Source: Chitinophagaceae bacterium (lineage in GTDB: Bacteria > Bacteroidota > Bacteroidia > Chitinophagales > Chitinophagaceae). Taken from it: a stretch of DNA of 64,000 nucleotides. Position numbers and translations under genes: made by a program. Location: the NCBI GenBank assembly GCA_947372105.1, contig CANBSH010000005.1, positions 1 to 64,000 of the forward strand. Direction: 5' to 3'. Below are positions 1-64,000 of this stretch, piece after piece (position 1 is the stretch's first letter; each line of letters opens with the position of its first letter). The notes beneath the pieces are model-generated. The model ran no database searches. It was given only the letters and a program-made list of their open reading frames with translations, and had not been told where the DNA came from.

Positions 1-139
1 TTCCACTTGCAGTGCCACCTACTACCAATACATCGGTATTTATTTTAATAACTTTTTCTTGGGCATGAAGTGGTATTACAAAAAAAACAAAAAGAGCAGA
101 GATAAAATATTTAATAACTATTTTTAGATTTTGGCGCAT
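1..139 (-). CDS. FAD-dependent oxidoreductase, N-terminus only (runs off the window)
   Basis: The first 46 codons are visible, starting from an ATG at 139 on the minus strand. They encode a signal peptide ending near HAQ, then a hydrophobic strand and the turn VLVVGGTASG. That is the start of a Rossmann FAD-binding fold (GxGxxG type, here GGTASG), as in secreted FAD-dependent oxidoreductases of the PF12831 kind that are common beside Bacteroidota carbohydrate loci. The rest lies outside the window, so the substrate cannot be judged. It runs in the same direction as the DUF2147 gene, 24 bases downstream of that gene's stop, and may share its transcript. The fold is fairly sure, the family less so. 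Confidence 0.6.
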   Translation of the reverse strand, partial: MRQNLKIVIKYFISALFVFFVIPLHAQEKVIKINTDVLVVGGTASG

Positions 140-163
140 AAGAAAAAAAGAATTGAATTGAAT

Positions 164-583
164 TTATTTTAAATATCTACTAAATTTTTCAGTGCGACCA
201 ATAATTGAAATTCCAATATAGCCTCTCACAAAAAGAGTTTGCTTGTCCTCGCTTAACCACATCTTACTACTATAAGTGGAGCCTCCTTCTGGGTCATAAA
301 TTTTTCCATTCGTCCACTGACCATCTTCCCATGAAAAATCATTAAACATCACCATGCCCTTCACTTCTCTATTGCGTAAACTTTTATCTGCATTATAAAT
401 ATCCTTACGCTCGTCTTTTACCCAAATCAATTTCCCATATAATTTATTGCCTTGTATATAAGTTTCTACGACGCCTTTTTTACTAGGCGATAGCCATTTG
501 CCTAAAAAATCTTTTTGTGCATTCGCTTTTACTCCTATAAAGAGTATCAAAACAAGGATACTATACTTTTTGAAAGTACTCAT
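164..583 (-). CDS. DUF2147 family secreted protein
   Basis: A 139-residue protein with a signal peptide (residues 1-22, ending NAQ) followed by the single compact domain of DUF2147. Features seen are FLGKW near the start, a YIQGNKLYGKLIWVKD stretch, a central NREVKGMVMFNDF and a GKIYDPEGGSTYSSKMWLSED segment. The length is usual for the family. DUF2147 proteins are small periplasmic beta-rich proteins with no established reaction. The gene is divergent from the MFS transporter at 683 with a 99-base gap, and runs toward the FAD oxidoreductase at the window edge. Family call is firm; function is unknown. Confidence 0.85.
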   Translation of the reverse strand: MSTFKKYSILVLILFIGVKANAQKDFLGKWLSPSKKGVVETYIQGNKLYGKLIWVKDERKDIYNADKSLRNREVKGMVMFNDFSWEDGQWTNGKIYDPEGGSTYSSKMWLSEDKQTLFVRGYIGISIIGRTEKFSRYLK

Positions 584-682
584 ATTGAAATCAGTTTTAA
601 ATGAATCCTTTAAATTAATAAATTAAATTATAATAAGGATGTTATATTGCAGTAAAGTCATTCCAAACAATCATTTTTTTTC

Positions 683-1939
683 GTGAAAAAAAGATATCAA
701 GTACTTACGGTTTTATCTATTTTATCCATGATTACCTTTTTGGATCGTATCGCTTTGTCTTCGGCAAGTAGTAGTATTATGAGTGAATTTCATTTAACCA
801 CAGTGCAATGGGGTTGGATATTAGGTATGTTCACAATTGCCTACGCTGCTTTTGAAGTACCCACAGGTTGGTTAGGAGATAAATTAGGAGCTAAGAAGGT
901 ATTAATAAGGGTGGTGTTATGGTGGTCAGTATTTACTTTATTGACTGGCTTTGCTACCGGGTTTGTGATGTTAATTGCAGTGCGATTTTTATTTGGTATG
1001 GGCGAAGCAGGAGCTTACCCCAATACATCTATTGTATTGTCCAAATATTTTCCGGTATTGGAACGCGGGCGTGCACAAGCAACCATCTGGGTAGCTTCCC
1101 GATTAGGTGCTGCATTAACCCCTTTTATAGTGTTGCCCATTCAACAAAAATACAATTGGCAAACCTCCTTTTATGTGTTGGCTTTTGTGGGTGTATTATG
1201 GACCCTATTTTGGATTTTTTGGCATCAAGAAGAACCCGCTGACTGTAAAAATATTTCCTCGGATGAATTAAAATATATTCTAGAAAACAGAGACTTGCCT
1301 GTAGAAAGCGAAAATGCTAAAACCTCCTACTGGAGCGGATTTAAGTCACGTAACCTATGGTTTTTACTAGGCATGTATTTTTGTTATGCTATTGGTGCCT
1401 ATTTTTTTCAAAGTTGGTTTCATACTTATTTAGAAAAAGGAAGAATGATTCCTAAACAGGAATTAATATGGGCTTCTAGCATTCCCTATTTATTAGCTGC
1501 TATTGGATGTTTTACGGGTGGTTGGATAAGCGATAAAGCTTGTATAAAGTGGGGTAAAAAATGGGGACGCAGAATTGTACCCATGGTGGGACTATTTGTA
1601 GCAGGTTTATGTATCATTGGCGCTTCCTTAGTGGAAAATAACATGACGGCCATTATCGCTTTAGGAGTAGGTATGGCCTTTATGGATGTAACTGCCCCTG
1701 TGGCCTGGGCGGTCGCCATGGATATGGGTGGTACAAAAAGTGGAACTATATCAGGATCAATGAATTGCGCAGGACTTACTGGAGCCTATTTAAGTACCGT
1801 CTTCTTTGGATATCTAGCTACTTCCTACGGATATTACCTACCCGTTTTAGCCATCGGAATCATCGTTTTATTAGGCTCTTTTGTTTGGTTAAAAATTGAT
1901 GCCACCCAAAAGATTGAATTCAAAGTGATCACTAAATAA
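683..1939 (+). CDS. MFS transporter, hexuronate/sugar-acid (ACS) type
   Basis: A 418-residue, 12-helix major facilitator protein. The start is GTG at 683; no better in-frame ATG precedes the first helix. The N-terminal LDRIALSSA and GWLGDKLGAK (loop 2-3 signature) and the FLFGMGEAGAYPN stretch are hallmarks of the anion:cation symporter subfamily that includes ExuT and GudP. The likely job is uptake of uronate or another acid sugar across the inner membrane. It converges on the ROK gene that ends the lyase-containing PUL (21 bases apart), so the two units probably cooperate: lyases and hydrolases release acidic sugars and this carrier imports them. Substrate is inferred from subfamily and context only. 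Confidence 0.85.
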   Translation: MKKRYQVLTVLSILSMITFLDRIALSSASSSIMSEFHLTTVQWGWILGMFTIAYAAFEVPTGWLGDKLGAKKVLIRVVLWWSVFTLLTGFATGFVMLIAVRFLFGMGEAGAYPNTSIVLSKYFPVLERGRAQATIWVASRLGAALTPFIVLPIQQKYNWQTSFYVLAFVGVLWTLFWIFWHQEEPADCKNISSDELKYILENRDLPVESENAKTSYWSGFKSRNLWFLLGMYFCYAIGAYFFQSWFHTYLEKGRMIPKQELIWASSIPYLLAAIGCFTGGWISDKACIKWGKKWGRRIVPMVGLFVAGLCIIGASLVENNMTAIIALGVGMAFMDVTAPVAWAVAMDMGGTKSGTISGSMNCAGLTGAYLSTVFFGYLATSYGYYLPVLAIGIIVLLGSFVWLKIDATQKIEFKVITK

Positions 1940-1960
1940 GAAGAAAAATACAGATTAAAT

Positions 1961-2827
1961 TTAAACCCATAATGATGCACTACCTATAATTGGTGCTATT
2001 TCTCCCTTATTGGAAATTATTATTTTGACATGCAACCCCATAGAATTTAAATTATGTTCTAATTTTTCTTGAAAAAATGAATTTGCCTTAGATATATTTC
2101 CACCAATTATTAGTATCTCAGAATTTATTTCCTTGTTTATTTGTATAATTAAATCAGTCAAATTATTTGTAAACTCTAAAAATAAAGTCTCTAATATTTC
2201 TGATGTTCTTTCAGATGAGATGATTTCTTTCAAATCGTTAAATTTATATCCAGTCATTTCTTGCACTTTTTTTACAAACCATCTTGTTGAAATATAATCT
2301 TCTGCAATCCCATTTTTAAAATCCATACACCAATAATTAGCGTCCGTTATTATGCCATCTTTATAGGTTGCTGACCCCAATCCTGTTCCAAGTGTAAGGC
2401 CAATTGCACTATCAAATGTTTCTAAAGGAAAAATTGTTTTTAATTCACCTTTTAAAAAAGCTTTAGCATCATTTATAAATCTAATTTGATTCGGGGCTAT
2501 TTCTAAACTATTTGCTAAAAATAATTTGATATTTTTTTTATATAATGATCCGAATTTATGCAATTCTTCCATGTAGCTTATGCCTAGTTCATAATCAAAA
2601 GGGCCTGGCATTGAAATTCCTATATATGAACATTTCTCTCCAAAGTGAAAATTTGTTTCATTTATACATTCTACCCATTGACTCAATATTTCAGATTCAG
2701 TTTCATTTGAATTGACGCTTTTTCGTACAAATGTATTTTTACAAATGTTCATATCATTTAAATTAACAACTGCCGAAGAGATATGCGATCCTCCTATATC
2801 AATGCCAATAGAATATTTCTCGTTCAT
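1961..2827 (-). CDS. ROK family protein, probable sugar kinase lacking the zinc motif
   Basis: A 288-residue actin-fold ROK protein. Visible motifs are the N-terminal phosphate loop DIGGSH (residues 10-14), GISMPGPFD (70-78), the catalytic-base region FINDAKAF with Asp120, and GLTLGTGLGSA (143-153). The Cys-rich zinc motif (CxCGxxGCxE) of many ROK kinases is missing; the matching region reads YWCMDFKNG. No helix-turn-helix precedes the fold, so a kinase is more likely than a repressor. It is the last gene of the PUL operon, 10 bases after the CE7-type esterase. The expected role is cytoplasmic phosphorylation of a released monosaccharide, possibly an amino sugar given the GH2 type, but specificity cannot be read from sequence. 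Confidence 0.75.
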   Translation of the reverse strand: MNEKYSIGIDIGGSHISSAVVNLNDMNICKNTFVRKSVNSNETESEILSQWVECINETNFHFGEKCSYIGISMPGPFDYELGISYMEELHKFGSLYKKNIKLFLANSLEIAPNQIRFINDAKAFLKGELKTIFPLETFDSAIGLTLGTGLGSATYKDGIITDANYWCMDFKNGIAEDYISTRWFVKKVQEMTGYKFNDLKEIISSERTSEILETLFLEFTNNLTDLIIQINKEINSEILIIGGNISKANSFFQEKLEHNLNSMGLHVKIIISNKGEIAPIIGSASLWV

Positions 2828-2837
2828 TTTTACAAGT

Positions 2838-4124
2838 TTAATTTTGATTTAGCTTATTAATCAACCAATTATTCAATTCTGATTTTTGTTCTTTATAAAA
2901 CCAATGACCAGTATCAAGATATAATGATAATTTTTTTTGAGATTTAACATTATTAAATGCAGCAAACATAGAAGTTGGAGGACAGGTTTCATCATTAAAA
3001 CCCCAAGTGTAAAAACCAGTTTGAGAAATACGTTTAGAAAAATTAGCAATATCAAAGTATTCTAATGTTTCTTTTGTTTCTTTATTATTGTATTTGTCTA
3101 GGTTCTGTTTATCGTAAAAATGAGGCCATCCTCCTGCTCTTCCAAAAAAATATCCTGTAAAGTCACACAAAGCTGGATGAATAACAGCCAAATAATTAAC
3201 TCTTTTATCTAGAGCGGCCGAAACTATACTCAAGGCGCCACCTTGACTATTGCCAGTTACTGCTAATGAATTAGGTTTAAATTCAGGTAAACTAACTACA
3301 AAATCTATAGCTCTTATGCAATTGAGATATACGCGTTTGTAGTAATATTTATCTTTATTGTTTGAATTAAAAAAGAAATACCCTTTTAAGGCGCCAGTCT
3401 CTAGATTATTATAAATACTCGGATCTAAAACAACTGGAATACCATGAATCCCTATGCTTAAAACAATGTAACCGCTATCTGCCATCTCTAAATCAGGTCC
3501 ATAAGGTCGTATGCCTGCTCCTGGTAGATTTAAAATAGCTGGATGTTTCCCTGATTTTTTAGGCATGCAAAGAATTCCATAAATTCTTGAACCTTGATAT
3601 CCTTGAATATTAACCTGGAAAACATTGGATCTAGATGAAGACTTATCTGGAAGTGGCGTAAGTTTTATATCTAATGGTACATCAGAAAGTTCATTTAAAG
3701 ATTTCTTCCAAAATTGATCGAAATCAGCTGGTTCGTTAGTGGTAGATTGTATCGAATTTATATCGTAACCGACGGTCACCATACTTTTATAAGTATTACT
3801 ATTTTCATAAACGGTTACCACACATCTCAAAAAACCGGGTTTAGTCAACTCGCTAGCTACAACATATGGCATTGATTGATTTTGAAAACTATCTTCAAGA
3901 AAAGGATTCATTTTTTCTAGACCTAGGCTAATTTTTATTTTCGTGTTTTTTAAATATGTGCCGTTTTTTAACGCCTGTATACTAAAGGTTGCTTTTTCTC
4001 CAATATTATATTCCCAATTAGAATGATTAGGTGTGATTATAATTTTTACAGGTTGCTCAAGTGGTTGAGATGACCCTATATAGGAATGAATAATTAAAAA
4101 TAGAAATAGAAATGCGCGCGTCAT
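2838..4124 (-). CDS. Secreted CE7/acetyl-xylan-esterase-like alpha/beta hydrolase
   Basis: 428 residues with a signal peptide (1-19). Residues about 20-125 form a beta-rich N-terminal domain. The alpha/beta hydrolase part resembles the AXE1/cephalosporin C deacetylase group (CE7): an FDQFWKKSL entry helix near 135, IYGILCMPKK near 182, and HPAILNLPGAG near 194. The catalytic triad can be placed: Ser293 in GNSQGG, Asp378 in GFNDETCPP and His407 in DTGHWF. CE7 enzymes remove acetyl esters from sugars. It lies four bases after the GH2 gene in the PUL, so it is expected to deacetylate the PUL's glycan or oligosaccharides in the periplasm. The fold is sure, the acetyl specificity likely. Confidence 0.8.
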   Translation of the reverse strand: MTRAFLFLFLIIHSYIGSSQPLEQPVKIIITPNHSNWEYNIGEKATFSIQALKNGTYLKNTKIKISLGLEKMNPFLEDSFQNQSMPYVVASELTKPGFLRCVVTVYENSNTYKSMVTVGYDINSIQSTTNEPADFDQFWKKSLNELSDVPLDIKLTPLPDKSSSRSNVFQVNIQGYQGSRIYGILCMPKKSGKHPAILNLPGAGIRPYGPDLEMADSGYIVLSIGIHGIPVVLDPSIYNNLETGALKGYFFFNSNNKDKYYYKRVYLNCIRAIDFVVSLPEFKPNSLAVTGNSQGGALSIVSAALDKRVNYLAVIHPALCDFTGYFFGRAGGWPHFYDKQNLDKYNNKETKETLEYFDIANFSKRISQTGFYTWGFNDETCPPTSMFAAFNNVKSQKKLSLYLDTGHWFYKEQKSELNNWLINKLNQN

Positions 4125-4128
4125 CGTA

Positions 4129-6948
4129 TTATAATTTTATTTTTTGGTTTAAAAAATTATATCCTTCAATCAAAATTTCTGAAATTTTGATATCGCTTTT
4201 GTAATATATTTTTTTGGCTTGATCAGGTAATAAAGTGAAATACCCTTCCGAGAAAAAAGAGGGGAGAATATTTTGACCATTGTCATCAACATTATTCAAC
4301 TTAATCCCCATTGCGGTTGATTTTCCTATATTTTTAATGATAAGGTATTCGCCTTTTTTATCTGACTTTTTTTCAATTATTTGAAAGTTGATCTTTGCAT
4401 ATGATTTTTGTTGTTCCGAATTTTGATCTTTATAATTAATCCAATAATCATTTTCTGAAATTATATTTTGATCCTTTAATGCAACAAGTTTTATAATATA
4501 AGCGTTTTTAGAATTATAATTATTTAAAAATGTTTTTTTGATATTTATAATTGAATTTGATTTTGAATTAACTGTTTTAGTTGTCTCGTCTACAATTATC
4601 CCGTCAGGGTTTACTATTTTAATTTGTATTGATATATTATCTAGATCTTGCAGTGTTGTATTTATAAGACTAACACTGCTATCGTTTAAATTATACTGTA
4701 CATGTATGGGTTCACAAGCTTTCTTTGACCCATAATAAGCGCCGGTTGTTTCAAAATCATATGAATATGTCTGCCAAATCATACTTGGCCAAGCTGGATG
4801 AGTCATCCATAATAATATCCCACTAGTATTATTCCATAACCTACTATTCCAAGATTCAAAAATGGTCCTATAGGTATCATAATTGAGGAGTTGAGCCTTA
4901 TTCGCAAAATCATCTAATGACCTAGATTCGCCATATTTTTGATCAATAGCTTGGAGATACCCTTCTAAGTTTTGGTTGTTGCTGTGTAAATCATGATAAT
5001 GCCATGCGTCATTAATTGGCCACCAATCCTCTTTTTTTAAGAATTTCTTTATCGTATTGGCTGTTGGAACTGAAAAACTGCCAATTTCGGTTGAAAAGCC
5101 ATAAGCATATTTATTAAAATAATCTACTGGACTTTCTAAATATTTCCAATCACCACTAGGCCTTAAATTAATTTCTCTTGAATTACCAATATAAAACCTA
5201 GTTCCATCTTCTTTTGCAATTTGAATAGCTAATTCATCTTCTATTCCGGCTGGTGCATAACCTTCGTTTCTTGGACACCAAATAGCTATTGAAGCATGAT
5301 TTCTGAATCTTTTTATAACATTAAGCGAATTTTCAAGAAATAAATTTTGATCTAAAGGGTTAACATTATATCCTTCTGTTGAAATCCAAAAATCATTCCA
5401 TACTAACATTCCATATTCATCAGCTAACTCGTAAAATATCTCTTCGGTTGATTCACCAGTCCAATTACGAATCATATTAAAATTTGACTCTTTATGTAAT
5501 TGAAAGGCAGCTTCTAGATTTTTTCTATTCACTTTTTTCATAGCGTCATCCATACCCCAATTACCTCCTCTACAAAATATTTTGTAACCATTCACCTTGA
5601 CTACTAGATAAGGATTTTCTCCGTCTAGTTGAATCATTTTATTTAAAATGTTTTCATTGCGTAAGGTGGGTATAAAAACCCTTTTCTCAATTTCTCTTCG
5701 TTTGCTATTATCAAAAATTGGACTACTTAATTGTAAATCCGTCGGACTAAACAAAACTCGTTGTGGACTATTTGCCTTGGTATCGGTTAAAACCTCGTAA
5801 GATAATTCCCTAATACCATAATTAAAATTATAGTGTTGACTAGTTATACTGTCGCCTAAAGAAACTGAAGTATAGACAGGATATAAATATTGATTACCAT
5901 AGCCATTTGGCCACCATAATTTTGGATTCAACATCGTGAGTTGATCGTATTGTGATGGTAAAAGAAGTAATTCTCTTGACTCATTTGGTTTTAATAAAAC
6001 TTTTTCTTTAAAATCAATATTCCCTAAATTAAAATGAAAATTTACATTTTGTGGTTTATCGCTATTATTGTGGATAGTAGTCTTAATAGTGAAGTAAACC
6101 CTAGTCGTATCAGGCAATGGTAAGTCTGAAATAATTTGTGGTTTATCAAAAGTAATTACGTTCGTAAAACGTAATTTAACAGGTTGCCAAATTCCCATAT
6201 TTCGATCTCTAATACCAGGCACCCAATCCCATCCTTCACTTGAAATAAACGTTGGGCCATCAAGAGCTAATTGTCCGCCATTAGGACCCATACCAGCTAA
6301 TTTTGATTGTTCGTGGGGAATACCCGGATTGGGAGGGGGCAAAATATGAACCGCAAGAATATTTTTCCCCTTATGAATGTGTTTACTAACATTAAATGAT
6401 TTAGCATTAAATGCACCATCAATATTGCCAATTTTTATATTATTTAACCAAATTTCAGCCTTATAATTTATTCCTTCGAAATCTAACCAGGGTAATTGAT
6501 TTAAATTAATATCATTACGAATATCTAATACGATTCTATACCACCAATCTTTTTTAGATAAGATTTCTGGTATGTGCATATTATTTAAGCCAATATAAGG
6601 ATCTGGATAATATCCATTATGTACCAAGGTTGTCAAAACGGTTCCCGGGACTATCGCATCTTGCCATTTTGTATTATTAATTTGTAAAGAAAAAATCGGG
6701 TTTTCAATAATGGAATTCGATTCTGCTAAAATCCAATTGTTGTTCAAATTATATGATCCACTATTATTAGCAATCTCGAAATATTTTAGACCATTAAATT
6801 TTTTAATTTTCGCATTATCAATTTTTCCATTTGACTTAGGCAATGTAATGGAATCCTGATTTTTTAAAAGTCCGAAATTCAATTTTGATTGGGCTTTTAT
6901 TAAGCTAGGGCAAAATAACAAAACGAAGATGTATTTAAAATATCTCAT
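4129..6948 (-). CDS. Glycoside hydrolase family 2, exo-beta-glucosaminidase/mannosidase-like
   Basis: 939 residues with a signal peptide (1-19). The order is a jelly-roll sugar-binding domain (about 60-265), immunoglobulin-like sandwich (about 270-385), TIM barrel (about 430-720) and C-terminal beta domains. The acid/base is Glu562 in WCPRNEG and the nucleophile Glu621 in STEIG. The RNWTGES and LVWNDFW stretches (about 494-522) resemble exo-beta-D-glucosaminidase (CsxA) and beta-mannosidase-like GH2 enzymes more than beta-galactosidases. It should cleave terminal beta-linked residues in the periplasm. It sits three bases after the lyase-esterase fusion and four before the CE7 esterase, firmly inside the PUL operon. 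GH2 is certain; glucosaminidase specificity is a guess from motif flavour. Confidence 0.87.
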   Translation of the reverse strand: MRYFKYIFVLLFCPSLIKAQSKLNFGLLKNQDSITLPKSNGKIDNAKIKKFNGLKYFEIANNSGSYNLNNNWILAESNSIIENPIFSLQINNTKWQDAIVPGTVLTTLVHNGYYPDPYIGLNNMHIPEILSKKDWWYRIVLDIRNDINLNQLPWLDFEGINYKAEIWLNNIKIGNIDGAFNAKSFNVSKHIHKGKNILAVHILPPPNPGIPHEQSKLAGMGPNGGQLALDGPTFISSEGWDWVPGIRDRNMGIWQPVKLRFTNVITFDKPQIISDLPLPDTTRVYFTIKTTIHNNSDKPQNVNFHFNLGNIDFKEKVLLKPNESRELLLLPSQYDQLTMLNPKLWWPNGYGNQYLYPVYTSVSLGDSITSQHYNFNYGIRELSYEVLTDTKANSPQRVLFSPTDLQLSSPIFDNSKRREIEKRVFIPTLRNENILNKMIQLDGENPYLVVKVNGYKIFCRGGNWGMDDAMKKVNRKNLEAAFQLHKESNFNMIRNWTGESTEEIFYELADEYGMLVWNDFWISTEGYNVNPLDQNLFLENSLNVIKRFRNHASIAIWCPRNEGYAPAGIEDELAIQIAKEDGTRFYIGNSREINLRPSGDWKYLESPVDYFNKYAYGFSTEIGSFSVPTANTIKKFLKKEDWWPINDAWHYHDLHSNNQNLEGYLQAIDQKYGESRSLDDFANKAQLLNYDTYRTIFESWNSRLWNNTSGILLWMTHPAWPSMIWQTYSYDFETTGAYYGSKKACEPIHVQYNLNDSSVSLINTTLQDLDNISIQIKIVNPDGIIVDETTKTVNSKSNSIINIKKTFLNNYNSKNAYIIKLVALKDQNIISENDYWINYKDQNSEQQKSYAKINFQIIEKKSDKKGEYLIIKNIGKSTAMGIKLNNVDDNGQNILPSFFSEGYFTLLPDQAKKIYYKSDIKISEILIEGYNFLNQKIKL

Positions 6949-6951
6949 AAA

Positions 6952-9900
6952 TTATTTATTTTTTATTGTTATTTGATTCCACTGATCAGTCCTAAACGGA
7001 TAAGCAGGAAGTGATAATGAATTTTGTAAATTTGTAATAGGAGAATTAGAAAAAGCATACCTAACAGCAATTGGTAACGATATACTATCTGAATATAGTT
7101 TAATTGTATTATTAATAATAATTGCAATAGCGGGTCTAAATACTTTATCAGAACCAGAGATGTAAAAATGTTTTGGATTTAGCCCATCATTAGTCGTTAA
7201 TCCTTTTGCGATTGAATTTTTTTGAAAATATATATATACATATTTTCCTTTAATTTCTATTTTAGCATATTTAGGGCCAAAAGGTGAGGTTGTAAATTTA
7301 TAATTTTCATATAACGCAAAATTGGCTAATCTTTCACCTACCGCTTTTTTATTTCTTGGGTGTATATTATCTGGTTCTCCTATATCCATTGTTACCGCCA
7401 TTTGAGTATGCGGTTCCGTCAACACTTTTTCTTGATTCTCTCTAAAAAGTGCATAATTATAATCTAAGGAATCTGTTTTTTTCCAATTATACGGTGTCAT
7501 TTGAACATAATAAAAAGGCAGTAAAGTATCATTGAAATCGTGTCTCCATTGTCTTATTAGTGCTATATTAAGCTTACTATATAGATTTATATCACCAGCA
7601 TTAGATTCACCTTGATACCATAAAAAACCCCTAATCGTATAATTTTTAATTGGGTGAATCATTGCATTGTAAATCAAGGTTGGCCTTAATACCGGTATTT
7701 TTTCATTAGGATTGGCATCATAGGGATCTAAGTACTTTTTACGTAATACAGAATCACTTCTTAATGTATTGCGATCCATAAATGCTTGTGCAGATGCGCT
7801 ACCATATGCACTTTGTATTATTCCAATGGGTATATTTAACTTTTTTTGGAGTTTTTTAGCAAAATAAAAAGAAACACCACTAAAATCTTTAATGTTTATA
7901 GTATCGCAATCCAACCAATTACCACCGGTATTGGGCATTAATTCATCGCTTGTTGTTTTAGGGATTTTTATTAAGCGAATGAATTTATTTGCAGAATGTT
8001 TAATTTCATCTTCATGATTTAAAACTCCTAAATGCCATGGTAAAAATGGCTGCATGCTCATATCCATGTTTGATTGTCCACTGGTCAACCACACTTCACC
8101 AAATAATATTTTCTTCAAGCTTATTTTAGTATCATTACTTTCTAGATTTATTGAATGTTCAATATACTTTCCTGGTATCGCTTTTGGTATACTTATTGTA
8201 AAAGACCAATTACCATCTTGTTGAATATTACATTTATAATTCAATCCCCAACTAGGTTTAATTGTAATCTTTGTTCCGGGAATCCCATAACCCCATAGTT
8301 TAAATTTTTTATCTTGTTGAATGACCATGTTCGTTTGTAATATCCCAGGTATTTTAAAAAAGGAAAAATTACTTTTAGACCATTGAGATAAACTGTGCAC
8401 TTTGGGCTGTATTTGTATGTCAGGATGAAACTCATGAATTAAAATTTGTAAAATACCGCTATCAGCATTTTTAATATTTATTGCTAATTTTTTGAATGAC
8501 TCATTTTTAGAATTGACAGTAAGTGGGAAATTTTCTCCAGGTAAGTATGTTGCTGGTAAAATTTGGAACTTTGCATCTAATTTAGAATTAATATTAAAGG
8601 ACATCTTTTTATCCCCTAAGGTTAGAATAGCAGTTTTACCATTATTGGTTAATAAAATGGATGCTTTTGTATGCATACTCCACCAGATATTCTTTTTACT
8701 CATACATTTAAATTCATCTTGTATAAGTATCGTTTTATCTTTCGTCAATAAAATTCCTCGCTTATATTCTTTAACATCTCTAAAATAGCAATTTGACAAA
8801 TCTGTTATAGCATAGCTATAGTTTTGATTATCTTCTAATTTCTCAAATTTTGCTACACCATTTTCAAATTGATCAGGTTTTATAGAATTATTAAAAACTA
8901 ATGTATTTTTCCCTTCGGCTCTTAATCTGTAAAAGTGCCACCTTCCTGGAGTTTCTTGATTCTGTATACTATCTGTATATGTAGGGTATGTTTTTTTGGT
9001 AAAATAACCAGGGAAGGTATAGTCATCCTTTCCTAAATTGCCATAAGCCCATACTTCGCCGAGTGCTTGTAATTCAAACGAGCCGGCATCTAAGTGACCG
9101 TGATTTGCATTATTATACCCTCCATGCATAGAAATATAGAAAGCATTTTTACTCCAATCAGATCTTAATGACATAATATCTATGCCTTTTATATGTTGGT
9201 TTAGTTCTATTTTATAGTTATTTAGGGTACTTGATTTTAGTAATGGGTTATAATAGATTAAATCAAGCCAATCAATATCATTTGTGTTAAGAGCGATTTT
9301 ATAATGTAAAGATGACAGTGCAGAATCATTATAATGATAGAAAAACCAGGGAAGAGATTTTGTATGAACTGTTTTAATTGGATCATCTCCTATATTTAAA
9401 GTACTTACTGGCCCACTCATTTTAATAGGGAACCACCCACTTTTTTTAAAGCCTTCATAAGAATCTAATCCAAAACATGTATGATAACTATTATTAACTG
9501 CTTCAATTGCTAAATTAGTATAAAGTAAACCATACTTCCAATATGCAACGCCTTCTTCACTTTGCCCATCTGGCTCAAATGTTTTCAAGTATTTAGGAAG
9601 TTGATAAATGCACTTTGTTAGTAAGTCTTTATAACTATTTTGATCCTGTAAAGATAAAATAGACATAATTATACCGCCATTACATACTCCATTCCAATTA
9701 TTAGTTGCATTATGCCACCAAATATTATTTTTTATTAATGGTATTGCTGGTTCTAAAATAAATTTTAAGATAGCATTTGAGATTTTTTCTTTTTGATTAT
9801 TTGTAAAATAACTTTTAAGTCCGTCTAAAGCAAAAGCACAATCGAAGCCGGCAATGCCAGCATCTAAAAAATGGCGATTTGCCCCCCAATCTGGATAAGT

Positions 9901-10311
9901 AAGCATTAGCTCTAATTGACTCCATATTCTTAGTGCATATTTTTCTTCATTCGTTAAACGATAAGCTAGTGTAAGAACGGGTATTTGACTTGCAAAGTCA
10001 TGTATAGATGGTATTCTTAGGTTGGCATCATCTAAATAATATTTAAGTAAAGGAGTTTTTAAAATAGAGTCTGCGTCACATTTTAGTTTCTTTACCCCAA
10101 CTTTAACTATTGTATCATTTTGATCATATAATTTATTTAAATCTCTCAAAATATTGTTTGAAAAAAATAAAGAAGATTCGTTTTCAATTCTACTACCAGC
10201 GTATTTTTTAACAAGATTAGAGTCTAATTGTCCAAATGTAGTATTAGAAATAATCATTGTAAATACAAAAACAAAGTATAATGTGATATTATTTTTAAAC
10301 TTAGACATCAT
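6952..10311 (-). CDS. Fusion: heparinase II/III-like lyase plus sialate O-acetylesterase (SASA)
   Basis: 1119 residues with a signal peptide (1-27). Residues about 30-640 form a heparinase II/III-type lyase: an alpha-toroid with YPDWGANRHFLDAG (139-152), NNWNGVCNGG (204-213) and SEEGVAYWKYG (251-261; Tyr257 candidate base/acid), then a beta-sheet domain with HGHLDAGSF (404-412). Residues about 655-1115 form an SGNH-fold SASA domain: Ser747 in SGQSN, WYQGESN (898-904) and Asp981/His984 in DNIHP. The protein could both deacetylate and cleave a uronate polysaccharide. The lyase half is a clear paralogue of the lyase at 12100-14196, but has VCNGG where that one has ICHGG. Usual lyases of this family end near residue 650, so the esterase is an added module. 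Both domain calls are strong; the substrate is unknown. Confidence 0.87.
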   Translation of the reverse strand: MMSKFKNNITLYFVFVFTMIISNTTFGQLDSNLVKKYAGSRIENESSLFFSNNILRDLNKLYDQNDTIVKVGVKKLKCDADSILKTPLLKYYLDDANLRIPSIHDFASQIPVLTLAYRLTNEEKYALRIWSQLELMLTYPDWGANRHFLDAGIAGFDCAFALDGLKSYFTNNQKEKISNAILKFILEPAIPLIKNNIWWHNATNNWNGVCNGGIIMSILSLQDQNSYKDLLTKCIYQLPKYLKTFEPDGQSEEGVAYWKYGLLYTNLAIEAVNNSYHTCFGLDSYEGFKKSGWFPIKMSGPVSTLNIGDDPIKTVHTKSLPWFFYHYNDSALSSLHYKIALNTNDIDWLDLIYYNPLLKSSTLNNYKIELNQHIKGIDIMSLRSDWSKNAFYISMHGGYNNANHGHLDAGSFELQALGEVWAYGNLGKDDYTFPGYFTKKTYPTYTDSIQNQETPGRWHFYRLRAEGKNTLVFNNSIKPDQFENGVAKFEKLEDNQNYSYAITDLSNCYFRDVKEYKRGILLTKDKTILIQDEFKCMSKKNIWWSMHTKASILLTNNGKTAILTLGDKKMSFNINSKLDAKFQILPATYLPGENFPLTVNSKNESFKKLAINIKNADSGILQILIHEFHPDIQIQPKVHSLSQWSKSNFSFFKIPGILQTNMVIQQDKKFKLWGYGIPGTKITIKPSWGLNYKCNIQQDGNWSFTISIPKAIPGKYIEHSINLESNDTKISLKKILFGEVWLTSGQSNMDMSMQPFLPWHLGVLNHEDEIKHSANKFIRLIKIPKTTSDELMPNTGGNWLDCDTINIKDFSGVSFYFAKKLQKKLNIPIGIIQSAYGSASAQAFMDRNTLRSDSVLRKKYLDPYDANPNEKIPVLRPTLIYNAMIHPIKNYTIRGFLWYQGESNAGDINLYSKLNIALIRQWRHDFNDTLLPFYYVQMTPYNWKKTDSLDYNYALFRENQEKVLTEPHTQMAVTMDIGEPDNIHPRNKKAVGERLANFALYENYKFTTSPFGPKYAKIEIKGKYVYIYFQKNSIAKGLTTNDGLNPKHFYISGSDKVFRPAIAIIINNTIKLYSDSISLPIAVRYAFSNSPITNLQNSLSLPAYPFRTDQWNQITIKNK

Positions 10312-10312
10312 A

Positions 10313-12118
10313 TTATAGTTTTAATTTTGACCAATCTCCAGAGTAATAGGCATATAGTATTTTGTTTTCTAATACAATATCCTTATTCAATTTTGATTGA
10401 TCTAAAAGATCCCTAAATAAATAAAAACTCAGCCAAAACGAAAAGTCGTACTTTTGATTGATTGAATTAGGGTGTAAATAAAAATTATACCAATTTGTAT
10501 TTATACCATATTTTTCTGCGATAGCTTTAATTTCTATTGCCTTTCCCCAATTCTTATTTACTTGACTTTCAAAAGTTTTTGATATTTTATTAAACTCTAA
10601 CGACTCTGTGGTAATTAAATCATAAGTATCTGAAATACCTAGTGTGATTAATGAAACCGAATCTTCAAATGATTGATCGCCATCTAAGTCGTATTTAATA
10701 AAATCTATAAATCCATTATTATCCGTATCCTCATATTTAATTAAAGCGAATTTTGTTGGTTCAATTTGTAAACGATTTTTGCCCCAACGACCATATTGTC
10801 CACCAAAGCCTTGATACGAAAATGCGGTCTGATCTATTCTCCAGGCCCCCCATTCGGCTCCAAACAAGTGTAACTTTCCATCAAATTTACCAATGTATAG
10901 AGATCCCTTTCCGCTAAAATCTTGATCAAATTCGCCTCTATCACCTATTGCATCAGATTGTTTATTATGATCTAAACCCCCGTTTTCAGTCCCGATTTTA
11001 TATAAATCCTTAGGGTCATAAAATTCCACTCTTTCCCATCTATTACAATCATCATCTTCATCAAAAACTAACCTGCATTCTTTCCATTTGCCTTTCGTTG
11101 TAATTAAGTCTAAAGCATTACTTCTATCAGGAAAAAATAGTGTGTCAATTTCACGCCATCTAGAATCATACATTATAGAATTAGCCGGTTGTAAGCCTTT
11201 TAATTTTTGAAATGTATGGAATTGATCTTCATAAGAAAATCCATTACCCTTAAACAATAAGCTCATATCAAAATCAAATTCATTAGATGGTCCGTTGTCA
11301 TTATCAAGATCCCAAGTTATAGCAGCATAATCTATTTTTTTGGTGAAACTGATATCATAATTTGAATCTATATTTTGAAATATAAATTTAGAAGCGGTAG
11401 CTGAATCTCTAAAGATTGGCGTATCCACAAGTCTAATTGCCATTTCGGTATACCCATCGTGATCAACATCATAAAATATGAATGGATTTTCCCAATTATA
11501 TCTCAAATCACTTATCCTAAAAGAAGATGCATGCATTTTTAAAAATGTAGAATTTCCGTGATAATCTTCAAAGAAATTACAACAACCGTTATGATCCCAT
11601 GCTTTCATTAATATAACATTCCAATCAACAAAATGCATTATACCATCTTTATCATCATCAAATACATACATATAGTCAGCACTCCAATCATAATAACTTC
11701 TTATTTTATTGCCGCCATTATTTACAATTAGTTGAATATCTGCAATTCCATCAGAATCTTCATCTGACCAATCAATAGAAAAATCAAACGGACCAGCAAA
11801 TATATTATCGTTATTTCTATCGATTAATAAACAATCATTATCTGTGTCCCCTTCTTTATCCCCATATTTCATATCATCATCATCATCAATCCATGCAATC
11901 GAAATTTTGTCATTTATAGTCGAATATAATACATCCGGATCGCCATCATTATCTAAATCGGAATACTTAATATTAGAAATTTGATTTACAAATCTCCAAT
12001 TAATTAATTGTGTATTTGTGTTCCAGTAATTATACTTTTTTTGAGAAAAAGAATTATAATTAAAAGAAATAAAAAAGAAGAACAAACTAGCGCTTTTTAT
12101 TAATTGCTTGAAGTCCAT
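10313..12118 (-). CDS. Asp-rich secreted protein with repeated calcium-loop motifs, unknown family
   Basis: 601 residues with a signal peptide (1-25). I do not recognise the family. At least seven acidic loops of DxDxDG type occur, near residues 54 (DLDNDGDPD), 118 (DEDSDGIAD), 153 (FDDDKDGI), 216 (YDVDHDGYTE), 270 (DLDNDNG), 464 (DTDNNGFID) and 477 (DLDGDQ). Such loops bind calcium in dockerin, EF-hand and FG-GAP repeats. Between them are aromatic-rich segments (GKFDGKLHLFGAEWGAWRID near 410), and the C-terminal 100 residues lack the loops. The start overlaps the end of the upstream lyase by 19 bases, and the stop is one base before the fusion gene, implying tight co-expression. It could be a glycan-binding protein or an unclassified enzyme; function cannot be assigned. 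Confidence 0.8.
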   Translation of the reverse strand: MDFKQLIKSASLFFFFISFNYNSFSQKKYNYWNTNTQLINWRFVNQISNIKYSDLDNDGDPDVLYSTINDKISIAWIDDDDDMKYGDKEGDTDNDCLLIDRNNDNIFAGPFDFSIDWSDEDSDGIADIQLIVNNGGNKIRSYYDWSADYMYVFDDDKDGIMHFVDWNVILMKAWDHNGCCNFFEDYHGNSTFLKMHASSFRISDLRYNWENPFIFYDVDHDGYTEMAIRLVDTPIFRDSATASKFIFQNIDSNYDISFTKKIDYAAITWDLDNDNGPSNEFDFDMSLLFKGNGFSYEDQFHTFQKLKGLQPANSIMYDSRWREIDTLFFPDRSNALDLITTKGKWKECRLVFDEDDDCNRWERVEFYDPKDLYKIGTENGGLDHNKQSDAIGDRGEFDQDFSGKGSLYIGKFDGKLHLFGAEWGAWRIDQTAFSYQGFGGQYGRWGKNRLQIEPTKFALIKYEDTDNNGFIDFIKYDLDGDQSFEDSVSLITLGISDTYDLITTESLEFNKISKTFESQVNKNWGKAIEIKAIAEKYGINTNWYNFYLHPNSINQKYDFSFWLSFYLFRDLLDQSKLNKDIVLENKILYAYYSGDWSKLKL

Positions 12119-14196
12119 GAGTCTAGGGTCTTTAAAATATTTCCATTCATATTATTTGCTGTAAAATCTACACTAATATTGGTAGAACTTGATACGTTAG
12201 TTAATTTAATTTCTAATTTTCCATAATAATTATTGAATCCATTTTTATTCAGCATAATTTGATTAAATATATCTTTTGTTTCAGACAAATAGTTAATAGT
12301 ATTTGTGGATCGATTGGTTAGTGAAAAAGTGGCTTCTGCCGGTGATTGGATTCTAGCATAATATATCTTTCCATTTTTTGACAAGGTGGCAACTTTTCCG
12401 TCTATGCTAATAGATAGTCCATCAGTTGCAGGACTATGCATAATCCAATATATGGTAGAATTTTTAGCAATTGGAGTAAACTCATCCTGAACTGTCATTA
12501 TAGCTTTAGACCTATTTAATTTTATCCCTCTTTTATAATTAGTCACATCTCTTAAATAATTAGAAGTTAAATCAATTATATAATATCCGCCAGAATTATC
12601 ATTAGACTCTTTTATCAAAGTAGCTTTCCCAATTGGATTTTGCTCTGGCCTAGCATCAGGATTAAAGACCAAACAATTCTTTCCTTCAGTTCTAATACGG
12701 TAATAATAGAATCTACCCGGTGTATTTGCGGTTCTTGTAGTTACATCATTATACAATGGCGCTGTGATATTAAAATAATCTGCAGGATATGTATTTTCTC
12801 TGCCTAAAGTACCAGCTGCCCAAATTTCACCTAAAGATTGAATATAAAAAGATCCAGCATCTAAGTGTCCATGGCTTGCATTATTATCCCCGCCATGCAT
12901 GCCTATATACATCGAACTTTCAGTATTATTTTCTGATATAAACATATAGTCCACCCCAGCGAACTTACCATTTAATGGAAAAATATAGCCAGCTCCCTTA
13001 TCAACTAATGATTTATTATAATAAAGTAAGTCTATCCAACCATGCATTTTATCGGTTTTATTTACATTTATGTTATTACATGCATCATAATGTGTTTTAG
13101 CAAAATTCGCATCATTAAAAAAACTTCCATACCAAAAATAAGAAGTTAGTTTATACGCTTTCCCATTATATAAATAATCATCGCCGATTGAAGTTGTAGC
13201 AACTGGGCCAGACATGTTGTATGGAAACCAGCCAGTTTTTTTAAACCCGTTTTTGGATGTAAGACCGAAAGTAGATGATAAGCAACGTTTCATGCTTTCA
13301 AATGCTAAAATTGTATTACTAAGTCCATAATCCCAATAAGACAAACCCTCTTCGCTAGCACCATCTGGCTCTAACGAATTCATATAATTTTCGATTCCAT
13401 TTGTTGCTAAAGAAATAACACTACTATTAAACACAGAATCTTGTTCATAAGTAGCCAAACTTGCCATAACCATGCCTCCATGACAAATTCCATTCCAATT
13501 ATCATTGGTTAAATACCATTTAAATACACCGGTATTTGTTTCAATTTGTGTTTTACCAGGCTGCAATACGTTTGCTTTTACTGCATTGTACAAAATTGTT
13601 TTTTGTGAAGCACTTAGATAATCAAATAAACCATCATAAGCAATTGCAATGCCCTTTGCCGCAATACCTGCATCTAAAAAATGTCTATTAGCTCCCCAAT
13701 CAGGAAAATTTGTCATTATGTCTAATTGGTCCCAACATCTTTTTGCATATTTAGTGTCTTTTGTAAATTGATAGGCTAGTACTAAATAAGGTAATTGATC
13801 ATTGACAAAAGTGTGAATGTTAGTGATTCTCAATCCAGCAGCATCTAAACCATAAGTGAGTATTGGACTAGTCAATAAAGTATTGGCTTTTGCTAAAATA
13901 CCATCATAAGTTCCTTTTACGAAAGGATCGGTTATTGCATTAGATTTAATCTGTTCTATATCAGATGCATTAAATAGTAATCTTGGATGAATGTTTTTTA
14001 ATCCTGTACCCCTAAAACAGTCCTTAACAATAGATGAAGAAATGGGAGTAACCGCATCGATTGGAAAATTTAAATTGTTGTTGTTATTTGAAGGAGGGGG
14101 GACAACGACAGGGGGGATATTCACCAATGACTCTTTTTTATTGCAAAAAGTGAAATTGAAAATAATAGCAATTATGAATAAAAATCTTGTCAACAT
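12100..14196 (-). CDS. Heparinase II/III-like polysaccharide lyase
   Basis: 698 residues. The N-terminus is hydrophobic with Cys18 in FTFCNKK, which could be a non-standard lipobox, followed by a PPVVVPPP and oligo-Asn linker (28-43), as in surface-tethered proteins. The lyase fold runs from about 65: FPDWGANRHFLDAG (164-177), NDNWNGICHGG (231-241), SEEGLSYWDYG (281-291; Tyr287 candidate catalytic residue), then the beta-sheet domain with HGHLDAGSF (442-450). Family members cut uronic-acid-containing polysaccharides by beta-elimination. It is paralogous to the N-terminal half of the fusion protein two genes downstream. The upstream GH-like gene ends 10 bases away. Lyase family is firm; heparin itself need not be the substrate. 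Confidence 0.87.
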   Translation of the reverse strand: MLTRFLFIIAIIFNFTFCNKKESLVNIPPVVVPPPSNNNNNLNFPIDAVTPISSSIVKDCFRGTGLKNIHPRLLFNASDIEQIKSNAITDPFVKGTYDGILAKANTLLTSPILTYGLDAAGLRITNIHTFVNDQLPYLVLAYQFTKDTKYAKRCWDQLDIMTNFPDWGANRHFLDAGIAAKGIAIAYDGLFDYLSASQKTILYNAVKANVLQPGKTQIETNTGVFKWYLTNDNWNGICHGGMVMASLATYEQDSVFNSSVISLATNGIENYMNSLEPDGASEEGLSYWDYGLSNTILAFESMKRCLSSTFGLTSKNGFKKTGWFPYNMSGPVATTSIGDDYLYNGKAYKLTSYFWYGSFFNDANFAKTHYDACNNINVNKTDKMHGWIDLLYYNKSLVDKGAGYIFPLNGKFAGVDYMFISENNTESSMYIGMHGGDNNASHGHLDAGSFYIQSLGEIWAAGTLGRENTYPADYFNITAPLYNDVTTRTANTPGRFYYYRIRTEGKNCLVFNPDARPEQNPIGKATLIKESNDNSGGYYIIDLTSNYLRDVTNYKRGIKLNRSKAIMTVQDEFTPIAKNSTIYWIMHSPATDGLSISIDGKVATLSKNGKIYYARIQSPAEATFSLTNRSTNTINYLSETKDIFNQIMLNKNGFNNYYGKLEIKLTNVSSSTNISVDFTANNMNGNILKTLDSWTSSN

Positions 14197-14206
14197 TAGA
14201 ATTATT

Positions 14207-15466
14207 TTATTTTAAAAATCCTCCGGCATTCTTTAATACTTTATTAAAATAATCACCGGCAAAACCAAGTGTTCCGTCAGGACGAATTAGCCAAAATCCT
14301 CTCATTTCATCAGTAGTTCGAACAGTATTTAATTTTCTTAATTCTTCATTTTTAGGTTCATTACAATACAATTCCCATTGTATTATATAGGGTACTTGTA
14401 ATGCTTCACACACCCCCAAATAAGCGTCCCACCTTTTAACAACAGATTCATAATCTGTAAGACCCTCATACCTTTGTTCTGGAATTCCTATTTCTCCTAA
14501 AAAAACCACCTTCTTCCCTTTCATATATGTAGTAGGTCGTATATACTTTTTAATATAATCAATCCCCTTGTACAATTTTAAACCTGTTGCATCTAATCCA
14601 TCATAACTTGACCATGATACCATATCGGTCTCAATCATCGGTAAAACTGAATTTATAATGCCAGGTATTCCATCCATACTATCATAAGTTTTATTTGCTT
14701 CTACTGCATGGTAAACTTTGCATTTTGTATTTTTAATTTCATTTCTGGCTCTATTAATTCCGTCTTGTCTTGCTTTAAACCATTTGGCCATTGCGTTAAT
14801 ACGATTTAATGAATCAGCAGGAACCGTTACTGTAACTCGATCTCCATCTACCGCTTTGATTAATTCTCCGGGTTTACGAGACCATCTAGCATAACTTCCT
14901 GTTCCACCTCTTAACATCCAATCACCTTCCCAATTATGTATAATAAAAGTGACATCTTTATCTTTATATTTTTCAAGTAAGTATTTAGTTAACTGGTAAA
15001 TTTCCTCTTTTTCGGCTGCTGCAGAAGAATCGGTAGTCTTAATTCCCGCACCATCAACACTTAATGCAATGGTACTAAAAGGCATATTAAACACATTGTC
15101 CCAATATGGATGTTGTGCCAATTCTTTAAGGGAAATATTAGGGGAAATATCCCAAGTAGAATTATATGGATAACCGCCTCCATTTTTTCTAAACCATAAT
15201 TTTATTACGCCATATCCCAATTCATTTAGTTTTTGGGCACCTTCGATTAAATAAGGCTCTTTAGAAAAATAATACTTGCCAGCCACATGTGTTGCACCTA
15301 GTCTATTTTTTATATTCAATGGGATTTTAGCTCCTTTTAAAGGTTGAAATGATTCTATTTTCTTAATAATGAAGTCGTCATTTAATTGACTCGCAGCAGG
15401 ATTTTGAGCCAACATACTATTTGCAACAATAATAGACAATAGCGTTAAATAAAATTTCATACTCAT
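14207..15466 (-). CDS. Putative clan GH-A-like glycoside hydrolase, family not recognised
   Basis: 419 residues with a signal peptide ending LAQ (residue 21); ATGs at residues 1 and 3 are both possible. The body looks like a single (beta/alpha)8 barrel. Two glutamates sit where clan GH-A enzymes keep their pair: Glu180 in IIHNWEGDW after a beta strand (about strand 4) and Glu325 in VVFLGEIGIPE (about strand 7), 145 residues apart. WSSYDGLD (285-292) and IIQWELYCNEP (361-371) would flank later strands. I cannot match it to a named family. It is the first enzyme gene after the susC-susD-DUF3823 cluster and lies 117 bases past a terminator-like hairpin region. A retaining glycosidase acting on the PUL's glycan is the best guess. 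Confidence 0.75.
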   Translation of the reverse strand: MSMKFYLTLLSIIVANSMLAQNPAASQLNDDFIIKKIESFQPLKGAKIPLNIKNRLGATHVAGKYYFSKEPYLIEGAQKLNELGYGVIKLWFRKNGGGYPYNSTWDISPNISLKELAQHPYWDNVFNMPFSTIALSVDGAGIKTTDSSAAAEKEEIYQLTKYLLEKYKDKDVTFIIHNWEGDWMLRGGTGSYARWSRKPGELIKAVDGDRVTVTVPADSLNRINAMAKWFKARQDGINRARNEIKNTKCKVYHAVEANKTYDSMDGIPGIINSVLPMIETDMVSWSSYDGLDATGLKLYKGIDYIKKYIRPTTYMKGKKVVFLGEIGIPEQRYEGLTDYESVVKRWDAYLGVCEALQVPYIIQWELYCNEPKNEELRKLNTVRTTDEMRGFWLIRPDGTLGFAGDYFNKVLKNAGGFLK

Positions 15467-15490
15467 TTATTTTATATTTTAATTTATAAA

Positions 15491-15529
15491 AAAATACAGA
15501 GTGATTGCTTTCGCTACCCTCTGCATTTT
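15491..15529 (-). terminator. Terminator-like hairpin inside the PUL operon
   Basis: Between the DUF3823 gene and the GH-A-like gene. The arms 15491-15501 and 15519-15529 pair over 11 positions with one mismatch (core CAGAG/CTCTG), with a GC-GAAA-GC cap read on the minus strand and a T-rich tail beyond. It would stop part of the transcription coming from susC-susD and lower expression of the enzymes relative to the transporter. No strong promoter was seen between it and the next start. Confidence 0.5.
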
Positions 15530-15582
15530 TATTTTGCTTAACCCCCGATAAGCAGTTACCAAAAAACAATCTATCTAAAAAT

Positions 15583-16311
15583 CTATAAACTTATCTTTAC
15601 ATAAGGTGCGTAATTTGATCTGATTGTTCCTACGCCAGAGACACTTGCAAAAGAGCCTACTCTAAAAAAATAGTCTCTTCCAGTTGGGAAAAGAGAAGCA
15701 TTTGCAGCTAAGTCAATACTCAAGTTATAAGTTGTATTGTCAATGGTTTTTACAGGACTAAATGTTTGCGAAAATGTAGTTCCAGAGGTTCCAAATTTAG
15801 TTTGCTCACCAACATACATGTCGCTAAATGCATATAATCTAACAGATTGCGCTTTCACTAAAGGACTACCTGCTTCTAGACTAAAAGTCGCATTAATCTT
15901 TTTATTTGCAGCGTCATAGGTGATCGCACAATTTTTAATTCTGATATAAGGAACAACCAGAAAATCTTGTTTATTTTCTCCCGGTTTTATGTTATATGCA
16001 GGAATTGTGTAAGGGAAAAAATTGCCATTTCTTAAGTAAATATCATAACTGCCAGAAAAAACTAAATTATTCCTATATTCTCCATTTTGTTTTATTAGCC
16101 ACTTTTGAGAAACTTGAGTTGGATAGCCTAGTTCAAACACCTCAATGACTGATCCATTCACTAAATCGGTTTCTACCAGACCGCCGCCGACACTATCTTT
16201 AATAGCGCCAAAAATTTGTGAATTTGGGCCAGGCATATTATCTTTTACACAAGACACCATAATAAAGCTTAGAAATAGAAATAATCCAACTTGATAAATT
16301 TTATTTTTCAT
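15583..16311 (-). CDS. DUF3823 surface lipoprotein
   Basis: 242 residues with a lipoprotein signal (FIMVSC, Cys21) followed by Ig-like beta-rich domains. The pattern SQIFGAIKDSVGGGLVETDLVNGSVIEVFELGY and the later SYDIYLRNGNFFPYTIPAYNI segment match DUF3823, a family encoded directly behind susD in many PULs. It probably sits at the cell surface with the SusCD complex and helps bind glycan, in the manner of SusE/SusF-type proteins, though no member's ligand is known to me. It follows susD by 19 bases and precedes a terminator-like hairpin, so it belongs to the high-expression front of the operon. Confidence 0.85.
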   Translation of the reverse strand: MKNKIYQVGLFLFLSFIMVSCVKDNMPGPNSQIFGAIKDSVGGGLVETDLVNGSVIEVFELGYPTQVSQKWLIKQNGEYRNNLVFSGSYDIYLRNGNFFPYTIPAYNIKPGENKQDFLVVPYIRIKNCAITYDAANKKINATFSLEAGSPLVKAQSVRLYAFSDMYVGEQTKFGTSGTTFSQTFSPVKTIDNTTYNLSIDLAANASLFPTGRDYFFRVGSFASVSGVGTIRSNYAPYVKISL

Positions 16312-16330
16312 TTTGATCTTGATTTACGGA

Positions 16331-18292
16331 TTAATATTGTGGATTTTGTATCAATTTATTAGTACTAGTTCCTGGAATAGCTTTGTAATAAGACATCATT
16401 TGAAAAGTTTGGCCTGCGGCTCTTTCATCAAAATAATTATTAGCTCTAACAAATATATATTTAGGTGTTGTCTGTCTCAAATCTAAAACAGGTACTAAAA
16501 CAGTTCTTCTTGTGGATTTAAATAAAGTATGGAAGTCTCTTCTTCTAACTAAATCCCAGTATCTAACTCCCTCAAAAGCCATTTCAACCCTTCTTTCTTT
16601 TAATACATTATCAATTGTCAATGGAATATTATCTGTATGTGCAGCTCTTTTTCTAAGAGCATTCAAATAAGTGGCAGCAATTGCCGCATCACCCTTACCA
16701 CTTTCCGATACTGCTTCAGCATAATTTAGATAAATTTCTGCCAATCTAAAATCGATATAATCAGTGGTAGAACTAAAGTAAGTTCCCTGAACGTTCTTGC
16801 CTTCCTGTAAGAATTTTTTTAAAGAAAACCCTGAATTTGAGTAATTCGGGTTGCTTGCGCTACCTAAATTTAAAAATCCAGAGTAGCTACTTGCAGAGCT
16901 TGCTCCATATGTATAATATGTTTTACCATCTTTACCAGGCGCACTTGCGTCAGCATAAATTAATTTAGTTCCATCTTGTTTTATTAATCCTCCTTGCATG
17001 GTAACTGTAACCCCTTTCCAGGTAGTTCCAGGTAACATAATGCTTGCAAACAACCTTGCATCTTTTTGAGAAAATATGTCAGATGGATTGTCATATAATT
17101 TAAATGGCTTTGTAACATCCAGTTTTGTTGGGTCAGCTATTACATCATTTTCAACCCCGTCAGTTCTGGTTATTAATGGACTGCTTTTCCCTAATCCATT
17201 ATCTGAATAATCTTCATATAAGTCTACCAAATTTAATGTTGGGCTTGATCTACCAAAGTATAAACCTCCTGGATTTGTTTGTGATGGATTAAAAAATACA
17301 TCAGTTGTATGCCCTTGCAACAATGAAGTAGTTCCATCAATATATCCTTTCTTAAAAAGAACTTCGACATCAGCTCCAGCTGGATTTTGAAAAATATCTT
17401 GAAAATTTTTAGCGGCATCTAATCTATTTGCAGGTGTTGGCTTATAAAGAGATTTTCCTGATCCGTCAATTATTGCTTTTGATGCGTCTATACATTGTTG
17501 ATAATAATTATCTGCATCTGATACAGTAAATCCTCCAACTAGTTTCTGCGAAACAGCATCGCCCACTAATGGTGCTTTATCCCAATATTTAGCTAGTGAA
17601 GCTGCAAATAATGAGGCTCTAGATTTTAAAGCCAGTGCAGCCCATTTAGTAGCTCTATAGGTACCTTCAACAGATGTATAACTTATTGGTAAATTTTTGG
17701 CAGCAAAATCGCATTCAGATAAAATATAATTCCATGTAGCTTTTTCAGTTGCTCTTGGTATAAACAAATTAGCATTATCAGAACCAGCAATATAATCTTG
17801 AACTGTGTCAATTAACGGAACTCCACCATATCTTTTTGCCAATCCAAAATACATATATGCTCTAATAAACCTAGCCTCACTCATTAATGAATTACGTTGT
17901 AAGTCAGACATTGCAACACTTGGTAATTGTTCCATGAACAAGTTAACTTGACGTATTGCATCATAACCCCAGTAACCATCATTAATTGGCCCTACGCCTG
18001 ACCCTGGTGATAATGTTGCTTCATCTGTATAATAAGTTGTGCCAAAGCCTGGCTCTACATATCCATTTGCTGTATTTCTGTGATAATTAAATCCAACACC
18101 AGGATTATATACAAAATCTTCAACTGGCATTTTATTATACAAATTTGCCAGTAAGACTTTTACACCATTAATATCGGTTAATAACTGTGAAGCTGGTACT
18201 CTATCTAATGGCTCAACTTCTAAAAATTTCTTACAAGCCGACATCGTTAAACATGTGGCTAAAATGGTTAAATATATTGATATTCTTTTCAT
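16331..18292 (-). CDS. SusD/RagB family glycan-binding lipoprotein
   Basis: 653 residues. A lipoprotein signal ends TMSAC (Cys20), followed by KKFLEVEPLDRVPASQL, the standard opening of SusD/RagB proteins. The N-terminal TPR-like helices carry NGYW/YDAIRQVN and EARFIRAYMYFGLAKRYGGVPL (about 140-165). The C-terminal SusD domain carries DFRLAEIYLNYAEAVSESGKGD and ERRVEMAFEGVRYWDLVRR. It is a surface lipoprotein that caps the SusC channel and captures oligosaccharides. Stop and start lie 10 bases from susC, the usual pairing. The length is slightly above average for the family. The call is certain; the glycan is not known. Confidence 0.95.
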   Translation of the reverse strand: MKRISIYLTILATCLTMSACKKFLEVEPLDRVPASQLLTDINGVKVLLANLYNKMPVEDFVYNPGVGFNYHRNTANGYVEPGFGTTYYTDEATLSPGSGVGPINDGYWGYDAIRQVNLFMEQLPSVAMSDLQRNSLMSEARFIRAYMYFGLAKRYGGVPLIDTVQDYIAGSDNANLFIPRATEKATWNYILSECDFAAKNLPISYTSVEGTYRATKWAALALKSRASLFAASLAKYWDKAPLVGDAVSQKLVGGFTVSDADNYYQQCIDASKAIIDGSGKSLYKPTPANRLDAAKNFQDIFQNPAGADVEVLFKKGYIDGTTSLLQGHTTDVFFNPSQTNPGGLYFGRSSPTLNLVDLYEDYSDNGLGKSSPLITRTDGVENDVIADPTKLDVTKPFKLYDNPSDIFSQKDARLFASIMLPGTTWKGVTVTMQGGLIKQDGTKLIYADASAPGKDGKTYYTYGASSASSYSGFLNLGSASNPNYSNSGFSLKKFLQEGKNVQGTYFSSTTDYIDFRLAEIYLNYAEAVSESGKGDAAIAATYLNALRKRAAHTDNIPLTIDNVLKERRVEMAFEGVRYWDLVRRRDFHTLFKSTRRTVLVPVLDLRQTTPKYIFVRANNYFDERAAGQTFQMMSYYKAIPGTSTNKLIQNPQY

Positions 18293-18302
18293 TTTTTTTA
18301 AT

Positions 18303-21300
18303 TTAAAAGTTCAAGTTTATGCCTAAATTAAATGATCTCATAAGCGGGTAAGTTAAATCAGCAGTATAAGATCCTTCTTCTCTTTCTGGATCCAACCCTT
18401 TTGCTAGTTCATTCGCAAAAGTGTATAAGTTAAACCCATTTACATAGACTCTAATAGAATCAAATTTTGATTTCTTTAAAAGATTTTTAGGTAAAGTGTA
18501 GCCTAATTCAACACTTTTAATTCTCAAATATTTTGCATCTAAGCGCCATCTGTCTGTAATCAAACCGTCTGTTGTACCAACAAAGTTAGAACGCAATGCA
18601 GGAAATTGTCCTGGCAACCATTTTGTTGCTGGATCATATGGGTTTGCACCAGGTGTTTCTGTATGCCATCTATCTAAATATTTTTCCCATAAATTCGGAT
18701 ATGTTCCATAACCCCAAACATCATTAGGTGCATTATAGATAGAAAAAAGTGCCGCTCCTTGAAGTAATATATTAATATCAAATCCCTTCCAATCTGCATT
18801 AATAGTCATACCAAATTGTAGTGGAGGATTACCTGCATAACCTTGATATTGACCTGACCAAAATTCAGGAAGCTGATCATTACCGTCAATAATTCCATCA
18901 CCATTTACATCTGTGATTTTATAACTGCCCGGTAAGTTTTTTGAATTACCATTCGCTCCTCCTAATAATGGAGCAGTTTGATATTGTGAAATGTTAGTGT
19001 ATTGTCCACTATATATATAACCCCACTCTCTTCCCAAATATCTATTATTTCCCCAAGCATCTTTCCATATTTGCATGGTACTTGCATAAGGAGCACGTTC
19101 ATTATAAATTAAGTATTTTCTAGAGTAAGTTGCGTTAGCACTAAGATTATAATTAACGGATCCCAATTTGCCTTTATGAGTAATCATAAGTTCAATTCCT
19201 CGCACTAAATCGGTATTAATATTTTCTTGTGGAAAGCTGGCACCAAAAGTATTTGGAACAGATTGGATTCGTGTTGCTAATAATCCATCGCGATTTTTTT
19301 GAAAGACGTCAGTGGTGATACCTAACTTTCCATCCCATAACTCTAAATCAACACCAATATTTGCAGTTTTTGTTTTGACCCAAGTTAAATTTTCATTGAT
19401 TACTCCTGGAGGTACCATTCCCATTGTTAATACTCCACTATTTAAAATATATCCACCATCAATAGCACCAAATTTATAACCTGAATAATATTCAAACGCA
19501 TTTCCTGCATCCGAACCCATTAAGCCATAGGAAGCTCTAACTTTTAAATTTGAAATAGCAGGTATGTTTTTCTTAATGAAAGGTTCTTCAGAAATACGCC
19601 ATCCTGCTGATGCTGATGGGAACATAGCCCATCTATTGTTAGGCGAGTATCTGTAAGAGCCATCGTTTCTAAATGCTAATTCAAGCAAATACTTGCTTTT
19701 ATAATCATAATTAAAACGTCCTAATAATGATAAATAATTTTGAATAGATCTATTTCCAGCATTATTCAAATTTGTTAAACTTCCTTGATCAATAATATCA
19801 TGTGTATACACATCATCATATTGTCTTTGTGCTTGAATAAAATCATTTCTTAATCCACGAAGCTCATACACCATTGTTGCTCCTACATGATGATAGGTAT
19901 TAAAAGTGTTTTTATAGTTAGCTTGTAATTGAAGATCTTTTCTAGCAAACTGAGATACTGAATTTTTATATAAATTAGATTTATTAACAGTAGGAACATC
20001 AGTTACAAAATCATATTGATAATACATTCTTTGTAAATTAGAATAGTTATATACGTTTCCATCGTATACTCCTAAAACACCTAATTGTAACCCTTTAAGA
20101 TAAGGTACGTCATAAGTTATATTTACACTTGTTTGATATTGTATATTACTCCACTTATCATAACCTGAGACTGATTCATTTGCTAATGCATATGGGTTTG
20201 TCCATTCAGGTGGTACTCTAGAAATGTGTGTAGGGTCAGCAGGAGTGAATGGTGTATATCCACGATCTGCAATTATTAAAGGTTTAAAAAACCAAAAATA
20301 ACTTCCTTGAGGACTCGTATTATTGTCTACTTTACCTGCAACAGATACCGTCGCTTTTAAATTATTGCTTAATTTGAAAGTCACGTTATTTCTAAAAGTA
20401 TACTTTTTATATTTTTGAATGTCGCTTGTTAAAATGCCATTATCTTCCATTAATCCTAAACTAGAATAAAATGTTACGAGATCATTTCCTCCACTAGCAG
20501 AAAGCGTATGTGTTTGCTGTCCTGTAAAACCTCTCAATGTATTATTAAACCAATTATAATCTTTATATCCAGGCAAGGCACCATCTTTCCATTTCGCTAA
20601 CTCTATATCGCTAAATGTTGGCGCTAAACCTGTGTTTAATTGCATTTCATTTTTAATTAGTCTATAGCTATAAGCATCTATGTTTTTTAACATACTAGTT
20701 GGTTGCTTAGTTCCATAAAAAGAATTAAAACTAAATTTTGCTTGACCTTTAGCTCCCTTTTTTGTGGTTACAATTAATACTCCATTATCGGCATTCATTC
20801 CATAGATAGCAGCTGCTGCATCTTTTAGAACAGAAATACTTTCAATATCCTCAGGATTTAATCTTTCTAAATCTGACATACCATCTCTAGCAACGCCATC
20901 AATTACTAAAAGAGGAGATCCAAATCCACGAATATTTACCATACTATTGAAAGTACCGGGCTCTGCGGTTTGTTGTCTAATTAAAACACCAGGAATTTTA
21001 CCTTGTATGTTACTTACTACACTTGTACTTTTAGTAGTATTTATATCTTTACTTTTTATGTTAGTTACAGCTCCTGTTAAAGTTTCCTTTTTTTGAGTAC
21101 CGTAACCAACTACCACTACTTCACTTAAATTAGAAGAGCTTTCTAACATTGTTATAGCAATTTCAGTTTTGCCATTTAGATTCACCTCCAAATCCTTATA
21201 TCCAATCATAGAAATTTGAAGTGTAGACTTGTCATTTGGCGTCTGGATTGAAAATTGACCCTGTGTGTTAGTAATGACTCCTTTTGTGTTTCCTTTAATT

Positions 21301-21476
21301 CTCACAATAGCTCCTACAAGTGGCTCACTTGTTTGATTTACGATTTTCCCTGAGATTTTTTTATTCCCAGTTTGCGCAAAAGTGGAGGTGGTGACTAAAG
21401 AAAAAAACAATAAAACAACCAGCTTAGCTGCTTGTTTTAAGAAAGAAGAACTCGCATAGCATGTGATTTTTTTCAT
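18303..21476 (-). CDS. SusC/RagA TonB-dependent outer-membrane transporter
   Basis: 1057 residues from the ATG at 21476 (MKKITCYASS). A longer reading from 21515 would start inside a LacI-type operator, so the shorter start is preferred. The order is signal peptide (to TFAQ), carboxypeptidase-like regulatory domain (about 40-115), TonB-box region SEVVVVGYGTQKKE, plug domain with LLVIDGVARD and ISVLKDAAAAIYG, then a 22-strand barrel ending in SFNLGINLNF with terminal Phe. It imports oligosaccharides through the outer membrane with the SusD partner next door. Operators and a promoter-like element lie directly upstream, so LacI control is likely. Confidence 0.95.
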   Translation of the reverse strand: MKKITCYASSSFLKQAAKLVVLLFFSLVTTSTFAQTGNKKISGKIVNQTSEPLVGAIVRIKGNTKGVITNTQGQFSIQTPNDKSTLQISMIGYKDLEVNLNGKTEIAITMLESSSNLSEVVVVGYGTQKKETLTGAVTNIKSKDINTTKSTSVVSNIQGKIPGVLIRQQTAEPGTFNSMVNIRGFGSPLLVIDGVARDGMSDLERLNPEDIESISVLKDAAAAIYGMNADNGVLIVTTKKGAKGQAKFSFNSFYGTKQPTSMLKNIDAYSYRLIKNEMQLNTGLAPTFSDIELAKWKDGALPGYKDYNWFNNTLRGFTGQQTHTLSASGGNDLVTFYSSLGLMEDNGILTSDIQKYKKYTFRNNVTFKLSNNLKATVSVAGKVDNNTSPQGSYFWFFKPLIIADRGYTPFTPADPTHISRVPPEWTNPYALANESVSGYDKWSNIQYQTSVNITYDVPYLKGLQLGVLGVYDGNVYNYSNLQRMYYQYDFVTDVPTVNKSNLYKNSVSQFARKDLQLQANYKNTFNTYHHVGATMVYELRGLRNDFIQAQRQYDDVYTHDIIDQGSLTNLNNAGNRSIQNYLSLLGRFNYDYKSKYLLELAFRNDGSYRYSPNNRWAMFPSASAGWRISEEPFIKKNIPAISNLKVRASYGLMGSDAGNAFEYYSGYKFGAIDGGYILNSGVLTMGMVPPGVINENLTWVKTKTANIGVDLELWDGKLGITTDVFQKNRDGLLATRIQSVPNTFGASFPQENINTDLVRGIELMITHKGKLGSVNYNLSANATYSRKYLIYNERAPYASTMQIWKDAWGNNRYLGREWGYIYSGQYTNISQYQTAPLLGGANGNSKNLPGSYKITDVNGDGIIDGNDQLPEFWSGQYQGYAGNPPLQFGMTINADWKGFDINILLQGAALFSIYNAPNDVWGYGTYPNLWEKYLDRWHTETPGANPYDPATKWLPGQFPALRSNFVGTTDGLITDRWRLDAKYLRIKSVELGYTLPKNLLKKSKFDSIRVYVNGFNLYTFANELAKGLDPEREEGSYTADLTYPLMRSFNLGINLNF

Positions 21477-21510
21477 ATGGCGTTTTTTGTTCAAAATCAG
21501 GTTTTTATGA

Positions 21511-21528
21511 TGCAATATCGTTATTGCA
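21511..21528. promoter_or_regulatory. LacI-type operator, proximal copy
   Basis: The 18-base site TGCAATATCGTTATTGCA is a near-perfect inverted repeat around a central CG (TGCAATA/TATTGCA arms), the usual layout of LacI-family operators. It lies 35 bases before the susC start and next to a LacI-family gene. A second copy lies 23 bases away, centre to centre. Confidence 0.65.
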
Positions 21529-21533
21529 AATGT

Positions 21534-21551
21534 TGCAAAATCGTTATTGCA
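21534..21551. promoter_or_regulatory. LacI-type operator, distal copy
   Basis: TGCAAAATCGTTATTGCA differs from the proximal copy at one position of 18. It begins five bases beyond a Bacteroidota -7-like element on the minus strand, so a bound repressor would cover the predicted transcription start of susC. The two copies sit about two helical turns apart, suiting paired dimers. Confidence 0.65.
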
Positions 21552-21555
21552 TAAA

Positions 21556-21563
21556 CAAATATG
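21556..21563 (-). promoter_or_regulatory. Possible Bacteroidota -7 promoter element for susC
   Basis: Read on the minus strand this is CATATTTG, one base off the Bacteroidota -7 consensus TAnnTTTG, within an AT-rich tract. The -33 region about 19 bases upstream is only T-rich, not a clear TTTG. The predicted start point falls inside the distal operator. The call is weak alone and supported mainly by position. Confidence 0.35.
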
Positions 21564-21592
21564 TAATAATTTTTTAAAATAAAAAAATTTTT

Positions 21593-22612
21593 TTAGGAGG
21601 AGGCCCTTACTATGAGCTTCGGGGCTAGTAGAATTTGCTCTTTAGATCGAACCGGATATTTTTTTGTATCGAACTGATTAACAAGGAGTTTTACAGCGGA
21701 TTTAGCTATTTCAGCTATAGGCTGACTAACAGCCGTTATTTTAGGCGAAAATAAATGAAACAAATCATGGTCATCAAAACAAATAACGGCAAGCTGCGTT
21801 GGAATTTGAATTTCTAAATCAGCAATAGCTTCTAAACCAGCAATACATAAATAGTTGGTCGCAAAAAAGACAGCATCTAGCGCTGAATTTTCTTTTAAAA
21901 ACTTTTTAATAGCCTCTTTCTTATTCTCTATTGTGTAATTGATCTTGAGTTGAAACTTTTCATTGGGTTTAATGCCTGCAAGCTCTAACTCATTTCTATA
22001 GGCAATTTCACGTTCTGTCATATGTGCTTGGTTGATATCTACCGAAATGAAACCTATATTTTTATACCCTTTTTCGATTAAATGTTTCATTCCAAGTTCA
22101 ACGCCCTTATAGTTATCAACCAATGTAGAAGCCACTTCTAGCTCAGGAAAATATCTATCAATTAAGACAATCGGTACTTTTGTTTGCATGAGCTGTTTGA
22201 TAGACTTGTTCATTCCACTGGAAGGAGCTATTATAAATCCATCTGCTTGTCTATTATAAAGCATTTTAATTTGTCCTGCCCCTTTTTCATCATTGTTTTC
22301 GGTACTACAATAAAGAATTCTGTAATGATATTTATAAATTTCATCTTCTAATTCTTTGGCCAATAAAGCAAAAAAGGGGTTCGAAATATTTTCTACAATT
22401 AATCCAATAATTCTTGATTTACCAGTCCTAAGGCTTACTGCCATTGAATTTGGCTGATAACCCATATCATCAGCAATTTTTTTTATTTTATCCGAAAGTG
22501 CGGAACTTATTCTAGCCGACTTCTCCTTTCCATTAAGAACTGCAGATACTGTTGAAGGAACAACTTCAGCAATTCGTGCAATATCTTTTATGGTTATTCG
22601 ACTAGATTTCAT
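21593..22612 (-). CDS. LacI family transcriptional regulator of the PUL
   Basis: 339 residues. Residues 1-60 form the LacI helix-turn-helix and hinge: TIKDIARIAEVVPSTVSAVLNGKEKSARIS, ending GYQPNSMAVSLRTGKS. Residues about 62-335 form the periplasmic-binding-protein-like effector domain (RIIGLIVENISNPFFALL, ADGFIIAPS, IGFISVD, DAVFFATNYLCIAGLEAI, AVICFDDHD). It should bind the twin palindromes at 21511-21551, 42 bases beyond its own stop, and release them on binding a sugar from the glycan. Control by LacI instead of a hybrid two-component or ECF sensor is less usual for Bacteroidota PULs. The gene is the first on the strand, with 481 bases of intergenic DNA ahead of it. Confidence 0.93.
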   Translation of the reverse strand: MKSSRITIKDIARIAEVVPSTVSAVLNGKEKSARISSALSDKIKKIADDMGYQPNSMAVSLRTGKSRIIGLIVENISNPFFALLAKELEDEIYKYHYRILYCSTENNDEKGAGQIKMLYNRQADGFIIAPSSGMNKSIKQLMQTKVPIVLIDRYFPELEVASTLVDNYKGVELGMKHLIEKGYKNIGFISVDINQAHMTEREIAYRNELELAGIKPNEKFQLKINYTIENKKEAIKKFLKENSALDAVFFATNYLCIAGLEAIADLEIQIPTQLAVICFDDHDLFHLFSPKITAVSQPIAEIAKSAVKLLVNQFDTKKYPVRSKEQILLAPKLIVRASS

Positions 22613-23093
22613 AGCATAAAGTTAATTTATGTTTATGGAAAACTTTAAAAAATATATAAAGACAGAATTATTAAATCTAACTATGAAAATTGATAAGAGT
22701 ATTATAAACTAACCGATACAAAAAATAATTAATTAGAGATTTTTAAAATAAGCCTAATGTTTAGTTGGTTTTAATTGTTTCAAGATAAATATGAAATTTA
22801 ACTGATAAAACATTTTAATTGCAATGCCAATACACAACAACTTATCCTCCTAATTGGAGTTTTATGTCAATATTTATTATAGTCCATAATATGTTGTCTA
22901 AAACAGCTAACTATTTGATTATCAATATTATTTAGATATTAAACTTTATAATAAACAATTTCATACTTAACAATAATACTTGTTTATTAAATATATAATT
23001 GCTCTAAACGAGCTGGACATTTTTAAGCAAATACTTTATCTTTAAGAGAACGATTGCTGCTCTAATATTAGAGCATTAAAAAAATATTGCCTT
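22613..23093. other. Divergent intergenic region without genes
   Basis: 481 AT-rich bases between the LacI gene and the NHL-cytochrome block. I see no open reading frame of note and no RNA gene. It must hold the promoters of both divergent units. The only clear structures are a perfect palindrome at 23058-23075 and a related partial inverted repeat (GCTC-TAAAC-GAGC) at 23001-23013. Confidence 0.6.
23058..23075. promoter_or_regulatory. Perfect 18-base palindrome, possible operator
   Basis: TGCTCTAATATTAGAGCA reads the same on both strands. It lies 18 bases before the start of the NHL-propeller gene. The half-site TGCTCTAA recurs at 23000-23007. It differs from the LacI sites in front of susC (no central CG), so it would serve another regulator, or act as a leader hairpin in the mRNA. 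Confidence 0.4.
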
Positions 23094-24119
23094 ATGCAAA
23101 GAAGATCTTTTGTAAAAAATTCCATCTTGGGAACTGCTGGTTGTATGATCAGCAAGGATTTATTTAGCGAAACTAAGGGTCCTATCTATGGACAAAATGA
23201 AATGCAGTTTCGTTTAAACACCAAATGGGGTGCATTGAATCCCGACAAAACACCTGTGAATGATTGTCATGAAATGGTGCAAGATTCCAAAGGACACATT
23301 GTATTGTTAACGAATGAAACCAAAAACAATGTGATCATTTATAATAAAAGTGGGCGCTTAATAAAAACATGGGGGACTGAATTTCCAGGAGCGCATGGTC
23401 TTACTTTACAAGCCAATGGCAAAGAAGATTTTTTATTCATCACAGATAACAACAGACATCAAGTTTATAAAACAACAATAGACGGAAAAATATTATTGAC
23501 TATTGATCCTCCTGCAGACCTTCCTGCTTATCAAAAAAAAGAAGCATTTGTTCCTACCGAAACCACGGTATTACCCAATGGTGATTTTTATATTGCAGAT
23601 GGATATGGTGCACAACATATTTTACATTATGATGAGTATGGAAAATTAAAAAATAGTTTTGGAGGAAGAGGAACAGGGGATGAACATTTAGACAATGCGC
23701 ATGGTATATGTGTAGATACTAGAAATGGCGCACCCACTTTACTTGTTACTGATCGCACACGTAATGCATTTAAACGTTTTAGTTTGGAAGGAAAATTATT
23801 AGAAGTGATTCATTTACCTGGCGCTTGTGTGTGCAGGCCCGTCATTAAAGGAGATTACTTATATGCAGCAGTATTACGTTCACCTAATTTAGATACTGTC
23901 AATTCAGGATTCATTACCATCTTAAATAAAGATAATAAAGTAGTATCCAATTTAGGTGGTACTGCCCCTGTATATGTGAATAATCAATTACAGCCTATGG
24001 CGCAAGCCGAAAAAATATTCATACATCCTCATGATGTATGTGTAGATGATGAAGGCAGTATTTATGTTGCACAATGGGCATCGGGTAAAGTGTATCCTTA
24101 TAAATTTACTCGAGTATAA
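23094..24119 (+). CDS. Secreted NHL-like six-bladed beta-propeller protein
   Basis: 341 residues. The N-terminus MQRRSFVKNSILGTAG resembles a Tat signal. The rest is a repeating beta-propeller with NHL-type strands: GHIVLLTNETKNNVIIYNKSGRLIKTWG (about 65-92), FLFITDNNRHQVYKTTIDGKIL, DFYIADGYGAQHILHYDEYGKL, LLVTDRTRNAFKRFSLEGKLL and SIYVAQWASGKVYPY. Such propellers resemble the lyase domain of peptidylglycine amidating enzyme, but no catalytic site can be claimed. It starts a plus-strand block with two c-type cytochrome proteins and a DUF1501 protein, nine bases before the next start, and so likely shares their exported process. Confidence 0.8.
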   Translation: MQRRSFVKNSILGTAGCMISKDLFSETKGPIYGQNEMQFRLNTKWGALNPDKTPVNDCHEMVQDSKGHIVLLTNETKNNVIIYNKSGRLIKTWGTEFPGAHGLTLQANGKEDFLFITDNNRHQVYKTTIDGKILLTIDPPADLPAYQKKEAFVPTETTVLPNGDFYIADGYGAQHILHYDEYGKLKNSFGGRGTGDEHLDNAHGICVDTRNGAPTLLVTDRTRNAFKRFSLEGKLLEVIHLPGACVCRPVIKGDYLYAAVLRSPNLDTVNSGFITILNKDNKVVSNLGGTAPVYVNNQLQPMAQAEKIFIHPHDVCVDDEGSIYVAQWASGKVYPYKFTRV

Positions 24120-24128
24120 GATTTGTAT

Positions 24129-26465
24129 ATGAAAAGAAATTTCACCCTTTTAGGTATTGTAGTTTTTATAGGAATTGCCCTTTATGGTATTAACTATTAT
24201 GCCAATCAAAAAAATAATGTACAAAAAGCGGTTTCCTACAATCGTGATATTCGACCTATATTATCTGATAAATGTTTTTCATGTCACGGACCTGATGTTA
24301 AAAAAGTAAAAGCAGGATTGCGATTAGATCTTCCTTCTAGAGCATTTGCTGAATTAGAAAAAAGCAAAGGTCAATATGCAATTGTTCCTGGATTTCCAGA
24401 AAAGAGTGAACTCATAAAACGAATTGAATCTACGGATCCAAAAATTATGATGCCTTTACCCGAAAGTCATTTGACAAGATTGACAGCTGATGAAATTGCA
24501 TTATTTAAAAGATGGATTCAGGAAGGGGCCAAGTATGAAAAACACTGGGCTTTTGTAGCACCCAAAAAAGCACCCTTGCCTAAAGTTGATCATAGTCGTT
24601 GGGTAAGCAATGAAATAGATTATTTTATTGCAGAAAAAATGGAAGGGAAAAATTTAAGCCCTAACGATGAAGCCAATAAAGATGCTTTAATAAAAAGAGC
24701 TTATGCCGATTTAATTGGTTTACCACCAAGCTATGAGGAATTAAATAAATGGAGAGATAATAATAGTAACCAATGGTATGATCAAATGATTGATCAGTTG
24801 TTGCAAAAACCTGGTTATGGTGAAAAGTTAGGATTATTATGGATGGATTTAGCGCGCTATGCCGACTCTTATGGATTTCAAGATGACAATATTCGTTCCC
24901 AATGGCCTTGGCGCGATTGGGTGATACATGCACTGAATAAGAATATGCCTTATGATCAATTTATCACACAACAAATTGCGGGAGACTTATTGCCTAATGC
25001 AAGCAAAGAAAATATTTTAGCAACTGCCTTTTTTAGAAATCATAAATACACTGAGGAAGGAGGTGTGATTGAAGAAGAATATAGAGTCTCTTATAATATT
25101 GATAAAACACGTACATATGGAAAAGCTATTTTAGGGGTGACCATTGAATGTGCTCAATGTCATGATCATAAATACGATCCTTTTTCCAACAAAGATTATT
25201 ATCAATTGTATGCTTTCTTTAATGAGAGTAGAGAAAAGGGATATGAGGGAGATGTAAGTATTTCAACATTAGCAAAAAATCCAAAACTATTTATCTCAGC
25301 CGATGAAAGAAGTAAATTGTTTTCTTATATCAATACCAAAGACACCGGAGCTTTAGAAGTTTCAGTAATGGGAGATTGGAAGCCGGGAGATACTGTAAAA
25401 ACAAGACCCACTTATATTTTAAATAGAGGAAGTTATGACGCGCCTTCAGATATTTTAGTAAGGCCCACCGCATTAGAATCTATTATGCCTTATGATACGA
25501 CAAAATTTGAACGCAACCGATTAGGTTTGGCAAAATGGACGACGAGTTATAAAAATCCATTAACAGCTAGAGTGTTTGTGAATTTTATATGGCAGGAAAT
25601 TTTTGGAAAAGGAATTGTGAAAACATCTGCCGATTATGGTTTACAAGGTGAGTTACCAACACATCCAGAATTATTAGATTGGTTAGCCGTGGATTTTATG
25701 GAACATCGTTGGGATATTAAATATTTACTTAAAAAAATAGTGACAAGTAGTACGTATAAACAATCCAATGATGTAACAAAAAAACAATTAGAAGTAGATC
25801 CGGATAACGTTTATTATACGCGTTCGCCACGTACTCGATTTAAAGCAGAAATAGTTCGTGACTTTATATTAAGTTCAAGTGGATTATTAAATACAACTAT
25901 TGGAGGCCCTAGTGTAAAGCCTTATCAACCTAAAGGGGTGTGGGAGAGCACGACTTCTGGGCGAGGCGTATTGGCTACTTATAAACAAGACCATGGAGAT
26001 GCGATTTATAGAAGAGGCCTATATACTTTTATTAAATTAACAGTGCCCCCTCCAAGCATGATGATATTTGATGCTAGTAATAGAGATCAATGTGAAGCTA
26101 AAAGAGCCAGCACTAATACTCCCTTACAAGCCTTGACCATGTTGAATGATCCCACTGTATTAGAAGCTTCTAGAGTGTTAGCGGAAAATATAAGTAGTCA
26201 TCCCAAAAATTTAGAAGATAAAATTGTAGAAGCTTTTGAAAGAATAGTCATTCGAAAACCCAGCAGGTTTGAAAAAAATAAATTAAAAGACTATTGCGAG
26301 CAACAAATAGAATTGTTAAAAAGCAAACCATTGATGGTCAAAAATGCTTTAGCTGTTGGAGAATATCGACACCCTGTTCAAAAGTATAATGAAACAGAAG
26401 CGGCGGCATTAATGAAAACGATTTTAATTATATATAATTTAGAAGAAACCATTGCTAAATCATAA
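24129..26465 (+). CDS. Planctomycete-type cytochrome c protein (PSCyt1-DUF1549-DUF1553)
   Basis: 778 residues from the ATG at 24129; a TTG six bases earlier is a less likely start. An N-terminal membrane anchor (about 5-24) is followed by a PSCyt1 haem site CFSCH (49-53), the DUF1549 domain (WVSNEIDYFIAEKM, LLWMDLARYADSYGFQ, and a second CxxCH in ECAQCHDHKYDPF) and the C-terminal DUF1553 domain (RVFVNFIWQEIFGKG, HPELLDWLAVDFM, SSTYKQSN, STNTPLQALTMLNDP). These proteins are abundant in Planctomycetes and always travel with DUF1501 partners, as here, five bases downstream. Haem attachment outside the cytoplasm is expected; the reaction is unknown. Confidence 0.88.
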   Translation: MKRNFTLLGIVVFIGIALYGINYYANQKNNVQKAVSYNRDIRPILSDKCFSCHGPDVKKVKAGLRLDLPSRAFAELEKSKGQYAIVPGFPEKSELIKRIESTDPKIMMPLPESHLTRLTADEIALFKRWIQEGAKYEKHWAFVAPKKAPLPKVDHSRWVSNEIDYFIAEKMEGKNLSPNDEANKDALIKRAYADLIGLPPSYEELNKWRDNNSNQWYDQMIDQLLQKPGYGEKLGLLWMDLARYADSYGFQDDNIRSQWPWRDWVIHALNKNMPYDQFITQQIAGDLLPNASKENILATAFFRNHKYTEEGGVIEEEYRVSYNIDKTRTYGKAILGVTIECAQCHDHKYDPFSNKDYYQLYAFFNESREKGYEGDVSISTLAKNPKLFISADERSKLFSYINTKDTGALEVSVMGDWKPGDTVKTRPTYILNRGSYDAPSDILVRPTALESIMPYDTTKFERNRLGLAKWTTSYKNPLTARVFVNFIWQEIFGKGIVKTSADYGLQGELPTHPELLDWLAVDFMEHRWDIKYLLKKIVTSSTYKQSNDVTKKQLEVDPDNVYYTRSPRTRFKAEIVRDFILSSSGLLNTTIGGPSVKPYQPKGVWESTTSGRGVLATYKQDHGDAIYRRGLYTFIKLTVPPPSMMIFDASNRDQCEAKRASTNTPLQALTMLNDPTVLEASRVLAENISSHPKNLEDKIVEAFERIVIRKPSRFEKNKLKDYCEQQIELLKSKPLMVKNALAVGEYRHPVQKYNETEAAALMKTILIIYNLEETIAKS

Positions 26466-26470
26466 AACCG

Positions 26471-27916
26471 ATGAATGAATTTTTAGAACATGGCTTAAAT
26501 CAAAATAGACGCAAGTTTTTATCCAAACTGAGTATGGGTTTGGGGGGATTAGCGTTAGGTTCTCTTTTAGTACCAGGCATGTTTGATGGTGCCAATGAAG
26601 AAGAAATATTTACAAAAGTATTACCTCACTTTGCACCCAAAGCAAAAAGAATTATTTATTTATTTCAAAATGGAGCCCCTTCTCAATTAGATTTATATGA
26701 TTATAAACCCATGCTTCAACAAATGCATGGTAAAGATTTACCTGCAAGTATTCGAAATGGGCAAAGATTAACAGGGATGACAGCGAATCAAACTAAATTT
26801 CCGCTCGCAGGGACTCGATTTAATTTTTCTCAACACGGAAGTAATGGTGCTTGGTTTAGTGAAACCATTCCACATATTGCGAGCATCGCAGATGATTTAT
26901 GTATTGTAAAAACCATGTACACAGAAGCTATTAATCATGATCCAGCACTTACCTTTTTTCAAACCGGAGCACAAGTAGGAAACAGACCTAGTATGGGTTC
27001 ATGGATAAGTTATGGTTTAGGTAGCGAAAATAAAAATCTACCTGCTTTTTGTGTTTTATTAAGTAAAGGAAAGGGAAATGGACAAGGGGTGTATTCCAAA
27101 TTATGGAACAATGGTTTTTTAGATTCCATACATCAAGGGGTTCAATTTAGTAGCGGGGAAGAGCCTGTTAAATATTTATCCGATCCAGATTTTATGGAAC
27201 GTAATGATAAACGCGCTATACTTGATGAGTTAGCTGCTTTAAATCAAGAGTCTTATAAAAATATTGGTGACCCTGAAATTGTGGCTAAAATTCAACAATA
27301 CGAATTGTCTTATAGAATGCAAATGGAAGTGCCCGAAATTACTTCCTTACAAAATGAACCAGAAAGTATTGTAAAAATGTATGGGCCCGAATGTTTGGTG
27401 CCAGGTACTTATGCTGCGAATTGTTTGTTGGCACGTAAATTATCCGAAAACGGAGTTCGATTTGTACAATTATACCATCAAGGTTGGGATGGACACGGTA
27501 ATTTACCCAATGAACTCATTGGACAATGTAAAGATGTAGATAGAGCATCAGCAGCTTTAGTGAAAGATTTAAAACAAAGAGGATTACTAGATGAAACCTT
27601 AGTGATATGGGGTGGAGAATTTGGAAGAACAAATTATTGTCAAGGGGCACTTACCAAAGATAATTATGGAAGAGATCATCATCCAAGATGTTTTACCATT
27701 TGGATGGCAGGAGGAGGGGTGAAACCGGGCGTGCACGGTGAAACAGATGACTTTGGATATAATATTAATACATTACCTGTACATGTGCATGACTTTCATG
27801 CGACTATTATGCATTTAATGGGAGTGAATCATGAAGAATTTACTTTTAAACATTTAGGCAGGCGTTACCGATTAACAGATGTATCCGGAAATGTAATAAA
27901 TGAATTAATAAGTTAG
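26471..27916 (+). CDS. DUF1501 family exported protein
   Basis: 481 residues with an N-terminal NRRKFLSKLSMGLGGLALGSLL, a probable Tat signal (NRRKFL). The fold is alkaline-phosphatase/sulfatase-like: FQNGAPSQLDLYDYKP (about 65-80), EAINHDPALTFFQTG, PGTYAANCLLARKLSENGVRFVQLYHQGWDGHG, WGGEFGRTNYCQGALTKDNYGRDHHP and the final HDFHATIMHLMG. Asp and His residues in these motifs are the usual metal-site candidates. DUF1501 proteins pair with DUF1549/DUF1553 cytochromes; their substrate is not established, although links with sulfated or otherwise decorated glycans are discussed for Planctomycetes. Gene order matches that pairing exactly. Confidence 0.88.
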   Translation: MNEFLEHGLNQNRRKFLSKLSMGLGGLALGSLLVPGMFDGANEEEIFTKVLPHFAPKAKRIIYLFQNGAPSQLDLYDYKPMLQQMHGKDLPASIRNGQRLTGMTANQTKFPLAGTRFNFSQHGSNGAWFSETIPHIASIADDLCIVKTMYTEAINHDPALTFFQTGAQVGNRPSMGSWISYGLGSENKNLPAFCVLLSKGKGNGQGVYSKLWNNGFLDSIHQGVQFSSGEEPVKYLSDPDFMERNDKRAILDELAALNQESYKNIGDPEIVAKIQQYELSYRMQMEVPEITSLQNEPESIVKMYGPECLVPGTYAANCLLARKLSENGVRFVQLYHQGWDGHGNLPNELIGQCKDVDRASAALVKDLKQRGLLDETLVIWGGEFGRTNYCQGALTKDNYGRDHHPRCFTIWMAGGGVKPGVHGETDDFGYNINTLPVHVHDFHATIMHLMGVNHEEFTFKHLGRRYRLTDVSGNVINELIS

Positions 27917-27942
27917 TTAAAGCAATTGTAACAATAATAGTG

Positions 27943-30135
27943 ATGCAAGAAAATAAATGGATGTCTTATTGTAAAAACGGCTTATGGATACTCAATCCAT
28001 TTTTAGCTGTCATTGCATATTACCATGAAAAAATAAGTTTCAATGTTTATTTTCAATGGTTAGGTAAAATGCACCCTATGGTGTTACATTTTCCAATTGT
28101 ATTAGGATGCATCATGGGTAGCTATTTATTATTTACAAAAAAGTTGAACAAGCATATTGCTTTAGTACATATAGGAAGTATTGTCAACGCTTTTTTAGCT
28201 AGCATCGTAGCTATATTAGGCGTGTTTTTATCCAAGCAAGACGCCTATGATGCGCCACTCCTTTTTTGGCATCAATGGGGCGGAATAAGCATTGCTTATT
28301 TGAGTTGGATACTGGTGTACTTGTTTGAAAATAACGGGATATTTCATAACACTTATCGATTTAGAATTTTATTCGCACTAGTGTATGTTTTTGTGATTGC
28401 CTTTTTTACACATAAGGGTGCACAATTAACACATGGTACTAAGGTTTTATCTTGGCCTGGAAATAAAGTCATATCCCCAATTGCTATTCAAAAAGTGAAA
28501 TTGGATAGTACTGCCACTCTATATGAAAGAGCTATTGGGCCTATCTTACAGCAAAAATGCGTAAGCTGTCATGGACCCGAAAAAATAAAAGGAAATTTGT
28601 TACTCAACACCCCTGAAAACATTTTAAAAGGCGGTAAAGATGGTACTATTTTAATGGCACAAAATGGAAAAGAGGCTTTGTTATTTCAACGCATACACTT
28701 ACCCCTCACTGATGATAAACATATGCCTCCCGATGGAAAAACACCATTAACTCCACAGGAATTATTAATATTAACTCGTTGGATAGAAGCTGGAGGAAAT
28801 TTGCAATTAAAAATGAATGAAATTGCAAAAACAGATAGCTTATTTATTATAGCCAATCAATATCAGCCAAGCATTAGCAGTTTAAGTCAAATAGATAAAG
28901 GAGGGAATAGAAACAAAAATAATGGAAGCGATTTCCCTGATTTAAAACAATATAATTCCAATTATTGTACTGCCAATTATATCTATAATGGAAGTGCAGA
29001 TATTGAAGTGAGTTTTTATCAGAGTAAATTTTATTCGCACGATAATTTACAAAAGTTACTTCCTATCAAAGATCAAATCATAAGTTTAAGCATGCAAAAC
29101 ATGCCACTTAAAGAAGAGGATATTGCATTTATAGCGGAGCTAACTCACTTGAAAAAATTAAACTTAAATTATACGTCCTTGTCATTGAATCAATTGACTC
29201 CATTAAAAAAATTGAAGGAGTTAAATAGCATTTCAATATGTGGATTAAATTATGATGAAAAGGCTTTGACCTCTTTTTTACAAAAAACGCCCATCGAAAA
29301 AGTACAATTATGGTCTAATAGTGTAACGAGCAAACAAGCCAATAGTCTAGTACAACAATTTCCAAAAATTCATTTTACCATTGGAGATAATCTAGAAAAT
29401 GAACTTATTAAAATCACCAATCCTATTATTCAACAGGATTCTTCCATTATTGTGAATCACTTAGATGTAACTATTAAGCATTTTTTAAAAGGCACTAATA
29501 TTAGATATACCACCGATGGTAGCGAACCCGATAGCCTAAGCAGTCCTGTATTTAGTAAGCCTTTACGTTTTTCAGGAAATACTACTTTAAAAGCAAAAGC
29601 ATTTAAGCCAGGTTGGATAAGTAGCGATATAGTTCAAAAAACATTTTATAAATCAGAGATTCATCCGGACACTATCTATTTTATTACGCCTCCTGATAAA
29701 AAATATCCAGGCAGTGGTGCTAAAACTTTAATTGATTATGAATTGGGAGAACAAAACTTCTCTAATGGTAAATGGATTGCCTATCGCGATACCACAATGG
29801 TTTTTGTCATTGGATTTAAACAAAATAAAAAATTAAATGAAGCACATTTCAACGCTTTCATAGATAACGCTGCATATATATTTCCTATTTTATCTATTAA
29901 AGTAGAAGGAAGTAATGATGGTAAACAATTTACTAAAATCAATGAGGCAAAATTCCCTTCCTTAGAAAAAGGAGACATGACACGTGAAAATAAATCCTTT
30001 AGTTGCCCCATTACTAGCAGCAATCCTTATAAATTTTATCGTTTTACCTTGTTGAATTTAAAAAGATTGCCCGAATGGCATCCCGGCAAAAGAACTCATG
30101 CGTGGATCTTTGTGGATGAATTATTTTTAAACTAA
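27943..30135 (+). CDS. Membrane mosaic protein: DUF2231-like, cytochrome c, LRR, chitobiase C-terminal domain
   Basis: 730 residues from the ATG at 27943; GTG at 27940 is also in frame. Residues about 10-160 hold four or five membrane helices with HPMVLHFPIVLG (DUF2231-like). A PSCyt1 haem site CVSCH follows near 205, with HMPPDGKTPLTPQELLILTRWIEAGG. Leucine-rich repeats lie about 365-470, a CHB_HEX_C_1 sandwich (RYTTDGSEPDS, TTLKAKAFKPGW) about 500-570, and a C-terminal beta domain like F5/8 type C near 600-730. It anchors the DUF1501/DUF1553 partners to the membrane and may pass electrons, but the actual acceptor is unknown. It closes the block, meeting the convergent gene after five bases. 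Confidence 0.82.
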   Translation: MQENKWMSYCKNGLWILNPFLAVIAYYHEKISFNVYFQWLGKMHPMVLHFPIVLGCIMGSYLLFTKKLNKHIALVHIGSIVNAFLASIVAILGVFLSKQDAYDAPLLFWHQWGGISIAYLSWILVYLFENNGIFHNTYRFRILFALVYVFVIAFFTHKGAQLTHGTKVLSWPGNKVISPIAIQKVKLDSTATLYERAIGPILQQKCVSCHGPEKIKGNLLLNTPENILKGGKDGTILMAQNGKEALLFQRIHLPLTDDKHMPPDGKTPLTPQELLILTRWIEAGGNLQLKMNEIAKTDSLFIIANQYQPSISSLSQIDKGGNRNKNNGSDFPDLKQYNSNYCTANYIYNGSADIEVSFYQSKFYSHDNLQKLLPIKDQIISLSMQNMPLKEEDIAFIAELTHLKKLNLNYTSLSLNQLTPLKKLKELNSISICGLNYDEKALTSFLQKTPIEKVQLWSNSVTSKQANSLVQQFPKIHFTIGDNLENELIKITNPIIQQDSSIIVNHLDVTIKHFLKGTNIRYTTDGSEPDSLSSPVFSKPLRFSGNTTLKAKAFKPGWISSDIVQKTFYKSEIHPDTIYFITPPDKKYPGSGAKTLIDYELGEQNFSNGKWIAYRDTTMVFVIGFKQNKKLNEAHFNAFIDNAAYIFPILSIKVEGSNDGKQFTKINEAKFPSLEKGDMTRENKSFSCPITSSNPYKFYRFTLLNLKRLPEWHPGKRTHAWIFVDELFLN

Positions 30136-30140
30136 TTTTT

Positions 30141-32273
30141 TTATTCAATCACATACCAGGCAGAGGTATCAGGAGGAATGGTAAAAGTAAAGGAAGAAGT
30201 ATAATCACGATTTAATTTTAATGTTTTTCGCGTACCCTTTTGATCTGTAATAATGGCCTGCTGCGTTAACCCTGTATAATAAAGCGGCAATGAAATAGTA
30301 CGAGTCATCACTTCCTTAGTAGGATTAAACAACATCATAAATCCTTTTTGAGCAAGTAATGGATTTACATGTAACCAACCATCCCAATCTCTGCCATCCG
30401 CACGACGCAATTGAATGATGTCGGAATTTAAAATAGAGCGATACTTTTTATACCAAGTAATTGTATTAGATACTACTTTTTTAGTGGCATCGGTATCATA
30501 TAATCGAGGCCCTCTATAACAAGCTTGCACCCCAGCGCCATAGTATTGCATCATGAGTTGTTCATAATCTTTTAAATGTTCGCTTAATGGCTCTAGTACT
30601 GCCTCTTCGCTTCCTCCCTGGTATTTGGTTAAAGGCACAAAACCCCATCCCATTGAAGGTGTTTTTTCAATCGTGCCATCATGTATATTTTGTCTATTCA
30701 ATATTTTTTGTTGTGCACGTGATAATGAAAAATTAACTTCTCTATAGCCTACTGCAATTTTATGAGTACCATCTAAAAAATACCAATCCGGTGCATTAAT
30801 ATATACTCCCTTTTCATTCAACCAATGGTATAGCCCTTTTTGAATTTCCATTTGTCTCCATTGAGAATCATCATACCCTTTATGACCAGGATGTAAAATG
30901 GAAGCACATTTGTCTCCAGGATAAGGTCCATCATTTTCCCAAATATCAAAACCTGTTTGCGTAAAAAATAATTTTATTTTATCTCTATAGGCTAATCCCC
31001 ATTTACTTCCAAAACAAGGAGCATTCCCAAAAAAAGCACCACCAGGTTTTCCTGTTTTGATATCTACAACATCCTCTTCATCACTAATGCGTCTGCTACT
31101 AAATAAACTATAGCCACCTAATAGTATATTATGTTGATGCGCATAATCGGCTAATTTTTTCCATTTACTTAAATTGATAGCCGAACTATCTTCCATATTT
31201 AAATGACTCCCAAAACTTAGAATCACAGCTTCATATCCAGTAGCAACACATTGATCTATTGCATTGATTACTTCCGCATCATTTTTACTTACCAAATGCA
31301 TAAAGATGGGATTTTGCGTCGTCCAGGGGGCAATGGTTCTGTACATTTTACGCAGCATTAAACCTCTTCTTTGACGATCATAGCTATCCATCAGTAATTC
31401 CTGCGTGCGCACTGAGTGAATGGTTTCACCCGGCTGTAACTCAATGCCAGGTGCATTTTCGGGATACACTTCTAATAATACAGGAGTTTCATAATTATAA
31501 TTTACTTGAGAAGTATATTCAGGATCGGTTTTCCAATGGGTAGTTTGATCGCTGATATCATAACGCATCGCATTGTTAAATGCATAATTAGTTTCCACAT
31601 AAATGCCATGTTGCTTTTTCATTTCTTCTGGCTTTCCAACTACCGCACTTTCTTCTTCTACCAATCCTAATACTTCATTAACGATTCTATTAATTTTAAT
31701 TTCCTTGGACCCTTTATTTTCAATCCATAATGACTTTGTGATTAAGGGGAGTCCATCATATAATTCATACACTACATGGACTTTAATGTCTTTGACTGCA
31801 GGTAATAAAGAACTATAATCAAAAGTTATTTTTTGACCAGTAGGTTGTTGATAATTCATCGCCCAACTATTCCATTTCCATTGTATAAAGGGAGTGATAG
31901 GCCCTATTTCATAATGCGTCATTCTAAAAGAAGAGTCCTCATTCGTAAAATTCCCTATCCAATCATTTAATAAATAAGCTTTTTCGTGCTGCCCTTTCAA
32001 ACCTCCTACCTTGTAAGTAATATTATTCAAAATCAATTTAGCCTCTGGCTCAATGCTTCTTAGTAATTGTTGACCATTAGATAAATTCGTGTAGTCAATA
32101 CATGCCACATTGGGTTGTATGACAAAAACTCTTTTTACCAATCCATTATTCAATTCAATTTTTTGACTGGTTGTGCTCATCTTCGCTTTTTCTTTAGATG
32201 GCTTGACTAACCAATCTTGCGCATGTAAAGTCACACAAAAAATGACTTGAATCAGTATCCATAAATATTTCAT
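30141..32273 (-). CDS. Alpha-galactosidase-like (GH36/GH27-type) secreted hydrolase
   Basis: 710 residues with a signal peptide (1-19). A large N-terminal beta-sandwich (about 30-320) precedes a TIM barrel (about 325-600) and a C-terminal beta domain with FNPTKE (about 650). This layout is that of clan GH-D. Asp448 in IWENDGPY is a candidate nucleophile at a strand end, and Asp496 in NAPDWYF another acidic candidate. The usual KxD motif of GH36 is not obvious, so the activity may differ from alpha-galactosidase. It converges on the cytochrome block and has no operon partner. The family is likely but not certain. Confidence 0.6.
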   Translation of the reverse strand: MKYLWILIQVIFCVTLHAQDWLVKPSKEKAKMSTTSQKIELNNGLVKRVFVIQPNVACIDYTNLSNGQQLLRSIEPEAKLILNNITYKVGGLKGQHEKAYLLNDWIGNFTNEDSSFRMTHYEIGPITPFIQWKWNSWAMNYQQPTGQKITFDYSSLLPAVKDIKVHVVYELYDGLPLITKSLWIENKGSKEIKINRIVNEVLGLVEEESAVVGKPEEMKKQHGIYVETNYAFNNAMRYDISDQTTHWKTDPEYTSQVNYNYETPVLLEVYPENAPGIELQPGETIHSVRTQELLMDSYDRQRRGLMLRKMYRTIAPWTTQNPIFMHLVSKNDAEVINAIDQCVATGYEAVILSFGSHLNMEDSSAINLSKWKKLADYAHQHNILLGGYSLFSSRRISDEEDVVDIKTGKPGGAFFGNAPCFGSKWGLAYRDKIKLFFTQTGFDIWENDGPYPGDKCASILHPGHKGYDDSQWRQMEIQKGLYHWLNEKGVYINAPDWYFLDGTHKIAVGYREVNFSLSRAQQKILNRQNIHDGTIEKTPSMGWGFVPLTKYQGGSEEAVLEPLSEHLKDYEQLMMQYYGAGVQACYRGPRLYDTDATKKVVSNTITWYKKYRSILNSDIIQLRRADGRDWDGWLHVNPLLAQKGFMMLFNPTKEVMTRTISLPLYYTGLTQQAIITDQKGTRKTLKLNRDYTSSFTFTIPPDTSAWYVIE

Positions 32274-32347
32274 GCTATTTATTTATTAAGGTCCTTAAAA
32301 CTACTAAATTCGAATAATCATTCATAAATTATTTGGTAACTTTGAGT

Positions 32348-33448
32348 ATGAAATATAGCAGACACAGCAACCTCTATACTTTAGCGTTCATCGCCCTTTT
32401 CCCTCTTTTATTTTCTTGTGGCAAAAAGCAAGCGACCCTTCACCCAACGCTAGAAAGTATTACCTATTCGGTATATGCCTCCGGCAGTGTTAAAAGTGAT
32501 AACCAATATCAGGTATACTCTAAAGCCAATGGAGTGATAACAGATATTTATGTGAAGGATGGCGACATGATCAAAAAAGGGCAAGCTATTTTACGCTTGT
32601 CTGATGTGACACAAAAATTGAATTACGAAAATGCAAAATTAAACGCCAATTATTTATCTATACAAGCCAATCAAGAAAAAATACAACAAGCACAAACTGA
32701 TGTAGAAGTAGCACTATTAAAAATGGAGAATGACGCTTCTTTATTGGAGAGACAAAAAAAATTATGGGCACAAGAAATTGGTTCAAAGAACGAATTAGAT
32801 TTGCGCGAATTAGCTTATAAAAATTCGATGAGCTTATATCATGCAAGTAAGTTAAAATTAAACGATTTAAAAAAGCAGCTCGATTTTCAAACAAAACAAA
32901 CGGAAAGAAATGTTGCCATATCTTCATCGTCTATGAATGACTTCACTCTTAAAAGTGAAATGAATGGTCGCCTATATAGTTTGAATAAAGAGAAAGGAGA
33001 AATGGTAAATACTCAATCTCCAATTGCAATTATTGGTGATGACACTCAATTTTATGTAGAATTACAAGTAGACGAATACGACATATCAAAAATAAAAATA
33101 GGCCAACAGGTACTTTTGAGTATGGATAGTTATAAGGGGGATGTTTTTGAAGCTAGTATTCGCAAGGTGTTTCCTATTATGAATGAAAAATCAAAATCAT
33201 TTAAAGTGGAGGCGGTTTTTACAAAATTGCCGAATCATTTATATCCTAACTTAAGTGCCGAAGCAAACATTGTGATTACTAAAAAAGAAAAAGCATTAAC
33301 CATTCCAAGAAACTATATTATGGAAGGTGATTATGTACTATTAAGTAATAATGAAAAAAGAAAGGTGGTGGTGGGGCTTAAAGATTACGAAAAAGCTGAA
33401 ATTATTTCAGGCCTTACTGAAAAAGACGAGTTGATTAAACCCCAATAA
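32348..33448 (+). CDS. Efflux-type periplasmic adaptor (HlyD/MacA-like lipoprotein)
   Basis: 366 residues from the ATG at 32348; an upstream in-frame TTG at 32333 is rejected because the ATG gives a clean lipoprotein signal (LLFSCGKK). The order is a lipoyl half-domain with DIYVKDGDMIKKGQAILRLSD, a coiled-coil hairpin (about 85-195, with KMENDASLLERQKKLWAQ), the second lipoyl half (SEMNGRLYSLNKEKGEMV) and a beta-barrel domain. It links an inner-membrane pump to an outer-membrane channel. Its stop overlaps the permease start by one base (TAATG), so translation is coupled. No TolC-like gene is nearby. Confidence 0.88.
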   Translation: MKYSRHSNLYTLAFIALFPLLFSCGKKQATLHPTLESITYSVYASGSVKSDNQYQVYSKANGVITDIYVKDGDMIKKGQAILRLSDVTQKLNYENAKLNANYLSIQANQEKIQQAQTDVEVALLKMENDASLLERQKKLWAQEIGSKNELDLRELAYKNSMSLYHASKLKLNDLKKQLDFQTKQTERNVAISSSSMNDFTLKSEMNGRLYSLNKEKGEMVNTQSPIAIIGDDTQFYVELQVDEYDISKIKIGQQVLLSMDSYKGDVFEASIRKVFPIMNEKSKSFKVEAVFTKLPNHLYPNLSAEANIVITKKEKALTIPRNYIMEGDYVLLSNNEKRKVVVGLKDYEKAEIISGLTEKDELIKPQ

Positions 33449-34707
33449 TGAGTAAGCAATTATTAACGAGTATCGCCAAAGCGCTTTTAATAGCAAGATG
33501 GAAACAAACATTGGTAGCCGCCATTGGAGTGACTTTTAGTATTACCATGTTTATAACCCTTCTAAGTTTCATGTCTGGCTTAAACGATCTTTTAGATGGC
33601 TTGATATTAAATAGAACCGCTCACATAAGGATGTTCAATGATATCAAACCCAACGAAAATCAACCTATTAAACTAGCCCATAAAGATAATGAGGGACATG
33701 ATTTTATTGAGTCTATTAAATCCGATGGTAACCGATTAGCGATATACAATAGTGGTGCGATAATGGAGTCCTTACAAAAGGATAATCGTGTGTTAGGGTA
33801 TTCGCCCAAAATAAGCACACAGGTATTTTTTAATGATGGTAATATTGATATCAATGGATCCATTTTTGGCATTGAACCCATTCAAGAAACTAAATTGTTT
33901 CACTTTGATGAATATGTGACTTCAGGTAATTCTGCCGACTTAAGCAAAATTAACAATAGTATTATTTTAGGAAAAGGGCTTGCCACCAAATTGCTTGCTA
34001 ACATTGGCGATGCCATTCAAGTAACCACTTCAAAGGGAGAACGATTTCAATTAAAAGTAGTAGGTGTTTTTCAGTCAGGCATTAAAGACTTTGATAATGT
34101 TCAAAGTTATGCTTCTATTAAAACGGTACAAAAAATTATGGCACAGCCCAATAATTATATCACCGATATTCAAGTTAAATTAAAGGATATTAAAATGGCG
34201 CCTACCATGGCAAAAGAATATCAAAAGTTGTATGAAACAGATGCCGAAGATATTCAAACAGCTAATTCACAATTTGAAACAGGTAGTTCAATCCGAACTT
34301 TAATTTCCTATTCAGTAGGTATTACCTTATTAATTGTTGCCGGTTTTGGAATTTATAATATCCTCAATATGATGATATTTGAAAAAATGGATTCTATCGC
34401 CATCTTAAAAGCAACTGGTTTTTCGGGACAGGATGTAAAGCGCATTTTTATTTATATCGCGGTGAGCATTGGTATTTTTGGCGGTTTAGTGGGGCTGTTA
34501 CTGGGTTTTGGACTCACTTCCATTATTGATCAAATTCCATTTAATACGGCTGCCTTACCTACCATTAAAACCTACCCCATCAATTACAATCCAAAGTTTT
34601 ATATGATTGGAATTGTGTTTTCATTAATTACCACTTATTTGGCGGGATGGTTTCCTGCAAGAAAAGCAAGCAAAATTGATCCCGTGATCATCATTAGAGG
34701 AAAATAA
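33448..34707 (+). CDS. ABC transporter permease (MacB/FtsX type)
   Basis: 419 residues. One N-terminal membrane helix (about 20-45), a large periplasmic domain (about 50-285), then three C-terminal helices (about 290-410) with the FtsX core YNILNMMIFEKMDSIAILKATGFSG and the closing GWFPARKASKIDPVIIIRGK. This is the MacB/LolC layout with a separate ATPase, encoded two bases downstream. With the adaptor upstream it should form a mechanotransmission-type export complex. Cargo is unknown; macrolides, lipids, peptides or haem precursors are all possible for this class. Confidence 0.88.
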   Translation: MSKQLLTSIAKALLIARWKQTLVAAIGVTFSITMFITLLSFMSGLNDLLDGLILNRTAHIRMFNDIKPNENQPIKLAHKDNEGHDFIESIKSDGNRLAIYNSGAIMESLQKDNRVLGYSPKISTQVFFNDGNIDINGSIFGIEPIQETKLFHFDEYVTSGNSADLSKINNSIILGKGLATKLLANIGDAIQVTTSKGERFQLKVVGVFQSGIKDFDNVQSYASIKTVQKIMAQPNNYITDIQVKLKDIKMAPTMAKEYQKLYETDAEDIQTANSQFETGSSIRTLISYSVGITLLIVAGFGIYNILNMMIFEKMDSIAILKATGFSGQDVKRIFIYIAVSIGIFGGLVGLLLGFGLTSIIDQIPFNTAALPTIKTYPINYNPKFYMIGIVFSLITTYLAGWFPARKASKIDPVIIIRGK

Positions 34708-34708
34708 C

Positions 34709-35386
34709 ATGAGTGAAATAATTTTAGAAGCAAAAAATATTAATAAATTCTTTACGGATCCTATTCGGATTCAAGTATTGAATAATATTAATTTTTCGAT
34801 TAACAAAGGTGAATTTGTTTCGCTCACTGGAAAATCAGGTTGTGGCAAATCTACTTTGTTATATATTCTTTCCACCATGGATACCGATTATGATGGAATT
34901 TTATGGATTGATCAAATGGAGATGCCCAAAAAGAATGAGCCCCTATTAGCAAAAGTGAGAAATGAAAAAATTGGATTCGTATTTCAGTTCCACTATTTAT
35001 TAAACGAGTTCAATGTGTTGAATAATGTAATGCTTCCTGGTTTGAAATTAAAAAAATATTCAACCGAAGAAGTAGAACATAAGGCCATGGAAAAATTAAA
35101 AATTTTAGGCATATCACATCTAGCACTTAAAAAAGCAAATCAAGTTTCGGGAGGTGAAAAACAAAGAGTGGCTATTGCACGTGCGCTTATTAACGATCCT
35201 TTAATTATTATGGGGGATGAACCAACAGGTAATTTGGATAAAAAAAATAGTGACTTAGTATTTGATATTTTTAATGAGCTATCATCTGAATATCATCAAA
35301 CCTTATTAATTGTTACACACGATCCTAGCTTTGCAGAGCGAACTCATCGCATCATACATATGGTAGATGGCAAAATTGACAATTAA
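34709..35386 (+). CDS. ABC transporter ATP-binding protein (LolD/MacB type)
   Basis: 225 residues. The Walker A motif is GKSGCGKST (about 40-48), Q-loop FVFQFHYLL, signature VSGGEKQRVAIARAL, Walker B LIIMGDEPTGNLD and the switch His in VTHD. Length and the DEPTGNLD wording are typical of the LolD/MacB/FtsE group that drives FtsX-type permeases. It is the last gene of the three-gene export operon and converges on the GGT gene 22 bases on. The call is certain; what is exported is not known. Confidence 0.95.
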   Translation: MSEIILEAKNINKFFTDPIRIQVLNNINFSINKGEFVSLTGKSGCGKSTLLYILSTMDTDYDGILWIDQMEMPKKNEPLLAKVRNEKIGFVFQFHYLLNEFNVLNNVMLPGLKLKKYSTEEVEHKAMEKLKILGISHLALKKANQVSGGEKQRVAIARALINDPLIIMGDEPTGNLDKKNSDLVFDIFNELSSEYHQTLLIVTHDPSFAERTHRIIHMVDGKIDN

Positions 35387-35408
35387 TTAAATAAGACGTA
35401 ACAACACG

Positions 35409-37322
35409 CTACCAAGCAATTCCATAATCTTCTCCATGGTTGGAACTACCCCCCCAAAGACTACCATGTTTCCAATCAAATAATATGGCATTGATAGGTC
35501 CACTTGATCTGTCTTCAAAAGTTAAAGAGTACCCCATAGATCTTAATTCCTTACGCACCCATTCTGATACATTACTATTCACAATCATACTACCCGGCTT
35601 AGGTTTACGATCTTCTAATTTGGTTCCTCCTAAGGATAACCACAATTGATTGGAATTAATATTAGCTGCCTCGGTCGCTTCTTGCACAGTCATTCCAAAT
35701 TCAACGATGTTCAAGAAAAATTGCAATAAATTTTGATCCTGTGTATCGCCACCCTGAACCGCAAATGCTAAAAATGGTTTACCATCTTTCATGGCTAAAC
35801 TAGGTGTTAAAGTCACTCTAGGTCTTTTGCCTGGTGCTACCACATTAAATGGATTTTGAGCTGAATCTAATACAAAACTTTGCATACGTTGACTCATCCC
35901 TACACCTGTGTTTCCCGCAATACAAGCAGGCACCCAACCACCACTAGGCGTAATAGATACGACCCAACCTTCTTTATCAGCCGCTTCTACCGAAGTCGTG
36001 CCACGCCACATTCTATCCATGTATTCAGGGTCTAATGTAGGAGGTAAAATATTTTGAGTAATACGTGCATCATGTGCAGGGATCGCACTTCCTTTAGATT
36101 TCACCGTATCATTTGCAAATAAAATTCCTTTAGATTTTAATAAAGCTGTAAATGGATTTTGCTTTCCTTCAAAAGGATACGGATCGCCGGGACCCGCCAA
36201 AGGATTGTTTGAAACAAAATTAATTTGACCCGCTCTTTGTTTCGCATATTCTTTACTTAATAGTCCTTTGATAGGTTGATTGGTTGCAAAACGAGGATCT
36301 CCATAATAAAAATCACGATCTGCAAAACTTAAATTCATCGCTTGATATACTGTATGCATATATCTTGTTGAATTATAACCCATCGATTTTAAATCAAAAT
36401 TTTCTAAAATGTTTAAAGCTTGCAACATCGCTGGACCTTGTGTCCATGGTTGTAATTTGTAAACATCAATTCCTTTATAATTAACATGGGTGGTTTCTTC
36501 TTCCACTGGTTTCCAATTTGCTAAATCTTGCTTTGTAATTAAACCACCTTGTTCTTGTGCCCCACGAACAAATTCATCTGCAATATCGCCTGTATAAAAA
36601 CGGTCATACGCTGCCCAAATAGCTTCTGCACGTGACTTCCCGTTCTTCAAAGCATTTTGTTCTGCATCCACCATTTTAGTTAAAGTGTTTAATAAATCTT
36701 TTTGTACAAAAATTTCACCCGCTTCAGGAGCTTCTCTTTTTTGTCCAGCATGTGGTAAAAAAACTTTTTTACTATAAGGCCATTCTTTAATTCTTTGTTT
36801 GGCGCGTTCAATACTATTAGCAGTTTGCGCTTCAATAGGATAGCCTGCTGCTAAATCCATGGCGGGCTGTAAAACTTCCTTTAAACTTAATTTACCATAA
36901 GTAGCCAACATATAACAAATGCCCCCTGGAGTTCCAGGAGTGGTCGCTGCTAAAGGACCATATTCGGGAGGATAGTTTAAACCTTTGTTTTTAAAAAATT
37001 CAGGGGTCGCACCTGTAGGAGCAACACCCATCGCACTAATGGCGATTACTTTTTTAGTATTTGGATTATATATTAGTGCTTGCGTTTCTCCGCCCCAGCT
37101 TAATACATCCCACATGGTACAAGTAGCTGCTAACATTGCACAAGCTGCATCTACCGCATTGCCTCCTTTTTGAAATACAATAGAACCTGCTGTAGCGGCT
37201 AGAGGCTTACCAGTAATGGCCATCCAATTTTTTCCATGTAAAGGTGGTTTTTGAGTTTGCTGTGCCACTACAAAAGTGAAGGGCGTTAAGATCAAAAGAG
37301 AGATCACTATATATTTTTTCAT
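35409..37322 (-). CDS. Gamma-glutamyltransferase family protein (Ntn hydrolase)
   Basis: 637 residues with a signal peptide (1-20, ending VVAQ). Family landmarks are GNAVDAACAML, AATTPGTPGG (126-135), LQPAMDLAAGYPI and the autoprocessing site GTTSVEAADKEGW, where Thr442 would become the N-terminal nucleophile. The classic TTHxSV and GGSRI signatures are altered here (TTSVEA and GGDTQDQ), so glutathione may not be the substrate; such variants resemble the YwrD-like group. Exported members take part in glutathione or gamma-glutamyl peptide turnover. It stands alone between convergent and divergent units. Fold and processing are likely; substrate is open. Confidence 0.88.
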   Translation of the reverse strand: MKKYIVISLLILTPFTFVVAQQTQKPPLHGKNWMAITGKPLAATAGSIVFQKGGNAVDAACAMLAATCTMWDVLSWGGETQALIYNPNTKKVIAISAMGVAPTGATPEFFKNKGLNYPPEYGPLAATTPGTPGGICYMLATYGKLSLKEVLQPAMDLAAGYPIEAQTANSIERAKQRIKEWPYSKKVFLPHAGQKREAPEAGEIFVQKDLLNTLTKMVDAEQNALKNGKSRAEAIWAAYDRFYTGDIADEFVRGAQEQGGLITKQDLANWKPVEEETTHVNYKGIDVYKLQPWTQGPAMLQALNILENFDLKSMGYNSTRYMHTVYQAMNLSFADRDFYYGDPRFATNQPIKGLLSKEYAKQRAGQINFVSNNPLAGPGDPYPFEGKQNPFTALLKSKGILFANDTVKSKGSAIPAHDARITQNILPPTLDPEYMDRMWRGTTSVEAADKEGWVVSITPSGGWVPACIAGNTGVGMSQRMQSFVLDSAQNPFNVVAPGKRPRVTLTPSLAMKDGKPFLAFAVQGGDTQDQNLLQFFLNIVEFGMTVQEATEAANINSNQLWLSLGGTKLEDRKPKPGSMIVNSNVSEWVRKELRSMGYSLTFEDRSSGPINAILFDWKHGSLWGGSSNHGEDYGIAW

Positions 37323-37412
37323 ACACTTATTTTTCAGTGAATGAATATACTACAGTCTTATGAAATTTTGTAACCGTTAAAAATATATTTATTATTTATA
37401 TAAAAATAAAAA

Positions 37413-37442
37413 AGGCTACTTCCCAATGAAGGAAAGTAGCCC
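37413..37442 (-). terminator. Intrinsic terminator after the 37467-38279 gene
   Basis: Stem 37413-37421 pairs with 37434-37442 (core GGCTACTT/AAGTAGCC) around a 12-base loop that can add a CC/GG pair. On the minus strand it is followed by TTTTTATTTTTAT. It lies 25 bases past the stop of the membrane-protein gene. Confidence 0.85.
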
Positions 37443-37466
37443 TACTTAAAATTGAAAATCGACTAT

Positions 37467-38279
37467 TTAAACATTTTTATGTTTTACAGAAAGAGGTAAA
37501 GATGGGTTTTGTAACCATCCTAAGAAATTAGCTACCATAGTGTATACAAAATGATAAACAGCAAGATTGATATATAATACAACCAATCCAAAAGCAACAT
37601 TCACAAAAGCCGCACCTACCAATAATAAATCATTGATATTCCAAAGCATATCTCCTGTAAATGATTGACTCGCGCCTAATTTCCAGCCCACAAAATTAGT
37701 AAGCACTCCAGATAAGTAATCTAATTTTAAGGCACCCAACAAAGTATTGAAAGCTTGCAAAGGCAAAGCCACTACACCGCTAATTGCAGAAAAGGAATCG
37801 CCACTCGTTGCGCAATATAAATTGGTATCAAATAAGAAGCAAAGGCTAAAACAAACTGCAGCTGCAAATCCAGCCACAGCTGTGACTTCACCAATTAATT
37901 TAATATTAGTGGTTACAAAATCTTTGAATAAATAAGATACCATTCCGTTATGAGTTCCACCTAAGCTTTCTCCTCTGGAACGAATAATGTGTGCAATAGG
38001 AAATGCAGAATACACCATTACTAAAGTTGTAAGGATGCTTCCTAATTTGCCTAATGCGCTGGTATCAGGAGCTGCGAAATAAGTCATAGCGCCTTTGATG
38101 AAGCCCACTTCCAACGTAATTAAAACAATGATGGAAAGAAGTTGATAGACTGTTTTAGTCCAAGATCTTACGCCATTTTGAGAATCAAATTGTGTTACTT
38201 CTGTATTTAATTGAGCATTAAATACTTTTTGGTTCACCATTTGAGGGAAATCAAGAATTTGCTGATAAATTTTTTTCAT
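37467..38279 (-). CDS. Multi-pass membrane protein of unknown function
   Basis: 270 residues, not recognised. A soluble N-terminal stretch of about 40 residues (DFPQMVNQKVFNAQLNTEV) is followed by roughly five hydrophobic segments near 45-65, 80-98, 125-150, 165-190 and 222-255. The longest loop contains RSRGESLGGTHNGM. Several Gly/Ala-rich helices suggest close packing, as in channels or small transporters, but no family signature is visible. It is monocistronic: a good terminator lies downstream and a 295-base gap upstream leads to a divergent hydrolase gene. No function is offered. Confidence 0.8.
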   Translation of the reverse strand: MKKIYQQILDFPQMVNQKVFNAQLNTEVTQFDSQNGVRSWTKTVYQLLSIIVLITLEVGFIKGAMTYFAAPDTSALGKLGSILTTLVMVYSAFPIAHIIRSRGESLGGTHNGMVSYLFKDFVTTNIKLIGEVTAVAGFAAAVCFSLCFLFDTNLYCATSGDSFSAISGVVALPLQAFNTLLGALKLDYLSGVLTNFVGWKLGASQSFTGDMLWNINDLLLVGAAFVNVAFGLVVLYINLAVYHFVYTMVANFLGWLQNPSLPLSVKHKNV

Positions 38280-38574
38280 CTTTGGTTTGGTTTAGTTTGG
38301 TTATTAAATAAGCAATTTTCGTAGTAAAAAATTAACCTTATTTACAACAGCAAAATGCCAAGACCGTGTTAAGGTTTTATGGTAAAAATGTAAGAAATCA
38401 TTAAACAGTTTACTATCAGAGATTTAACTTCTATCCATATTTACGAGGAGCGCTAACTTTATGTTTTTCTTAACATATTAAATTAGTAGATTATAGTACT
38501 AGTATGGTTTTCGTAGTGTTTTCGCGTTTTAAAACCACATATATTTCTTACCTTAAATTTCATAATTAAAGCAT

Positions 38575-39558
38575 ATGGATTTGTCTACACCCCCTCCTTC
38601 AGGTTGGAATAAAATAGCGCGCAAATTAGGCTATACCATGGCAGTGGTTCTCGGCTTATTGATTATCGTGTTTTCGGTATTTGCTCAAAGAGATATTCCT
38701 ATTGCGACCATGCAATTAAAATACGGCAACGCAAGTTCAAAATATATGCCATTGTTGGGTATGCAAGTTCATTACCGATCAGTAGGTGATAGCAACGATC
38801 ATAATCCTATGGTATTCATACACGGTACTTCTTCTTCCTTACATACTTGGGATAGCTTGACGACATTATTATTAAAACAAATGCCGCACAAAAGAATTAT
38901 TAGTATGGACTTACCCGCCTTTGGTCTTACGGGTCCTAGTCCTGAAAATAATTATGTCTCTCCCTACTATCCTAATTTTATAGATTCATTTTTGTCAGCA
39001 TTACATATTAATAAATGCATTTTAGGGGGTAATTCATTAGGAGGTAGTATTGCATGGCAATACGCCGTGGCACATCCTCAAAAAGTAAGTCAATTAATTT
39101 TATTAGATGCAGGCGGGTATCCTCTTAAAAACGAAAAAGGAAGTTTGGGTTTTACATTGGCAAAAATGCCGGTAGTAAATAAATTGCTTTTATATATTAC
39201 TCCTAAATCCTTGATACGAAAAAGCCTGGAAACTGTTTTTTATGACCAAAGTTTGATCACAGAGGAAGTGGTCACCAGGTATCATGAAATGACACTTAGA
39301 GAAGGCAATCGCAAGGCCATGTTATCCTTATTTACACATCCTTATAAAGTAAATGTAGAAGTCATTAAAACTATTACTGCTCCCACTTTAATTATTTGGG
39401 GTGAGCAAGATCAAGTCATAGCTGTAGATAATGCTTATTTATTTAAAAAGGATATTGCAAATAGTCGCTTACTCATTTTACCTAACGTAGGACATATTCC
39501 TATGGAAGAAGCACCCCTTAAAACTGCGGAGGCGATTTTGGCTTTTATTAAACACTAA
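38575..39558 (+). CDS. Membrane-anchored alpha/beta hydrolase
   Basis: 327 residues. One membrane helix near the N-terminus (about 18-38) is followed by an alpha/beta hydrolase domain. The oxyanion motif is FIHGTSSSLHTW (about 82-93), the nucleophile Ser154 in GGNSLGGS, the acid Asp in IIWGEQDQVI and His in PNVGHIPMEE. The cap lies about 180-260. Its overall type is that of small-ester or lactone hydrolases and meta-cleavage-product hydrolases; the substrate cannot be given. The stop codon lies inside the stem of a very strong hairpin terminator. The 295-base region before it holds no other gene. Confidence 0.88.
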   Translation: MDLSTPPPSGWNKIARKLGYTMAVVLGLLIIVFSVFAQRDIPIATMQLKYGNASSKYMPLLGMQVHYRSVGDSNDHNPMVFIHGTSSSLHTWDSLTTLLLKQMPHKRIISMDLPAFGLTGPSPENNYVSPYYPNFIDSFLSALHINKCILGGNSLGGSIAWQYAVAHPQKVSQLILLDAGGYPLKNEKGSLGFTLAKMPVVNKLLLYITPKSLIRKSLETVFYDQSLITEEVVTRYHEMTLREGNRKAMLSLFTHPYKVNVEVIKTITAPTLIIWGEQDQVIAVDNAYLFKKDIANSRLLILPNVGHIPMEEAPLKTAEAILAFIKH

Positions 39559-39586
39559 GGCGCGCCAGTGGCGCGCCTTAGTGTTT
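39550..39586. terminator. Bidirectional terminator with a perfect 17-base-pair stem
   Basis: Bases 39550-39566 pair without mismatch with 39570-39586, around a three-base loop (AGT). The stem centre GGCGCGCC is unusually GC-rich for this DNA. A-rich and T-rich flanks make it work for both the hydrolase (+) and the convergent MFS gene (-). The hydrolase stop codon (39556-39558) lies within the left arm. Confidence 0.88.
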
Positions 39587-39610
39587 AAATTTTTCGCGAA
39601 TACTTCCCTA

Positions 39611-40846
39611 TTAAGCAGCCACTTTTCTATTCTTCATATACATATTTAATCCAGCAAAAGCAACGATTAATACCACGGGTATTAATAGGGTGGCATTAAT
39701 AACTTCAGGACCCGCTAATTTTTTTGCTTCATTAGTAACCGCAGCTAATTGATCCGCTGCAGTGTTTGCAGGAATTTTTGAGTTCACTAACTTATCATAA
39801 AAATCGCTCATAAAAATCATATATATGGATACTGCAAACATCCCTGCACCACCCATTAAATTAATTCCAACAGCACCTGTTTTTGGTAAGTTTTCAGATA
39901 CAAAACCCAACATGGTAGGCCAGAAATAACAAACACCTAATCCAAAAATAATAGCGCCAACAAATAACATATTGCCTGCAGTGTGCCCTAAAATATATAA
40001 ACCTAATGCAGATAAAATCGCAGAAATTAAAAGCACTCCTTGAGGTGAAAATTTATGCACCACGGGGCCCGCAAAGCCACGCCCAATAACCATAATACCG
40101 GTTTCGATGGTTAATAATAATATCGCATTATCACTCACATTTTTTAATAATACATCAATCCATTGTCCTGTAAATAATTCAGTAATCGCAGTACCAAACA
40201 TACAGATGATCATGAAAATAAATAATGGATTTAATAAGGACTTATACATCTCGGAAGAGCTCGCACCACTTGATACGCGTTCAGTTACGGGGAAATCCAA
40301 TTTGCTAAAAGAGTACCCATATAAAACGGTAGGAATTAACATCATGCCTACTTGAATTTGGGTGCTTAATCCAATCTTATTAAATAAGAATACAATTAAA
40401 GTACCAATCACAATACCGCCAGGGAACCATAAATGAAAGTGATTGAGTTTAGTCGTTTTATCATTTGGATACAAAGCGGTCACTAAAGGATTACAAGAAG
40501 CTTCCACTGTACCATTTGCAATACCCACTAATAAAGTAGATAAAAATAAACTCCAATAGCCTGTAGCATACATCGTTAAGACAATTCCTGCTAAATGAAA
40601 AATGAAAGCTAATATTAATAGGCGTTTCATTCCAATGATATCTACAATGGTACCCCCGAATAACATAGCTAGCGGAAAGCCTAAAAAGGCAGTCGAAGCA
40701 ATCGTACCTAATTGAGCAGGTGAAAGGTTAAACTCAATACCTTGTTGGCTAAGCACTCCGGCTCTAATACCAAAAGATAAAGAAGTCACTAATAAAGCCA
40801 GACAGCTGGCTACAAATAGTTTGTTGGTTTGAATGTTTTTTGACAT
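39611..40846 (-). CDS. Sugar MFS transporter (FucP-like)
   Basis: 411 residues from the ATG at 40846 (MSKNIQTNKL); a longer reading from 40930 adds a charged stretch without function and runs toward the divergent gene. Twelve membrane helices are visible with FGIRAGVLSQQGIEFNLSPAQLG, FGGTIVDIIGMKRLL (loop 2-3 motif) and GVCYFWPTMLGFVSENLPKTGA. This type is regularly encoded beside Gfo/Idh/MocA and DUF1080 genes in Bacteroidota, and here it is divergent from exactly that pair. It likely carries a sugar or keto-sugar across the inner membrane. Confidence 0.87.
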   Translation of the reverse strand: MSKNIQTNKLFVASCLALLVTSLSFGIRAGVLSQQGIEFNLSPAQLGTIASTAFLGFPLAMLFGGTIVDIIGMKRLLILAFIFHLAGIVLTMYATGYWSLFLSTLLVGIANGTVEASCNPLVTALYPNDKTTKLNHFHLWFPGGIVIGTLIVFLFNKIGLSTQIQVGMMLIPTVLYGYSFSKLDFPVTERVSSGASSSEMYKSLLNPLFIFMIICMFGTAITELFTGQWIDVLLKNVSDNAILLLTIETGIMVIGRGFAGPVVHKFSPQGVLLISAILSALGLYILGHTAGNMLFVGAIIFGLGVCYFWPTMLGFVSENLPKTGAVGINLMGGAGMFAVSIYMIFMSDFYDKLVNSKIPANTAADQLAAVTNEAKKLAGPEVINATLLIPVVLIVAFAGLNMYMKNRKVAA

Positions 40847-41012
40847 AAATCGTTCGTTTTTGGTTGAGTCAATCGTTAATTGAAATTGAATATAAAAAAT
40901 AATTTTTATACTCTCTCCTTTTACGTTCAAGTTTAACTAAAAAATGATAAATTTAGAAAGGCATAAGCATGACAATTGCCAACCATTTTTAAATGATAAA
41001 GGAATTTATAAA

Positions 41013-42278
41013 ATGAAATTAAAAGCTACATCAAGAAGAACTTTTTTACAAAATACTGCTAAGCTTGCAGTGGGTTTTTCAATTATTCCAAGACATGTAT
41101 TAGGTAAGGGTTTTATTGCGCCCAGTGATCAACTTACCAAAGGCATCATAGGCTTAGGTGGCATGGGACGAGGTCATATTCCTTATGCTAGTACCAGAGT
41201 CGTTGCCTTATGTGATGTAGATGCTACGCATTTGGCAAGTGCCCAAAAAATAGTAGGTGGAGGCGTAAAAACATTTCATGATCACAGAGAATTGATTGCA
41301 CTACCCGAAGTAGATATCGTACATATCGCTACGCCCCCTCATTGGCATGGTATCATGGCAGTAGAAGCAGCAAAAGCGGGAAAAGATATTTGGTGTGAAA
41401 AGCCTATGACAAGAACTATTGGAGAAGGAAAAAAAGTAGTAGAAGCAGTCAAAGAATATAAAAGAATGTTTCGCTTGAATACTTGGTTTCGATTTGAAGA
41501 TAATTTTTATGGGATGAACACTACCGTAAGACCTATTAAAAAATTAGTGGAATCTGGATTACTAGGTTGGCCATTAAAAGTAACAGTAAGTAAAACCACT
41601 GGGTTTGATTGGAAATTTTATTGGGTAGGAAAAACGAAGTTAGAAGAACAACCTATTCCTGCCGAATTAGATTATGATAGATGGCTAGGACCTGCGCCCT
41701 ACAAGCCTTATAACGCACATAGAGTACATCAAACTTTTAGAGGTTATTGGGATTATGATGGAGGAGGTTTAGGTGATATGGGACAACATTACTTGGATCC
41801 TATTCAATATTTTTTAGGCAAGGATGAAACCAGTCCCATAAAAGTAGAAGTAGATGCCGAGCAACAACATCCAGATGCATGCGGTACATTTCGTAAAATT
41901 ACCTACACCTATGCCGATGGTTGTCAAATAATTTTAGATGGAGAAGCGAAAGATCCAACTGCTGCTTATATTGAAGGCCCTAATGGAAAATTGTTCAATG
42001 GATTTAAATCGGATATCCCTAATTTAAAAGAAAAATTAGCCATGATGCCAGACCCCGTGCCACAGGTGACTAATTTTTTGGATTCAGTAAAATATAGAAC
42101 TCCATTTGCATTAAATGAATCCAATGGATTTAGATCTTGTACCATTATTAATATGGGTAAGATTGCTTTACAATTAGGAAGAACCTTACATTTTAATCCA
42201 GATACACAGGAATTCCACAATGATACAGAAGCCAATTTTTTAATCAACCCTCCCATGAGAGGACCATGGACTATTTAG
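41013..42278 (+). CDS. Gfo/Idh/MocA oxidoreductase, Tat-exported
   Basis: 421 residues from the ATG at 41013; the longer frame from 40944 would bury the Tat signal SRRTFLQN. The Rossmann motif GIIGLGGMGRG (44-54), TPPHWHG (108-113) and the CEKPM motif with Lys130 define the family; the C-terminal domain has GGGLGDMGQHYLDPIQYF. Tat export fits a protein that folds with its NAD(P) cofactor before crossing the membrane. Known exported members oxidise the C3 hydroxyl of glycosides or cleave sugars by a redox-elimination route. The next gene encodes a DUF1080 protein, the usual partner in 3-keto-glycoside cleavage. Confidence 0.9.
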   Translation: MKLKATSRRTFLQNTAKLAVGFSIIPRHVLGKGFIAPSDQLTKGIIGLGGMGRGHIPYASTRVVALCDVDATHLASAQKIVGGGVKTFHDHRELIALPEVDIVHIATPPHWHGIMAVEAAKAGKDIWCEKPMTRTIGEGKKVVEAVKEYKRMFRLNTWFRFEDNFYGMNTTVRPIKKLVESGLLGWPLKVTVSKTTGFDWKFYWVGKTKLEEQPIPAELDYDRWLGPAPYKPYNAHRVHQTFRGYWDYDGGGLGDMGQHYLDPIQYFLGKDETSPIKVEVDAEQQHPDACGTFRKITYTYADGCQIILDGEAKDPTAAYIEGPNGKLFNGFKSDIPNLKEKLAMMPDPVPQVTNFLDSVKYRTPFALNESNGFRSCTIINMGKIALQLGRTLHFNPDTQEFHNDTEANFLINPPMRGPWTI

Positions 42279-42334
42279 TTAAGGATTATACAATGTATCC
42301 ATCTACAAAATCATAAATTAAGAATACCATTATT

Positions 42335-44347
42335 ATGAAAAAATATTTATACTTATTAGCTTTTAGTGTAGCAATAACTTTACAGACTAATGCACAAAAA
42401 CAAAATATCGAACAGGCACTAGATGCTTTTCCTTATCAGCAGGTGAGTGATATTCAGAGCACATTACAAAGCATGGAAAATTGGAAAAAATCGGATTGGA
42501 AAAAAGTATTTATACTACTTCAAGATGATTCTTTAAAATTAAAACCTACTTATGCAATAGCGGCTTATACACATAAAGCTTCTTTGAATAGTGTATTGTA
42601 TAAAAAATGGTGGGCCATAATTAGTCAACAATTCAAGAAAAAAAATACACCCTATGCGGCTACTTTTTTAAAGTCACAAATGAATTTATTATCCTCAGAA
42701 GAAACAGTGCAAACTTTATTGAGTCAATTAAGTCCGAGGAAAGAAAATGTGGCAGAAGCTCTTAAGCCTATGAATCATGCTATGAAATTATTGGCATTGC
42801 AAGATCAAATGCAAGCAGTCATTGAAAATAATGGAAATCATATTGAAAAAAAGAGAATTTTAAATAATGCATCACGCATTCCTACATTAGGTGCGTTTAT
42901 GTTTATAGGTAAATTTTTACAAGACGAATCCATACAAAAGGATGCTGCGTTAATGGTGACCAGATTAGCGATCAATAATGAAAGTATCAAAGGGCCTATA
43001 GTGAGAGAAGTGCTTGAAAAAGCTGTACCCTTTATTAAAGGAGAAGACAGTGCTATCCTAGTCAATAAATTAAAAGCGCACTTATTAAAAATGCCTTACG
43101 ATTATGGTTTCGTGAACTTATTTAATGGTAAAGATTTAACAGGATGGAAAGGTTTAGTGAGTAACCCTATAGCACGTTCTAAAATGAGTGATAGCGCGTT
43201 ACAAGTGGCACAACAAAAGGCCAACGAAAGCATTCAAAAAGATTGGATTGTAAAAGACGGATTACTCATTTTTACAGGACATGGAGATAATTTAGCCACC
43301 GAAAAAAAGTATGGCGACATTGAAATGTATGTGGATTGGAAAATCACTGAAAAAGGAGATGCAGGAATATATTTAAGAGGATCTCCTCAGGTACAAATTT
43401 GGGATACAAGTCGCCGCGAAGTGGGTGCTCAAGTGGGTTCCGGAGGATTATACAATAACACAAAGTACCCAAGCAAGCCATTATTAGTTGCAGATAATAA
43501 AATTGGAGAATGGAACACTTTTCATATTATCATGAAAGGGGAAAAAGTGACCGTTTATTTAAATGGAATGTTAGTAACAGATAATGTCATACTTGAAAAT
43601 TATTGGGATCGTAAAATTCCCATTTTTACAAAAGAGCAAATTGAATTACAAGCCCATGGCACTTATGTAGCTTACCGAAATATTTATTTGAGAGAACTTC
43701 CAAGTGAAGCGCCAGTAGCGTTAAGTGAAGCGGAACAAAAAGATGGATTTGTTTCCTTATTTGACGGCACTAATATGGATCAATGGCAAGGAAATATAGC
43801 AGGCTATTTATTGAAAGACGGCGCGATAGAAGTAAATCCACAAGCAAAGGGGGGCGGAAATTTATATACTAAAGAAGAATATGACAATTTTATATACCGA
43901 TTTGATTTCCAATTGACCCCTGGAGGAAATAACGGAATTGGTTTACACGCTCCACTAGAAGGAGATGCAGCTTATGTAGGAATGGAAATTCAAGTATTGG
44001 ATAACGAAGCAGACATCTATAAAAATTTGTTCCTCTATCAATACCATGGATCTGTGTATGGTATTATGCCAGCCAAAAGAGGTTTTTTAAAACCTATAGG
44101 CGAGTGGAATCAAGAAGAGATTTTTTTGTCAGGCACTAAAATTAAAGTGACTTTAAATGGAACTATTATTAATGAAGGCGATATTAAAGATGCAATAAAA
44201 AATGGAACAATGGATCATAAAGAACATCCGGGATTGGCCAGAACTACTGGACATATTGGATTTTTAGGTCACGGAGATGTGATTCGCTTTAAAAATATGC
44301 GCATTAAAAAATTACCTGAACCAAAAATTACTGAAGCAAAGAAATAA
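42335..44347 (+). CDS. Double DUF1080 (3-keto-disaccharide hydrolase-like) protein
   Basis: 670 residues with a signal peptide (1-20). Residues about 25-250 are helical and HEAT-like. Two DUF1080 jelly-roll domains follow: one from GFVNLFNGKDLTGW (257-270) to about 455, with GDAGIYLRGSPQVQIWD, and one from GFVSLFDGTNMDQW (about 468) to about 660, with GGNNGIGLHAP and GMEIQVLDNEAD. DUF1080 enzymes act on 3-keto-glycosides and cut the linkage by elimination or hydrolysis after the neighbouring Gfo/Idh/MocA enzyme has oxidised C3. It follows that gene by 56 bases. Two catalytic domains in one chain could deal with different anomers. Domain calls are strong, the division of labour is a guess. Confidence 0.88.
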   Translation: MKKYLYLLAFSVAITLQTNAQKQNIEQALDAFPYQQVSDIQSTLQSMENWKKSDWKKVFILLQDDSLKLKPTYAIAAYTHKASLNSVLYKKWWAIISQQFKKKNTPYAATFLKSQMNLLSSEETVQTLLSQLSPRKENVAEALKPMNHAMKLLALQDQMQAVIENNGNHIEKKRILNNASRIPTLGAFMFIGKFLQDESIQKDAALMVTRLAINNESIKGPIVREVLEKAVPFIKGEDSAILVNKLKAHLLKMPYDYGFVNLFNGKDLTGWKGLVSNPIARSKMSDSALQVAQQKANESIQKDWIVKDGLLIFTGHGDNLATEKKYGDIEMYVDWKITEKGDAGIYLRGSPQVQIWDTSRREVGAQVGSGGLYNNTKYPSKPLLVADNKIGEWNTFHIIMKGEKVTVYLNGMLVTDNVILENYWDRKIPIFTKEQIELQAHGTYVAYRNIYLRELPSEAPVALSEAEQKDGFVSLFDGTNMDQWQGNIAGYLLKDGAIEVNPQAKGGGNLYTKEEYDNFIYRFDFQLTPGGNNGIGLHAPLEGDAAYVGMEIQVLDNEADIYKNLFLYQYHGSVYGIMPAKRGFLKPIGEWNQEEIFLSGTKIKVTLNGTIINEGDIKDAIKNGTMDHKEHPGLARTTGHIGFLGHGDVIRFKNMRIKKLPEPKITEAKK

Positions 44348-44368
44348 ATTTGATTGAAATCAATTTTA

Positions 44369-45331
44369 TTATTTCACGTAAAACACAGCAGGGACGGGCC
44401 TTTGGCCAGTAGGGTCGGAAGGTTTAATGGTTTCTTTTCCGTTGACCAATAAACAAGTACTTCCGCCACCATCTAAATTGATGGCTTCATAACAACCTAG
44501 TTGTTGAAATAAATTAGCCAACTCGGTAAGTGTGATTCCAGCAGCAATCCCTTTCATCCTGCCTTGTATGGCCATGATAATTAAAGTTCCATCTTTTTTA
44601 TATCCCATCGCTGTACGTGGATGATAATCTAATATGGCTTTACCCGCAAATTTACGTTCATCATCATTCGTGATATTAATTTGTCCTTCACTCATTAAAA
44701 CAGGACCGCCGCCATTGGCCCATTTTACTTTCCAAGGAGTCAACTCTTTTAAACGAGTATCATTGACCGATAATTTTAAATTGGAATCTCTAAAAGGTTT
44801 CATGACTGTTTGTTGATACAACACTTCTTTGCTATTAGAATCGGTATAGGTATATGCTATATCCATTTTCCCTTTTTTATCCATACCCAAAGCAGAACCT
44901 AATACATGGGTGTAGGTTAAGGTATCTCTCCCCTTTGCAGGAATGCTATGAATATTATAAGATACAGGTAAACCTTCCTTTACAACAATATTGACATTGG
45001 TATTATGAACGAATTCAAAAAAAGAACTATTCACCACCACATAAGGTTGTCCTATTCGATTATAAAATTGTTGTGGCGTAAAGCGACGATACAAAGTAGT
45101 ATCTGCCCCCATTTCTAATTTTTTATCCTTCGTGTTGATGGATACATAATAACCTACAAAATTACTATCCTTAAATATTTTCTCTGATTCAAACACTTTG
45201 ATACTATTAGGTAATACACCAAATTGATTCGTCACATCATTCCATTGCAATACATTAGTTTGAGCATTTACGTCAAATCCAACGCACAATAATAACAATA
45301 GTCCTAGTATCTTATATGTTTTCATAATCAT
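44369..45331 (-). CDS. NAGPA-type phosphodiester glycosidase family protein
   Basis: 320 residues with a signal peptide (to NAQ, residue 24); ATGs at 45331 and 45325 are both possible. The domain of PF09992 (N-acetylglucosamine-1-phosphodiester alpha-N-acetylglucosaminidase, formerly DUF2233) is shown by VVNSSFFEF (about 99-107), HPRTAMGYKKDGTLIIMAIQG, GITLTELANLFQQLGCYEAINLDGGGSTCL and the end PVPAVFYV. The family removes sugars from phosphodiester links or acts on related cell-surface glycans. It is alone, converging with the DUF1080 gene and beginning 24 bases past a strong terminator. Confidence 0.9.
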   Translation of the reverse strand: MIMKTYKILGLLLLLCVGFDVNAQTNVLQWNDVTNQFGVLPNSIKVFESEKIFKDSNFVGYYVSINTKDKKLEMGADTTLYRRFTPQQFYNRIGQPYVVVNSSFFEFVHNTNVNIVVKEGLPVSYNIHSIPAKGRDTLTYTHVLGSALGMDKKGKMDIAYTYTDSNSKEVLYQQTVMKPFRDSNLKLSVNDTRLKELTPWKVKWANGGGPVLMSEGQINITNDDERKFAGKAILDYHPRTAMGYKKDGTLIIMAIQGRMKGIAAGITLTELANLFQQLGCYEAINLDGGGSTCLLVNGKETIKPSDPTGQRPVPAVFYVK

Positions 45332-45354
45332 CGTATTATCCTTAAAAATAGGAC

Positions 45355-45393
45355 AAAAAAATAACCTCGTCGAATGGACGAGGTTATTTTTTT
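45355..45393 (-). terminator. Intrinsic terminator of the second SusCD operon
   Basis: Arms 45361-45371 and 45377-45387 pair perfectly over 11 bases (core ATAACCTCGTC) around the loop GAATG, flanked by A6 on one side and T7 on the other. It therefore works best for the minus-strand DUF4397 gene that ends at 45412. Confidence 0.9.
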
Positions 45394-45411
45394 ATAAGTT
45401 AGTCTTACTAA

Positions 45412-46206
45412 TTAGTGGCCATATAACATTAAAGAACGAGGCTTACCAGTAGAAAGTGTAACCGTACCATTTCCTTTATACACTAAAGTGTAGTTACGAC
45501 CTGGTGTAGGTGCGAAACTATTATAACGTGCTAATTCATTCGTAGTACCTGATCTTCTTACAATCAAAGTATCAGAAGTAGTAAAGTAGTTAAACGCAGA
45601 AAAAGTAGAAGCAGATCCTGCCCCTTTTGCAGAAAAAATAACTCTGTTATTTCTTGCTGAAAATATGTCGACAGTACTTGCTGCTGTATCATTCCAAATA
45701 GCATGCACAAAACGCATACCAATTTGAGATACATCTAATGGCAATATATCATCTTGTAAAATGATTGCTTTGCTTGCGCTTGCTGCTCTAATTGAATCAG
45801 TTAAGATAACGCTATAATATTTACCTGGATCTGTTTGGAATGATTTTAAAAATAATTCAGCTGAATCCTTTTGGTTTACAGCAGCTAAACTGAATTTAAA
45901 AGTTTGTGGACCAGAAGGCATTGAAAGATAAACGTTCGTTGTAGTAGGGAACGTCTTATCATAAGCAATAGGCGTGCCTGTTAATTTATCAAACGCCAAT
46001 GTAGACCAGTTCATTCTAGAGACAGTAATGTTGTCTATTTGTCCTGTAATAGTTGCTAAATTGGGTGCTTCGTGAACAATTTTCACAAAGGAATTGGTGC
46101 CAGTAATAACAGGTTCCGCTAAATATTCGGTGTCCTTATTACAAGCAACTAATCCAATCACAAGCATGAATGCTCCTAAAAGTATATGTTGTAATGATTT
46201 TTTCAT
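45412..46206 (-). CDS. DUF4397 surface lipoprotein
   Basis: 264 residues from the ATG at 46206; the frame opens earlier (46248) inside the susD coding end, but the lipoprotein signal MKKSLQHILLGAFMLVIGLVAC fits only the later start. Two DUF4397-like beta domains follow: FVKIVHEAPNLATITGQID near the front and MRFVHAIWNDTAASTVDIFSARN near 170. It ends the second susC-susD operon, 23 bases after susD, in the place where SusE/SusF or other accessory binding lipoproteins lie. The ligand is unknown. Confidence 0.82.
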   Translation of the reverse strand: MKKSLQHILLGAFMLVIGLVACNKDTEYLAEPVITGTNSFVKIVHEAPNLATITGQIDNITVSRMNWSTLAFDKLTGTPIAYDKTFPTTTNVYLSMPSGPQTFKFSLAAVNQKDSAELFLKSFQTDPGKYYSVILTDSIRAASASKAIILQDDILPLDVSQIGMRFVHAIWNDTAASTVDIFSARNNRVIFSAKGAGSASTFSAFNYFTTSDTLIVRRSGTTNELARYNSFAPTPGRNYTLVYKGNGTVTLSTGKPRSLMLYGH

Positions 46207-46229
46207 AATGTATTTTTTATAAGAATTTT

Positions 46230-47876
46230 TTATTTTTGAGAGAACCACTGTTCTTTAGTATGATAATCTAATTGAGTGGCTCCAATTCTACCTAATTCAT
46301 TAATGTTCCATACATATTCAGAATTAAATCGTGGACGAACTCTATATACTAATTTACCAAAGTTGTCTGGGAACAAATCAGTAGGACTAGGTACCACGAA
46401 ATCGGTGTACACTTGTTTACCCGTTGTTTTATCAACATCAATATAATGGTAACGACGCATATCGGTCCAAGTTTCAAAAGCACCATAAGCATACATAGCG
46501 ATATACTTTTGTAACATGATCATTGATAATGTTAAGTTAGCAGAACTAGTAGGTACTACTAAAGGATTTGCTAAGAAAGCATCTCTCACCCCTGTAGTTA
46601 ACACATTCGCTGTAGGTACGTTCGTATTATAATAGTTCATCAACATATCAAAGTGCTTGCTGATACCATCTTTATAGGCAGTTAAGGCAGTTGCTTTATC
46701 TCCTTTTAAGAAGGCTGCTTCCGCTCTCATGAAAGCCATTTCGGTAGCAGTCATTACAGGGAAAGGCGCATTATTACGGAAAACAAAACGACAGTTTAAG
46801 TCATTCGCAGGAGCTGCGTTGGATGCAGAAACTTGTGCAACCCCCCAGAAATTTTCTGGACGATCGTTTGCTGCTAATACAGTTTGGCCCACATTAGGAG
46901 CTACTCCTTTAAATGTACCGTTGGTATTTAAACGCAATAAGTAAATAGCTCTTGGATCGGCAACCCCAGGAAAAGCACTATTTGCACCGCTCATTAAGTT
47001 TGCGATAAATGCACTTTGTCTAATTGCTGTTGGAGATGCAGTAGTAGCACCACCTAAGTTCGCTCTAAAAGGTCCCCAGAAATTATTAGTAGCACTCACT
47101 GGAGTGGCAGCAAATTTTACTAATGCATCATCGGAACTTTCTTTCATCGCTAAGTTCGTGTAGTAAATAACTGAATCCGCTTTGTAATCTGCTTTATTAG
47201 AAAGTTGATTATAAGAACGAGCTAATACACCATATACAAATTTTTTCCATTTAGCAACGTCTCCATTATACATGTAAGCGTCACCTTTAGCTAAATTAGC
47301 TTGGCTTGCATTATCTCCGGTTTTGTTTAAATACATTAAAGCTTCATAACATAATCTTCTTACTTCAGTATATACTTCTTCTTGAGTGTCATACTTAAAG
47401 GTAATTTGATCGGTGTTGAATGCTTCTTTTAAAATGACTTCACCATGGTATGTGGTTAGGTTTAACCAACTCCAAGCAAAAACAGCATCACCCACACCGG
47501 CGTAATCCCATTGTTTGTTTTCGATGGCCCATTGAATCATTTTTTTATTATTTTGACCAATGTCATAATAATGAGAACGCCAAAATGAAGCGGCATTATC
47601 AGTACCAGCTGCATATCCCATTCTATCAAAGTTGCTTAATGTAGAATAGTACGTAAAGTTTTGAATGTAGGCTCCTATGTAACGGATATCGTTCATTGGA
47701 CCATGACCACCATAGTTACCTGCCATAGAGGAAACTATCTGAGGGAGTAACCCTTCAGGCGCGACTTTTACGTCATAGTTAGGGTTGGCGTAAGCTTCGT
47801 CAATTTTTTTAGAACAAGCTACACCCATTACTACTAAAGCGCTTATTACTAATAGATGTTTAAAATTATATTTCAT
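46230..47876 (-). CDS. SusD/RagB-like outer-membrane lipoprotein (SusD-like_2 type)
   Basis: 548 residues from the ATG at 47876; a TTG nine bases earlier is rejected. Lipoprotein signal VVMGVACSKK (Cys22). DEAYANPNYDVKVAPEGLLPQIVSSMAGNYGGHG and the later EMAFMRAEAAFLKGD, KYIAMYAYGAFETWTDMRRYHY and the closing YRVRPRFNSEYVWNINEL are typical of the SusD-like_2 (PF12771) group, different from the standard SusD at 16331. Members often serve in uptake of peptides or unknown nutrients as well as glycans. It follows susC by 18 bases. Confidence 0.92.
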   Translation of the reverse strand: MKYNFKHLLVISALVVMGVACSKKIDEAYANPNYDVKVAPEGLLPQIVSSMAGNYGGHGPMNDIRYIGAYIQNFTYYSTLSNFDRMGYAAGTDNAASFWRSHYYDIGQNNKKMIQWAIENKQWDYAGVGDAVFAWSWLNLTTYHGEVILKEAFNTDQITFKYDTQEEVYTEVRRLCYEALMYLNKTGDNASQANLAKGDAYMYNGDVAKWKKFVYGVLARSYNQLSNKADYKADSVIYYTNLAMKESSDDALVKFAATPVSATNNFWGPFRANLGGATTASPTAIRQSAFIANLMSGANSAFPGVADPRAIYLLRLNTNGTFKGVAPNVGQTVLAANDRPENFWGVAQVSASNAAPANDLNCRFVFRNNAPFPVMTATEMAFMRAEAAFLKGDKATALTAYKDGISKHFDMLMNYYNTNVPTANVLTTGVRDAFLANPLVVPTSSANLTLSMIMLQKYIAMYAYGAFETWTDMRRYHYIDVDKTTGKQVYTDFVVPSPTDLFPDNFGKLVYRVRPRFNSEYVWNINELGRIGATQLDYHTKEQWFSQK

Positions 47877-47894
47877 ATTTTTCAATATTAAAGA

Positions 47895-50800
47895 TTAAAA
47901 AGTGGTTCTAATTCCCATGTTAAAACTTACAGGTGCACCCATATTACCGTAGTCAAATCCAAAACCACTTACACCACGGCTAGCTGCAGAGTTGGCTCCA
48001 ACAGCAGGATCTTGCCCTTTATAATTGGTAATTAGAAGTAAGTCATTAATCGTTAAGAATGCAGACATTGTTTTAGCATATCTAGCAATACCTTCAGTCA
48101 TGAACTTCTTGATATTATAGTTGAAAGAAATATCTCTCAATCTAAACCAGTTTACATTTTTTTGGATAAACTCTTCTTCTGGCATGGTGGTATAGTAAGT
48201 TTGTTGGTAGTAAGGAACAATAGCGATACTGTTTTGAGTAGGTGTTCCTGTGTTTTCTAAACCATCTTTTAAGATACCAGTAACCACTCTTGGAGTTAAT
48301 CTATCTGCTGTTCTTTGGCTACGACCAATTCTTGTTAAATACATTTCAGTGGCATTAAATATATCTCCGCCCACTTTTAAATCCCATAAGAAGGAAACAC
48401 GTAAATCTTTATAAGTGATATTGTTTAACCATCCTAAAGTGAAATTAGGGTTTCTATCACCATGTACTCTAAAGTTATTATCTAATACTGGGATACCCGT
48501 TGCTGGGTCAATTAAGATTTGTCCAGCATTGTTACGAGCATAACCATATGATGTAATGGTAGTAGTAGGACCTCCTTGTGTTAAACCACCACGAGCGTTA
48601 GCATACACCCAAGTATCTGAAATATAGAATTCAGGAACGTTAGTTGGTAATGCAGTAACCTGATTACGCATTCTGTTAAAGTTGAAACGAGTATTCCAAG
48701 TGAAATCTTTTTTATTGATGACTTGATAATCCAACACCATTTCAATACCTGTATTTTCATTCGCACCTACGTTCAAAGTATTTAATACATATCCTGTTGC
48801 ATAACTTGCTCTGAAATTTTCAGCAATCAAGTCTTTGTTTTCAGTTTTGTAATAAGTAATCTCAGCACTTAAGCGATTGCCTTTGAATTTAAATTCAGAA
48901 CCCACTTCAAAAGTTTTTTGACGCTCAGGAGTTAAGTAAGGATTCGCGTTGGTGAAATCATAATAATATCCACCGCCACTACCTGTGTTAAAGTTTAAGA
49001 TGGCTTGGTTTGCATAAGGCGCACTTGAACGTGCGGTGCTAGCCAATGACCCTCTTAATTTCCAATAGTTCAATTTAGACTTTACTGCAGGGAAGATGTC
49101 TGATAAAATCATACTCACACTTCCTGCTGGATAATCATAAGATCTACTTGAAACAGGGAAAATAGAAGACTCTTCAAAACGATGAGAATAAGTAAAGAAT
49201 ACTTTGTTGTCATAGTTGATAGATGCTTCTCCAAAATAAGCCGCTTGACGGCTAATGTTATAGTTTGGTAAACCAAAACGAGTCGCATTACTATTTCTAA
49301 TTCTTGAAACAGGATTCGTGTTACCACTATCTGTACGTAATGCATCAGCGATGTCATTACCAAAGATGGCATAAGTTTGAGTTTCATAATCCTGCCACAT
49401 GTTACCAATCATTAATCGAGTATTGATTTTACCAAAGCTCTTTTTAGCAACGGCAGTAACAGTATGGTTATAACCATAATACTTACGATAGTAGTTTTCT
49501 TGCGCTCCTTTTTGAGCTCTTGTCAAGAAGTAAGAAGATGAATCCCATTTAGTATATCCATTTTGAGAATAAGTATCATAACCTACTCTACCACTAATAG
49601 ATAACCAATTAGTAGGATTGTAGTTAACTGATAAAGTAGCAATACTTCTACTTAACGCGTCACTACTTCTATTTTTGTTTACGTTAAAATAAGGGTTATC
49701 TAATTCCCCATTTGGATTACTTACAAACAAAGGTTTTTTAAGACCATCTGCAGTGATCCAGTTTTTAGCATTATCATCATCAGGCCATGTCATCAAACTC
49801 ATTAAGTAACCACTCACCCCTCTTAAAGGTTTGTCATTGGTACTATTGATGATGCTAAAGCTTGGAGAAATTTCTAATTTCTTGCCAATTTTATGATTGG
49901 TAACAATTTTGAAATTGTATTTTTTATAATTGTTATTGGGAACAGGAGAATTTTCATCCACCATAGATCCAGATACTCTTACTGAATTATTTTTCTTACC
50001 ATACTCTAATGAAATGTTATGTGTTGCAGAGCTGCTAGATTGGAAGAAAGATCTTAAGTTACCATAACGTGGAACATCAGAGGTAAATTTTTGACCAAAA
50101 TAAGAGAAGATATCACTAGGGACACCGTTCGTACCTGTATCAAAATTGGTCATTAAATCAGGATATCTCACATAAGTAGAAGTTCTAAAGCTATTATCAT
50201 AGCTCACTTTCATTTTACCATCGGAACTAGTTCCTTTTTTAGTCGTAATTACAATCGCACCAGAACTTGCTTGGCTACCATATAAGGCAGTCGCTTCTGG
50301 TCCTTTTAACACGGTAACAGTTTCAATATCATTTGGATTGATATCCGCTACACGGTTGGTATAGTCATTAGATCTATTTTCTGTACTTACGTTAGCAGAA
50401 GTTGGTTTTACTGCGAAACCAGTGTTTCTGTTATTTTCAGAAACGGATTGGTTATCGATGATAATACCATCTATGATAAATAAAGGTGAGTTGTCTAAAG
50501 CTAAAGAGTTGAAACCTCTTAAAACGATTTGGTTACTAGCGCCCGCTAAACCTGAAGTAGGATTAATAGTTAAACCTGCTACACGTCCTTGTAAGCTACT
50601 TACAAAATCATTTCTTTGTGTTTCCGCTAAGTCTTGGCCTTTCAGTTTTTGAACTGAGTAACCTAATTCCTTAGGGTTACGACGAATATCCATCGCAGTC
50701 ACCACCACTTCTTCAAGGGTGTTGTCAACGGCAGATAATTTCACGTTTAAAGTAGTAGAATTACCTACTCTCACATCTTTACTATCATAACCTACTAAAC

Positions 50801-51020
50801 TAAAAGTCAATGTTTGGTTGGCACCTGCAGTGATTGCAAAGCCCCCTTTGTTGTCTGTACTAGTTGAGGTTCTTGTTCCTTTAACGACAACAGAAACATT
50901 TGACAAAGCTGTGTTGTCACCGCTGACAACTTTACCTGTAATTTGTTTTTGTTGAGCATTTGCTACCGAAGCTCCTAAAAAGAGCATCAGAAGTAAGATA
51001 CATACTCCTTTCTTTTGCAT
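47895..51020 (-). CDS. SusC/RagA TonB-dependent outer-membrane transporter (second system)
   Basis: 1041 residues. Signal peptide to NAQ (residue 22), carboxypeptidase-like domain (about 25-100, ITGKVVSGDNTALSNVSVVVKG), TonB-box LEEVVVTAMDIRRN, plug domain with PLFIIDGIIIDNQ and VTVLKGPEATALYGSQASSGAIVITTKKG, and a barrel ending FNMGIRTTF. It partners with the SusD-like_2 protein. No glycosidase follows in the operon; peptidase and propeller genes lie next upstream. The 227 bases before it hold two small hairpins and the M14 gene's terminator. Confidence 0.95.
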   Translation of the reverse strand: MQKKGVCILLLMLFLGASVANAQQKQITGKVVSGDNTALSNVSVVVKGTRTSTSTDNKGGFAITAGANQTLTFSLVGYDSKDVRVGNSTTLNVKLSAVDNTLEEVVVTAMDIRRNPKELGYSVQKLKGQDLAETQRNDFVSSLQGRVAGLTINPTSGLAGASNQIVLRGFNSLALDNSPLFIIDGIIIDNQSVSENNRNTGFAVKPTSANVSTENRSNDYTNRVADINPNDIETVTVLKGPEATALYGSQASSGAIVITTKKGTSSDGKMKVSYDNSFRTSTYVRYPDLMTNFDTGTNGVPSDIFSYFGQKFTSDVPRYGNLRSFFQSSSSATHNISLEYGKKNNSVRVSGSMVDENSPVPNNNYKKYNFKIVTNHKIGKKLEISPSFSIINSTNDKPLRGVSGYLMSLMTWPDDDNAKNWITADGLKKPLFVSNPNGELDNPYFNVNKNRSSDALSRSIATLSVNYNPTNWLSISGRVGYDTYSQNGYTKWDSSSYFLTRAQKGAQENYYRKYYGYNHTVTAVAKKSFGKINTRLMIGNMWQDYETQTYAIFGNDIADALRTDSGNTNPVSRIRNSNATRFGLPNYNISRQAAYFGEASINYDNKVFFTYSHRFEESSIFPVSSRSYDYPAGSVSMILSDIFPAVKSKLNYWKLRGSLASTARSSAPYANQAILNFNTGSGGGYYYDFTNANPYLTPERQKTFEVGSEFKFKGNRLSAEITYYKTENKDLIAENFRASYATGYVLNTLNVGANENTGIEMVLDYQVINKKDFTWNTRFNFNRMRNQVTALPTNVPEFYISDTWVYANARGGLTQGGPTTTITSYGYARNNAGQILIDPATGIPVLDNNFRVHGDRNPNFTLGWLNNITYKDLRVSFLWDLKVGGDIFNATEMYLTRIGRSQRTADRLTPRVVTGILKDGLENTGTPTQNSIAIVPYYQQTYYTTMPEEEFIQKNVNWFRLRDISFNYNIKKFMTEGIARYAKTMSAFLTINDLLLITNYKGQDPAVGANSAASRGVSGFGFDYGNMGAPVSFNMGIRTTF

Positions 51021-51044
51021 AATTTGTAATCTTTTGTTAATAAA

Positions 51045-51078
51045 ATAGCGAACCGCTATAATCTAGCCTTAAAGCTAG
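51045..51078 (-). promoter_or_regulatory. Paired small hairpins in the second susC leader
   Basis: Two adjacent inverted repeats lie 25-58 bases before the start: ATAGCG-AAC-CGCTAT (51045-51059) and CTAGC-CTTAAA-GCTAG (51063-51078), both perfect. They could be mRNA leader structures or protein sites. No T-run follows, so they are not terminators. Confidence 0.4.
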
Positions 51079-51185
51079 CAAAAATTAGTATATGAAACGT
51101 ACTGAAAGCCATTTAAATATAGAAGAATTCCATAAGAGGAAAGGGGGGAAAGAAGTTCAAGATGGGTTGGCACCTCATAAAAAAA

Positions 51186-51224
51186 CCTACTATATTGTAA
51201 ATCAATATATTACAATATAGTAGG
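51186..51224 (-). terminator. Intrinsic terminator after the M14 peptidase gene, 15-base-pair stem
   Basis: Arms 51186-51200 and 51210-51224 (CCTACTATATTGTAA and its complement) pair perfectly around a nine-base loop, and TTTTTTT follows on the minus strand. Its position 24 bases past the peptidase stop, ahead of the second susC promoter region, separates the two units. Confidence 0.9.
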
Positions 51225-51247
51225 CGATCAGATATACAAGAAAAACG

Positions 51248-53956
51248 TTATTTGTATAATTGATTAAAAAGTAGCTTATAAGTACCTTGCGTTTGGCCTC
51301 TAAAAGTAATTTCTGGACCAAAAACGAAAAGCTGTCCCTTTCCTACTTTAGCTTCAAAGGCGGCTACCCCATCTTTTAAATAAGATTGACCAAAAGCCCA
51401 ACCGCTTCTTAAAGTGGAAGCAGAAGCATACCAAGCCAAAGGAATGACTTGTCTTTGTGCAATGGCATCAGGCAAAATATTAAATACCGGACTCGCATTA
51501 AAATACACATCTGCGTTTTGTTGCATCCCCCAATTGGCTGGATAGTTTGGATCCAAGGTAATTTGCATCACGCTTCCTGGAATATAAAATTTTTCACCCG
51601 GCAAAGATTTTTCTTTTCCATTCACCACTTCTACTAATGCATTTTTAACAGGTAATTTTAAATGATACGCTAAGTTGGCGCTGGAACCAATCGTGATTAT
51701 TTTACCTCCTTGTTGTAAAAAGTTTTCTAAAGCAGGGATAGATTTTTTTGCTGAAATATTTCCAAGCATGGAATGAAACTCCGCAGGAATTTCTTCTGTT
51801 TTAGGTTCTCTTTCTTCATAAGGCGAAGCTGCTTCTGGTGTTAATGCAGGAATCGCACCTTCCACAAAAACAAGCACATCATAGGAAGCATTTAAATTTG
51901 CAGCATCAATTTCTTTTGGATAAATAATTTTAAAAGGGAAATGAAATTGTTCAAAAATCCATCTTACCCAACCTGCCGAAATAGATCCTCCATATTTATC
52001 CCATAATGCAATGCGCAATGGTTTAACTATTTCTTTTGCGATACTATTTTTATCAGTAACGCTTGTAAAAATAACACCCTGTTCATTACTAATTTTAGAA
52101 ACGATTTCTTTGAATGTAGAAAAATCTTTAAACTTATCCGAATAACTTACAAAAAATTGTTCCTTGTTTTTTGTTACGGTCGCGCCTTCTTTTAATAATT
52201 CATTTACTGCAATAAAAGAGGCATTATCTTTCGTTGCAAAACTATACCCATAGGTATTTAATTCAGAATTGTTTATTTTTCCTGTTGGCTTTTGAATTTC
52301 GCCATAGGCAAGGGTTTCAAAGGGACCAGTGAAATCATCTAAGATACGATCAAACTGAATTCCCATCGTAAATGCAGGCGTCCAACCAGCTGCATCATAA
52401 GGTCTTACGGGAGGTCCACCTGGATATAAAAAATCGTTTGGATGATCCTGTGGTTCAAACATATCTAACACATGTGGACGAAATGCTTGATTGGTTTTTA
52501 CAATGTAAGAGCCCGCCAAATAATTTTTTCCATTCACTGAAAAATTTGCTGTTGCTTTTTCTACTCTAATGCCACTATTGATTAAAATATTAATAAACGA
52601 AATAGCCGTTGTGGATTGATTCAGTGGAATAATATATCCTCTTGGATCACGTAGTGAAGCTTGTTTATAAATGCTTTCGAAATTAGGATTTGGTAGTGAG
52701 TCTGCTTTAATAATTTTTTTATTGGAAGCAATCACGTCATTTAACATTTCTACTTTTTTAGGAGAGAGTGTCCATGCATCTTTACTTCCTGCTTCAATAC
52801 TATGACGACCCATGGTGTATATATTATACAGCAATTCATCTTTATATCTTGCTGCATAATTTAATACCGCATAATTAAGTGAAATGGAATAATCAATGGA
52901 GTTTTTGAAGAACCATTTTTGTGGAGTGATGGGAAATGGTGTCGCACTATTGGGGATTAAACGTTGTGGTACTAATGGAATAGTAGAAGGCGTTGGGTTA
53001 CCAATAATTTCGGTTAATAATCCAATAATATTATGGTAATAAGCGGTCGTTCTTAAGCCTCCATTCCACCAAGTGGAATACACCGAACCTCCCTTCATCG
53101 TATACCCAGGCTTGCTTTCAGCGTTCAAACGACTACTCATAGCTGCCCCTAAAGCGTCAATACCGGTCACTAATAAAGGATCATACACATAATTAAATGG
53201 ATCACGGTAAGGAGGACCTGCTACTACCGTTCCTGGAGGGCCTGTTTGATGATGATTATATAAAATTTGTGGCATCCACTCAATATATTGTTGACGTGAC
53301 ATATTTCGTGACTCGCTCATGTTCATCATAAAGAAGTCGCGGTTATTATCGTGTCCAATATATTTTTGATACAATCGAGGCAAATTATTGGTGGTGCGTT
53401 TTAAGGTATCCTTGGATTGCATATACCAATTAGAAACTAATTCCTGTCCATCCGGATTCGCATGTACAAATAATATGATAGTCGATTTTAAAATACGTTT
53501 TGTTTCTTCATCTTCACGCGTAATAATTTGATACAAGGATTCAATCCATTGATGAATTCCAACTACCTCCGTCGCGTGTAAACCGCCATCAATCCACACT
53601 ACAGCCTTTCCTTCGTTGGCTAATTTCTTAGCTTCTTCATTGGTCAAGCCTTCAGCGCGCGCTAATTTTTGTGCAATGGATTTATATTTTGACAACTGTG
53701 CTAAGTTGCTAGGGTCTGAAACAATCATCATGTAATGATTACGTCCTTCTTCTGTTTTTCCTATCACTTGCAATTTTACTTTTTTAGAACTTGCTGCTAC
53801 TTTTTGCAAATAAGCTTCGGTTTGAGTAAAAGTGGCTAAATGATAATTGTCTCCAATGTTAAAACCAAAATGAGATAATGGAGTGGGCACTTTTTGTGCC
53901 ATAGATGTGAGGCTGAAGGAAAATACAGCCCATAGAATAAAAATAATTTTACGCAT
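51248..53956 (-). CDS. M14 family zinc carboxypeptidase, large secreted form
   Basis: 902 residues from the ATG at 53956; a GTG-led extension to 53977 is rejected because the ATG gives a clean signal peptide ending SMAQ. The peptidase domain (about 30-370) has the zinc motif HATE (His127, Glu130), HANPDGQE (from His165), HDNNRDFF for substrate binding and NHHQTGP carrying the likely third zinc ligand. The long C-terminal part (about 400-900) includes a type-1 glutamine amidotransferase-like region (LRIALWDKYGG, FPFKIIYPKEID, DVLVFVEGA, GKIITIGSSANLAYHL). Such proteins are common in Bacteroidota and cut peptides in the periplasm. It has its own terminator and is divergent from the sortilin-like gene. 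Confidence 0.88.
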   Translation of the reverse strand: MRKIIFILWAVFSFSLTSMAQKVPTPLSHFGFNIGDNYHLATFTQTEAYLQKVAASSKKVKLQVIGKTEEGRNHYMMIVSDPSNLAQLSKYKSIAQKLARAEGLTNEEAKKLANEGKAVVWIDGGLHATEVVGIHQWIESLYQIITREDEETKRILKSTIILFVHANPDGQELVSNWYMQSKDTLKRTTNNLPRLYQKYIGHDNNRDFFMMNMSESRNMSRQQYIEWMPQILYNHHQTGPPGTVVAGPPYRDPFNYVYDPLLVTGIDALGAAMSSRLNAESKPGYTMKGGSVYSTWWNGGLRTTAYYHNIIGLLTEIIGNPTPSTIPLVPQRLIPNSATPFPITPQKWFFKNSIDYSISLNYAVLNYAARYKDELLYNIYTMGRHSIEAGSKDAWTLSPKKVEMLNDVIASNKKIIKADSLPNPNFESIYKQASLRDPRGYIIPLNQSTTAISFINILINSGIRVEKATANFSVNGKNYLAGSYIVKTNQAFRPHVLDMFEPQDHPNDFLYPGGPPVRPYDAAGWTPAFTMGIQFDRILDDFTGPFETLAYGEIQKPTGKINNSELNTYGYSFATKDNASFIAVNELLKEGATVTKNKEQFFVSYSDKFKDFSTFKEIVSKISNEQGVIFTSVTDKNSIAKEIVKPLRIALWDKYGGSISAGWVRWIFEQFHFPFKIIYPKEIDAANLNASYDVLVFVEGAIPALTPEAASPYEEREPKTEEIPAEFHSMLGNISAKKSIPALENFLQQGGKIITIGSSANLAYHLKLPVKNALVEVVNGKEKSLPGEKFYIPGSVMQITLDPNYPANWGMQQNADVYFNASPVFNILPDAIAQRQVIPLAWYASASTLRSGWAFGQSYLKDGVAAFEAKVGKGQLFVFGPEITFRGQTQGTYKLLFNQLYK

Positions 53957-54136
53957 AGTTGTTTGTTTTAAAATCACTTCAACAATTTATATTTTTTAGG
54001 ATTCAAATGCTAATAATTCGGCCTTTTTTACATGAATGTTGCCTTGTTTTTTGTAATTTACCCTTGCTACCATTATGTTATATGATAGAATTATCTCATA
54101 ATGCTGTAGCCTATTTTGAATTATAAAATTTCTTGT

Positions 54137-57100
54137 ATGAAAATGATACGTTTCCAAAAAGTATGTACGATTTCCTTCATGTGCGGTTTATTCATGATGA
54201 TGTTTCAATTGAATGCAACAGCTCAGCGTAAAAAATCAACCGAAACAGCAGTTGTTACGAGCGAAGTAAATAAAGTAACACCCGACTCCACTTTTAAAAA
54301 TTTGAAGTGGCGTAATATTGGACCCTTCCGCGGAGGAAGAGCGAATACCATTTCGGGGGTAGTGAATAATAATAAAAAGTTTTATGCTGGATATACGGGC
54401 GGTGGCGTTTGGACGACTACTGACGGAGGTATTTCATGGAAAAATATTTCTGATGGTTTTTTTAAAGTAGGGAGCATTGGTGATATTGCTGTTTCTGAAT
54501 CCGATCCCAATGTTATTTATGTAGGAACTGGAGAACATGCGGTACGTGGTGTCATGACAAGTTATGGTGATGGCGTGTATAAATCTACCGATGGTGGAAC
54601 GACTTGGAAAAATATTGGATTAGAACAATCACGTCATATTTCTGATATCTGTATCAATCCTACGAATTCCAATATTGTTTTTGTAGGAGCGCAAGGAACA
54701 GTGCATGGACCTAACAATGAACGAGGAGTTTTTAAAAGTATAGATGGTGGAGCGACTTGGAAAAAAGTATTATACATTAATGATAGTACGGGTATTTCAT
54801 CTCTTTCGATGGATATGAATAATCCACGTGTATTATACGCTGCAGCTTGGGAACATCGTCGTTTTCCTTGGACGGTATCTAGTGGTGGCAAAGGTTCTTC
54901 TATTTGGAAATCGACAGATGAAGGAAATACTTGGACTAAATTAACAGAAGGCTTGCCTACCGAAATGGGAAAAATTGGTATCAGTGTTTCTCGTGTTAAT
55001 TCTAATCGTGTTTTTGCAATTGTTGAAACAGAAAAAAAGAAATCAGGATTATACCGTTCCGATGATGGTGGAAAAAATTGGGCACTATTATCAAACAATC
55101 AAGATATTTCATCTCGTTCTTGGTATTACATGAAAGTGTATGCCGATACTAAAAATGAAAATGTGGTGTATGTGTTAAATGCACCTGTGATGAAATCCAT
55201 TGACGGTGGAAAAACTTTTCAAAATGTAAGTGTGGGTCATGGTGATACACACGATTTTTGGATTAGCCCTAACAACAATAATGAAATAGGATTAGCGGAT
55301 GATGGTGGTGCCGAAATCACCTATGATCAAGCAAAATCTTGGTCTTCTATCATGAATCAACCTACTGCACAATTTTACAGAGTGAATACCGATAATGTAT
55401 TTCCTTATAAAGTGTATGGTGGTCAACAAGACAACTCATCTGTGATAATCGCTAGTAGAAACAATAGTGGATCTATTGGTGTTCGTGATTGGCAAATGGG
55501 ACCAGGTTGCGAATCAGCTTATCTAGCTTTTGATCCCAATCATCCTGAATTAGTTTGGGGAGGATGTTATCAAGGTTATATTTCTGTATTAAACACGAAA
55601 ACCAACGAACAAAAAGATGTGCAAGCTTATCCAAGTTTAAACTTAGCAATACAACCTAAGGATATGAAGTATCGTTTTAACTGGAATGCACCCATTGTAA
55701 CTTCTGTTCATAATCCTAAAGTGATTTACCATGGGGGTAATGTTTTATTAAAAACCACGAATGGCGGTTTAAGCTGGGAGGCGATAAGTCCCGATTTAAC
55801 AAGAAATGATAAAAGCAAACAAGGACCCGGCGGTATTCCTTTTACCAACGAAGGCGCAGGAGGAGAAAATTATAATACTATTTATTATGTGATAGAATCG
55901 CCTTTGGATGCCAACACTATTTACACAGGAAGTGATTGCGGATTCGTACAGGTAACTACAGATGGCGGAAAAAATTGGAAAAATATCACACCACCGGATT
56001 TAGCAGAATCACAAATCAATAGCATCGAAGCTTCTGCATTTGATAAGGGAGTGGTGTATGTGAGTGCAACAAGATATAAGTTTAATGATTATGCTTCTTA
56101 CACTTATAAAACTACTGACAATGGTGCCACTTGGACCAAAATCAATAACGGAATTCAAAAAGATGATTTTGTAAAAGTGATTAGAGAAGATAAAAAAGTA
56201 AAAAATATTTTATACGCAGGAAGTGAACGTGGATTTTATATTTCCAACGATGCAGGTAATACATGGTTGCCCTTTCAATTAAATTTACCCATTGTACCCG
56301 TGACCGATTTAATGATTCGTGACAATGATTTAGTAGCTGCCACTGCGGGTAGAGCATTTTGGATTTTAGATGATTTAAGTGCGCTACAACAAAATGCAAG
56401 TTTTGCAGAACCTAATGCCATAGCTATTAGCACGCCTAAAGCGTCCTATAAATATGGTGGGGGAAATGGATTACCTGATAAAGAATATCACGAGGGTCAA
56501 AATGCACCAGAAGGTGTAATACTAGATTACTTCTTACCAAAAATAGAAGATAAAGACACCGTGTCTTTACAAATATTATCTAGTAATGGAAAGTTGGTAA
56601 GATCTTATTCCAATATTAAAGATGCCAACTTTAAAAAATATCCAGGAGGACCTGCTCCAGAAACTGAATTAAGTGTAGATAAAGGACACAATCGTTTTTT
56701 ATGGGACTTCAGAACCAATGCAGTAAAGCCTGATGTAAATGGGGTATATGTCATGGGAAGTTATGAAGGATATGCTGTGCCACCAGGAATATATACAGCA
56801 CAACTAAAACATAAGAACAATATTGCGAGCACTAGCTTTACAGTATTAGCCAATCCTTTTATGCAAGCGACTGCTGCAGATTGGGAGGAACAACAAAATA
56901 TACTAAACACTATTGTAAATGCTATTGGGGATATTCATACTGCAGTGAACAACGAGAGAAAGCTTAAAAAACAATTACAATATTATAGCGACAATTTAAC
57001 AAGTAACGACAAAACAAAATCAATCATAGAAGAAGCCAACAACTTAATTAAAAAAATAGATGCTTGGGAAGCAAATATTGTTGAAAGCAGAACTCAAAAT

Positions 57101-57328
57101 GGTCAAGACGTCATTAATTGGCCTAGTAAATTAGGAGTAGAATTTTTCTTCTTGAAAGGATTGGTGGATGCAACAGATCCTAAAGTAACACAGGGCGTGA
57201 AAAATAAATTAGCAGACGTACAAGTACTTTGGAAAAATGAAAAAGCAAAGTTAGACGGAATATATACTGCGGTCAATAGCTTTAACAGCTTATATCAAAA
57301 GGCAAACATTGAAGCGGTTCAAAAATAA
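54137..57328 (+). CDS. Sortilin/VPS10-like Asp-box propeller protein
   Basis: 1063 residues from the ATG at 54137; a TTG 21 bases earlier is less likely. A signal peptide ends TAQ. The body carries about ten Asp-box (BNR) turns: TTDGGISW, STDGGTTW, SIDGGATW, STDEGNTW, SDDGGKNW, SIDGGKTF, TTNGGLSW, TTDGGKNW, TTDNGATW and SNDAGNTW. They form two stacked beta-propellers like the VPS10 domain of sortilin. A C-terminal segment (about 760-1060) has an Ig-like sandwich, then helices rich in Lys and Asn. Sialidase catalytic residues are not visible, so Asp-boxes do not mean sialidase here. Function is unknown; its neighbours hint at protein or peptide handling. Confidence 0.85.
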   Translation: MKMIRFQKVCTISFMCGLFMMMFQLNATAQRKKSTETAVVTSEVNKVTPDSTFKNLKWRNIGPFRGGRANTISGVVNNNKKFYAGYTGGGVWTTTDGGISWKNISDGFFKVGSIGDIAVSESDPNVIYVGTGEHAVRGVMTSYGDGVYKSTDGGTTWKNIGLEQSRHISDICINPTNSNIVFVGAQGTVHGPNNERGVFKSIDGGATWKKVLYINDSTGISSLSMDMNNPRVLYAAAWEHRRFPWTVSSGGKGSSIWKSTDEGNTWTKLTEGLPTEMGKIGISVSRVNSNRVFAIVETEKKKSGLYRSDDGGKNWALLSNNQDISSRSWYYMKVYADTKNENVVYVLNAPVMKSIDGGKTFQNVSVGHGDTHDFWISPNNNNEIGLADDGGAEITYDQAKSWSSIMNQPTAQFYRVNTDNVFPYKVYGGQQDNSSVIIASRNNSGSIGVRDWQMGPGCESAYLAFDPNHPELVWGGCYQGYISVLNTKTNEQKDVQAYPSLNLAIQPKDMKYRFNWNAPIVTSVHNPKVIYHGGNVLLKTTNGGLSWEAISPDLTRNDKSKQGPGGIPFTNEGAGGENYNTIYYVIESPLDANTIYTGSDCGFVQVTTDGGKNWKNITPPDLAESQINSIEASAFDKGVVYVSATRYKFNDYASYTYKTTDNGATWTKINNGIQKDDFVKVIREDKKVKNILYAGSERGFYISNDAGNTWLPFQLNLPIVPVTDLMIRDNDLVAATAGRAFWILDDLSALQQNASFAEPNAIAISTPKASYKYGGGNGLPDKEYHEGQNAPEGVILDYFLPKIEDKDTVSLQILSSNGKLVRSYSNIKDANFKKYPGGPAPETELSVDKGHNRFLWDFRTNAVKPDVNGVYVMGSYEGYAVPPGIYTAQLKHKNNIASTSFTVLANPFMQATAADWEEQQNILNTIVNAIGDIHTAVNNERKLKKQLQYYSDNLTSNDKTKSIIEEANNLIKKIDAWEANIVESRTQNGQDVINWPSKLGVEFFFLKGLVDATDPKVTQGVKNKLADVQVLWKNEKAKLDGIYTAVNSFNSLYQKANIEAVQK

Positions 57329-57386
57329 AAATGAATTTGAAAATAATTTATAAAATAATAAAGTCATTACGTTAAACTCAAATAAT

Positions 57387-57920
57387 ATGAAACCAATTTT
57401 TATAGGCGTTGCCATGATGTTAGTATATCAAGTAAATGCACAAAATGCAGTGGCGTTATCTAAACCCACTGGGGATGTAGATATGAAAACATTTAATTTG
57501 TACAATCCCTATGAAAATGTAGATTCTGCAATTAACGTAGCGCTCAAAAAAGCAAGTAAAGAAGGGAAACATGTTTTTTTGCAAATGGGAGGTAACTGGT
57601 GTATTTGGTGTGCACGATTTAATCAGTTTACAACGAGTGACAAACAAATGGATTCCTTAATGAAGGCCAACTATATTCTAGTGCACGTGAATTATTCCAA
57701 AGAAAATAAAAATAAAAAGGTTCAAGAAAAATATGAATTTCCTGCACGATTTGGATTTCCTGTTTTTGTAGTTTTAGATGCGAAGGGAAGAAGATTACAC
57801 ACACAAAACAGCGGCTATTTGGAAAAAGACAAAAACTACAGCAAAGAAAAAGTGATGGAATTTTTGGAGAGCTGGACTCCCGATGCTTTAAATGGTGCAA
57901 AGTATACTTGGTTAAATTAA
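57387..57920 (+). CDS. Thioredoxin-fold protein, exported
   Basis: 177 residues with a signal peptide (1-19). The thioredoxin-like domain begins near 45, with the redox site WCIWC (Cys72, Cys75) after HVFLQMGGN, and GFPVFVVLD with the cis-Pro. The wording KEGKHVFLQMGGNWCIWC is like DUF255/thioredoxin_7 proteins, with Trp-Cys-x-Trp-Cys instead of CGPC. It may reduce or form disulfides in exported proteins. It follows the sortilin-like gene by 58 bases and precedes an unknown lipoprotein gene by eight; the three may be one transcript. Confidence 0.85.
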   Translation: MKPIFIGVAMMLVYQVNAQNAVALSKPTGDVDMKTFNLYNPYENVDSAINVALKKASKEGKHVFLQMGGNWCIWCARFNQFTTSDKQMDSLMKANYILVHVNYSKENKNKKVQEKYEFPARFGFPVFVVLDAKGRRLHTQNSGYLEKDKNYSKEKVMEFLESWTPDALNGAKYTWLN

Positions 57921-57928
57921 TCATCTTG

Positions 57929-58744
57929 ATGTTTCGTTCCAACCTATTTTTATCCCTTTTATTAGGTGGTTTTATAGTCTGCTTAGTTTCTTGTAATCGC
58001 TATAAACTCCCTATAAAACTCGCAGTTAAGCCTATTAGTGGGAGTGAATTTTACAATAGCATACAGGGAAGTGATTGGAAACTAAGGGACTCTTTGGTCA
58101 TTGAAAATGTGCTGTCAGGAAACATACCTAATTTTTATACTCATTTCACGCCAATTAAAAGCACATGGGTCAATAAGCAACAACAGCTTATTCCCATTAC
58201 ATATTATGTGGCTAAGGATTATTTGAGTGTGGGTACCAATGAAGATTTTGCAAGAGTTCCTATTACCCCTATGGCTGCACAAAAAATTGCAGATAGTTTG
58301 CATTGTTTTTTACCTACTCCTAAAATGGTGGACGAAATATATGAACAAAGCAAAATAAAGCTTGCACCTGTTCCCCTTTATATTTACAGAGATAGTACTA
58401 TTACCATGTGGCAACATCACTTGATGATTGAAGGGCAAAGAAAAAATAAAAAAGGATTGATTAGCGGTATTAAAAAAGATGTGGTCTTAAGTAATAAAGT
58501 AATGTTGCAAGGAAAAAATAATAGAGTCGCAATTTATGGATGGCATCAGTTAAATGGCAAAGTGATTCAACCGGTTTATGCAGGTCATGTTAATTGGTAT
58601 GTCGATTACAGTCATGGCATTCGATTCGTGTATGAAAAAATAAAAGTAAATGGACACTGGATGCACTATCAGGATGTTTTAAAAGATAGTACACTCAAGG
58701 GTATTTTAACCAATGAAGAAGGTCCAGTATTATTGAAGTATTAA
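57929..58744 (+). CDS. Unknown lipoprotein
   Basis: 271 residues from the ATG at 57929; the frame opens at a TTG inside the previous gene, but MFRSNLFLSLLLGGFIVCLVSC gives a clear lipoprotein signal (Cys22). I do not recognise the family. Conserved-looking segments include FTPIKSTW, ITYYVAKDYLSVGTNEDFARVPITPMAAQKIADSL, FLPTPKMVDEIYEQSKIKLAP and an end region with VDYSHGIRFVYEKIKVNG and HYQDVLKD. The compact alpha/beta pattern could be an enzyme (SHG and a His/Asp-rich core), but no activity is proposed. Its last 15 bases overlap the end of the convergent gene. Confidence 0.75.
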   Translation: MFRSNLFLSLLLGGFIVCLVSCNRYKLPIKLAVKPISGSEFYNSIQGSDWKLRDSLVIENVLSGNIPNFYTHFTPIKSTWVNKQQQLIPITYYVAKDYLSVGTNEDFARVPITPMAAQKIADSLHCFLPTPKMVDEIYEQSKIKLAPVPLYIYRDSTITMWQHHLMIEGQRKNKKGLISGIKKDVVLSNKVMLQGKNNRVAIYGWHQLNGKVIQPVYAGHVNWYVDYSHGIRFVYEKIKVNGHWMHYQDVLKDSTLKGILTNEEGPVLLKY

Positions 58745-59284
58745 ATTTTGAACACTCGCTAATAATCCAATAGCCGTGGTGTAATCGTGTTTATGCTTTC
58801 TTTTCAATTTCTTTTTGAGGAGTTCGGTATACTTTTCGTTGATAGTTTGATGTGGATTTATTTTACCATAAGACAAACTAGGATCATTTTTTTGAGCTAC
58901 TAAAAATACCTCATCATACACTTCTTTAATAGATGTTAATTTAAGTCGAGATAAATTATATAAATGAATGATATCAAGAATTAACCAAACCAATTGTTGA
59001 TTTCCTTTCTTAGAAATAGAATCTTCAAAAGTCACATATCCTGACTGTGTAATATCATAACTTGGAATGGAAGGAGCTGCTGTGACTAGTCCTCTAAATG
59101 GGAAAAGGGATTTAATTTTTATATCAGAAGCTGACATCATTACGGAACATTCAAAGTGCTGGTGCAAATAATCAAATTGAATGGTTCCTTGTAGTTGACC
59201 TTGAATATTGGATTCAATGTTCAAGACAAAATCATTGGTCCCTTTTTGGGATGCTAATAAAGTGTTGTCGTGCGTTACAAACAT
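58730..59284 (-). CDS. Hypothetical cytoplasmic protein
   Basis: 184 residues without signal peptide or membrane helix. The N-terminal half is beta-rich (FVLNIESNIQGQLQGTIQFDYL, QHFECSVMM), the C-terminal half helical and Lys-rich (NEKYTELLKKKLKRKHKHDYTTAIGLLASVQNLIL). I recognise no family. Its stop overlaps the convergent lipoprotein gene by 15 bases. A 264-base region with unusual composition lies ahead of it. Codon use looks like that of the neighbours, so I take it as a real gene. Confidence 0.65.
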   Translation of the reverse strand: MFVTHDNTLLASQKGTNDFVLNIESNIQGQLQGTIQFDYLHQHFECSVMMSASDIKIKSLFPFRGLVTAAPSIPSYDITQSGYVTFEDSISKKGNQQLVWLILDIIHLYNLSRLKLTSIKEVYDEVFLVAQKNDPSLSYGKINPHQTINEKYTELLKKKLKRKHKHDYTTAIGLLASVQNLILQ

Positions 59285-59325
59285 GGCATGAAATTTTATG
59301 GTTAAAAATTCACACCAAGAAAAAT

Positions 59326-59454
59326 TCAGAAGGAGTTACGTTTCATTTTTGACGGTAAGTCCTCATCGATTTTAGCACCGTGAAGTTCGACTCTCTCGGT
59401 TGCTACCCATTGAAGGGTTCTTGATGATGGAACAAAGATACTATAAATTTGCAA
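59326..59454 (-). other. Unexplained structured segment: tRNA-like stretch or 42-codon ORF
   Basis: The segment has less AT-rich sequence than the intergenic DNA around it. Plus strand: GTTCGACTC at 59385-59393 looks like a tRNA T-loop, and ACGGT/ACCGT (59352-59356 with 59377-59381) or GGTA/TACC (59354-59357 with 59404-59407) can pair, but no cloverleaf with anticodon arm can be drawn. Minus strand: a TTG-led frame of 42 codons ends in TGA at 59326 and has sensible codon use (contains TLQWVATERVELHGAKID). Either reading is possible: a tRNA remnant, a small RNA or a short coding sequence. Confidence 0.25.
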
Positions 59455-59460
59455 AAAACA

Positions 59461-59493
59461 AAAACCCTGTAAATATTTGATTTACAGGGTTTT
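59461..59493 (-). terminator. Intrinsic terminator after the DUF4369-TlpA gene
   Basis: Arms 59461-59474 and 59480-59493 (AAAACCCTGTAAAT and its complement) pair perfectly around a five-base loop. On the minus strand TTTTTGTTTTTT follows. It ends transcription from the thiol oxidoreductase gene, 55 bases past its stop, and may work in both directions. Confidence 0.9.
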
Positions 59494-59548
59494 GAATTGA
59501 TATTAGCATCCAAAGAATAGCTAACATATTCAATTAAAATCAGGGCTC

Positions 59549-60688
59549 TTACTTAAAAAGTTCAGCCAATTTCGAATTCAACGCCTCGCCTCTTAAATCC
59601 TTACCTATGATTTTGCCTTGCGGATCAATTAAATAGTTCTGTGGGATTGCTTGAACACCATACATTACTGCTACATCGTTTTTCCAATATTTTAAATCAG
59701 ACACCTGCGTCCAAGTTAAATTGTCTTTATGAATGGCATCTAACCATCTTTGTTTGCCTGTAGGTTGATCCAATGAAACTCCTAAAACAGCAAAACCTTT
59801 AGTATTATATTTATTAAAAGCTGCTACTACATTTGGATTTTCTTGACGACAAGGTCCGCACCAGCTTGCCCAAAAATCAACCAACACATATTTACCTCTA
59901 AAAGAAGAGAGTGAAACAGGAATACCTGCGGTATCATTTTGCGTAAAATTCATGGCTTCTCTTCCAATACCTGTTTTTTTAGCAATATCAATTTTATCTG
60001 CCATTTCTTTTCCTTTCACAGTGGATCTAACAATAGCAGGCAATTTTAAAAATAAAGGTTCTACTTCATCTGCATTAATGCTGTATCCTGCAAAATTGCT
60101 GAATGCATACATGACGATAGGTGAATTTAAATTCGCTAAAACAAATTCTTTTTGTTTCGCTTTCATTTCAGCATCTAATTTCTCATAGTCTTCATCTAAT
60201 TTTTTCATGCCTGCTTCATCCTTCTTTTTATATAATTCATTATAAGCAGCACTTAACGCTTCCGTTTTGTCCGATATAGGTTTAATAAAGTCATTTAATT
60301 TTTTATACTCAATATGAGCTTTAGATCCTTTAATAGTCGCATTGGCAAAGGAGTCCGCACTATTCACTGTAATCATAGAGTTCTCTAAATAGATAGGAGT
60401 GACATCTTTTTTATACGACATGATTCGCTTCGTCTTGTTTGCAGTATCTACCTTATAAGAAGCACGTAGATTCGCTAAAGTAGGTTCTACCAAAGTTCCC
60501 TTCAACTCATATTTTCCATTGACTACAACCGCGCTATCCTGTGTAGAAGTGCCATTAAAATAATAAGATAAATATACTTTAGTTACCGTTTCTTTAACTT
60601 TAGAAACATCCCCCTTTAAAACATATTGTTTTTGCGCGCGCAATTGAGCTACTGCGGCTAAGAAAACAATGAACATTATTTTTTTCAT
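59549..60688 (-). CDS. DUF4369-TlpA/ResA-like thiol-disulfide oxidoreductase
   Basis: 379 residues with a signal peptide (1-18). Residues about 20-120 form the DUF4369 beta domain (YVLKGDVSKVKETVTKVYLSYYF). A charged coiled-coil-like helix runs about 145-185 (YKKKDEAGMKKLDEDYEKLDAEMK). From 245 the AhpC/TlpA thioredoxin fold begins: FTQNDTAGIPVSLSSFRGKYVLVDFWASWCGPC with Cys277 and Cys280, and cis-Pro in AIPQNYLID. These proteins keep periplasmic cysteines reduced, for example for cytochrome c assembly, which suits a genome with several c-type haem proteins. It is followed by a strong terminator and is 44 bases past the SGNH gene's stop. Confidence 0.9.
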   Translation of the reverse strand: MKKIMFIVFLAAVAQLRAQKQYVLKGDVSKVKETVTKVYLSYYFNGTSTQDSAVVVNGKYELKGTLVEPTLANLRASYKVDTANKTKRIMSYKKDVTPIYLENSMITVNSADSFANATIKGSKAHIEYKKLNDFIKPISDKTEALSAAYNELYKKKDEAGMKKLDEDYEKLDAEMKAKQKEFVLANLNSPIVMYAFSNFAGYSINADEVEPLFLKLPAIVRSTVKGKEMADKIDIAKKTGIGREAMNFTQNDTAGIPVSLSSFRGKYVLVDFWASWCGPCRQENPNVVAAFNKYNTKGFAVLGVSLDQPTGKQRWLDAIHKDNLTWTQVSDLKYWKNDVAVMYGVQAIPQNYLIDPQGKIIGKDLRGEALNSKLAELFK

Positions 60689-60732
60689 AGTAATTATTTA
60701 TTATTCTTCTAAAGATACGAATTATTAAGCGG

Positions 60733-61416
60733 CTATAATTTAGTTAATAACTTGCCTGCTAATATTTTTTGCCAAATAGCATAGCCTTTTGCATTCATAT
60801 GTAAGTTGTCAGCAATGAAAATATCTTTCATCACCGTCCCATCTGGTAACAACATAGCAGCTTGCACATCTATAAATTCAGTATTTTTTTGTTTGTTCAA
60901 AAATTGCGCAATCAATTGATTGGTAGTGATATATTTCGCTTCCAAATGCCATCTTGCTATACTAGGTTTTAAGGAAATAAATGTGATTCTAGTACCGTTA
61001 CCTAATTTATTGCGGATAATATGAAATAAAGTGGTAAAACGTGCTAAAACAATCTCAGGGGTAACTTGATCATTGTTTGCTAAGTCATTTTCACCACAAT
61101 AAATAACTACTTGCTTGGGTTCATATTGTAAAATAGTTTCTTTCGCATATTGAGTCAATTCTTCTAAAGTAGAGCCGCCAAAAGCACGATTCACAATGGG
61201 ATAGCCCGGAAAGTATTGACTCACATCTTTCCATTTAGTAAAGGATGAACTTCCTGCAAAAACTATTTTCCCTTTTAAAGGAGCCACAATACTATCTGAA
61301 TGCGCAAATGCATCTATCTCATTTTGAAATTTAACAGACTGTGCTTGTAATCCGTTTGCTTGGAACAATATAGTTATAGCAACTATTACAATAGTTTTAT
61401 AAAATTTATTTTTCAT
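60733..61416 (-). CDS. SGNH/GDSL hydrolase, secreted
   Basis: 227 residues from the ATG at 61416; the longer frame from 61470 overlaps the GH95 stop and lacks a signal, whereas this start gives one ending QAQ. SGNH blocks are IVFAGSSSFTKW (Ser nucleophile in GSSS), NRAFGGSTLEEL (oxyanion Gly), YCGENDLANN (Asn) and DNLHMNAKGYAIW (Asp/His). It probably removes acyl groups from sugars. It lies 19 bases after the GH95 gene and so is likely co-transcribed, deacylating a fucose-bearing glycan before or after the fucosidase acts. Confidence 0.88.
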   Translation of the reverse strand: MKNKFYKTIVIVAITILFQANGLQAQSVKFQNEIDAFAHSDSIVAPLKGKIVFAGSSSFTKWKDVSQYFPGYPIVNRAFGGSTLEELTQYAKETILQYEPKQVVIYCGENDLANNDQVTPEIVLARFTTLFHIIRNKLGNGTRITFISLKPSIARWHLEAKYITTNQLIAQFLNKQKNTEFIDVQAAMLLPDGTVMKDIFIADNLHMNAKGYAIWQKILAGKLLTKL

Positions 61417-61435
61417 AGTTTGTTTTAAAAAATAT

Positions 61436-63895
61436 TTATTGAACCGTTTTAATGGTTTCAAATTTTCCATTCATGAATACTTTTGCAACCGTGTTGGTAG
61501 ATGATTTTATTTTCACATTCGTAACAAGCCCTTTACTCCATGTCATTTCAATTTCATAATTGCCTCTTGCTTTTAAACCTTTAATATACCCTGAAGACCA
61601 TGCTTTAGGAAGAGCGGGTAACAATTCAATATATTCGGAATTAGATTGCACTAACATTTCCGCCACCGCTGCAGCTCCGCCAAAATTGCCATCAATTTGA
61701 AAAGGAGGATGAGCGTCTAATAAATTAGGATAAGTGCCTCCCTTGTTATTATAATTTTCTTTGGTTTCATCGGGTGGTACATATTTTAATAATTCACGGT
61801 ACATTTTATAGGCGTGTTCGCCATCTTTTAATCTTGCCCATAAATTAATACGCCAACCCTTTGACCAACCTGTGGTTTCATCTCCTTTAATTTCTAAAGT
61901 TTTTTTAGCAGCAGCTGCAATCAAAGGAGTTTTATCTACAGTGACATGTGTTCCGGGATACAATCCAAACAAATGACTTTGATGACGATGTTTAGGATCA
62001 GCATCAGCCCAATCGTAATACCATTCTTGTAAATTTCCTGCTTTACCCACTTGATAGGGATGTAAATTATTAAGTGCAGTAGCTATACTATTTGCAAATA
62101 GAGTATCGGTTTTTAAAATCTTTTGGGCAGCAATCACATCTAAAAATAATTCTCGAATCATGGCTAAATCGGCAGTGCCACCAAATAAAGTCGCTCCTTT
62201 AAAACCAGTATTGGTAACAAAATAATTTTCAGGAGAGGTAGAGGGTGAGGTGATTAATTGACCTGCACTATCAGGCACCAGCCATGCCAAACAAAATTCT
62301 GCAGCACCACGCATGATGGGGTATGCTTTTTGTTTTAAAAAATTTTGATCCTGGGTAAATAAGTAATGCTCCCATAAATGAGTAGATGCCCAAGTGCCAC
62401 CCATGGGCCAATTGGCCCAACTTGGATCGCCGTTACCAAAATTACCCACTGGATTAGACATTGCCCATATATCAGAATTATGATGTGACACCCATCCTGG
62501 CATATTGTAAAATGTTTTTGCAGTGACTTTTCCAGTCGTAGAAATATTATTTAAAAATTGCAAGAAGGGTTGATGCATTTCGGAGAGGTTCGTGTTCTCC
62601 GCCAACCAATAGTTTTCTTCTGCATTAATGTTCATAGTATAATTACTAGACCATGGTGGCTGTAAATAAGGATTCCATAAACCTTGTAAATTAGCGGGTA
62701 CTGCGGTGGTACGTGAACTACTTATCAATAAATATCTACCATATTGAAAATAAAGTGTTTCTAGATAAGGATCTGATTCGCCATTTGCATATCTTTTTAA
62801 TCGCTCATTCGTTGGAATATCTTTTGGCGTGACTCCATCTAATTTTAAATTCACTCTATTAAAAAAAGATTGATAGTCTTTCACATGTGACTTCTTAACA
62901 TCCTCCCAGCCCTTTTGTATTGCCTTATTTAATTGCGTTTGCGCTGTGGCAACATTATTAACGCCATTCGTGGCAGGATCTTTATCGTATCCATTAAAGC
63001 TTGTTGCCATAGATACATAAATGGTAGCATCCGTAGCATCTGCTATACTAATGGTAGAATCTGAATGTGAAATTTTTCCGTTACTCGATTTAATTTGAAT
63101 GAAAGAAGAAAAACGAGTGCCTCTTTTTTTATCAAACAAAATAGAGTTGCGCGTTTTTTGAACATAATTAGGATCGGCCTTCACAGGAGCCACCCCATTG
63201 GTTTGTAGTACTTGATTATTGACCGAAGAAGTATGCATTAACAAAGATTCAAAACGAACTGTAAAATTTAAGGCCCCTGTTTTTTTACTTGTTAAGTGAA
63301 TGGCAAATATTTTATCAGGATTTGAAACCAAGTATTCTCTTTCAATAGTATTCGTATTGGAAATGCTTTTCACTTTTGCAATGGCATTATTCAAATCCAA
63401 TTCACGATAGTAATCCGTAATATAGGGGTCATCGTTAAAGTCAATTAGCATGGTGCCCAAAGGCGCATAAGACTCCGAAAATTTACCTTGTAATTTTTTG
63501 ATGAGCTCTCCTGCTTTTTTATAGTTTTTTTCATCTAAGGCTTTGCGTACCGCTGGTAAATTTTTATAGGCTTGGGGATTCATATTTGGATTCACAGGCT
63601 CACCTGACCATAAAGTAAGATCGTTTAAATATATTTTATCGGTGGAGATGCCGCCAAAAACAGTAGCACCTTGTTGTCCATTACCTAAAACCAATGTTTC
63701 TTCAAAATAAGTAGCGGGTGCATCATACCATAATTTAAGTGGAGAGGTCACTGGTGCAGCTATTTCAACAGAAGAGGAGGTATTGGCCTTATTCGTCTTA
63801 TTGGTGACAGGTTTGCTTCCTTTGGTTTGTTTTTTTTGTGCAGAAAGATGAGATGCAAAGAATAAAATAGCAAACAGTAAAACAATTTTACGCAT
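61436..63895 (-). CDS. Glycoside hydrolase family 95 (alpha-L-fucosidase type)
   Basis: 819 residues with a signal peptide (1-19) and a Lys/Thr-rich linker (20-45). The N-terminal beta domain (about 50-310; LWYDAPATYFEETLVLGNGQQGATVFGG and NDLTLWSGEP) is followed by the alpha-toroid. Residues matching the inverting GH95 site are Asn422 and Asn424 in MNINAEENYW, Glu624 in NLQEWYYDW as probable general acid, and Asp735 in FQIDGNFGG. The family hydrolyses alpha-1,2-fucosyl links, with some members acting on alpha-L-galactosides. It precedes an SGNH hydrolase gene in the same unit; the 105 bases upstream to the window end hold no gene I can support. Confidence 0.93.
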   Translation of the reverse strand: MRKIVLLFAILFFASHLSAQKKQTKGSKPVTNKTNKANTSSSVEIAAPVTSPLKLWYDAPATYFEETLVLGNGQQGATVFGGISTDKIYLNDLTLWSGEPVNPNMNPQAYKNLPAVRKALDEKNYKKAGELIKKLQGKFSESYAPLGTMLIDFNDDPYITDYYRELDLNNAIAKVKSISNTNTIEREYLVSNPDKIFAIHLTSKKTGALNFTVRFESLLMHTSSVNNQVLQTNGVAPVKADPNYVQKTRNSILFDKKRGTRFSSFIQIKSSNGKISHSDSTISIADATDATIYVSMATSFNGYDKDPATNGVNNVATAQTQLNKAIQKGWEDVKKSHVKDYQSFFNRVNLKLDGVTPKDIPTNERLKRYANGESDPYLETLYFQYGRYLLISSSRTTAVPANLQGLWNPYLQPPWSSNYTMNINAEENYWLAENTNLSEMHQPFLQFLNNISTTGKVTAKTFYNMPGWVSHHNSDIWAMSNPVGNFGNGDPSWANWPMGGTWASTHLWEHYLFTQDQNFLKQKAYPIMRGAAEFCLAWLVPDSAGQLITSPSTSPENYFVTNTGFKGATLFGGTADLAMIRELFLDVIAAQKILKTDTLFANSIATALNNLHPYQVGKAGNLQEWYYDWADADPKHRHQSHLFGLYPGTHVTVDKTPLIAAAAKKTLEIKGDETTGWSKGWRINLWARLKDGEHAYKMYRELLKYVPPDETKENYNNKGGTYPNLLDAHPPFQIDGNFGGAAAVAEMLVQSNSEYIELLPALPKAWSSGYIKGLKARGNYEIEMTWSKGLVTNVKIKSSTNTVAKVFMNGKFETIKTVQ

Positions 63896-64000
63896 ATTGG
63901 AAATATTTAAAATATAGAGTAGGTTAAATTAAGTCAATTTCTATTAAATTATAACCGAAATACCTTTAAATTTATAAAAAACAATTCATGGAAGTACATC

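Follow-up and report, generated by a model that had tools for sequence, protein, structure and literature searches.

A predicted PL35-like lyase and CE20/SASA-type acetylesterase in one chain at a SusC/SusD-type locus

The closest described systems are the PL35 lyases and the CE20 esterases. Known PL35 enzymes (GAGases II and VII and BcPL35) are about 593-648 residues long and are described as lyases only. In GAGase II, as set out in PMC12088678, loss of any of four Mn-site residues (His403, Asp405, Asp421 and His457) inactivates the enzyme wholly or largely, alanine at Asp421 or His457 having this effect; the catalytic trio is Asn192, Tyr246 and His401. PMC12269599 gives Arg76 as essential in BcPL35. 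Enzymes of CE20, according to PMC12313940, share a serine in GQSNM, an oxyanion Gln, a block-V His and an Asp or Asn two residues earlier; their ancillary domain is optional, being carried by only some members and lacking in the animal ones. Our search of titles and abstracts found, among the matches listed, no chain joining PL35 to SASA/CE20.

We analysed a window of 64,000 nucleotides (the whole stretch of DNA under study), in which a single gene encodes both kinds of enzyme. It runs on the minus strand from 10311 to 6952 as an uninterrupted open reading frame of 1119 residues with an ATG start; the plus-strand reading of 6952..10311 is full of stops. The features of the gene and its neighbours are as follows.

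6952-10311, minus strand: fused lyase-acetylesterase gene, 1119 residues, stop codon included (open reading frame, Pfam, model)
10228-10311, minus strand: N-terminal signal peptide of Sec type, read at residues 1-28; the model has a helix at 2-23
8404-10224, minus strand: lyase half, PL35-like, covering residues about 30-636, with an alpha/alpha toroid followed by a beta-sheet domain
9697-9699, minus strand: Asn205, neutraliser by alignment (GAGase II Asn192)
9541-9543, minus strand: Tyr257, catalytic Tyr by alignment (GAGase II Tyr246)
9124-9126, minus strand: His396; in 61 of the 68 other PL35-like rows Lys stands at this position, together with His at the 468 column
9100-9102, minus strand: His404, catalytic His by alignment (GAGase II His401)
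9037-9039, minus strand: Asn425, replacing Mn-site Asp421 of GAGase II in the alignment
8908-8910, minus strand: Lys468, replacing Mn-site His457 of GAGase II in the alignment
8362-8403, minus strand: junction, residues 637-650, second signal peptide not seen; pLDDT about 70-73 at 631-650
6964-8361, minus strand: SGNH esterase half of CE20/SASA type, residues 651-1116; the CE20 ancillary domain is absent (Pfam, phmmer, fold)
8071-8073, minus strand: Ser747, nucleophile in GQSNM (motif, alignment)
7360-7362, minus strand: His984, catalytic His; Asn982 takes the Asp/Asn anchor position (motif, alignment)
1961-2827, minus strand: ROK-family sugar kinase (Pfam)
2838-4124, minus strand: AXE1 (CE7-type) acetyl esterase (Pfam)
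4129-6948, minus strand: GH2 glycosidase with an Ig_GlcNase domain (Pfam)
10313-12118, minus strand: conserved gene of 601 residues, no Pfam family
12100-14196, minus strand: second PL35-like lyase (type B), a 42% identical paralogue with a lipoprotein-like leader by reading
14207-15466, minus strand: conserved gene of 419 residues, no Pfam family (sequence comparison)
15583-16311, minus strand: DUF3823 protein of the SusC/SusD operon (Pfam)
16331-21515, minus strand: genes that read as SusD-like and SusC-like

The two halves of the chain match known families far beyond chance. The lyase half carries NNWN (residues 204-207), EGVAYWKYG (253-261) and HGHLD (404-408), and the esterase half GQSN (745-748), WYQGESN (898-904) and DNIHP (981-985). 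Pfam places SASA at residues 739-998 with 57.7 bits (cut-off 24.8); Hepar_II_III_C at 394-594 reaches 22.4 bits in one search, just below its cut-off of 24, and 25.7 bits in the six-frame search, above it. NCBIfam gave no match to the chain. Compared with the PDB by phmmer, the whole chain matches 9h4u (5.7e-74), 9ega (9e-72) and 7kmm (1.1e-64) over the esterase half, and the lyase half matches the PL35 structures 8khw (3.5e-45), 8khv (6.5e-43) and 9o3q (2.8e-34); Foldseek puts the PL35 similarity of the lyase half at 2.7e-34. In the AlphaFold2 model of the whole chain (mean pLDDT 90.2, pTM 0.75), both halves have confidently predicted folds that superpose on solved relatives, PL35 8khw (Z 35.9, 559 residues, 3.1 A) and CE20 7kmm (Z 43.0, 428 residues, 2.2 A), with the catalytic residues kept. 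An earlier note, made from the letters and translations and naming no strand, had placed both enzymes in one chain with their motifs intact; open reading frame, motif search, Pfam, phmmer and model agree with it, and both halves, for which it looked to structure prediction, are complete and keep their catalytic residues. Its remark that lyases of this family normally end near residue 650 holds for most, but the clade includes other extensions: L086 and L102 are chains of 1119-1160 residues with fn3 or secretion-tail matches, some below Pfam cut-offs, and L087 is extended at the N-terminus.

Ser747, oxyanion Gln746, His984 and Asn982 supply the SGNH core of CE20, and model residues 650 to 1111, flanking beta-sandwich included, align with 7kmm, 9h4u and 9ega. 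The ancillary domain is absent, the esterase half being about 466 residues long against 636-644 in solved bacterial members. The lyase half is PL35-like in sequence and fold, and Asn205, Tyr257 and His404 reproduce the catalytic trio. A supposed replacement of the essential Arg of BcPL35 by His104 was dropped: a column check puts the Arg column probably one further, where 50 of the 68 other rows have Arg, the clade most often has Thr, Lys or Gln, and the fused chain has Asp105.

The surroundings are those of a SusC/SusD-type locus, with the SusC/SusD pair (named by reading) beside glycan-active enzymes and all genes from 1961 to 21515 on the minus strand. Two neighbours fall outside Pfam. For the 601-residue protein a search relaxed to E 10 gave no family; its best PDB match is at E 0.11, its model is poor (pLDDT 60, pTM 0.45) and the fold search gave no convincing match (best Z 5.4). 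The 419-residue protein has no Pfam match and an unconvincing best PDB match at E 0.042. Genes of uronate catabolism occur in the clusters of relatives, namely a KDG-kinase-like gene in L069 (matches below NCBIfam cut-offs), a KDPG aldolase and a hexuronate transporter in L174 and a KduD-like dehydrogenase in L176, the last three by reading; another contig of the source genome has a GH88 match above the Pfam cut-off. The literature search found no paper on polysaccharide utilisation in Sediminibacterium.

We consider it quite probable that this is a genuine fusion in a SusC/SusD-type locus of a Bacteroidota species, and that its esterase and lyase work on one acetylated, uronate-containing glycan, removing acetyl groups and cutting the backbone, probably in the form of periplasmic oligosaccharides. 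A PL35-like lyase gene would have been joined cleanly to the adjacent CE20/SASA-type esterase gene once the latter had lost its signal peptide. The lyase half would act by beta-elimination next to uronic acid, with Asn205 as neutraliser and His404 and Tyr257 as base and acid, and the esterase half would cleave off O-acetyl groups through a Ser747-His984 mechanism; we infer both activities, as well as their order of action and substrate. The leader of the fused enzyme reads as an ordinary Sec-type leader without lipobox, no secretion tail can be read in the chain, and the paralogue is lipoprotein-like; periplasmic work on imported oligosaccharides is therefore more likely than secretion. The proposal in the earlier note that one secreted enzyme strips and cuts a polymer thus keeps its two complete halves and their partnership, which relatives bear out, and secretion becomes the less likely part of it.

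Of the 147 genomes scanned for the genus, 6 contain a match to a type-A lyase, the type found in the fused chain, and only the source genome has it fused; these scans scored at most three candidates per genome and so could miss a further copy. The exact fused gene thus has no confirmation from a second genome; in the nearest relative, L091, the contig ends before the fused gene, and a search of the rest of the bin found nothing of it. The neighbourhood is conserved. The same gene order occurs with separate lyase and esterase genes in L074 and in G185/L069 (a lyase of 652 residues and a 508-residue open reading frame, with Pfam Hepar_II_III_C and SASA apart). A SASA-type esterase accompanies 12 of the 20 type-A lyases, either in the same chain or no more than two genes away; for 10 of them it is a gene of its own, adjacent or up to two genes off. 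The stretch examined holds none in the other 8. Among other PL35-like rows the association is seen in 2 of 71: none of 42 from the same scan, and 2 of 29 from earlier loci, which are shorter family or relative stretches with mostly about 1500 bases of flank and count the lyase L038 as two pieces. The pairing is not wholly peculiar to the clade, since L064, another PL35-like lyase, also adjoins a SASA-like gene. A second fused chain, L078, comes from another assembly and joins a neighbour of the 601-residue type to lyase and esterase in 1724 residues; L087 joins that neighbour to the lyase alone. Grouping the window chain with L078 is disfavoured in the esterase tree (AU test, p 0.023) and not rejected in the lyase tree (p 0.092). 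Two separate origins are likely but not proven, the window rows being long-branched. A further candidate, G061:C223 (aligned to residues 204-715, 921-residue frame), was rejected as a fusion: its lyase is His-type and its C-terminal extension lacks GQSN. The fusion is probably the derived state, and the fused enzyme represents an uncommon form of a known arrangement, not an enzyme of a new kind. Of the novelty claimed earlier for this exact pairing, the rarity of the fusion stands; the pairing itself is familiar among relatives as two neighbouring genes.

These same counts bear on the idea that the halves serve different substrates or act at different times, and that fusion merely secures co-export or equal amounts. 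Half of the type-A lyases have a separate esterase and eight show none, and in L075, L076 and L083 the place of the usual esterase is taken by a longer and less closely related SASA enzyme (32-36% identity, 657-684 residues). That the pairing outlasts such a change of esterase type suggests that deacetylation itself is needed for the glycan, and we regard independent roles as unlikely.

Slightly less likely still is that the lyase half has lost its lyase function and binds or otherwise acts on the glycan, leaving the esterase alone active. His406 and Asp408 of the Mn site are kept, but Asn425 and Lys468 stand at the two positions where alanine inactivated GAGase II wholly or largely, and in two trees this half sits on a long branch (1.11 and 1.05). 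Because of these replacements we call it PL35-like, of a divergent clade, rather than a plain member. The swap is nevertheless common to the whole clade: all 42 clade rows, which were chosen by Lys at 468, have Lys at this metal-ligand His column and His where most others have Lys. Two of these rows are the window genes and one record appears twice (L034 and L093), leaving 41 distinct; duplicates (L003, L004, L005, L039, L040, L041, L042, L071) and matches under 150 residues were dropped before the count, and the 468 column is absent in 3 rows. In the tree, 39 of the 42 form a single group with no His-type row inside, L034, L105 and L114 having been omitted as duplicate or short. The catalytic trio is intact in every clade row covering those columns (Asn 40/40, Tyr 40/40, His 42/42). 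Because the scan loci were picked up by two patterns, HGHLDAGS and another at about residues 542-550, the conservation of His404 (itself within a search pattern), His406 and Asp408 among them partly reflects that selection; neither pattern covers positions 396, 425 and 468. A clade-wide, strongly conserved swap favours a kept function of the lyase half, and with the exchange running through all 42 rows the metal site of the clade must differ. The matches listed in the literature search, including the available parts of PMC12088678 and PMC11262172, hold no report of such a change, and the search found no reported activity for any lyase of this clade. Tentatively, and with less than even confidence, we suggest that the fused chain belongs to an undescribed lyase clade whose metal site was rebuilt by the Lys/His swap, either free of metal, the Lys serving as cation, or with His396 as the shifted ligand, and that it works as one unit with the acetylesterase and the Asp-rich 601-residue family, three parts that evolution would have joined in different combinations.

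Finally, the earlier worry of an assembly error near base 8350, or two adjacent genes read as one through a sequencing artefact, draws on the relatives' separate genes, the draft state of the source genome (84 contigs) and the single fusion among six type-A carriers of the genus, but is very improbable: an error removing a stop would leave the esterase signal peptide, which is seen in none of the three reading frames across the junction; the flanking genes are ordered as in relatives; L078 is also fused; and GC is even, at 0.298 in the 140-codon block preceding the join, 0.298 in the one that contains it and 0.307 in the next, with a range of 0.267-0.326 along the whole gene. With no second signal peptide in any frame and the order of relatives preserved, the join is very probably real.

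The fused enzyme is a naturally linked pair in which to test whether acetylation gates a uronate lyase, the separate-gene relatives being ready controls, and the clade-wide swap makes the metal role in PL35 testable through comparison of natural variants. The varied fusions also single out a protein family, highly conserved but unnamed, as a likely partner in the breakdown of acidic, acetylated glycans.

Compared with GAGases II and VII (8khv, 8khw) and BcPL35 (9o3q), the lyase half shares the fold over about 560 residues (Z 34.9-35.9) and the catalytic Asn, Tyr and His at 22-26% identity, in a chain of 1119 residues; relative to GAGase II, Asp421 and His457 have become Asn and Lys, with a reciprocal Lys-to-His change upstream. 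The esterase half resembles XacXaeA (7kmm), Fl8CE20_II (9h4u) and PpCE20_II (9ega) in sequence (32-36% identity), fold (428-443 residues, Z 41-43), GQSNM block, block-V His and flanking beta-sandwich domains, but lacks the ancillary domain inserted in the SGNH fold, has Asn982 rather than Asp as anchor and is preceded by a lyase. Animal SIAE (8f9o-8f9r), a sialic acid esterase, is likewise a CE20 enzyme without the ancillary domain (Z 38.7-39.7), but is only 27-28% identical and is not fused to a lyase. The fused acetyl-feruloyl esterases of Bacteroidetes, as presented in the available part of PMC7110780, also place two catalytic domains for a decorated polysaccharide in one chain, but there the pair consists of two esterases acting on xylan and includes no lyase.

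The minus-strand reading frame from 10311 down to 6952 is uninterrupted, opens with ATG and encodes 1119 residues, the first 28 of which resemble, by reading, a Sec signal peptide that lacks the lipobox cysteine. Its Pfam matches and two of its neighbours are:

Residues 739-998 of the fused chain: SASA (Pfam)
Residues 394-594 of the fused chain: Hepar_II_III_C, borderline (Pfam)
Window 10313-12118, minus strand: Asp-rich 601-aa protein family, no Pfam match
Window 14207-15466, minus strand: 419-aa protein, no Pfam match

The nearest sequence relatives of the lyase half belong to PL35 (8khw, 8khv, 9o3q), and those of the esterase half are CE20 and SIAE esterases. An AlphaFold2 model of the whole chain, built on an alignment whose 48 rows are window and locus proteins, has a mean pLDDT of 90.2 and pTM of 0.75, with pLDDT of about 70-73 at residues 631-650. 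CE20 and PL35 entries take the top Foldseek ranks, and VIA-align gives Z 43.0 over 428 residues against the CE20 structure 7kmm and Z 35.9 over 559 residues against 8khw. The Pfam, sequence and fold matches therefore indicate two full domains with a short, less certain linker between them, in agreement with the single-chain lyase and SASA-type esterase of the earlier note, which had proposed structure prediction as a check. Its claim that catalytic motifs are in place in both halves is borne out by alignment: Asn205, Tyr257 and His404 match Asn192, Tyr246 and His401 of the characterised PL35 lyase GAGase II, and in the esterase half GQSNM holds Gln746-Ser747 and block V holds His984. Alanine mutants of the three GAGase II residues lost activity (PMC12088678). 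Asn982 occupies a position that is Asp or Asn in CE20 (PMC12313940).

In the relative G185 (locus L069) the gene order is as in the window, but the two enzymes have ORFs of their own, 652 aa for the lyase and 508 aa for the esterase, which overlap slightly; GH2 and AXE1-like esterase genes follow. G061 (L034) has a separate esterase with its own leader, flanked by GH2 and a type-B lyase, the paralogue kind. The window join coincides with the esterase mature start: FKIPGILQTNMV aligns to the first post-leader residues in L034 and L069. By reading, no clear leader is found at the join in three frames, and base composition is even across it; these three observations therefore argue against a mere stop-removing error. 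The assembly error at the domain junction that the earlier note had raised also fits poorly with the relatives' gene order. The fusion is very probably genuine, a rare union of two enzymes often found as neighbours.

The proposed domain-architecture search with the whole chain returned no second lyase-esterase frame in 120 relatives; one suspected match (G061, contig C223) was dismissed after its sequence was read. With the lyase half as query, none was found in 394 family genomes (E up to 1e-20), or in 396 genomes of the order, 395 of the phylum and 147 of the genus (E up to 1e-60 each); all these samples overlap, and at most three candidates per genome were scored for family, order and phylum. 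Lyases of the window's clade (PL35-like, Lys at window residue 468) occur in 8/147 genus genomes and type A, the fused-lyase kind, in 6/147, the window's being the only fused one of the six. A scan of genome contigs for lyase loci returned 77, and among 149 loci the only other lyase-esterase fusion is L078, whose single 1724-aa frame holds the 601-aa neighbour, the lyase and the esterase; one match covers residues 46-1116. In the 1188-aa chain of L087 the 601-aa protein precedes the lyase, without esterase. The window lyase sits beside L069 in two lyase trees (94/90 and 87/93, neither starred), and the window esterase groups (98/89) with three separate-gene esterases. When the window gene and L078 are constrained to group, the AU p value is 0.023 for the esterase tree and 0.092 for the lyase tree; two separate origins are favoured, though not proven.

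Other composite chains were encountered. A genus-mate encodes a 1336-aa chain (L036:6990-11000, plus strand) with consecutive SASA, GDSL lipase and GH20 matches, an esterase fusion of a different kind, and a Thermoguttaceae locus (L103:5810-12049, plus strand) a 2080-aa chain with PA14, PL35-like lyase, CBM96 and a dockerin match.

Twelve of the 20 type-A lyases have an esterase in the chain (2), in the immediately adjacent same-strand gene (8) or within two genes (2 more); 8/20 have none in the stretch examined. Of the 12 type-A lyases flanked by 1.5 kb or more on each side, 8 are paired. For 21 type-B lyases the counts are 0 in chain, 2 adjacent and 3 within two genes; in two of the last group the esterase is that of the fused chains themselves. 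The same scan pairs 0/42 other PL35-like rows, and earlier, mostly shorter stretches gave 2/29 (L064 adjacent, L067 within two genes); the contrast with type A is indicative only, because the groups differ in taxonomy and flank length. In L055, another such row, the esterase lies on the opposite strand. The frame adjoining the family His-type lyase of L064 is SASA-like, 449 aa long and on the same strand. In L075, L076 and L083 the place of the short esterase in the operon is held by a SASA esterase that is longer (657-684 aa) and more distantly related, a change of esterase type inside one operon design.

The window cluster comprises SusC/SusD-like genes, two lyases, GH2, an AXE1 esterase and a ROK kinase. 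That of L069 adds KDG-kinase-like, BT3233-like and GH3-like genes, all under NCBIfam cut-offs; by reading, L174 has a KDPG aldolase and hexuronate transporter, L176 a KduD-like dehydrogenase, and L175, L176 and L079 a sulfatase gene. Elsewhere in the window's own genome (C29), GH88 is matched with a score above its Pfam cut-off. This gene content is consistent with uronate release; our guess at the target is an acetylated uronate-containing exopolysaccharide, sulfated in some species.

The 601-aa protein is strongly conserved: 15 other rows are 53-90% identical to the window's copy. It occurs in 7/147 genus genomes, exactly the clade-lyase carriers minus G061; six of the seven carry type A, and in the seventh (G1166, source of L091) the contig stops just past the 601-aa gene. 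In the 394-genome family sample it occurs in three, G000, G185 and G346, whereas G483, whose clade lyase is truncated, was no hit. In G346 roughly 80 kb separate it from a PL35-like gene of the His type, so the tie to clade lyases is not absolute. Copies of the 419-aa protein are found in L073, L079, L091, L096, L097, L100 and L101 (45-89% identity) and in L081 (27%). Reading of the window also revealed two adjoining genes at 24123-27916 (plus strand), which we take to be similar to the pairs of a cytochrome-c-type and a sulfatase-like gene that are common in Planctomycetes.

The most surprising finding is a clade-wide swap at the PL35 metal site. All 42 clade rows, selected by this very feature, have Lys at the GAGase II His457 position, and all 42 have His at window residue 396. 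Among 68 other rows covering the 468 column, 61 show Lys/His at the 396/468 positions and 3 show His/His, while the remaining 4 have a different combination or a gap; Lys/Lys is absent from both sets. The Asp421 position is Asn in 35/42 clade rows and Asp in 3/42, preceded in all 42 by an extra Gly (residue 424). In the lyase tree 39 clade rows form one group (100/100), with none of the four included His- or Gln-type rows inside. Mn was detected in GAGase II, and Ala at His403, Asp405, Asp421 or His457 left it fully or largely inactive (PMC12088678). Given the swap and these data, the clade site must be built otherwise. The Lys may substitute for the metal, or the role of ligand may have passed to His396. 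Three PL35-like lyases in L109 and L119 carry His at both positions, possibly a half-way state of the swap.

A lyase-esterase pairing in one chain was not found in the literature, among the matches listed; chains with several catalytic domains are a known kind. The esterase half is missing the CE20 ancillary domain, a trait that it shares with animal SIAE.
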